Assembly (NCBI GenBank): GCA_003105185.1
Contig: PQAJ01000142.1
Location: 23,046 to 59,790 of the forward strand
DNA: 36,745 bases
Direction: 5' to 3'
DNA from: Holophagae bacterium
GTDB taxonomy: Bacteria; Acidobacteriota; Thermoanaerobaculia; Thermoanaerobaculales; Sulfomarinibacteraceae
Positions within the stretch are counted from its first letter, which is position 1; each line of letters starts with the position of its first letter. The position numbers were made by a program, and so were the translations under genes. Below the pieces are notes generated by a model, which saw only the letters and a program-made list of their open reading frames with translations, made no database searches and was not told the DNA's origin. Of this stretch, positions 1-36,745 are shown piece by piece.

Positions 1-261
1 GCCGCGGAGCTGCGCCACCTGCTCGGTGACGTCGCATTCGAGGAGCTGCCCACCGGGGCGATCGGTCTCTACACCTACTACGAGCGGCTCGCCCAGGGGC
101 TGCGCCAGCTGATGTGCGGCGCGCGCAAGTTCTCGCTCGCCCACATCTCACGCGACGACCTCGCCTGCCTGACGCGAGATGCAGCGGAGGTCAGCGGCAT
201 CCGCTACCTGCTGGAGGTGGATCGCGAGGAGGTCGAGGTCATCTTGGACGGCCGCCACTAG
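1..261 (+). CDS. 3' end of an unidentified protein (truncated by window start)
   Basis: Frame 1 is open from base 1 to TAG at 259-261: [40 protein letters not shown]...VEVILDGRH*. Family not recognised. Confidence 0.5.
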
Positions 262-488
262 GGCATAGCCCCTTGTGCACGCGGCGAGGGTCCGGAGATA
301 CGCTCGGTCAGCGGCGCCGGGGAGGGGTACTGGAATCGGAGAGTGGGAGAGTCTTCTCCCGTCATTCTCGGTCGGCTGGAAGCCCGCCGTCCGCGATTCG
401 CTCGTCCCGCTGGCTTGCCGCCCGGCGAGTGAACGTGCACAATACGTGCCGGCTCGTCTCGGCGGGCTCCACTCCGGAGGGAGGCACC

Positions 489-2536
<2,048 letters not shown>

Positions 2537-2560
2537 GAGGGAGGGGGAGGTTGGGTGGAG

Positions 2561-2590
2561 GGCCCGGCGGCAACGCCGGGCCGTTTTCGT
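2561..2590 (+). terminator. Intrinsic terminator after sucCD
   Basis: Perfect 9-bp stem GGCCCGGCG-GCAA-CGCCGGGCC followed by GTTTTCGTTT. Confidence 0.85.
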
Positions 2591-2798
2591 TTCCGACCGC
2601 CTCGCCAGCGTAGGGTCCTGTGATGGTCGTGACGCTGCAGGCGACCCCCTGCGACCGCGTCCCGGTTTCCTGAGAAGCGGGCGGGGGCCCCGGAGATCCG
2701 GTCGTGTGCTGGGTGCCGCCTGCCGCCCGCACCCCGCGCACGCTCCACCGGTCGTCGCGCGCTCCTCTCGAAATTGAGATTGGATCTGTGTGGACTCG

Positions 2799-2828
2799 TT
2801 GACAGGGTCGCGCGGCAAGGAATATCTT
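2799..2828 (+). promoter_or_regulatory. Putative sigma70-like promoter for the secreted-protein array
   Basis: Consensus TTGACA at 2799-2804, 18-bp spacer, TATCTT at 2823-2828 (4/6 match), about 60 nt upstream of the ATG at 2887. Confidence 0.45.
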
Positions 2829-2886
2829 CTGCTCGACAATCGAATCGAAGAACTCGCCGACGTTGACGAAACAGAGGGAGTCGAAC

Positions 2887-4107
2887 ATGAGACCTGCTGC
2901 CATTCACGTGGTCGGGATCGCTGCCCTGCTGCTGGTTTTCGGACCGTGGACGGCGGTGGCCCAAGAGGAAGAGGGGGGTGGCCGCGATCTGGAAGACATC
3001 CTGAAGGACGTCGTGCGCGATGCTGTCGAAGACCAGGGTTCTTCGAATCTCGGCCGCGTCGCCAGGGTGTCGGTTGTGCGACGGGCGGCGTCGGTGGTCG
3101 ATCTGAGCGTCGATGTCGAGGGGATCAGTGATCCCGGCCGGGTGACGCTGCGCGTCGAGGTCTTTGACTCGGAGTACCGCACCCTCCCCGGGTTCGAGTC
3201 CAGCCACGGCCCGATCCCAGCGGGCGACGGCAGCGTGGCAGTCAGCGTGGTCTACGGTGCAGTAGAGGACGTTCAATCGGTCGGGCTGAAGGTCGGGCTG
3301 GTCGACACCGAGACGCAGAGGATGTTCAGCCGGCGGAAGGCTGCGCTGCCGTGGGAGTGGGGCGGCGGGACAGGGGGTGGAGCGTCAGCGGGGTTGTCGA
3401 CTTTGTCGTCGCGGGGATCGGGTGACCAACCCAGTCGCCAGCCGGTCGTGGTTTCGATCGAACCGAGCCGGGTCGGCGACACGCCAGCGATGGAGATCCC
3501 GACCATCGTAGGGGTTCGCGTGGCGCAGCAGCCGACTCCGATGGCGCAGGGTCCACCGACTGGAGGCACGTCGGCCGCACCGGGTGTGCTCGGGACTGCC
3601 ACGAAGGTCCAGCCAACCGTCGTCGACCTCTACAGCGCGGCCGCGAGGGCGACGTGGACATCGGACGCCGGGCGGCTGACGTTCGGTGGTGAGACGGGTG
3701 ACACCAGGGGCTACGTGCGCGCCCTCGGCGACGCCAAGCTCAACGATGGCCAGGTCCATCACAAGGTGCTCCAGACCCACCCCGCCTTCAAGGACAACGG
3801 CCGGATCGCAGGTGCATTCGCGGTCACCGTCCCGAAGGGTGCGACTGCCGTCTCGGCCGGGGGCGGGTTCCTCCCCAACGTCACGCGATCGGACGGCGTC
3901 AAGGTCGTGGTGAAGATCGGTCGGACCGCCGCGGAGAGCACTGCGGTGGTCAGCAAGATGGTGCGGCCGGCTGACGGGATCGTGAAGATCGCAGGGGCTA
4001 TCCCGGCCGAGATGCAAGGAAAGGACGTCATCCTGACCCTCGAGGTGCAGGCCGGGCCGACATCAACGCAGGACTGGTTCGTGTGGGTGGAGCCGGCGAT
4101 CCGGTGA
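2887..4107 (+). CDS. Exported protein of unknown function, first gene of array
   Basis: Signal peptide MRPAAIHVVGIAALLLVFGPWTAVAQEEE; no recognised domain; Gly/Ser/Pro-rich central linker. Confidence 0.8.
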   Translation: MRPAAIHVVGIAALLLVFGPWTAVAQEEEGGGRDLEDILKDVVRDAVEDQGSSNLGRVARVSVVRRAASVVDLSVDVEGISDPGRVTLRVEVFDSEYRTLPGFESSHGPIPAGDGSVAVSVVYGAVEDVQSVGLKVGLVDTETQRMFSRRKAALPWEWGGGTGGGASAGLSTLSSRGSGDQPSRQPVVVSIEPSRVGDTPAMEIPTIVGVRVAQQPTPMAQGPPTGGTSAAPGVLGTATKVQPTVVDLYSAAARATWTSDAGRLTFGGETGDTRGYVRALGDAKLNDGQVHHKVLQTHPAFKDNGRIAGAFAVTVPKGATAVSAGGGFLPNVTRSDGVKVVVKIGRTAAESTAVVSKMVRPADGIVKIAGAIPAEMQGKDVILTLEVQAGPTSTQDWFVWVEPAIR

Positions 4108-4108
4108 C

Positions 4109-4828
4109 ATGACCTCTCTGCTCCTCATCCTGGTGATGGCGCAGTCCGCGACTGGGACGCCGAGTTCCGTCGCGGTCAGCCCCGACGTGCTGGCCCCCTA
4201 TCGGCCGGCAGAGCTGACCATCCGAGGTGAGGGCTTCGGGCCCGATTGCAGCGTGCTCACCGGCAGCCCTGGGAAGCTGGTCCCGGTGCACAGTCGGGTG
4301 GTCAGCGACTCCGAGATCGTCGTCGAGCTCGCGGTCGGCTTCGGCCCGAAACCGCCGAGACGGCAGCTCATTGTCGACTGCGGGGGCGGTGGCCGGAGCG
4401 ATCCGCTGTGGCTGACGATCGCGGCGGGAGGCGGCTCGCCAGTGGTGGCGGACTCCGACGCCCAGCCGGCCCTTGATGACGGTGTTGGCACCGGCAGCGG
4501 CTCTGGACTGAGCGAACATCCGCGAATCATCAGGCTCGATCCCGGGGCGATCGCAGCGGGTGAGCCGTTCACCCTGACCGTGGTCGGCGAGGCATTTCAG
4601 GAAGGCGCTGAGGTCGCAGTCCTCGCCAACATCCATGCCGGGACCTCTCGCGAACCCGAGTATCAGCCGGTCGATTTTCCGGCCGAGGTTGCTTCGGACA
4701 CGGTCTTGATCGTGGACTTCGATCGGGGGTTCGCACCCTCGCCGCGGCTCCGCTCGATCACGGTTGTGAATCCGGACGGCGGCCGCAGCCCGCCCATGTA
4801 CCTTGAAGTCACAGGGAGATTGCCATGA
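4109..4828 (+). CDS. Exported protein with two TIG/IPT-like beta-sandwich repeats
   Basis: Two internal repeats of the type '..P.....P.ELTIRGEGFGPDCSV...' and '..IIRLDPGAIAAGEPFTLTVVGEAFQEGAEV...LRSITVVNPDGGRS'; starts 1 nt after the previous stop. Confidence 0.65.
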   Translation: MTSLLLILVMAQSATGTPSSVAVSPDVLAPYRPAELTIRGEGFGPDCSVLTGSPGKLVPVHSRVVSDSEIVVELAVGFGPKPPRRQLIVDCGGGGRSDPLWLTIAAGGGSPVVADSDAQPALDDGVGTGSGSGLSEHPRIIRLDPGAIAAGEPFTLTVVGEAFQEGAEVAVLANIHAGTSREPEYQPVDFPAEVASDTVLIVDFDRGFAPSPRLRSITVVNPDGGRSPPMYLEVTGRLP

Positions 4829-6267
4829 AACGATGCGCCGTCACGATCCTGCTCGTCGGTCTCGTCGCACTGTCGGCGGCTTCGGAGGAAGTCCGAACGC
4901 TCAAGCTCTCCCCGGGCTTTGTTTCGAAGATCCAAGCCGCACAGCAGCAGCGCGACCAGGCGGTGTCGCGCGGCGGCCAGGGGCCGGCTGCGGTCGCCCT
5001 GCCGCTCGCCGATCTCGTCACGATCTCGCAGCTGAACCGGTTCGAAGGCGTCGGGTACGGTGACCTCTGCCGGCTGAGCACCAACGTCTACCCGGACGTC
5101 AACGCGGACTCGGGCATCTACTACTACTACCCCGCGCGCTGGTACCTCCACTTCGAGCCCGAGGAGGGCGGCTACCACCTGCGGATCGAGTACAAGGCGA
5201 GCTCGACGGGCGCTAACAGCGTTCTGCTGACGGCCCAGCTGACGCCGGGGTACGACCAGCACGATCTGGCGGTGCTGCAGGCCCTGCTCGACGAGTACCT
5301 GCGCTCGCAGGGAAATCAGCGGGTCCGCCCGAAGCTGCTGCCGTTGCCGGCGACTCCCGAGGCTCGGTTCCAGCTCGCGAGCTGGGACATCGAGGAGGTG
5401 ACGGTCAACGCCATCGAGCCGGACACCAACACGATCCATCTGTCGATCACCGCCGACGTCCCGACCAAGGAGCTGGTGACGTCGACCCTGCTCCACGAGG
5501 GGCTCCCCGGTTCGGTGACCCTGGTGCCGGACGTGTGGAGCGACCTGCAGACGCTGACCTCGCCGGTCGAGGGCTATGCGGAGATCCGCCTCGCTGACAT
5601 CACCGGGGGACCGACCCTGAGGTGGCCGACGACGACCTCGGGTGGGCAGGCCGAGCTCGTCAACGAGTGGCCGTTCGACATGCGGCTGTCCTATCTCGTG
5701 TACCTGCTCAGGGACCGCGACGGCGGCCTCCGGCTCCGCGGCTGGGGTCTCGGCGATCGGGTGCTCGGCCCGAAGGACACCGCGAGGATCCCCTTGTCTG
5801 CCCTCAACAGGGAGTTTGGTTCGGACTCCGCAGTCGATGCCCGATTCGTGGCCACGCTGGTTCGCAGCGAGGACGTGGGACGCAGCGTGATCGACGCCTG
5901 TACGGGCGGGGTCGGTGCGCTTCCCGTCGAGAATCTGGTCATCGACATCATGCAGCCCGAGGCGCTCTTCGAGCAGTACTCCATCTACCGGGTGGCGGTC
6001 GAGGTGCGGTCGGCTCACTTCGACCCGGAAGGCAGGCAGGTGGTCACGCGGAGCTACGTCCTCGACGGCGCCGAAACTCCGTTCACCGCCGATCCTCTGT
6101 ACCTGTGGGAGGACCAGGCCGGGGGAGACCTCTACCAGTATCGGGTCGGCGTGGTGACCAATGACGGCGTCACCCACGCCGACGAGAGCTGGCGGCGGCC
6201 GGGGAGCTTCCTGCCCTACACGATCAACATCGGCAGCGACGTGGTCGAGGCGGTGCTCGCCGAATGA
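4825..6267 (+). CDS. Exported protein, apparent distant member of the array paralogue family
   Basis: Signal peptide MKRCAVTILLVGLVALSAASEE; YYYYPARWYLHFEPEEGGYHLRIEYKA resembles the Y[YW]YLP..P.....G.P.F...KY motif of downstream genes; ATGA overlap with neighbours. Confidence 0.75.
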   Translation: MKRCAVTILLVGLVALSAASEEVRTLKLSPGFVSKIQAAQQQRDQAVSRGGQGPAAVALPLADLVTISQLNRFEGVGYGDLCRLSTNVYPDVNADSGIYYYYPARWYLHFEPEEGGYHLRIEYKASSTGANSVLLTAQLTPGYDQHDLAVLQALLDEYLRSQGNQRVRPKLLPLPATPEARFQLASWDIEEVTVNAIEPDTNTIHLSITADVPTKELVTSTLLHEGLPGSVTLVPDVWSDLQTLTSPVEGYAEIRLADITGGPTLRWPTTTSGGQAELVNEWPFDMRLSYLVYLLRDRDGGLRLRGWGLGDRVLGPKDTARIPLSALNREFGSDSAVDARFVATLVRSEDVGRSVIDACTGGVGALPVENLVIDIMQPEALFEQYSIYRVAVEVRSAHFDPEGRQVVTRSYVLDGAETPFTADPLYLWEDQAGGDLYQYRVGVVTNDGVTHADESWRRPGSFLPYTINIGSDVVEAVLAE

Positions 6268-7328
6268 GGGTTCTCTGGGCAGTGGTCGGTCTGCTGGTGG
6301 TCGCTGCGACCCCGATCGCGGCGTGGCCGGTGCTGTCGGAAGGCCGTGAGACCGCGGTCGGGTGGTGTTACCCGGACCACGAGAAGCCGCAGCTGTGGTG
6401 GCTCTCGCCGGATGCGGTGGACGTCAAGACCGACGGCGGCCATCCGGCGGTTCACCTCACGGTCTTCAGCTACCTGGGCGTCCGGGAGACAGGGGACATC
6501 GGGCGATCCAAGACCGGCGCCGTGCTGCAGTTCACGCTGGTGCTGCCTTCTGCCGCCGGCCGGCTGGCCGAAGCAGAGAGGTTGCTGGGCTCTCGGGCGG
6601 AGGTCCGTCCCCTCGTCCCCGAGCAGATCGACGCTGAGGTCGTGTTCGCAGGCGTCACCTCGCCCCGGCACGCGACCGAGACCGAGACCCAGACCGAGGC
6701 CGAAGGCGACACGAGTGAGCCAGGCGCCTGGACTGAGCGCCGGTTTGCGCTGCGGCTGACCCCGGAGGAGACCGCGGTGGTGGCCGACGCGTGGGAGCAC
6801 GGCTCGGTGATCCTGTCGGTGAACCTGGTGGCATCGGCGACAGCGCTGGCGGCGCGTCCGTCGCGCGGCCAAGAACCTGAGCCCGGGCTGACACCAATCC
6901 TCACCGACGCGATCCCGATCACGATCGATCCGGCCGCCGATTATTCCGCGGTCCGGGTCCTCGAGCTCGATGCGACCATGCCTGCGGCCTACACCTCGCT
7001 CGAGCTCGGCTGCGCCGAGCTGGCATCTTCCGGAAGCCTCTCCGATCTGTCGCGGGTGATCGCGGTCGTGGGGGCCGAGGCGATGAACGGCGACACCATC
7101 GACCAGGAGGTCCGGTTCTCCAGTGGTTCGCCGCCGGTGCAGGTGGCGAGGTTCGATCGGGCGGTGCGCCTCGAGCACGGCTACCGGCTGCGGATCGCCC
7201 GGGTCTATGCAACCGGCGCCGTGGAGGAAGAGCCGGCGCGCCGGGTCGAGGTGTGGCAGGGGTTCATCGACATCTGCAGCGTCGCCGCGGGCGGTGTCAC
7301 CGGTCTCGACCCGCGGCTCCTGTACTAG
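6264..7328 (+). CDS. Exported protein, short/divergent possible member of the paralogue family
   Basis: Signal peptide MRVLWAVVGLLVVAATPIAAWP; KPQLWWLSPDAVDVKTDGGHPAVHLTVFSY corresponds positionally to the N-terminal motif of the larger paralogues; ATGA overlap with previous gene. Confidence 0.75.
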   Translation: MRVLWAVVGLLVVAATPIAAWPVLSEGRETAVGWCYPDHEKPQLWWLSPDAVDVKTDGGHPAVHLTVFSYLGVRETGDIGRSKTGAVLQFTLVLPSAAGRLAEAERLLGSRAEVRPLVPEQIDAEVVFAGVTSPRHATETETQTEAEGDTSEPGAWTERRFALRLTPEETAVVADAWEHGSVILSVNLVASATALAARPSRGQEPEPGLTPILTDAIPITIDPAADYSAVRVLELDATMPAAYTSLELGCAELASSGSLSDLSRVIAVVGAEAMNGDTIDQEVRFSSGSPPVQVARFDRAVRLEHGYRLRIARVYATGAVEEEPARRVEVWQGFIDICSVAAGGVTGLDPRLLY

Positions 7329-7346
7329 TGGCGTGCGGAGGGAGAG

Positions 7347-9155
7347 ATGACGCAACGAATCATGGTGGTCGCTGCTTCGGTGGTCGTGCTGGTCATCGCC
7401 ACGCCGGCGTTGGGGCTCGTCTGGTACGACGTCGGCCGGCTGACGATCGACGGCGTCGAGCTCTTCCAGGACGCCGATCAGCCGAACGAGTACTACTACC
7501 TGCCGCCGGCGCCGACCCTGGCGGTGGACGCGAACGGCAACCCGAAGCTGCTGTGCGTGAAGTACATCGATCCCGAGGGCAAGGCCTCAGGTGGCCTTCT
7601 GCACCTGCTGGCGTCGCTCGAGCTCCCCGCCGACCGAGTGGCCGAGCTCGAGGAGCAGCTGAAGGAGAAGCGGCCGGGGGCGCGAGTCGTCGGCGCGCTC
7701 AGCCTGGTCGAGGCCAGGGCCGAGGAAGGCCAGCCGGTGCCGGCCTCGTTCCAGGTCGTGTCCGCGGTGCTCTCCGACACGGCGGCGGGCGGTTTCACGC
7801 GCTCGGTGATCACCTCCGGGCACGCCCCGCTCACGGCGGGGAGCCGGGCGGCCGTGGCGGCGAGCCTCGACGCGCGCGGCGCGACCCTGCTCTTCGACTC
7901 GCTAGCCGGCGTCACGTCGGATGTATCGGTCAGCATCGCCGCCGAGTACGAGGCCAGGGTCCGTGGCTACAACGCCACCGTGTCGGCCGAGGTCGCGACC
8001 ATTTACGAGCACCTCTCGGCGGTGCTCAACCGTCAGCAGGGGTACGAGAAGCGCGAGCTGCGGCAGGTCGTCGACGAGCTGTACCACGACAACGTCATCC
8101 AGATCGAGGTCTTCGACCGGACCAAGAGCCTGGGACTGGAGGCGTCGACGGTAGAGGGCATCCTCAGCCTGGTCACCGACAAGATCGTCACCCTGATGTT
8201 CGATCACCAGACCGGGCTCGCCAAGATGCCGGAGCGCGAGGTGGCGGTGGAGAAGGGCCAGATCAAGGGCCGCCAGGAGCGCGGCGCGTTCGTCAAGTGG
8301 TTCGCCGGGACGGGCGACCAGCCGTACTACACCGACGACCAGTTCGTGATGAAGAGCCGGGAGGACATCCGCCGCACCACCTTCTCCCTCAACCTTGCCT
8401 ACGACACCACGGTGCGGATGCCGGTCTACCTCTCCGGCAACATGGGCGGCCTCTACGCTGCGCACCGGAACAACCCGGACATCTTCCGGGTCGTCAACCT
8501 GGGTGACCCGTCGTTCCAGGTGCGCGAGGTTCGCTTCGTGCTCGACGGCGATTGGGCGGCCGCGTTCGAGGGCCTCGTCAACTGGGTTTCGGTGCAGCTC
8601 GTCAAGGAGTACGAGGGCGGCCAGCCTGCGGTCGATGCCCAGGCACAGCTGACCGCCAAGGATGTCGGCGAGGGCCAGCTTGACCGGGTGCTGACGTACC
8701 CCCGTCTCGGAGTCAGTGGGCCGGAGTGGTTGGGCTACCGCTACCGCGTCAGCTGGAGCCTGCTCCGCAAAGGGACGATCAGCCAGCCGAACGCCGAGGG
8801 CTGGACGGCCTCGTCGGAGCCGGTGGTCACGCTCCGGCCGCCGCTCGCGATGAGCGTGGTCGAGCTGGAGGTTGACCGCGACGCCATGATCGACCGCGGC
8901 GTGCGGGTGGGCGTGGTCGAGATTCGATCGCGGGTGGCGGGCGCCGTGGGCACCCAGCGTGTGACGGTGCTCCGCGTGACGGACGCCGAGTCGGTTGTTT
9001 CCGTGAGCGCGATCCACGATCCCGGCTCCCAGCCCGAGGTGCGGGTGACTTGGATTGCCGCCACCGGTGGCGGCCGGAGGGAAGGGGAGTGGCTCGGTAT
9101 GGCCGCAGGCTACCTGTGGGTCGAGGTGCCGGACCTGAGCGGAGGGCTGTCGTGA
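7347..9155 (+). CDS. Large exported paralogue A of the array family
   Basis: Signal peptide; EYYYLPPAPTLAVDANGNPKLLCVKYI, SDVSVSIAAEYEA, and C-terminal module FRVVNLGDPSFQVREVRFVLDGD...WLGYRYRVSWSL shared with 9152, 10896, 12993 and 15487 genes. Confidence 0.85.
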   Translation: MTQRIMVVAASVVVLVIATPALGLVWYDVGRLTIDGVELFQDADQPNEYYYLPPAPTLAVDANGNPKLLCVKYIDPEGKASGGLLHLLASLELPADRVAELEEQLKEKRPGARVVGALSLVEARAEEGQPVPASFQVVSAVLSDTAAGGFTRSVITSGHAPLTAGSRAAVAASLDARGATLLFDSLAGVTSDVSVSIAAEYEARVRGYNATVSAEVATIYEHLSAVLNRQQGYEKRELRQVVDELYHDNVIQIEVFDRTKSLGLEASTVEGILSLVTDKIVTLMFDHQTGLAKMPEREVAVEKGQIKGRQERGAFVKWFAGTGDQPYYTDDQFVMKSREDIRRTTFSLNLAYDTTVRMPVYLSGNMGGLYAAHRNNPDIFRVVNLGDPSFQVREVRFVLDGDWAAAFEGLVNWVSVQLVKEYEGGQPAVDAQAQLTAKDVGEGQLDRVLTYPRLGVSGPEWLGYRYRVSWSLLRKGTISQPNAEGWTASSEPVVTLRPPLAMSVVELEVDRDAMIDRGVRVGVVEIRSRVAGAVGTQRVTVLRVTDAESVVSVSAIHDPGSQPEVRVTWIAATGGGRREGEWLGMAAGYLWVEVPDLSGGLS

Positions 9156-10864
9156 GTCGCCACTGCCGCTGGCTGGCCGCCGTGCTGCTCGTCACGGCCA
9201 CGGCCGCGGCGCAGGAGGTGCTGCTCGATCGGTCGCTCTCGGTTGCGGGCGTCACCGTTTTCGCCTCCCGGACCGATCCCCAGGGCTGGTACTACTTGCC
9301 CGACGAGCCGCGGATCGCGACCGGCGAGCAGGGCCTGCCCGAGTTCTCGCTCGTCAAGTACGTGCTGCCGGCCGAGGCCAGCGGCGGTGGCGCGCGCGGC
9401 ATCACCTCCGCCCAGGGGGGCGGCGTCCTTCACTTCCTCGCCACCTACGGCGTGACCGAAGCTCGGCTGGCACGCGCGGAGGCGGCGCTGCGCGCCCTCG
9501 ATGACCACCGGGAGGACCGGATCCTGGGGCCGATCCAGTACCGCGCCGGCTCGTTCGCGCTGGTGTCGTCGGTGGCCGCCACCGACGGCGGCATGGCGCG
9601 GCGGGTCACCGGCGCCGGCCGCGCGCCGCTGCTCGAGGGCGGCAAGGTGGCGGTGTCGGCCGGCCTCACACCGGAGGGCGCCACCTTTCTCGAGCGCTCG
9701 CTCGAGATGGAGAACCCGGACATCTCCCTGGCCTTCTCGATGGAGATCGAGGGCTACCGGTCGCCGTACGAGGCGGACCTGGTGGTCGACTGGGACCGGG
9801 TGTTCGCGCACCAGGAGCTCGAGGCGCGGGCCAAGATCGTCTACGTCGGCGTCGAGGTTGACATGCTGATCGACGAGATGGTCACCAACGGCGCCATCCG
9901 GGTCGAGGTCAAGGGTGAGAGCTCGTCGATGGAGGCGCTGCTCGACTCGGCCTACGCCAAGGTCACCGAGATGCTGTTCGACCCGGCGCCGCCAGCGCAG
10001 GCGGAGCAGGGGGACGCCGGCGACCTCGGCAACGTCGTCGGCCAGCTTCTGGGCAGTGTGCGCCGGTCGACCGTGGATCTCTTTGCCGGCTACCAGCTGA
10101 CCCGCGTCAAGCGCAGCGGCACCGCGCGGATCAGCCTCCGTCAGCAGCGAGCCGAGCCGCTGTTCGTGCTGCTGACGGGCAACGTCGGGCCGCTGGCGCG
10201 GCAGTGGCGCGGCGACTCGCGCTTCTTCCGATCGATCAACCTCGAGGATCCGGCGTTTCGGACCCGCGAGGTGACCTTCTCCTTCGACGGCGACGCCGCC
10301 GACTTCGCGAAGGTGGTCAACCACCTGGTCGTCCAGCTTCGCAAGCGGCACGGCGACGGCTCGGAGACGATGCATGAGGGCGTGCTCGACCCCGCGACCA
10401 TCGCCGAGGCCGGCAACCGGCTGGTGTTCGCCTACGGATGGTCGGGCGAGGCCAGCCAGCAGGCGTGGCTCGGCTACGAGTGGCGCGCGGTCTGGAGCTT
10501 CCGCGGCGGCCGCTCGCACGACACCGGCTGGCAGGCCGCGGACGCGTTCGCGGTCGCGCTGAGGCCGCCGTACGAGGTCCGCACGATTCTCTTTGACGGC
10601 GAGCCGGAGACGCTGGAGAGCGCCGGGGTCAGGTCGGTGCTGGCCCGCATCGAGTGGGACTTCCTGGGCGAGGCGAAGAGCGAGCTGGTGACCTTGCGGC
10701 AGGGTCACTGGAGCGACGAGCTGGAGCTGGTGCTGGCGGCCGACAACCCCACCTACTCGGTGTTCCTGCAGTGGCATTTGCAGGACGGCTCGCAGCCGAG
10801 CCGCGGCCCCTGGGTCGAGGAGTCCGGGGTTGTCTACATCGACGAGCTTCCGGAGGCGAGGTAG
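9152..10864 (+). CDS. Large exported paralogue B of the array family
   Basis: GTG start inside GTGA overlap with previous stop; signal peptide VSRHCRWLAAVLLVTATAAAQE; GWYYLPDEPRIA...LPEFSLVKYV; EARAKIVYVGVEVDMLIDEMVTNGAIRVEVKG; FFRSINLEDPAFRTREVTFSFDGD; VVYIDELPEAR end. ORF from 9050 is an upstream extension. Confidence 0.82.
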   Translation: MSRHCRWLAAVLLVTATAAAQEVLLDRSLSVAGVTVFASRTDPQGWYYLPDEPRIATGEQGLPEFSLVKYVLPAEASGGGARGITSAQGGGVLHFLATYGVTEARLARAEAALRALDDHREDRILGPIQYRAGSFALVSSVAATDGGMARRVTGAGRAPLLEGGKVAVSAGLTPEGATFLERSLEMENPDISLAFSMEIEGYRSPYEADLVVDWDRVFAHQELEARAKIVYVGVEVDMLIDEMVTNGAIRVEVKGESSSMEALLDSAYAKVTEMLFDPAPPAQAEQGDAGDLGNVVGQLLGSVRRSTVDLFAGYQLTRVKRSGTARISLRQQRAEPLFVLLTGNVGPLARQWRGDSRFFRSINLEDPAFRTREVTFSFDGDAADFAKVVNHLVVQLRKRHGDGSETMHEGVLDPATIAEAGNRLVFAYGWSGEASQQAWLGYEWRAVWSFRGGRSHDTGWQAADAFAVALRPPYEVRTILFDGEPETLESAGVRSVLARIEWDFLGEAKSELVTLRQGHWSDELELVLAADNPTYSVFLQWHLQDGSQPSRGPWVEESGVVYIDELPEAR

Positions 10865-10883
10865 TGACCGGGCGCCCGGTCAC
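10864..10883. repeat. Perfect 20-bp palindrome in intergenic gap
   Basis: GTGACCGGGCGCCCGGTCAC is identical to its reverse complement; lies between the TAG at 10862-10864 and the RBS/ATG at 10896. Confidence 0.9.
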
Positions 10884-10895
10884 GGGAGGATTGAG

Positions 10896-12980
10896 ATGAA
10901 ACGATGGACTCGACGCGGCGCTGCCCTCGTGGCATTCCTCGCGGTGATCTCGGTCTGTGGCGTGGCGGCGGCCAAGCTCATCTACGAGGAGCTGGTGACC
11001 ATCACGCTCGACGACGGCACGTCCGTGGTCCTGGTGATGGATGACTTCGGGGTCCAGAGGCCAGAGCCGTCCGCCGGTGCGTCCGCGGTCAAGCAGGCCA
11101 AGTTCGACTACCTCGACCGGGTCCGCAGGGCGAAGGGGGTCGCGCCGGCGCCGCCGGTCACGGTCGTCCACGGCCCCGCGGCGTCCCAGGTGCAGCAGCA
11201 GCGCTACGCGCTGGCAGAGAAGAGAATGGGGGTCGGCAAGGACCTGGCGGGGATGCGTGACCACTCGAAGGGCAAGATGCTGTGGGCGGGCACCGCCGGT
11301 GCGGAGAAGCATTACTACTACCTGCCGCCGCCGCCTCGGGTAGCGCGGGACGGCGAGGGCCGACCGCAGTTCCTGTTCATGAAGTTCACCTCGGACCGGA
11401 CCGCCGAGCAGGGCGGCGTCACCGGGGGCATCCTGCACTTCCTGTGCGAGTACGGGCTGACGCCCGAGCAGGAGCGGGAGCTCGGCCAGAAGCTCGCCGC
11501 GAAGGTCAAGGGCGCCAAGGTCATGGGCGCGGTGCGCATGGAGCAGGGCACTGGAGACTCAACGTTCCGGATCGTCTCCGGGACCATGTCCGAGGGCGGC
11601 TTTGCACAGCAGATCGTGGGCTCGGGCAAGGCGCCCCTGCTGCCCGGGCAGAAGGTGGCGGCGGCGGCGCGCCTCGACGCGGTGGGCGCGGTGCTGATCG
11701 AGGAGTCACTCAAGCGGCCGACGTCTGATATTTCGGTGGAGTTCGACCTCGCCTACACCTCCTACCTGCCGGCGTTTGACGGCACCATCACCTTCGACTG
11801 GGAGATGTTCCAGGCCCATGTCGACGAGTGGACGCAGGACTACCAGCACACGGCGACGAGGAAGGGCTGGAACTGGGCGAAGGCGCGCTACGACTACGAG
11901 CACGTTTACACCTCCGACGAGCTGCGCGAGCTCTACGACTTCATGTGCGAGCACGAGGCGATCCGGGTCGAGTGGACAGAGAGCATTGTCGACGAACGGC
12001 TCGAGGCGATCCGTGAGGCGTTCTTCCGGTTCATGGAGACCTCGTTCTTCGAGCGCCAGCCGTTCGAGATCCCAGAGGACGAGGAGGAGGACGACGAGCA
12101 GATGACCTCACCGGAGGAGCGGGGCAACCGTTCCCGGTTCGACCGTTTCGTGGCCAAGGGCGAGGAAGCGATGACCAACAAGACGATCAGCATGCGGGTG
12201 ACCCTCCCGGTCAAGGTCGAGCTCGCGCTCTTTGGCAATATCTCGGGGGCGTGGTACCGGGAAGCGCGCCAGGAGTACCCGGAGCTGTTCGCCGAGGTGA
12301 ATGTCGACGATCCGTTCTTCCAGCAGCGCCAGGTGGCCTTCACCCTCGACCTCGATGCGGTCGAGATCTTCGACCAGGCCATCAACTTCGTCACTGTGGA
12401 GGTCCGCAAGCAGCGCGGCGCGGGGCGTGACTTCCACACCTCGTTCACGCTGACCAAGGACGAGATCGCCGCCAACGGCCCAACGCGAACCGTCACCTAC
12501 GCCAAGATGCGCGACGACTCGCCCGAGGTCTTCGACTACCTGGTCCGGTGGAGCCTGCGCGGCGGCGTCGAGTGGCCCGCCGACCCCACGTGGAGCCGCG
12601 GCCAGTGGGAAGGCGTGACGCTGGCCCCGCCAGTGCTGCCCCTCAACGTCGAGGCCGAGGCCGACCTGGCGGAGCTGGAGGAGCTGGGCATCACCAGGGC
12701 CACGGTCGAGGTCCGCTACCGGCAGTTCGGCAAGGACGTCACCGACAGCCGCAGCCTGGCGCTGTCGCCAGCCAAGGGCGAGCCGCTGGCCTCGATGATG
12801 ATCTTTCGTGACCGCAGCGACACCGGCTGGCAGTACCGCACCAACTTCTACCACAAGCGGCTCGGCCGCCAGCAGGGCGGTTGGCAGCGCGGCGGGGAGG
12901 ATGGGTACGTCTACTGCACGGTCCCGGAGGCCCTGCGCCTCGAGGCCGCGGTGGTGGACGCCATCCCTGCCGTGCCCTGA
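10896..12980 (+). CDS. Large exported paralogue C with ~115-aa N-terminal extension
   Basis: MKRWTRRGAALVAFLAVISVCGVAAAKLIYEELVTITLDDG...; HYYYLPPPPRVARDGEGRPQFLFMKFT; FAEVNVDDPFFQQRQVAFTLDLD; GGAGG-type RBS before ATG. Confidence 0.85.
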   Translation: MKRWTRRGAALVAFLAVISVCGVAAAKLIYEELVTITLDDGTSVVLVMDDFGVQRPEPSAGASAVKQAKFDYLDRVRRAKGVAPAPPVTVVHGPAASQVQQQRYALAEKRMGVGKDLAGMRDHSKGKMLWAGTAGAEKHYYYLPPPPRVARDGEGRPQFLFMKFTSDRTAEQGGVTGGILHFLCEYGLTPEQERELGQKLAAKVKGAKVMGAVRMEQGTGDSTFRIVSGTMSEGGFAQQIVGSGKAPLLPGQKVAAAARLDAVGAVLIEESLKRPTSDISVEFDLAYTSYLPAFDGTITFDWEMFQAHVDEWTQDYQHTATRKGWNWAKARYDYEHVYTSDELRELYDFMCEHEAIRVEWTESIVDERLEAIREAFFRFMETSFFERQPFEIPEDEEEDDEQMTSPEERGNRSRFDRFVAKGEEAMTNKTISMRVTLPVKVELALFGNISGAWYREARQEYPELFAEVNVDDPFFQQRQVAFTLDLDAVEIFDQAINFVTVEVRKQRGAGRDFHTSFTLTKDEIAANGPTRTVTYAKMRDDSPEVFDYLVRWSLRGGVEWPADPTWSRGQWEGVTLAPPVLPLNVEAEADLAELEELGITRATVEVRYRQFGKDVTDSRSLALSPAKGEPLASMMIFRDRSDTGWQYRTNFYHKRLGRQQGGWQRGGEDGYVYCTVPEALRLEAAVVDAIPAVP

Positions 12981-12992
12981 TCGGAGGCTGAC

Positions 12993-15438
12993 ATGCGACG
13001 CGCGCTGATCGTCATTGCTGCGGCCGTTCTGGTGGTTGGAACCGCGAGCGCCCAGGAGATCCTGTTCGACCAGGTGGTGGAGGCGGGTGGGTTGAAGTGC
13101 TACCCGGTGCACGGGGATTCGACGAGCTGGTACTACCTGCCGGACCAGCCGCACGTGGCGGTGGATGCCAGTGGCCGGCCGCAGTTTTCGTTCCTGATGT
13201 ACTCGAGCCCTGAGGAGCGGGGGGAGGAGGGGATCACGACGTCGCCCGGGGGCGGTGTGGCGCACATGCTGGTGGCGTACGACGTGCCGCAGGAGATGGT
13301 GAGGCGGGCGCAGAGCGAGCTGCAGCGGCAGAAGCCGGGTGCGGTCTTGAAGGGGCCGGTGGGGTACACGGACGGGACGTTCAGCCTGGTGACGGCGGTG
13401 ACGGATCGGGAGGCAGGACTGCTGCGGCGGGTGGTGGGGGTGGGGAACGCACCGGTGATGTCGGGTCACAGGGCGGCGGTGTCGATGCACCTGACGCCGG
13501 CGGGGGCGATGCTACTGTGGGAGAGCTTTCGGCAGCGGACGCCGGACGTATCGGTGAACTTCGAGATGACGGTTTCGGGGTATCGGAATCCGGTCGAGGC
13601 GGAGATGACGTTCGACTACGAGCGGATTGCCCGGACGATCGAGATCGAGGCGGGGATCGAGGCGAGGTACATCGAGGCCGACGTTGATGTGATGTTGGGG
13701 AAGATGGTGGACAACGGGGCGATCAAGATTGAGTTGAAGGGTGCGCCTCCGGAGCAGTGGGAGGAGGTGCAGAAGCTGGGGTTGGAGCTGGCGAAGCACC
13801 ACTTGTTCGAGGATTTGGGGGCGGCGCCGTTGGATCAGCTGCGGGAGGCGACGCGGAGCCGGGGGACGACTCGGCGGTCGGCGGTGGAGTGGCCGCTGGG
13901 CTGAGACGATCGAGATGGTGACGCTGCCGCCGCCGACCGAGGAGGAAGACAGGCAACGCGCAGAGGAGGCCTTCTATCGGGGGGTCCGTCTCGCACAGGC
14001 AGGGAGATGCAGGGAAGCCCTCGAGCAGTTCGAGGCGTCGTATGAGATTCTGCGAAATCGCGGCTCGATGTGGAACATGGCGCAGTGTAACTACATCCTG
14101 CGAAATTCCGAAGGGATGTTGGCCGCGATTCAGGAGCTGCGCAGTGACTTTCCAGAATATCGGGAGGACGCCGACCTCTTGGAGACCGTCAGGTTGCTGG
14201 AAACTGCGGATCGACCGCGAATGACCACGGAGCAGCGCGAACTGTTGGGACCAACCTGGCACGCGAGGTTTCAGGAGTTTAGGTCTGAGGCGCCAACACC
14301 ACGAGAGGGTCCGGAGGAAACGGGTGCCGAGTCTGAATTGGACTCCTCGGATGGGGCTCCGGAAGCACAGGCCTCGACGGAGGAGTCGCCGAGGTCAGTT
14401 CCGGGCGGAACTCCCACCCCCGCAGGTGGGGAGGCAATCCCGAGCCCGTTCGAGGAGGCTGAGTCGCCGTCGTCATCCGCAATGTCCGAGACCTCGTCGG
14501 AGGCCGCGTCCCAGCAGACGACCGCTGACGGCGAGCGTCCTTCCGCCGCGACGATCGCCACGCCGGCGCACGCGCGGACGCCGACTCCGCGCGGCCCCGC
14601 CAGCAGCCCGAAACCGACGGCAAGTGGCCAGCAGAGCCAGTCCACGTTCGCCATCACGATTGCGTTCCGGTACCGGAAGATCGAGCGGAGCGGGAAGTTC
14701 ACCTTCAGCATGCGGCAGTGGAACCGGGTGGAGCTGCCGGTGCGGTTTGCGGCGAACGTGGGGGACCTCTCGCGGTACATGGACGATGCGCGGATGTTCC
14801 GGCGGGTGAGTCTCGATGACCCGATGTTCAAGCAGCGGGAGATCCCGGTGACGGTGGACGTGGCGAGCGAGGAGGCGTTCGCGGCGATGCTGAACGCGGT
14901 GACGGTGACGCTGCGCAAGCGGCACCAGACGGGGCGGGAGACGGTGGACGAGGTGACGATCCAGCGGGCGGACTTCTCGACTGGGAAGGTGGAGACGCTG
15001 CTCTACGGGTGGGACGGGGACGACGACCGGGAGCGGTGGTTGGACTACGAGCGGCGGGTGCGGTGGAGCTACGTGGGCGGACCGGTGATCGAGGGTGGAT
15101 GGGAGCGGACGAACGCGGGTGCCTTGGTGTTGGAGCCGCCGTTGCGGCCGCGGGAGGTGAGGCTGGAGGCGGATCCGGAGGTGCTGCGGGAGCAGGGGGT
15201 GCGGGACGTGGTGGTGGAGGTGAAGTACCCGGCGGCTGGGGTCGAGCGGACGGCGCACGCGACGGTGCGGCCCGAGGACGAGGTCGGCCGCCAGGTCCTG
15301 ATGCTGTATCAGGATCCGCAGGCGCCGGGGTACAGCTACAGCTTCGACTGGCGGCTGTATGGCGGGCGGCGGGTGTCGGCGGGGCCGTTCGAGGAGACCG
15401 CGGACTACATCTACCTCGACGAGATGCCGAGGGAGTAG
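12993..15438 (+). pseudogene. Large exported paralogue D, interrupted by an apparent 1-nt insertion near 13896
   Basis: ORF 12993-13904 plus the ORF continuing to 15438 in the +1 frame together align end to end with the intact 15487-17955 gene. Copy D reads GTGGCCGCTGGGCTGAGACG where the paralogue reads GTGGCCGTGGGCTGAGACG. Could be a sequencing/assembly error rather than a true pseudogene. Confidence 0.85.
13936..14655 (+). other. Divergent cassette of paralogue D: TPR-like segment plus Ser/Thr/Pro-rich linker
   Basis: RQRAEEAFYRGVRLAQAGRCREALEQFEASYEILRNRGSMWNMAQCNYILRN... then ...PGGTPTPAGGEAIPSPFEEAESPSSSAMSETSSEAASQQTT...; flanked by blocks near-identical to paralogue E. Confidence 0.75.
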
Positions 15439-15486
15439 ACGTCTGGTGTTGAGCAACTGGCTGGTCACCGATTGCGGAGGTTCGAC

Positions 15487-17955
15487 ATGCGGCAGGCGTT
15501 CGTTCTTGTAGCTGCGCTTCTCCTGGTCGCTGGCGCCGGGTTCGGCCAGGAGATCCTGTTTGATCAGGTGGTGGAGGCTGGGGGGTTGAAGTGCTACCCG
15601 GTGCATGGGGACCCGACGAGCTGGTACTACCTGCCGGACCAGCCGCACGTGGCGGAGGATGCGAGCGGGCGGCCGCAGTTCTCGTTCTTGATGTACTCGA
15701 GCCCGGAGGAGCGGGGGGAGGAGGGGATCACGTCGTCGCCCGGGGGCGGGGTGGCGCACCTGCTGGTGGCATACGACGTGCCGCAGGAGATGGTGAGGCG
15801 GGCGCAGAGCGAGCTGCAGCGGCAGAAGCCTGGCGCGGTGCTGAAGGGACCGGTGGGGTACACGGACGGGACGTTCAGCCTGGTGACGGCGGTGACGGAT
15901 CCGGAGGCGGGGCTGCTGCGGCGGGTGTTGGGGGTGGGGAACGCGCCGGTGATGAGTGGACACAAGGCGGCGGTGTCGATGCACCTGACGCCGGCGGGGG
16001 CGATGCTGCTGTGGGAGAGCTTTCGGCAGCGGACGCCGGACGTGTCGGTGGCTTTTGAGATGACGGTGTCTGGGTATCGGAATCCGGTTGAGGCGGAGAT
16101 GACGTTCGACTACGAGCGGATCGCGCGGACGATCGAGATCGAGGCGGGGATCGAGGCGAGGTACATCGAGGCTGACGTTGATGTGATGTTGGGGAAGATG
16201 GTGGACAACGGGGCGATCAAGATCGAGCTGAAGGGTGCGCCGCCGGAGCAGTGGGAATCGGTGCAGAAGCTGGGGTTGGAGCTGGCGAAGAACCACCTGT
16301 TCGAGGACTTGGGGGCGGCGCCGTTGGAGCAGGTGCGGGAGGCGGCGCGGGGGAGCGGGACGACTCGGCGGTCGGCGGTGCAGTGGCCGTGGGCTGAGAC
16401 GATCGAGATGGTGACCCTGCCGCCGCCAACCGACGAGGACGACCGCCAGCGGGCTGACGAGATCCGCAGTCGTGGCCTCCGTTTCTTTGACGTGAGCAGA
16501 TATGGAGAAGCACTGCAGGAGTACGAGAGGGCCTATGCGATCGATCCATCCGACGGCACCGTTTGGATGATGACCCTGTGCCACCTCCTGCTCGGCCAGC
16601 GCGAGCAGGGGTTGCAGCGCCTCGATGAGTACATCGAGCTGGCCGGGGTGGACGGATCGGCCTTCGACGCAGCGCGCCGCGCAATCGAGGATTCGCCCGA
16701 GTCCACGTTCACGTCGGGGGCACAGGCCGATCGATACCGCCGGCGCGAGCTCGTTGACGATCTTATCGACGCCTTCGAGTCGGCGGCTCTCCTGCCTCCC
16801 TCCGGCGACGGGACGGCCGCTGACGAGGATCGAGCTGAGCCGGCAGCGGCGGCCGAGGAGCCAGAGGCAGAGCCGGCCCCTGAGGAGGGCGACGGGGAAA
16901 CCGCGCTGGTAGGGCAGGGGGGCGGGGAGGAGGAGGGCGAGGAGGAGGCCGAGCCGCGGTCGCCGATCCGGACCGAGCTGACGCGGCCAGGTGCGGGCGA
17001 CGCGGACCGCCTCGACCTCCGGGAGGCGCCGGAGGAGGACGCTGGCGAGCCGGAGCTGCAGCGGATCTCGCCGTCGACGCGGGCGCGTCCGAGCAGCGGC
17101 GAGGATGCGGCCCGCAGCGGGACGGCCGGAGCTGCACGCGAGGAAGCTGAGGACGAGCAGGAGCAGGTCCGGGTGACGATCGCGTTCCGGTACCGGAAGA
17201 TCGAGCGCAGTGGGACGTTCACGTTCAGCATGCGGCAGTGGAACCGGGTGGAGCTGCCGGTGCGGTTCGCCGCGAACGTAGGCGACCTTTCGCGGTACAT
17301 GGACGACGCGCGGATGTTCAAGCGGGTGAGCCTGAACGATCCGATGTTCAAGCAGCGGGAGATCCCGGTGACGGTGGACGTGGCGAGCGAGGAGGCGTTT
17401 GCCGCGATGCTGAACGCGGTGACGGTGACGCTGCGCAAGCGGCACCAGAGCGGTCGGGAGACGCTTGACGAGGTGACGATCCAGCGGACGGACTTCTCGT
17501 CGGGGGAGGTCGAGACGCTGCTCTACGGGTGGGATGGTGACGACGATCGGGAACGCTGGTTGGACTACGAGCAGCGGGTGAGGTGGAGCTACGTGGGGGG
17601 GCCGGTGATCGAGGGTGGTTGGGAGCGGACGAACGCGGGGGCGCTGGTGCTCGAGCCGCCGCTGCGGCCGCGCGAGGTGAGGCTGGAGGCGGACCCGGAG
17701 GTTTTGCGGGAGCAGGGTGTGAGGGACGTGGTGGTGGAGGTGAGGTACCCGGCGGCCGGAGTCGAGCGGACGGCGACCGCGACGGTGCGTCCGGAGGACG
17801 AGGTGGGGAGGCAGGTGCTGGTGCTGTACCAGGATCCGCAGGCGCCGGGGTACCGTTACAGCTTTGACTGGCGGATGTACGGAGGCCGGCGGGTGTCGGC
17901 GGGCCCGTTCGAGGACACGGCGGACTACATCTACCTCGACGAGATCCCGCGGTGA
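15487..17955 (+). CDS. Large exported paralogue E, intact
   Basis: MRQAFVLVAALLLVAGAGFGQEILFDQVVEAGGLKCYPVHGDPTSWYYLPDQPHVA...; CGGAGG RBS before ATG 15487; near-identical N- and C-terminal modules to paralogue D. Confidence 0.88.
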   Translation: MRQAFVLVAALLLVAGAGFGQEILFDQVVEAGGLKCYPVHGDPTSWYYLPDQPHVAEDASGRPQFSFLMYSSPEERGEEGITSSPGGGVAHLLVAYDVPQEMVRRAQSELQRQKPGAVLKGPVGYTDGTFSLVTAVTDPEAGLLRRVLGVGNAPVMSGHKAAVSMHLTPAGAMLLWESFRQRTPDVSVAFEMTVSGYRNPVEAEMTFDYERIARTIEIEAGIEARYIEADVDVMLGKMVDNGAIKIELKGAPPEQWESVQKLGLELAKNHLFEDLGAAPLEQVREAARGSGTTRRSAVQWPWAETIEMVTLPPPTDEDDRQRADEIRSRGLRFFDVSRYGEALQEYERAYAIDPSDGTVWMMTLCHLLLGQREQGLQRLDEYIELAGVDGSAFDAARRAIEDSPESTFTSGAQADRYRRRELVDDLIDAFESAALLPPSGDGTAADEDRAEPAAAAEEPEAEPAPEEGDGETALVGQGGGEEEGEEEAEPRSPIRTELTRPGAGDADRLDLREAPEEDAGEPELQRISPSTRARPSSGEDAARSGTAGAAREEAEDEQEQVRVTIAFRYRKIERSGTFTFSMRQWNRVELPVRFAANVGDLSRYMDDARMFKRVSLNDPMFKQREIPVTVDVASEEAFAAMLNAVTVTLRKRHQSGRETLDEVTIQRTDFSSGEVETLLYGWDGDDDRERWLDYEQRVRWSYVGGPVIEGGWERTNAGALVLEPPLRPREVRLEADPEVLREQGVRDVVVEVRYPAAGVERTATATVRPEDEVGRQVLVLYQDPQAPGYRYSFDWRMYGGRRVSAGPFEDTADYIYLDEIPR
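16428..17175 (+). other. Divergent cassette of paralogue E: TPR-like segment plus acidic linker
   Basis: RSRGLRFFDVSRYGEALQEYERAYAIDPSDGTVWMMTLCHLLLGQREQGLQRLDEYIE... then AEEPEAEPAPEEGDGETALVGQGGGEEEGEEEAEPRSP. Confidence 0.75.
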
Positions 17956-17965
17956 GGGGGCAGCC

Positions 17966-18856
17966 ATGGGATCACTTGCCAAACTCAACGTGGCGGTAGT
18001 GCTCGTGGTCGCTCTGTCGCTCGCGATCACCGCAGACGCGTCGCTCGAGGATCGGGGCGAGTTCCTCTTCCGGGAGGGAGTCCGGCTCGCGAGCGATGGG
18101 GACTACCAGGGCGCCCTTGAGCACTTCGAGCGTGCAATGGCGTACACGCCAAGGCTCAACGTCCTCTGGAACATCGCATGCTGCCACGTGGTGCTCGGGA
18201 ACCGGGATCTGGCGGTCGCGTGTCTCGACCGGTACATGGAGCACGACCTGGCCTTTCAGGAGAGCGCCGAGATGCAGGCTGCGGTGGCCGGCGTTGAGGC
18301 CGAGCCTGCGGACATGCCGGATGTTCGCCGGCGAGGGCAGCTCTGGGATCGCATTGCCGTTGCCGGCCAGGCGGTCGAGAAGGGCGAGGCGACGGCTGCC
18401 CCTGCCGAGCTGCGGCTGTACGGCGTCGGCAGCCGCAGCGTGAGCTACAAGACTGGTGGCGACCGCACCAGCCCGGAGGGGCAGCGCGGACGGGAGCTCA
18501 ACAACCAGGCCCTCGAGCTGTACCGCGACCGGGGTCCCGAGGAGGCGCTGCCGACGATGGAGAGGGTGCTGGCCTATGTCGCGAATCCCATCGCGTACCA
18601 CAACATGGCCCAGATTCACTTGAAGCTGGGCCATCGTGACCTCGCTCTGGACTTTCTCGACCTCTTCCAACAGCGGCTGCCACGGCTCCTCGAGAGCGAC
18701 GCCTTCCAGGGACTCATGAGCGACATCGCCGATGCGCCGGTCGTGATGGACGCAGCGACCGCTCAAGGCTTCGTCGATCGCCTTGACCCCGCGTGCGAGT
18801 GGGCACTGTCCCCGACGACACCGATGGTGCGCACGGACAGCGAGCACGGGCCTTAG
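17966..18856 (+). CDS. Exported TPR-repeat protein 1
   Basis: Signal peptide MGSLAKLNVAVVLVVALSLAITADAS; RGEFLFREGVRLASDGDYQGALEHFERAMAYTPRLNVLWNIACCHVVLGNRDLAVACLDRYMEHD. Confidence 0.85.
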   Translation: MGSLAKLNVAVVLVVALSLAITADASLEDRGEFLFREGVRLASDGDYQGALEHFERAMAYTPRLNVLWNIACCHVVLGNRDLAVACLDRYMEHDLAFQESAEMQAAVAGVEAEPADMPDVRRRGQLWDRIAVAGQAVEKGEATAAPAELRLYGVGSRSVSYKTGGDRTSPEGQRGRELNNQALELYRDRGPEEALPTMERVLAYVANPIAYHNMAQIHLKLGHRDLALDFLDLFQQRLPRLLESDAFQGLMSDIADAPVVMDAATAQGFVDRLDPACEWALSPTTPMVRTDSEHGP

Positions 18857-18990
18857 GTGGTCGGCGCCGAGATGCAGGAGCGGGCGAGACTGGTGGTCGC
18901 GTTTGGATGCGGTGTGACGGGCGGACCGGAGTGCCCGAGGGCCCGGCGAAATCGTGGACCTCGCAGGAATCGAGAGGTAAAGGGGGGGCC

Positions 18991-19887
18991 ATGACAATGC
19001 GAACCTGGTGTCTCGTGGCGGCGGTTGTCGTCGCCGTGGCCGTCGCGCTGGGAGCGTACGCATCGATGGGGGATCGCGGCGAGGAGCTGTTCCGGGAGGG
19101 CGTGCGGCTCGCCGGCGAGGGGGACTACGAGGGCGCTGTGGCGTTCTTCGAGCGCACCATGGCCTACACGCCCACGGTCAACGTGCTCTGGAACATCGCG
19201 TGCTGCCACGTCGTGCTCGGCAATCGGGACCTGGCGGTTTCCTGCCTCGATCGGTACATGGAGCACGACACGGCGTTCCAGGAGAGCGCCGAGATGCAGG
19301 CTGTCGTGGCAGCGATCGCCGCCGAGCCGCACAACATCCCGAACCTCGACCGGCGCGGCGAGCTGTGGAACGGGGTCGAGGCGGCGAGCCGGGCGGTGGA
19401 GGAGGGCCGGTCCACGCCGGCAACTGCCGAGCAGCGGCAGTACGGCGTGAGCGGTCGCGGCGCTCGGGCCAAGACCGGTGACGCCACCGTGGAGGGCATG
19501 CAATCTCTGATCCTGACTGCTGACCTCGCCGAACGGGCGAGAGAGGACGACCTCGAGGGGGCCTTGGCGTACGCGGAGAGAGCGCTCGCCTACGGCTCGC
19601 ATTCGAATCTGTACTGGAACCTCGCCAGCGCTCACCTCATGCTCGGCCACCGCGACATGACACTCGCATTCTTGGATCTCTACCAGCAGAGGAACCCACA
19701 GGTGCGCGAGAGCGCTGAGTTTCAGCAGGTCATGGCCGATCTCGCCGATGCACCGCCCACGGTCGGCAGCGGGCTCGCGGACCGCCTGTATGCGCGGCTC
19801 AACAGCGCGGTCGATCGGGCCCTCCCCCCGAGGCCGACTCCCTCGGCGAGGCCGCCGGTGCGCACCGATGTGGGGGGCGAGGAGTAG
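18991..19887 (+). CDS. Exported TPR-repeat protein 2, paralogue of the preceding gene
   Basis: MTMRTWCLVAAVVVAVAVALGAYASMGDRGEELFREGVRLAGEGDYEGAVAFFERTMAYTPTVNVLWNIACCHVVLGNRDLAVSCLDRYMEHDTAFQESAEMQAVV. Confidence 0.85.
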   Translation: MTMRTWCLVAAVVVAVAVALGAYASMGDRGEELFREGVRLAGEGDYEGAVAFFERTMAYTPTVNVLWNIACCHVVLGNRDLAVSCLDRYMEHDTAFQESAEMQAVVAAIAAEPHNIPNLDRRGELWNGVEAASRAVEEGRSTPATAEQRQYGVSGRGARAKTGDATVEGMQSLILTADLAERAREDDLEGALAYAERALAYGSHSNLYWNLASAHLMLGHRDMTLAFLDLYQQRNPQVRESAEFQQVMADLADAPPTVGSGLADRLYARLNSAVDRALPPRPTPSARPPVRTDVGGEE

Positions 19888-20270
19888 ACCGCCGGCACGC
19901 CGTGTCGGTCGTTCTCCGTGGGCCGGCGGCCGCTGGTCTGGGGCTCTGTGGTGAGCCCGCGGAAAAGCCGATCCCGCAGTCCCTATGTCGTCTCCAGATC
20001 GGACATCAAGTCGAGCTGGACGCACGCCTCGAGCGCCGGACTCTCAGCTCCTCACGCAATCGACTCATCTGATCTCGCGACGCCCGAAGGATGGCCGGTC
20101 CGCGCACGGCGCTTGGAGCGGGAGTCGCCGAGCTTCTGGGTGGGGACCAGTCACGAGTCAGATTCGCACCGCGGTCGGGCCGCCGGAACCCCGTGCCGAC
20201 TGCCGGCCCCGGGAACGCTTCTCTCACAAGGGATGAGGTTTCGACAATTCATCGCTGGCGGTCGACCGCG

Positions 20271-20554
20271 GCACTCAAACTGCGAGACGCGGCCCGGGAC
20301 TTCGGCGCCCAGATCACGCAAGCGCCATCGACGTCGACGAGAGCGCCGGCCGCAACTTCGACGAGATCCTGCGGGCCATCGACTCCCTCCAATTCACCAG
20401 CGACTACGAGGTGGTGACCCCGGTGAACTGGGCCAGGGGACGGGACGTGATGATCCTGCCGACGGTGTCGATCGAGCTGGCCATGAGGCGCTTCCCGCGG
20501 GGCTGGAGGGAGCAGAACGCGTACATCAGGTTGGTTTCCGACCCGCGACGGTAG
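20271..20554 (+). pseudogene. Internally deleted 1-Cys (Prx6-type) peroxiredoxin remnant
   Basis: 20271-20321 encodes ALKLRDAARDFGAQITQ (Prx6 N-terminus-like). 20324-20554, in another frame, encodes AIDVDESAGRNFDEILRAIDSLQFTSDYEVVTPVNWARGRDVMILPTVSIELAMRRFPRGWREQNAYIRLVSDPRR* (Prx6 C-terminus-like). The active-site region is missing. Confidence 0.78.
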
Positions 20555-22367
20555 GTCGGTCGCCGTGGATCGCTGCCGCCTGGCCGGGATGGCCGCATTC
20601 CTCGAGCCGGCGCGCAATCTCGGGGAGCATGCCCGGTCGGCTCCGCGCCACGTGCTCCGCCTGTGCCAGCAGGATTCCGGCCTCCCGGTCGTCGCCCAGA
20701 TCGAGTAGCGCGCAGGCGAGGTCGACCGCGGCCAGCGGCGGCTCCGGGTCAAGCGGCAGGGCGCGGCGCAGGATCGAGGCCGCGCGTTCGAGGTCGCTGA
20801 GGCCGGCGTACGCCTTCCCGAGGCCGTGCAGCGCCTCGAACTGCGCCGGCTTGAGGTCGAGGCTGCGCTCGAACAGCGCGACTGCCTCCGCCCAATGGCC
20901 GAGGCCCACCGCCACCTTGCCCATCGTCAGCTGCGCCTCCCACGAGTCTGGCAGCGCCGCCAGGACCTGGCGCGACAGCGGTTCGGCGGCCGCGAAGTCG
21001 CCGGTCTCGATGAGCTGGAGGGCCCGGGTGTGGGCGCAATGAACTGTGATCAGGTCCTTGGGGTCTGCCGCCTCAGGGTCGAGGCCGTCGCTTGCTGCGA
21101 GTGGGCTCGAGGCGTAGCCGAGAGCCGCGAGCTTGCGGGCCGTGTCGGCGCCGACCGACGGCGCGGGGGTTCCGGCGGGGCGCGCTGGCCCGGCGGCGAT
21201 CCGCTCGGAGAGCAGCCGCTGCTGCTCGGCCACCGTTGCGGGATCTTGGCTTGCGAGATTGGCGATCTCCGCCGGATCTCGAGTCAGGTCGTAGAGCTCG
21301 CTGCGGGTGGTGCGGATGAACTTCCATTGTTCCCCGACCAGTCCGTGCAGCGGGTTGGCGCCGTACCGGGTCGGGGTCAGGCTCTCGCAGACGAGGGACC
21401 GCGGCGGTGCCTTTACCGTGGCACCGCGGACGAGCGGGCCGAGGTCGATGCCGTCGAGACCTTCCAGGGGCGGCAGCCCGAGCAGCGCTGACAATGTGGG
21501 GGCGACGTCGATCAGGCCGACCAGCCGCTCCACCCGGACGGCCTTCTGGCGCCCGGGGGGCCGGAGGATGAACGGCACCCGCAGGGCGCTCTGATAGATG
21601 AAGTAGGTGTGGCCGTCCTCGCCGTGCTCGCCGAGCATCTCGCCGTGATCGCCGACGACGGTGACGAGCGTCGATGCCTCCAGATCGAGCTCGCGCAGCA
21701 CCTCCAGCAGGCGGCCGACGCAGGCATCGGCCGCTGCCACCTCGCCAAGGTAGGGCGAGCCCGGGAAGCGTGCGGCAAACTCCGCCGGCGGCCGGTAGGG
21801 CTCGTGCGGCTCATAGAGGTGGACGAACAGGAAGAAGCGCTCGCGTCTGTGGGCGCGCAGCCAGCGGGCGGCCAGCGCGACGGTCTCCGCGCCCGGCCGC
21901 TCGGCGCCGAACGCGTTCCGGGGCCGGGTGGAGAAGTCGTCCTGGTATTCCGAGAAGCCCTGGTCGAGGCCCCACCGGCGGTCGAGCACGATTGAGCTCA
22001 CAAAGGCCCCGGTCGCGAGTCCGTGGCGCGCCGCTTGCTCGGCAAGAGTGTCGAGATCCGGATGCAGGAGGTGGCCGAGATTGTAGTGGACGCCGTGGTG
22101 GTTCGGGTTGAGTCCGGTCATCAGCGAGCAGTGCGCCGGTAGGGTGATCGGCACCGGAGAGATCGTGTTTTCGAAAACCACTCCGCCTGCGGCGAGCCGG
22201 TCCAGATTGGGTGTCGTCTCCGGCGAGCCGCCGTAGCAGCCCAGGGCGTCGACCCGGCAGGTGTCGATCGAGACCAGCACCACGTTGTCTGCCGGCCTGT
22301 CGGCGCGCGAGGAGCAGCCGCCGCCGGCCAGGGCGAGCGCCAGCAGCAGGGGCCCGATCGGCTTCAT
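20526..22367 (-). CDS. Alkaline-phosphatase-superfamily (sulfatase-like) lipoprotein with C-terminal TPRs
   Basis: Lipobox ALAGGGCSS; NVVLVSIDTCRVDALGCYGG, PITLPAHCSLMTG, TVVGDHGEMLGEHGEDGH; C-terminal TPR-like helices. Confidence 0.88.
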   Translation of the reverse strand: MKPIGPLLLALALAGGGCSSRADRPADNVVLVSIDTCRVDALGCYGGSPETTPNLDRLAAGGVVFENTISPVPITLPAHCSLMTGLNPNHHGVHYNLGHLLHPDLDTLAEQAARHGLATGAFVSSIVLDRRWGLDQGFSEYQDDFSTRPRNAFGAERPGAETVALAARWLRAHRRERFFLFVHLYEPHEPYRPPAEFAARFPGSPYLGEVAAADACVGRLLEVLRELDLEASTLVTVVGDHGEMLGEHGEDGHTYFIYQSALRVPFILRPPGRQKAVRVERLVGLIDVAPTLSALLGLPPLEGLDGIDLGPLVRGATVKAPPRSLVCESLTPTRYGANPLHGLVGEQWKFIRTTRSELYDLTRDPAEIANLASQDPATVAEQQRLLSERIAAGPARPAGTPAPSVGADTARKLAALGYASSPLAASDGLDPEAADPKDLITVHCAHTRALQLIETGDFAAAEPLSRQVLAALPDSWEAQLTMGKVAVGLGHWAEAVALFERSLDLKPAQFEALHGLGKAYAGLSDLERAASILRRALPLDPEPPLAAVDLACALLDLGDDREAGILLAQAEHVARSRPGMLPEIARRLEECGHPGQAAAIHGDRPTVAGRKPT

Positions 22368-22374
22368 CTCGGGC

Positions 22375-24519
22375 TCACTCGCCGCCGAGGTCGGCCAGCT
22401 TGGCCTGCACCTGCCGCAGCAGCAGCGGGTTGTCGGTCTGGATCACCACCTCGCGCAGGCAGGCCCGCGCCTGGTCGAGCTCGCCGCGCCGTTCGTAGTG
22501 CGAGGCGAGTGCGAACTGGGCGGCGGCGAACAACGGGCCGTCGGACAGAGACGCGGCTCGGCGTAGCCGCTCGACTGCCTCGGCGTCGCGGCCATGCCGC
22601 AGCAGAAAGATCCCGTAGTTGTAGCTCACCTCTGGGTCGAAGGGATAGCGGTCCGCCGTCGCGCGGAATTGCCCTTCTGAGTCTTTATCCCCGGTTCGAT
22701 CGAGAAGCACGGCGAGGCCGACCATCGCTTCCCGGTAGGTGGGATCGACGGCGAGCGCCGCGTCGAGCAGGCGACGACCCTCGCCGTCATTCCCCTCCGC
22801 GACGGACACCTCTGCCAGGCGCGTCATGGCCTCGAGGTCGGCGCCATCCTCCGCGATCAGGCGCTCGAAGCACTGCCGCGCCTGGCCCAACTGACGCCGA
22901 CTGAGGAAGTAGCTTCCGGCCTGATACACAACGTCCTTGTCGGGAAAGTCTCTGATCAGCTCGGTGAACGCCCGGTCGGCGGTGTCGAGACGGTTGAGCC
23001 TGGCGGCGAAGGTGGCTGCCATCTTGCGGGCCTCCTTCTGGTTGGGATCGGCCGCAGCAATCGACTGTGCGACCTCGAGCGCTTCAGCAATCTGCTGCCG
23101 CTGCATCAGGCCGCTGATCTCGTTGTACCGGTTGAAGACGTCGAATCGTGTGCGTGGGTGGGCGAGTGCCGACCGGTCCACCAGGTCCTCGGCACTGATG
23201 CCGAGGCCCCCTGCCGCATAGCCGAGTGCGCGCAGCTGGGCAAGCTGCTCCCGGCCCAGTTCCTGCTGGCTGGCCTCGGGCCGGCCGCGCCGCAGCTCGG
23301 CCTCGAGCCGTCCCAGACGCTCCGCCTCTCCCGCCAGCTCCGCCGGCGAGCCGATTGGGTTGGCCTCGGCCATGTCAGTGCCGAGATCGAAGAGCTCGTC
23401 GTATGGGCCGTGAATGAACTTGCGATCACCCATGACGAAGCCCGACAGGGGGCTCCACCGGTAGTGGTGGTAAGGATAGAAGGTCTCGAAGTAGAGGGGG
23501 CGGCGTTGAAGGTGGTCGACCGCCGTTTCCGGCCCGGTGGACTCGAGCAGCGGAAGCAGTGATCGCCCCTGCATGTGTGACCCGAGCATTCCCGGATCGA
23601 GGCCGACGGCGTCGAGGATGGTGGGCGTCACATCGGCATTGGACACGGAGGTGACAACCCTCGGTCGCTGCTGCTCGAGCCAGGGGAACTGGACGATGAG
23701 CGGGACGCGCAGCGTGGCGTTGTAGAGGAGCAGGGCATGCGTGGGCTCGCCGTGCTCCATCAGCCCTTCGCCGTGGTCGGCCACCACCACCAGGCCGGTG
23801 CTCTGGGCGAGCCCATGCCGATCGAGGGCGCGCAGCACGCCTCCGATGCAGTCATCCATGTAGGCGATCTCGCCATCGTAGGGTTGGTCGACATAGAGCT
23901 CGGCATAGCCGGCTCCCGGGCGATACGGCCAGTGGGGATCATAGTAGTGAAGCCAGGCGAAGAACGGGCCGCCGTCGGAACGGGCCTCGAGCCAGAGCCT
24001 GAACTCCTCGGAGACGCGTTCTCCCCGTCGGCTCGGGACCCCCACGGTCTGGAGATTCGTGACCACCAGGCTGCTCGCGGGGGCTTCCAGGGTGTCGCTG
24101 AAGGAGTCGAAGCCGCGGCTGAACCCGGCTCCGGACCGGAGTGGAAACGCGGCAACGAATCCCGCCGTGCGAAAGCCATGCTCCTTCAGGATCGCCGGAA
24201 GCCACGGCAGGTCGCGGGGCACCGCGAAGGCGTCGTTGTCGCGAACCTGACTGAAGGGGGGGAAGGTGCCGGAGAGGATCGAGGCATGGGACGGTGCGGT
24301 GATCGGCGCGACCGCGAAGGCACGCTCGAACACGGTGCCGCCGCCGGCGATGCGATCGAGGTTGGGGGTCTGGACGGTTTCCGAGCCGTAGCAGCCGAGC
24401 CGGTCAGCACGGGTCGTATCGAGCGTGATGAGCACCAGGTTGCGGCCGCGGTTCGCCTGCTCCCGACCGCACGCGAGAACCATGAAGAGCGTGGCGAGGA
24501 CGATGCTAGCCTTGTGCAT
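22375..24519 (-). CDS. Alkaline-phosphatase-superfamily (sulfatase-like) lipoprotein with C-terminal TPRs
   Basis: MHKASIVLATLFMVLACGRE (lipobox); NLVLITLDTTRADRLGCYG, PITAPSHASILSG, VVVADHGEGLMEHGEPTH; long TPR tail. ORF extension to 24594 overlaps the upstream gene. Confidence 0.88.
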   Translation of the reverse strand: MHKASIVLATLFMVLACGREQANRGRNLVLITLDTTRADRLGCYGSETVQTPNLDRIAGGGTVFERAFAVAPITAPSHASILSGTFPPFSQVRDNDAFAVPRDLPWLPAILKEHGFRTAGFVAAFPLRSGAGFSRGFDSFSDTLEAPASSLVVTNLQTVGVPSRRGERVSEEFRLWLEARSDGGPFFAWLHYYDPHWPYRPGAGYAELYVDQPYDGEIAYMDDCIGGVLRALDRHGLAQSTGLVVVADHGEGLMEHGEPTHALLLYNATLRVPLIVQFPWLEQQRPRVVTSVSNADVTPTILDAVGLDPGMLGSHMQGRSLLPLLESTGPETAVDHLQRRPLYFETFYPYHHYRWSPLSGFVMGDRKFIHGPYDELFDLGTDMAEANPIGSPAELAGEAERLGRLEAELRRGRPEASQQELGREQLAQLRALGYAAGGLGISAEDLVDRSALAHPRTRFDVFNRYNEISGLMQRQQIAEALEVAQSIAAADPNQKEARKMAATFAARLNRLDTADRAFTELIRDFPDKDVVYQAGSYFLSRRQLGQARQCFERLIAEDGADLEAMTRLAEVSVAEGNDGEGRRLLDAALAVDPTYREAMVGLAVLLDRTGDKDSEGQFRATADRYPFDPEVSYNYGIFLLRHGRDAEAVERLRRAASLSDGPLFAAAQFALASHYERRGELDQARACLREVVIQTDNPLLLRQVQAKLADLGGE

Positions 24520-26200
24520 CTGCGGTCTTGAACACAGCGACGGAGAGGACCACGAAGTGCCGTTCCTCAAGCAGGTGCTTCTTGATCTCGGCAAGGATTT
24601 CGCCCCGTCTCAGGTCGACGTAGCGGGCTCGGATGAGGTCGTGGTCGGCAGGCAGGGTCAGCGGCCGGCGGGCTTCCACAGCGTGGACCAGGACGGCGAA
24701 CAGCCACCCCTCGTCCCTGAACACGGGGGTGCACCCGGTCCCCGACATCGCCAGGAGGCGGCGCTGGAACTCCGGGCCGACACGGCCGGCGTCGACCGGC
24801 GTGACCCATCCCATGTCGACGTAGACGGCGCCGGCCTCGGCACACCGCCGCGTGAGCTCGGCCTGGTCCGTCCCCGGCGCGGCCGCCAGCTCGGCCAGCT
24901 TCTCGAGCTCCTGCTGGAGCGCGAACGGTGTGCCGCCGCCCAGGGGCATCTGGACGTAGCTCACCTGGAACCGCTGCGGCAACGCGAAGCGGGCCTGGTT
25001 GTCCTGGTAGAATCCGAGCACCTCCTCGTCGCCCACTGACTCCGCCCACGCATCGAGTCGTCGCTGCTGTGCCAACCGGGCCCTCCGGCGCAGCTCGCGG
25101 AGCTCCCAGCGATCGATGAACGCCTGCTCGCGGTCGAGGCCTCGCTCCACCGCGTCCAGGTAGAGCAGATTGCTGGTGACGAGGTCATCGACCAACTGCC
25201 GGCTGAGGTTCTGCTCGGCTCCGACCACAGGCCCCCGGCTCATAGTGCGCGCGGCAAGGTAGGTGTCGAGCTGCCGCCTCGTCATCTCGCGGTCGCCGAC
25301 CTGCAGCGCCACGTCGTCGGGCTGCAGCGTCGGGTCGCCGCTGCGGTCCACCACGCCGTGGTGCGAGCGCAGGGTTGCGAGCAGCTGCTCCCGCTCGACC
25401 TGGTTGCGGCGATCCATGATCGCGTTGGCGATCTGCTGCTTGACAGCCTCGTAAGCAGTCACCTCAGGTGGTCGCTTCTCGAGCACCTCGACCACGTGAA
25501 CTCCGGTGGAGGAGCGCACCACGCCCGTTCGTCCCGGCGCCAGCCGGTAGATCGCGTCCTCGAAGGCGGGATCCATGCGGCCGCGGTAGACCGGGCCCAC
25601 CACGCCACCCTGACCGGCGCTGCCAGACTCGGAGTACGCGGCAACGAGCTCGGAGAAGGGGGTACCGTCGGCGAGCTGATCGAGAATCGTGCGGACGGTT
25701 CCTTCGAGCTCCTGGTGTGGATGACGGTCGGAGCGCAGGAAGATGTGTTGGAACTTGACTGCCTCCGGAACCGTGAAGCGGTCCGTGAGGTGCTCTTGGT
25801 AGAAGGCGAGCGCCTCCTCGTCGCTCACTTCGTGACTGCGCTTGCCGGTGCGCTCGATGTAGTAGCTGACCAGAAGGCTGCCGCGGGGATCGAGGTAGAG
25901 GGCGGCCGGCGCCGCCGGCAGTTCCCCGGCCTCCGCCGCCAGAATCTTGAGGAACGCGAGCTCGCCCAGCAGGTCCGTCAGCCCTTCCTCGGTGTCGAGC
26001 GCGGCGTCGGTGCGCAACCGGCGGCGATTGAGCGAGCCGAGATAGCGCTGGGCCTCCGCCGCGGTGACCCAACCGCCGTCGTAGACAGCAACCGCGTCAG
26101 GAGGAACGCCTCGACCGCAGCTCGCGGCAAGCAGGAGGGCCAGGCTCACCAGCCGCGAGACGCGGCGGTGGGGTCGGTTTGGCGAGGCGGGCACGTTCAT
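24506..26200 (-). CDS. Parvulin/SurA-type peptidyl-prolyl cis-trans isomerase lipoprotein
   Basis: LALLLAASCGRG lipobox; VKFQHIFLRSDRHPHQELEGTVRTILDQLADGTPFSELVAAYSESGSAGQGGVVGPVYRGRMDPAFEDAIYRLAPGRTGVVRSSTGVHVVEVLEK (PPIC/rotamase). Overlaps the start of the next gene by 14 nt. Confidence 0.85.
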   Translation of the reverse strand: MNVPASPNRPHRRVSRLVSLALLLAASCGRGVPPDAVAVYDGGWVTAAEAQRYLGSLNRRRLRTDAALDTEEGLTDLLGELAFLKILAAEAGELPAAPAALYLDPRGSLLVSYYIERTGKRSHEVSDEEALAFYQEHLTDRFTVPEAVKFQHIFLRSDRHPHQELEGTVRTILDQLADGTPFSELVAAYSESGSAGQGGVVGPVYRGRMDPAFEDAIYRLAPGRTGVVRSSTGVHVVEVLEKRPPEVTAYEAVKQQIANAIMDRRNQVEREQLLATLRSHHGVVDRSGDPTLQPDDVALQVGDREMTRRQLDTYLAARTMSRGPVVGAEQNLSRQLVDDLVTSNLLYLDAVERGLDREQAFIDRWELRELRRRARLAQQRRLDAWAESVGDEEVLGFYQDNQARFALPQRFQVSYVQMPLGGGTPFALQQELEKLAELAAAPGTDQAELTRRCAEAGAVYVDMGWVTPVDAGRVGPEFQRRLLAMSGTGCTPVFRDEGWLFAVLVHAVEARRPLTLPADHDLIRARYVDLRRGEILAEIKKHLLEERHFVVLSVAVFKTADAQG

Positions 26201-26291
26201 TCTCCGTGGTTCACCCGACGATGGTAGGCAATGAGCCCCCCACCGGCAATCCCCAAGGCATCGGACAGCCGGCGCGGACCTGCCGTGGCGA

Positions 26292-26333
26292 CCAAGAAAC
26301 AAGGCGGCCCAGGTTCCGTGGACCCTGGGCCGC
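26292..26333 (-). terminator. Intrinsic terminator for the 26390-27088 gene
   Basis: On minus strand: GCGGCCCAGG..(loop)..CCTGGGCCGC followed by CTTGTTTCTTGG. Confidence 0.75.
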
Positions 26334-26389
26334 TGACGAGATTGCGTGCTGGAGCTAGTTTCGAAAGGCTCTAGGCTCCGGTGAGGAGG

Positions 26390-27088
26390 TCATTCGATGT
26401 CGAACCTCATCAGCTCGACCGGGACGTTGGTGTTGACCTGGGCGCGGACCGATGCCGCGGAAACGGTGCTGTAGCCGGCGCCCCAGTCGGTCGGGATCCA
26501 CGGGCCGGCCCCGCCGGCGGTCGCGCCCGACCCAGCAGTCAAGAAAACGAGAGGCTCGGTCGGCGGCGGGGTCCAGTTGATCGCGGTGCACTGGTAGCCG
26601 GCGTCGTTGTACACGGGGCTACCGGCATTGCTGTTCCACAAGCCGGCGATGAAGTTGCCGGTATTGATGCGCGGCGGAGAGCTCAGCGAAACGTTGGTCC
26701 ACGTCTTGACCTGGGCATTGATGTTGAGCTGGCGGGCGAGTAGGCCGCCGGCCGGATCGAACACAGCCACGCCGTTGAGCACGCCCGCCGCGCCGGTGGC
26801 CGTGTTGTTGTCGAGCGCGAACGCCCACACCTCGAGGGCGACCACGTCGAGCGGGTACCAGCCGGCGGTGGGCTTGAAGACGTTTGACATGTAGGCGGGA
26901 TCTCCGCTCCAGGTGTAGTAGAAGGCCCCGGACGTGTTCCAGTAGTCGATCCACTGCAACGCCTCGCCACCGGCCGGTGCTCCGGCTGCGTTCGGTGCGC
27001 CGGTCTGACGAACCCTCGTCGGCGCAGCCGCGACGGCGAGGCCAGCGATCAGACAGCACACCACAACCACAAACAGGGCTTTCTTCAT
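26390..27088 (-). CDS. Exported protein of unknown function
   Basis: Signal peptide MKKALFVVVVCCLIAGLAVAAAP; Asn/Thr/Trp-rich beta-type sequence; no recognised catalytic motif. Confidence 0.78.
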   Translation of the reverse strand: MKKALFVVVVCCLIAGLAVAAAPTRVRQTGAPNAAGAPAGGEALQWIDYWNTSGAFYYTWSGDPAYMSNVFKPTAGWYPLDVVALEVWAFALDNNTATGAAGVLNGVAVFDPAGGLLARQLNINAQVKTWTNVSLSSPPRINTGNFIAGLWNSNAGSPVYNDAGYQCTAINWTPPPTEPLVFLTAGSGATAGGAGPWIPTDWGAGYSTVSAASVRAQVNTNVPVELMRFDIE

Positions 27089-27117
27089 CGCAGAGACCCT
27101 CCTCATCCTCGGGGTTG

Positions 27118-27146
27118 AGGCTAGCAGGGCGTTGTCTCAACGTCAA
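27118..27146 (-). promoter_or_regulatory. Putative sigma70-like promoter for the 26390-27088 gene
   Basis: Minus strand TTGACG, 17-bp spacer, TAGCCT; about 30 nt from start codon. Confidence 0.45.
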
Positions 27147-27262
27147 GCTGCGCCGGTCGCGCGCGCCACACCGCCCGCCGGCCGAGTGGCAGCGGTCACG
27201 ATCAGCCTCGGTTTCTCGCGGTGCTAGACTGTCTGGCAAGCGCTTCGAGAAGGAGGAGTCCG

Positions 27263-27697
27263 ATGGCCATGGTGAACACAAAGCGCGTGTGGATCGGCGG
27301 GCTGGTCGGCGGCATCGTGTGGTGGGTTTGGGGGATGATCGTCTACTACGGCCTGATGATGCCCAAGTACCAGGCCGCCATGCAGGCCGGGACCATGCTC
27401 ACCCAGGAGCAGGCACGCTACCCCTTCTTCATGGTGGTGTGGATCGTCCAGTTCCTGGTGATGGGGCTGCTGCTGGCGGCGCTCTACGCCGGCGTGCGCT
27501 TGGCGTGGGGCCCCGGTCCGGGCACCGCAGTCAAGGTCGGCCTGATCGGCGGCTTCCTGGCCGGCTTCCCGGTCAACTTCTACCTGGCGACCTGGGCGCC
27601 GATGGAGCGCGGCATCCCGGCCGGCTGGCTGCTCGAGCTGCTGGTCGGCGCGGTGCTGGCGACGCTGGTCGCGGGCTGGTTCTACCGGGAGGTCTGA
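27263..27697 (+). CDS. Four-TM membrane protein of unknown function
   Basis: MAMVNTKRVWIGGLVGGIVWWVWGMIVYYGLMMPKYQAAM...FLVMGLLLAALYAGVRLAWG...; AAGGAGGAG RBS. Confidence 0.75.
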   Translation: MAMVNTKRVWIGGLVGGIVWWVWGMIVYYGLMMPKYQAAMQAGTMLTQEQARYPFFMVVWIVQFLVMGLLLAALYAGVRLAWGPGPGTAVKVGLIGGFLAGFPVNFYLATWAPMERGIPAGWLLELLVGAVLATLVAGWFYREV

Positions 27698-27872
27698 GCG
27701 GGCTGGCGGCTGCGAACCTCCTCTCGCTCGCGTAGATCGCGCGCGTGGGCAGGTGGCGATCGGGCCACGCGCGGGACATCTCCCGGGGCGGGGGACGCGA
27801 ACCCTTGTCAAGGCCGTGCGTATACTGGATCTCAGAAACACGCCGGCCCGGCCGCCGAGACGGAGATGATTC

Positions 27873-28376
27873 ATGGCAAAGACACCCAGCGTCCTTGTCG
27901 CCGTCGCGTGCCTGCTTCTGTCGACGCTGGCGGCGGCAGGGGAACGCGAGGACCAGGCGTTCGCGCAGCTCAAGGCGTTGGCCGGAACCTGGGATGCGGT
28001 GACCCCGAACGGCCCCGGGATCATCGTCTACCGCGTCGCCTCGGCCGGCAGCATCGTGATCGAGGAGATGTTCCCGGGCACCCAGCACGAGATGATCACC
28101 GTCTACCACCGGGACGGCGAACAGCTGGTCGCGACCCACTACTGCGCGGTCGGCAACCAGCCGCGCACCATGCTCGATGCGTCCGCGCCGGCGTCCGAGG
28201 GCCTGCACTTCGCGTTCACCGGCGGCAGCAACATGAAGCCCGAGGACGGCCACATCCACGAGTGGACCATCCGGGTCGCGGATGCCACCCACGTCGAGGA
28301 GCGGTGGGTCTACTGGGAAGGCGGCCAGGAGCAGCACGCCACCGTCTTCACCATGACCCGCCGGGCCGCCGAGTGA
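27873..28376 (+). CDS. Exported DUF1579-like protein
   Basis: Signal peptide; AQLKALAGTWDAVTPNGPGIIVYRVASAGSIVIEEMFPGTQHEMITVYHRDGEQLVATHYCAVGNQPRT lipocalin-like beta pattern. Confidence 0.7.
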   Translation: MAKTPSVLVAVACLLLSTLAAAGEREDQAFAQLKALAGTWDAVTPNGPGIIVYRVASAGSIVIEEMFPGTQHEMITVYHRDGEQLVATHYCAVGNQPRTMLDASAPASEGLHFAFTGGSNMKPEDGHIHEWTIRVADATHVEERWVYWEGGQEQHATVFTMTRRAAE

Positions 28377-28381
28377 GCGCG

Positions 28382-29029
28382 ATGAGTTCGCGACGTTGGT
28401 GGATTGGCGCCGCCGTCCTGCTCGCCGCAGCGGCGCCGCCGGCGAGCGCGGAGCAGGGGAGCGGAGCGATCACCGACCTCCAGCTCGACCGCAGCCGGCA
28501 GCCCGAGCGCGTCGAGGGCATCGGGGGCGTCGAGCAGAACCTGTTTCGTGACGGCAGGGTGTACATCGGCGGCCAGCCGTCGCAGGCGGCGCTCGCGGCC
28601 TTGCGCGAGCTCGGGATCACTGCGGTCGTCAACCTGCGGACGCCGCCCGAGATGGACGACCGGCAGCGGGTGCCGTACGACGAGGCGGCGGCGGTCGCCG
28701 ACCTCGGCATGGAGTACATCGCGATCCCGCTCGGCGGCGCCGAGCACCCCTACACCCCGCAGGCCGTGGATCGGCTCGCGAAGGCCCTGGCCGACCACCC
28801 TGGCCCGGTGCTCGTGCACTGCACGATCGGATGGCGGGCCTCGTACCTGTGGGTCGCCTACCTGATCCGCGAGCAGGGCTTTGCGCTCCCGGACGCGCTC
28901 GCCCGCGGCGAAGCGATCGCGATCACGCCGGACCCGCTCGAGGGCCTGTTGGGGCGGACGTTGACGGTCCGGTTCGCGGATGAAGCGCGCCCTGGGGGCG
29001 CTCCTCAGTCGAGCGACAGCCCGAGGTAG
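28382..29029 (+). CDS. Exported DUF442/Blh-like phosphatase
   Basis: Signal peptide; VEQNLFRDGRVYIGGQPSQAALAALRELGITAVVNLRTPPE; active-site-like HCTIGWRAS with C(X)4R spacing as in the beta-lactamase-hydrolase-like family. Confidence 0.75.
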   Translation: MSSRRWWIGAAVLLAAAAPPASAEQGSGAITDLQLDRSRQPERVEGIGGVEQNLFRDGRVYIGGQPSQAALAALRELGITAVVNLRTPPEMDDRQRVPYDEAAAVADLGMEYIAIPLGGAEHPYTPQAVDRLAKALADHPGPVLVHCTIGWRASYLWVAYLIREQGFALPDALARGEAIAITPDPLEGLLGRTLTVRFADEARPGGAPQSSDSPR

Positions 29030-29244
29030 CGGAAGGTCGCGGCGCAGGCCGGGCAACGACGGGCGTGGCGGCGCCAGCTGCGGACGTAGCGCGAACGCGG
29101 ACCGGACATTGCCAGCAACGACGGGCTGACGTGGCCGCCCTGCTCACGGCCCGACGGGACGCGCCGATGGCGGAGGACGAACACGGGGTCCGCCATCTGC
29201 GCCACCAAGCGGTCAAGAGCCCGCCGCCGGCTTCCGTCTGTCAT
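29005..29244 (-). CDS. Possible small protein with a C-terminal CPAC motif
   Basis: MTDGSRRRALDRLVAQMADPVFVLRHRRVPSGREQGGHVSPSLLAMSGPRSRYVRSWRRHARRCPACAATFRYLGLSLD*; tail-to-tail overlap of 25 nt with the preceding gene. Confidence 0.35.
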   Translation of the reverse strand: MTDGSRRRALDRLVAQMADPVFVLRHRRVPSGREQGGHVSPSLLAMSGPRSRYVRSWRRHARRCPACAATFRYLGLSLD

Positions 29245-29539
29245 GGCCCATTCCACCACTGTCTTTTCCGAGCCCAGTGTACGCCCACACGGGGGAAAGC
29301 GTGCGTTGGGTGGCAGGCCGGCAGCGTGACCGTGGTCAGCTCCGGCCGGCCTCGCGATCGTGAAGCCGGGCGCGGGGAGCAGTCGTCTGTGGCGCCGCGT
29401 CGTGGCGCCGTCGAGTGAGGCGTCGAGAGGCGGGAGCGCGCCCCGGGGCGGCCACCCCGGGGCGCGCCGCGGCCGATGGGAGGGATCCGCCCGGAGGCAG
29501 CCGGTGAGAGCCGGCGCTGGTTCGGGTACACTGCGCCGG

Positions 29540-30115
29540 ATGCGAGAGACGGTGCAGAAGATCACTGTCGACGGCACGACCCTGCGAGCGCGGATCGTGC
29601 GCAAGCGCGTGCGCAACGTCAACGCCACCCTGGTGGGCAACGAGCTGCGGGTGAGCGCGCCGCCGGGCGTGCAGCGAGCCGAGCTCGACGCGATGGTTCG
29701 CCGGCTCGCCCGGATGCTGGTGCGGCGCGCCCGGGCCGAGGTGCTCAACGCGGACGACCGGGCGCTGGCCGTGGCGCGCAAGGTCGCCGAGAAGTTCCCG
29801 AAGCCGCCGCGGGTCAGGTCGGTGCGCTTCGTGACCACCCAGCGCTCGCGCTGGGGGAGCTACAGCCCGGGCACCGGTCTGATGCGGCTCCACGGCAGCC
29901 TGCGCCAGCTGCCGGCATGGGTCCTCGAGGCGGTGGTGGCGCACGAGCTTGCCCATTCCTTCCACGCTGACCACTCGGCCGCGTTCTGGAAGCTGGTGCG
30001 CGAGGCGTGTCCGGCGACCGACCGCGCCAACGCCTTTCTCGAAGGAGTGAGCTGGATCTCAGAGCGTTGGGAGCGCCTGCCGCCCGTGGAGCGGGCGCTG
30101 CTCGCGGGTTCCTGA
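29540..30115 (+). CDS. YgjP/SprT-like zinc metallopeptidase (DUF45)
   Basis: RSRWGSYSPGTGLMRLHGSLRQLPAWVLEAVVAHELAHSFHADHSAAFWKLV; HELAH zinc motif and downstream H..AFW. Confidence 0.85.
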   Translation: MRETVQKITVDGTTLRARIVRKRVRNVNATLVGNELRVSAPPGVQRAELDAMVRRLARMLVRRARAEVLNADDRALAVARKVAEKFPKPPRVRSVRFVTTQRSRWGSYSPGTGLMRLHGSLRQLPAWVLEAVVAHELAHSFHADHSAAFWKLVREACPATDRANAFLEGVSWISERWERLPPVERALLAGS

Positions 30116-30174
30116 CCCCAGCCGATGCGGCGGCCGCCACCCGGGCGCAGGCTGGCGGCTGCACGGCGGCGTGG

Positions 30175-30324
30175 TCATCTCACACCCGGCTCGGTTCGGC
30201 TGTCGCGCTCGTCGTTGCTCCGGCGCTCGCCCATGACCGCCTTGAGGTCGCGGAGAAAGAACCAGAAGACCGCCAGCGACCCGGGCCCGAGCACCAGGAT
30301 CGCGAGCCAGGTGACGACCGTCAT
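30175..30324 (-). CDS. 49-aa single-TM protein coupled to the Na+/solute symporter
   Basis: MTVVTWLAILVLGPGSLAVFWFFLRDLKAVMGERRSNDERDSRTEPGVR*; ATGA overlap with the symporter stop at 30321-30323. Confidence 0.7.
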   Translation of the reverse strand: MTVVTWLAILVLGPGSLAVFWFFLRDLKAVMGERRSNDERDSRTEPGVR

Positions 30325-31796
30325 CGGGACCTCCCGACTCGCCGGTCGGCGAGCCAGCCGGCCACGAAGGCCGCGAACGAGAGCGGCAGCGCGATCAGCA
30401 GCCCCGCCTCCCGCGCCAGCACCTGCGACCGGCCGGCGAGCGCGACGGTGATGGCCAGCGACTCGTCGTCGGTCGGCGACCCGAGGGTCTGAAAGGCGAC
30501 GAACAGCAGCAGCGAAACGGCAAGCCCCACCAGCGCGCTCCAGCGACCGGCGCGGGGCGTGGCGAGGCGGGGCAGGAAGAGCACGGCGAGCAATGGCCAG
30601 AAGACGGTCGACAGGAGCACCGTCGACATGAAGATCCAGGCGTCCCGAAGCCGCTCGAAGAGGAGCGACAGGCCGAGCGCGGCCGCCAGGGTCACCGCCG
30701 CGAGCAGCCGGGTCGCGAGCAGCAGGGTTCGGTCCGAGAGGCGGCGGCCGGTCACCGACTGCCAGCCGTCGTAGACGATGTTCCCGGCCGCGATCAGGGT
30801 GTACGAGTCCACCGTCGACATGGCGGCGGCAAAGCACCCGGCCACGAACAGGCCGAGCAGTCCCGGCGGCAGGGCCCAGGCCACCACCGCCAGCAAAGCC
30901 GCGCTGCCGTCCAGATCCGCCGGCAGGTGTCCGGCGGCGACGAGATCGCGGCCGGCCAGCCCGAGGTAGACCACGATCCAGTCGTAGCACGCCCACAGCA
31001 CCGTTCCGATGAGCAGCGCGCGGACGATCTGGCTGGTCGCGGCGGCGGCGAAGATGCGCTGGTAGAACGCCGGCTCCACCAGCGGGGTCATTGCGATGCC
31101 GACGAACACCAGCAGCTCCCAGGCGGAAAGCGTGCCGAGGGGCGCGAGGGCTTCGCTGCCCAGCCGCGCGCCGATCGCTTCAGGACCTCCGACCTTGACG
31201 AGAACGATCGCGGCGGCGACGGCGGCCGACACGCACATGATGACGAACTGCACGGCGTCGGTCATGGCGTCGGCGAGCAGGCCGCCGAGCACGGTGTAGG
31301 CGAGCGCGACGGACGCCCCGATGACGCACCCGACCCACGGCTCGATTCCGAAGAAGGTCGCGCCGATCAGACCCATGCCGGCGACCGAGATGATCGGTGC
31401 GCTGTAGACGAAGCTGGCGAGCGCCGCCGCGGCCCGCGCCGGCGGCCCGTAGGCGTCGCCCATCACTTCAGGGAGCGAGATCGCGGACAGCCGCCGCAGC
31501 CGCGGCACGACCAGCAGGGCCGCCGCAACGTAGAAGACGTAGAAGGGCGCGGAGTAGGCGACGAAGGCGGCGATCCCCTCGTAGAACGCCGTCTCCGAGC
31601 TGCCGAAGGTCACGTCGAGGCCGTAGTAGGTGGAGACGAGGGTGCAGGTGAGGAGGGGGGTGGTCAGGCGGCCACCGGCGATGAAGAAGTCGCGAAAGTC
31701 GCGGATGCGGCTGGCGGTCAGCACGCCGACGCCCAGCATCCCGGCCAGGTAGAGGACGACAATCGCCTGATCGATCGCGCCGAAGCCGGCGGTCAT
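30321..31796 (-). CDS. Sodium:solute symporter (SSS) family transporter
   Basis: Many TM helices; RIRDFRDFFIAGGRLTTPLLTCTLVSTYYGLDVTFGSSE...AYTVLGGLLADAMTDAVQF...AAMSTVDSYTLIAAGNIVYD. Confidence 0.9.
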   Translation of the reverse strand: MTAGFGAIDQAIVVLYLAGMLGVGVLTASRIRDFRDFFIAGGRLTTPLLTCTLVSTYYGLDVTFGSSETAFYEGIAAFVAYSAPFYVFYVAAALLVVPRLRRLSAISLPEVMGDAYGPPARAAAALASFVYSAPIISVAGMGLIGATFFGIEPWVGCVIGASVALAYTVLGGLLADAMTDAVQFVIMCVSAAVAAAIVLVKVGGPEAIGARLGSEALAPLGTLSAWELLVFVGIAMTPLVEPAFYQRIFAAAATSQIVRALLIGTVLWACYDWIVVYLGLAGRDLVAAGHLPADLDGSAALLAVVAWALPPGLLGLFVAGCFAAAMSTVDSYTLIAAGNIVYDGWQSVTGRRLSDRTLLLATRLLAAVTLAAALGLSLLFERLRDAWIFMSTVLLSTVFWPLLAVLFLPRLATPRAGRWSALVGLAVSLLLFVAFQTLGSPTDDESLAITVALAGRSQVLAREAGLLIALPLSFAAFVAGWLADRRVGRSR

Positions 31797-31881
31797 CGCC
31801 GGCGGCTCGGGGGCGTCAGCATGGCGCCATGATACCGCCGAAGGGCCGTGCGTCCTCCCGGCGTCGAGGAGGCGCGGCGGA

Positions 31882-32280
31882 TCAGCCTTCCCGGACGATC
31901 AGGCCGGCGAGCACGCCCGCGACGAGCGCCTCGATCACGGTGCCGGCAAACCAGGTGAACGCCATCAGGTACGGGATCGGCATCACGGAGTAGCTGCCGT
32001 AGCCCATGCTGACGCCGGCGCCGATGCCGAAGAGCAGCCCGTACTTCAGTGCTGCATTCAAGCTCTTGGGCCGGACGAGCCAGCCGTAGATCGCAGCGAA
32101 GCAGAAGGCCGCGATGGCGCCGATGATCCACATCAGGCCCATCTTCATCTCGCCCATCGGCCGCCACATCGAGGCCGTCGCCTCGTAGGCGGGGCGCAGG
32201 ATCACGGTGTGGATCACGAGGTCGAGCACCTGCCACGCCACAAAGATGGCCACGGTCGCCGACAGGATGCGCTTGAGCAT
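31882..32280 (-). CDS. Four-TM membrane protein of unknown function
   Basis: MLKRILSATVAIFVAWQVLDLVIHTVILRPAYEATASMWRPMGEMKMGLMWIIGAIAAFCFAAIYGWLV...; GGAGGATTGA before ATG. Confidence 0.75.
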   Translation of the reverse strand: MLKRILSATVAIFVAWQVLDLVIHTVILRPAYEATASMWRPMGEMKMGLMWIIGAIAAFCFAAIYGWLVRPKSLNAALKYGLLFGIGAGVSMGYGSYSVMPIPYLMAFTWFAGTVIEALVAGVLAGLIVREG

Positions 32281-32382
32281 TCAATCCTCCCTGGTCTGGT
32301 TGCGTGGCCAGGTGTGTTAGCACCGCCTGCCGATGCGGCACCTGGAGACGCCGGACGCCCTCTCTGTTATCCTCCCCCCGCC

Positions 32383-32952
32383 ATGAATGTCACCACTCGC
32401 AACCGCCTCATCATCGGCGCGATCTTCATCGTGGCCGCCGCGCTTATCGGCGTCCAGATGTACTACAGCCAGACGCCGCCGCGCCACGCCGACCACGACC
32501 ACGCCATCGCCAAGCTCAACGCTGGCGGCTTCCTGTGGATCGAGCGCTTCGGCGGTGGCCGCCGGAACCTCGTCGGCCGGCCCGGCAAGGTGCTCGTGCT
32601 GCACTGGTTCGACCCGACGGCGCCGAGCTCGGCCGAGCAGACCCAGGCCGCTCGCTTCGCTGCCACCGCTGCCGCCGACCCGATGGTCGAGCTGGTCTTC
32701 ATCGCCCAGGCGCCATCGTGGGAGGGTCTCGAGGCGTGGGCCGAGAAGGCCCGGGTGCCCACGTCGTCGCTCTACCTGGACGCCAAGGGCAAGACCGCCG
32801 CCCTGTGCGGCGTGCGCCGTCTTCCGGAGACCTTGATCTACGACCCCGAGGGGCTGCTTGCCCACCAGGCACGCGGCCCGATCAGCTGGTCGATGTCGGG
32901 CGTCGGGGCACAGATCGAGCGGGCCAAGGGCGGCGTCGAAGAGGTCCACTAG
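32383..32952 (+). CDS. Membrane-anchored thioredoxin-fold (TlpA-like) protein lacking CXXC
   Basis: N-terminal TM anchor; GRPGKVLVLHWFDPTAPSSAEQTQAARFAATAA...VPTSSLYLDAKGKTAALCGVRRLPETLIYDPEGLL. Confidence 0.7.
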   Translation: MNVTTRNRLIIGAIFIVAAALIGVQMYYSQTPPRHADHDHAIAKLNAGGFLWIERFGGGRRNLVGRPGKVLVLHWFDPTAPSSAEQTQAARFAATAAADPMVELVFIAQAPSWEGLEAWAEKARVPTSSLYLDAKGKTAALCGVRRLPETLIYDPEGLLAHQARGPISWSMSGVGAQIERAKGGVEEVH

Positions 32953-32953
32953 C

Positions 32954-32976
32954 GTCAATCCGCTGCACGGATTGAC
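32954..32976. other. Perfect 9-bp stem-loop immediately after the TlpA-like gene
   Basis: GTCAATCCG-CTGCA-CGGATTGAC; no T-run on the plus strand, so not a canonical intrinsic terminator. Confidence 0.6.
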
Positions 32977-33018
32977 CAGAGAAAAGAAGGTAGAAGGAAG
33001 AAGGGCGAGGGGCCTGGG

Positions 33019-34026
33019 TCAGAGCAGGCGGGCGGCGAGGAATGTTGCCGCTGTCTGCTCGGCCCAGAACACGGGCGCCCAGGGCGGGCCGCTCACGAAG
33101 CCGACATGGCCGCCGTGATCGGGGAAGATCGCATTGAGGTGCGGGCTCGCCTCGACCTCGGCGCGCGGAATCGCGGACGAGGGAAGGAATGGGTCGTCGG
33201 CGGCGTGAATGAGCAGCGTCGGGACCCGGATCGCGCCGAGGACGGGCTTCGAGCTCGCCCGGCGGTAGTAGTCGGCCGAGTTTGCGAAGCCGTGCAGCGG
33301 CGCCGTGGCGAGATCGTCGAAGTCGCGCAGGGTCCGGACGGCGAGGAGGCAATCGACGTCGACGTGGCCGCGCAGCAGCGCCGCCTTGAGCCGGAGTTTG
33401 CGCCGCAGCTTGCGCAGGAAGTAGCGCTGGTAGAGGGGACCGAGGCCATGCTCCAGCGTGATGATGCCGGCCGAGAGGTCGAAGGGCACCGAGATCGCGA
33501 CCGCGGCGTCGGGGGCGAGGCCCTCCCGACCTCCGCCGCCGCACTCCCCGAGGAGCTTGAGCAGCACGTTGCCGCCGAGCGAGAAGCCGACCGCGCCGAT
33601 TCTGCGCGCCGGGAAGCGCTCGCGCAGCAGTCTGAGGACCGCGGCGGCGTCGCCGGTGTCGCCGGAGTGGTAGAAGCGCGGCAGCCGGTTCGGCTCGCCG
33701 CTGCAGGAGCGGAAGTTGAGCGCGAGCGAGGCGAGGCCTCGCGAGGCCAGCGCGCAGTGGATCGACAGCACGTAATCGGATGACGACGAGCCCTCGAGGC
33801 CGTGCAGGACCAGCACCAGCGGGGCGTCGCGGTCCGGCGAGCGGCCGCCCGCCTCGATTACCCAGTCGAGGTCGACGAAGTCGCCGTCGGCGAGCTCGAA
33901 TCGCTCGCGCTCACAGCGGACGCGGCCACGGGGCCGCAGCAGCCGCGCCCCGACCGCCTGGAGGTGCGGCCCCGGCAGCCACCACGCCGGCCGGAACTCA
34001 GGGAGCGCGGCCATCGCAGCGATCAT
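33019..34026 (-). CDS. YheT-like alpha/beta hydrolase
   Basis: FRPAWWLPGPHLQAVGARLLRPR...LVLVLHGLEGSSSSDYVLSIHCALASRGLASLALNFRSCSGEPNRLPRFYHSGDTGD...IGAVGFSLGGNVLLKLLGE. Confidence 0.87.
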   Translation of the reverse strand: MIAAMAALPEFRPAWWLPGPHLQAVGARLLRPRGRVRCERERFELADGDFVDLDWVIEAGGRSPDRDAPLVLVLHGLEGSSSSDYVLSIHCALASRGLASLALNFRSCSGEPNRLPRFYHSGDTGDAAAVLRLLRERFPARRIGAVGFSLGGNVLLKLLGECGGGGREGLAPDAAVAISVPFDLSAGIITLEHGLGPLYQRYFLRKLRRKLRLKAALLRGHVDVDCLLAVRTLRDFDDLATAPLHGFANSADYYRRASSKPVLGAIRVPTLLIHAADDPFLPSSAIPRAEVEASPHLNAIFPDHGGHVGFVSGPPWAPVFWAEQTAATFLAARLL

Positions 34027-34739
34027 AGTGGAAGGTCGAAGCTGCCAGGGTCCAGGCGCTCGGCCACGATCCGGAAGACCTCCGGGTCGACGCCGAGCCC
34101 GATGTGGGTGGAGCGAACCTCCACGTGCTCGACCTGTGGGCTGGTGCGGTCGATGCAGGCCTGCCACGCCACGACACCGTCGTTGCGGGTGTAGATCGCG
34201 GTGATCGGGACCGTGATCGGCACCCGCTCGCGCGCCGCGACCGTGGCCTCGATGGCGTCGAGGTCGTAGCCCCGCCGACGGTAGGATTCGGCAACCGCGG
34301 TGTACTTGGGCCCGCCCACGACCGGGGCACCGAGAGTGACGACCGACGCCACGTCAGCGGGCCGTTCGCGCGCCGCCTCGCGGACGAGGTAGCCGCCCAG
34401 GCTCCAGCCGACGAGGCGCAGACTCTGCCCCTCCTCGGCGGCCAGAGCGGCCACCAGCTCGGTGACGCGCGGGATGAGGGCGCCGACGTTGCCGCGGTTG
34501 CAGCCGAGCCCCCAACCCCGGACCCGGTAGCCGAGCAGGGCGAGGTAGCCCCGCAGCAGCGAGGTGGAGCCGTCGCCCGCCCCGAAGCCCGGGACGACGA
34601 GCACCGGCGCGCCGCTGCCGCGGGGCAGGCGGGCGAGCGAGGGCGCGCGCAGCAGCAGGCCTCCTGCAGCGCGCAGCCCGGCGAGCTCGCGGAGCAGGCG
34701 CCCGGCGCGGAGCGGCGGTGGGCTCGGGATGGTCACCAC
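34023..34739 (-). CDS. Alpha/beta hydrolase, PGAP1/lipase-like
   Basis: APVLVVPGFGAGDGSTSLLRGYLALLGYRVRGWGLGCNRGN...LRLVGWSLGGYLVREAARERPADVASVVTLGAPV; ATGA overlap with the downstream YheT-like gene. Confidence 0.82.
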   Translation of the reverse strand: MVTIPSPPPLRAGRLLRELAGLRAAGGLLLRAPSLARLPRGSGAPVLVVPGFGAGDGSTSLLRGYLALLGYRVRGWGLGCNRGNVGALIPRVTELVAALAAEEGQSLRLVGWSLGGYLVREAARERPADVASVVTLGAPVVGGPKYTAVAESYRRRGYDLDAIEATVAARERVPITVPITAIYTRNDGVVAWQACIDRTSPQVEHVEVRSTHIGLGVDPEVFRIVAERLDPGSFDLPL

Positions 34740-34806
34740 CGCTCATGGTACCCGCGCCCGGCGGTGGCGTATGCTCTCGTCGAACCACCGCGGGGAGGGA
34801 CGCACG

Positions 34807-36000
34807 ATGAAGCGCAACGGGCTGGTGATCGTCGGGGCGGTGCGGACGCCGATCGGAGCCATCGGCGGCGCGTTGTCCGGCCTGCAGGCTCTCGACCTGT
34901 CGCGCCAGGTCATCGCGGCGCTCCTCCGCGCGACGAAGATCGACCCGGAGAACGTCGACTACACCGCGCTGGGCTGGGTGGCGCAGGACGCTCGCGCCCC
35001 CAACATCGCCAAGACCGCGGCCGAGCTGGCCGGTGTGCCGCCGACGGTGCCCGGGACGACATTCCATGAGAACTGCGCGTCGAGCGGCGCCGCCATCCAC
35101 AGCGTGGCGCGGCGCATCCTGCTCGGCGAGATCCGCCTCGGCATCGCCGGCGGGGTCGAGTCGATGAGCAACATCCCCCGCTACCTCTACGCGGGCCGCC
35201 TCAAGGGCCAGCTCTACGGCGACTTTCAGCTCGTCGACGGGCTGTTCTCCGCGCTCACCGACAGCCACGTCGCCGGCGGCGAGTTGATGGGCCTGCTCAC
35301 CGAGCGCCTGGTTGAGAAGTACCACTGCACTCGTGAGGCCCAGGATGAGATCGCGTACTTGAGCCACTACAACGCCCTCGCAACCTGGGAGAGCGGTCTC
35401 TTCGACGGCTACGTGACGCCGGTCGAGCTGGCGCAGCGGCGCGGCGATCCGAAGCTGGTGGAGCGTGACGAGGGCCCGCGCCCAATAACTCCCGAGGAGC
35501 TCTCCGCGGCGAAGCCGTACTTCAAGAAGGACGGCACGATCACCACCCTCAACGCCTCGAGCATCAACGACGGCGCCGCGGCGGTGCTGCTGGCCAGCGA
35601 GCAGCGCGCCGCCGAGCTCGGCCTCGAGCCGCTCGCCGAGCTCGTCGCCTGGCACAACGTCGGGGTGCCCCGGGAGCTGATGGGCGAGGGCGCCTTCAAG
35701 GTCGTCCCGCCGCTGCTCGAGCGGGCCGGGGTGGCGATCGGCGACGTCGACTTCTTCGAGCTCAACGAGGCCTTCGCCGCGGTGCTCGCCGCGGCCTTCG
35801 CCTTCCTGCCGGAGCTGCCGCGCGACCGGACCAACCAGTGGGGGAGCGGGATCTCGCTCGGCCACCCGGTAGGCGCCACGGGGGCCAGGCAGGTGGTGGA
35901 CATGGTCCACCAGCTGCGGCGTCGCGGTGGCTCGCTCGGCGTCACCAGCCGCTGCGTGGGCGGCGGCATGGGCAGCGGCGAGGTGCTCCTCGCGCGCTGA
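34807..36000 (+). CDS. Acetyl-CoA acetyltransferase / thiolase
   Basis: VRTPIGAIGGALSGL; FHENCASSGAAIHSVA; ELNEAFAAV; GHPVGATGARQ; CVGGGMGSGEV catalytic motifs. Confidence 0.93.
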   Translation: MKRNGLVIVGAVRTPIGAIGGALSGLQALDLSRQVIAALLRATKIDPENVDYTALGWVAQDARAPNIAKTAAELAGVPPTVPGTTFHENCASSGAAIHSVARRILLGEIRLGIAGGVESMSNIPRYLYAGRLKGQLYGDFQLVDGLFSALTDSHVAGGELMGLLTERLVEKYHCTREAQDEIAYLSHYNALATWESGLFDGYVTPVELAQRRGDPKLVERDEGPRPITPEELSAAKPYFKKDGTITTLNASSINDGAAAVLLASEQRAAELGLEPLAELVAWHNVGVPRELMGEGAFKVVPPLLERAGVAIGDVDFFELNEAFAAVLAAAFAFLPELPRDRTNQWGSGISLGHPVGATGARQVVDMVHQLRRRGGSLGVTSRCVGGGMGSGEVLLAR

Positions 36001-36023
36001 GAGTTGTCCCTGACGCCGGGAGT

Positions 36024-36110
36024 GAACCGCAGAGAGCGCCGAGGTCGCAGAGAAGACTGTCGGAAGGGTCAGACGGCCTCTCTCCGCGTTCCCTGTGCCC
36101 TCAGCGGTTC
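36024..36110. repeat. Imperfect inverted repeat of CGCAGAGA-type arms
   Basis: Left arm GAACCGCAGAGAGCGCCGAGGTCGCAGAGA (36024-36053); right arm TCTCTCCGCGTTCCCTGTGCCCTCAGCGGTTC (36079-36110), reverse complement GAACCGCTGAGGGCACAGGGAACGCGGAGAGA. Confidence 0.7.
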
Positions 36111-36157
36111 AGCTCGCCGGTGGCGTGAATCCTCCAGAGAACGGATTCCGAGCCTCG

Positions 36158-36745
36158 TCAGGGGGCGGCGAGGCCGTCCTCGCTGATGCCGAGCGAGATC
36201 TTCGGGTTCGGGGGCTTCAGGTAGCGGGCGAGGAAGGCATAGATGTCCTGCCGCGCCCGCCACGCCTCGGGGGTGTCGAGCCGGTCGTGGCTGTGCCCGC
36301 CGGGCACATCATAGACCTGGTACTCGAAGTCCTTGCCGGCCGCCTGCAGCGCCTGGACCAGCCGCTCGACCTCGATGAAGTTCACGTCCTCGTCGTGCGG
36401 GTTGGTGTGGATCCTCAGCGGCCGGGTCAGCCGGTCGACCTGCCACACCGGCGAGCGCCGCTTGTACTCCTCGAGGTTCTCGTTGACCGACTGGCCGATG
36501 TGGTAGTCGGCCTCGAAGAGGTCGCGGTAGGACTGGTCCGAGTAGCCGAGGCGCAGCACGAGGTCGGAGACCGGCACGCCGGCGAAGCCGCAAGCGTACG
36601 CCTCCGGGTGGTCGAAGAGGCTCATCAGAGTGATCAGCCCGCCGTGCGACCAGCCGATGATGCCGACCCGGCCGGGGTCGACCCGGGGGTGGTTGGCGAC
36701 CACCCAGTCGCGCGCGGCCAGCGCATCGTCGACCTCGCGGCCGCC
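36158..36745 (-). CDS. S9 prolyl oligopeptidase-family peptidase, C-terminal part (truncated by window end)
   Basis: VDPGRVGIIGWSHGGLITLMSLFDHPEAYACGFAGVPVSDLVLRLGY...PLRIHTNPHDEDVNFIEVERLVQALQAAGKDFEYQVYDVPGGHSHDR; frame stays open to the window edge. Confidence 0.85.
   Translation of the reverse strand, partial: GGREVDDALAARDWVVANHPRVDPGRVGIIGWSHGGLITLMSLFDHPEAYACGFAGVPVSDLVLRLGYSDQSYRDLFEADYHIGQSVNENLEEYKRRSPVWQVDRLTRPLRIHTNPHDEDVNFIEVERLVQALQAAGKDFEYQVYDVPGGHSHDRLDTPEAWRARQDIYAFLARYLKPPNPKISLGISEDGLAAP

What the first reader, a model, noticed from the sequence alone, without database searches (positions are those of the whole stretch)
2887..19887. 17-kb array of apparently exported, paralogous proteins with no recognisable known system
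Seen directly: 11 genes on one strand, mostly with overlaps or gaps under 50 nt (one gap of 134 nt), each with a plausible signal peptide. Five large members share the same architecture and two smaller ones resemble its N-terminal part. Two stand-alone secreted TPR proteins close the array and a TIG-like protein lies near the start. No transporter, regulator, enzyme or membrane-anchor motif was recognised inside. Inference: co-expressed components of one extracytoplasmic multi-subunit assembly (surface coat, filament or scaffold), with TPR modules mediating subunit contacts. The function is unknown.
Basis: partly seen in the sequence, partly recalled or inferred. Interest (0 to 1): 0.85.

Follow-up and report, generated by a model that had tools for sequence, protein, structure and literature searches.

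The report
Exported paralogue operon, undescribed protein family
An acidobacterium carries an operon of exported, mutually related proteins from a family that the databases searched here do not describe; distant bacteria keep the same four core genes in the same order, usually next to a gene for a protein-cutting or wall-cutting enzyme or with protein-binding TPR repeats, which suggests a modular extracellular machine of unknown purpose.

Summary
The array is real: 11 same-strand genes (2887-19887), 10 with intact frames that begin with a signal-peptide-like N-terminus. One correction: 12993-15438 is one gene broken by a 1-nt insertion near 13894, not a short N-terminal paralogue. Genes A, B, C, D1, D2 and, more divergently, g4 belong to one family: an N-terminal domain plus tandem beta-sandwich repeats (two in A-D). 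It has no Pfam, NCBIfam, PADLOC or PDB-sequence match and no credible fold match to a pLDDT-89 model. The A-B-C-D order recurs in Thermoanaerobaculia, Armatimonadota and Bacteroidota; A and C each form one clade across phyla. Distribution is patchy. In one branch (window included) D carries a TPR insert; in the other D lacks TPRs and is followed, coupled, by an exported hydrolase gene (HExxH metallopeptidase-like, subtilase or amidase). Tandem D copies are 93-95% identical except for a 32%-identical insert. Signal-less members elsewhere form arrays beside caspases, subtilases or EAD1-trypsin/STAND genes. Best reading: a secreted hetero-oligomer whose D subunit presents a variable interaction or hydrolase module. 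The complex and its target are inferred, not shown.

The parts
2561..2582 (+). Terminator-like hairpin (9 G-C pairs, T-rich tail) after sucD, separating sucCD from the array
   Evidence: consensus scan only, total number found not above shuffles
2799..2828 (+). Promoter-like site TTGACA-18-TATCTT, the only one on either strand of the array region
   Evidence: one found, one expected by chance, so suggestive by position only
2887..4107 (+). g1: exported 406-aa protein; its C-terminal domain is shared with relatives, fused to a g3-like region in Aminicenantes
   Evidence: no Pfam/NCBIfam hit
4109..4828 (+). g2: exported 239-aa TIG-like / choice-of-anchor Z repeat protein
   Evidence: (NF058597 E 1.8e-11)
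4825..6267 (+). g3: exported 480-aa protein; homologues carry one C-terminal beta-sandwich unit of the family
   Evidence: profile link weak
6264..7328 (+). g4: exported 354-aa divergent short member of the family
7347..9155 (+). A subunit (g5), N-domain plus two beta-sandwich repeats
   Evidence: (A clade support 100)
9152..10864 (+). B subunit (g6), N-domain plus two beta-sandwich repeats; the protein modelled (pLDDT 89)
10896..12980 (+). C subunit (g7), extended N-terminus, N-domain plus two beta-sandwich repeats
   Evidence: (C clade support 100)
12993..15438 (+). D1 subunit gene, broken into two frames (12993-13904 and 13915-15438) by one extra base near 13894; N-domain, TPR/low-complexity insert, two repeats
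15487..17955 (+). D2 subunit (g9), 822 aa, intact: N-domain, TPR/low-complexity insert, two repeats
17966..18856 (+). g10: exported stand-alone TPR protein, homologous to the D inserts
18991..19887 (+). g11: exported stand-alone TPR protein, 54% identical to g10 (start 18988 or 18991)

Best explanation
The block is one operon for an exported hetero-oligomeric complex built from four ancient paralogues (A, B, C, D), with accessory exported proteins g1-g4. Each A-D protein has the family N-domain plus two tandem beta-sandwich repeats that probably make the subunit contacts. D is the presenting subunit: between its N-domain and its repeats it carries a rapidly diversifying TPR insert, and stand-alone TPR proteins of the same kind (g10, g11) are co-encoded; in the sister branch D lacks the TPRs and the operon instead ends with an exported hydrolase gene. 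I therefore propose that the complex assembles outside the cytoplasmic membrane and positions a variable effector or binding module against protein or cell-wall targets. Shown: the family, architecture, N-terminal export-like sequences, conserved order, insert diversification and the TPR/hydrolase split. Inferred: a physical complex, docking on D, the target, and any role in conflict or in turnover of extracellular material.
For: A-B-C-D order in window, G155, G144, G254, G244, G218, four Armatimonadota genomes and a Bacteroidia genome; A and C each one clade with support 100 across phyla, B plus D joined at 99. Two repeats in every intact A-D protein. N-terminal signals. D1 versus D2: N part 95%, insert 32%, C part 93% identical; stand-alone TPR proteins match the inserts (E about 1e-6 to 1e-10) and not the neighbouring sulfatase TPRs. 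TPR signal in D of window, G155-D1, G144 (weak), G254 and Aminicenantes, none in G244, G218, Armatimonadota or Bacteroidia. In those latter genomes the next same-strand gene, from a 4-nt overlap to a 44-nt gap, is a secreted S8 subtilase (G244, E 3.5e-23), Amidase_2 (G218, E 7e-19) or a HExxH protein with invariant HEL.H.QD and a downstream E-x-I-A. Signal-less arrays sit beside caspases, subtilases and EAD1-trypsin/STAND genes.
Against: No complex, expression or localisation data. Export calls are heuristic. The HExxH proteins have no Pfam match above cut-off, so they are peptidase-like by motif only. B and D are not cleanly resolved as clades. The TPR versus hydrolase split follows phylogeny closely, so it reflects few independent events. 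The window itself encodes no hydrolase in the array. D1 is broken in this assembly. Low complexity in part of the D insert inflates its divergence, although the TPR part alone is also only 35% identical over 60 residues.
Confidence: 0.45

Rival explanations
1. It is a surface coat, filament or matrix scaffold: the paralogues polymerise on the cell surface and TPR modules lock subunits together.
For: Exported paralogues with tandem Ig-like repeats and a TIG-like partner are common in surface structures (general knowledge); no catalytic motif is evident in the conserved columns.
Against: Patchy distribution, no anchor, S-layer or pilin family, hydrolase genes in the operon of the sister branch, insert diversification between tandem copies, signal-less relatives beside caspases.
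Confidence: 0.2
2. It is the exported arm of a protease-linked biological conflict system: the complex senses or engages a competitor, predator or phage and unleashes a hydrolase or TPR-bound partner.
For: Signal-less members of the family form arrays with two Peptidase_C14 genes (G396), two S8 subtilases (G222), and EAD1-trypsin, EAD1-AAA, STAND-like NTPase, PLD and tyrosinase genes (Paracoccus plasmid); Amidase_2 and subtilase in exported operons; patchy distribution; variable D insert. EAD1 and STAND components are known parts of conflict systems (PMC7159879).
Against: No NTPase, EAD or protease lies in the window array. PADLOC shows no match for the family. Proximity on the Paracoccus plasmid may be coincidence.
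Confidence: 0.2
3. It is an extracellular polymer or protein degradation or uptake scaffold whose clients are bound by TPR modules and digested by associated hydrolases for nutrition; the nearby sulfatases belong to the same function.
For: Exported hydrolases in relatives; two sulfatase-TPR genes and a PpiC-type foldase follow the array on the other strand.
Against: The sulfatases are convergent and their TPRs do not match the array TPRs; gene lists of the relatives' loci gave no sign of them there; no TonB or SusD partner seen.
Confidence: 0.12
4. The array is decaying in this organism: D1 is already frameshifted and the block is no longer functional.
For: Single-base insertion in D1; the Kiritimatiellae copy is interrupted by transposase-like genes and stops.
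Against: All other ten genes are open, D2 is intact, G155 keeps the corresponding genes open, and the lesion may be an assembly error in a 316-contig draft.
Confidence: 0.07

Closest known systems
NTP-dependent and EAD-based bacterial conflict systems (Kaur et al. 2020, PMC7159879; 2021, PMC8195603)
   Same: Signal-less relatives of the family lie beside their typical parts: EAD1-trypsin, a STAND-like NTPase, caspases, subtilases.
   Different: The window array has no NTPase, EAD or effector peptidase, and its products appear exported; term searches in the two papers returned no description of this family.
TPR scaffold/adaptor proteins
   Same: g10, g11 and the D insert match TPR models.
   Different: TPRs here are exported, inserted between two parts of another domain architecture, and diversify between tandem copies.
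NF058597 choice-of-anchor Z repeat / IPT-TIG domain proteins
   Same: g2 matches above the curated cut-off.
   Different: Only g2; the core A-D subunits do not match.
Multi-Ig chains such as complement C3/alpha-2-macroglobulin or FnIII receptors
   Same: Tandem beta-sandwich units; top Foldseek rows.
   Different: TM-scores about 0.1 with rmsd mostly above 20 A: no real structural match, and nothing matched the N-domain on its own.

Membership tests
EAD/STAND-type conflict system | NTPase core (STAND, MoxR-vWA, GTPase) in the operon | tested here: not met
   Pfam scans of all window array genes
EAD/STAND-type conflict system | Effector-associated domains or effector peptidase in the locus | tested here: not met
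   Not in the window; present beside signal-less relatives
EAD/STAND-type conflict system | Protects or kills on invasion | not testable with these tools
   Needs experiments
Known anti-phage defence families (PADLOC) | Match of core proteins to a PADLOC model | tested here: not met
   No match for A, B, C, D2
S-layer or cell-wall-anchored surface protein | SLH, LPXTG, pilin or other surface family | tested here: not met
   No such Pfam/NCBIfam hit
Choice-of-anchor Z / TIG (g2 only) | Score above curated cut-off | tested here: met
   NF058597 43.9 bits, cut-off 30; Pfam TIG below cut-off
TPR proteins (g10, g11) | TPR models above cut-off | tested here: met
   TPR_2 47.8 and 33.6 bits, cut-off 27
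The A-B-C-D family described here | N-domain with YYYLP..P and GG..H motifs plus two tandem beta-sandwich repeats, in order A-B-C-D | tested here: met
Gluzincin-type metallopeptidase (partner gene in Armatimonadota and Bacteroidia) | HExxH plus downstream Glu ligand | tested here: inconclusive
   Motifs invariant in five aligned sequences, but no Pfam match above cut-off and no PDB match

The most novel reading that the evidence does not exclude
An undescribed protein family with a cytoplasmic branch wired to caspase, subtilase or trypsin effectors and an exported branch that moved the same multi-subunit scaffold outside the cell, with the D subunit swapping TPR or hydrolase modules: an extracellular, modular proteolytic conflict system.
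Probability: 0.2. Interest if true: 0.88.

Novelty: categorically new. Interest (0 to 1): 0.62.

Why it matters
The core proteins match no family in Pfam, NCBIfam or PADLOC and no solved sequence or fold, yet four distinct paralogues stay together in one order across three phyla, which is the usual signature of an obligate complex. The link between an exported scaffold and arrays beside caspases and EAD/STAND genes gives a concrete way to test whether bacteria use an extracellular proteolytic assembly.

Tried and rejected
Function by family libraries: no hit for A-D, g1, g3, g4. PDB by sequence or profile: none credible; the small 'Bagel/Cake' scores rest on one 26-residue stretch with no stretch passing on its own. 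Two AlphaFold models (pLDDT 73, then 89) and three Foldseek searches: only meaningless multi-Ig alignments, TM about 0.1. Pore-former idea (long strands in the first, poor model, some cholesterol-dependent cytolysin rows in Foldseek): dropped, since the better model shortens those strands and TM-scores are about 0.1. Complement/alpha-2-macroglobulin resemblance: rejected for the same reason. Viral or phage origin: no relative in phages or viral contigs. Non-coding RNA or repeat explanation: no Rfam hit, only trivial tandem repeats. Literature searches found no description. One self-trained gene call on L031 picked antisense frames and was replaced by the first calls. g3 as a full N-domain member was not accepted, because profile comparison gave only 33-35%.
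Full report
Observation. The window is G000:C142:23046-59790 of a 4.2-Mb draft genome. Its closest named relatives are Acidobacteria/Thermoanaerobaculia MAGs. Between sucD and two sulfatase genes lie 11 genes on one strand at 2887-19887. Spacings are +1, -4, -4, +18, -4, +31, +12, +48, +10 and about +131/134 nt. A terminator-like hairpin follows sucD at 2561-2582 and a promoter-like site lies at 2799-2828; neither type of site is more frequent than in shuffles, so they are suggestive by position only. Every intact frame starts with a signal-peptide-like N-terminus and none has a lipobox or a strong later transmembrane segment (heuristic).

One correction matters. The 303-aa ORF 12993-13904 and the ORF ending at 15438 are one gene, D1. 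Against its neighbour D2, D1 has one extra base near 13894 that closes the frame. In G155 both copies are open through this region. Whether the lesion is real or an assembly error cannot be told here.

The family. [quoted passage not shown] g4 is a divergent short member (hhalign 99.1%, E 4e-19). g3 homologues share one C-terminal unit, but the profile link is weak. The C-terminal region is a tandem repeat: every intact A-D protein examined has exactly two units, g3 and g4 homologues one, and signal-less relatives one to five. The AlphaFold model of B with 68 sequences has mean pLDDT 89 and pTM 0.63, is beta-rich and ends in beta-sandwich-like units. No fold match is credible: TM-scores are about 0.1 to 0.17. 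The family has no Pfam, NCBIfam, PADLOC or PDB-sequence hit.

Conservation. The same order g1-g2-g3-g4-A-B-C-D is present in G155 and G144, two other genera of the family, and A-B-C-D in G254, G244 and G218, in Armatimonadota (G284/L073, G737, G740, G763) and in a Bacteroidia MAG (G286/L076). Upstream flanking genes differ between the loci. A tree of 64 members puts all A and all C proteins in one clade each (support 100), across phyla; B and D together are supported at 99 but not fully separated; the five labels need 4 changes on the tree against 37.8 in shuffles. The label table lumps the Aminicenantes rows, which are exported, with the cytoplasmic group, a labelling slip of mine that does not affect A-D. 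Distribution is patchy: 3 of 20 genomes in the family, 9 of 149 in the class, 4 of 149 and 7 of 297 in the phylum, 5 of 201 in the phylum of the Armatimonadetes record, 4 of 346 in that of the Bacteroidia record, 3 of 338 in that of the Kiritimatiellae record.

Variable module. In the window, G155, G144, G254 and Aminicenantes, D has an insert between N-domain and repeats with TPR similarity (strong in G254 and Aminicenantes, clear in window and G155-D1, weak in G144 and G155-D2). In the window D1 and D2 are 95% identical in the N part and 93% in the C part but 32% in the insert, and the TPR stretch alone is 35% identical over 60 residues. The stand-alone TPR proteins g10 and g11 (54% identical) match these inserts, not the sulfatase TPRs. 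In G244, G218, Armatimonadota and Bacteroidia no TPR is found in D, and the gene right after D (overlap of 4 nt to a gap of 44 nt) is an exported hydrolase: S8 subtilase in G244 and Amidase_2 in G218, and a HExxH protein in four Armatimonadota genomes and G286, with invariant HEL.H.QD and a downstream E-x-I-A. The last is peptidase-like by motif only.

Signal-less branch. Relatives without signal peptides form arrays in G221/G222 with two S8 subtilases, in a Bacteroidota genome, G396, next to two Peptidase_C14 genes (E 3e-18 and 3e-19), on a Paracoccus plasmid after EAD1-trypsin, EAD1-AAA and STAND-like NTPase genes and with PLD and tyrosinase genes, and on a Pararhizobium plasmid. EAD1 and STAND proteins are components of described conflict systems (PMC7159879); term searches in that paper and its 2021 successor did not return this family.

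Interpretation. Fixed order of ancient paralogues and a shared two-repeat architecture point to an obligate hetero-oligomer. The D insert is the fast-changing element and trades places with an operon-encoded hydrolase in the other branch, so I infer that D presents a variable effector or binding module. I put 0.45 on this mechanism. A coat or filament (0.2), an exported conflict system (0.2), a degradation scaffold (0.12) and decay (0.07) remain; some overlap with the main reading. Nothing here shows a complex, expression, a substrate or a phenotype.

Noticed in passing
12993-15438: Single-base insertion near 13894 breaks D1 in this assembly; the adjacent copy D2 and both copies in G155 are open there.
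   Followed up: yes
13000-18000: GC skew is +0.13 to +0.31 over the D genes against about 0.05 in most of the rest of the window.
   Followed up: no
20526-26302 (minus strand): Two sulfatase proteins with C-terminal TPRs followed by a PpiC-type rotamase protein; TPRs unrelated to those of the array.
   Followed up: partly
28382-29029: Small exported-looking protein with a dual-specificity/tyrosine phosphatase-like domain (PTP-NADK, DSPc).
   Followed up: no
29540-30115: YgjP-like metallopeptidase domain gene (Pfam E 4e-20).
   Followed up: no
L074:9178-17433: Kiritimatiellae copy of the cassette is broken by two transposase-like genes and several stops.
   Followed up: partly
L119:9789-11664 (minus strand): Two caspase-domain (Peptidase_C14) genes directly after a signal-less array of this family in a Bacteroidota genome.
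   Followed up: partly
L083:5378-10265: EAD1-trypsin, EAD1-AAA and STAND-like NTPase genes directly before an array of this family on Paracoccus plasmid pNSM5TCa.
   Followed up: partly
L080 / G218: Record titled Deltaproteobacteria (JAHZIX010000018.1) is placed by the genome search in the window's own class; probably a mislabelled MAG.
   Followed up: no
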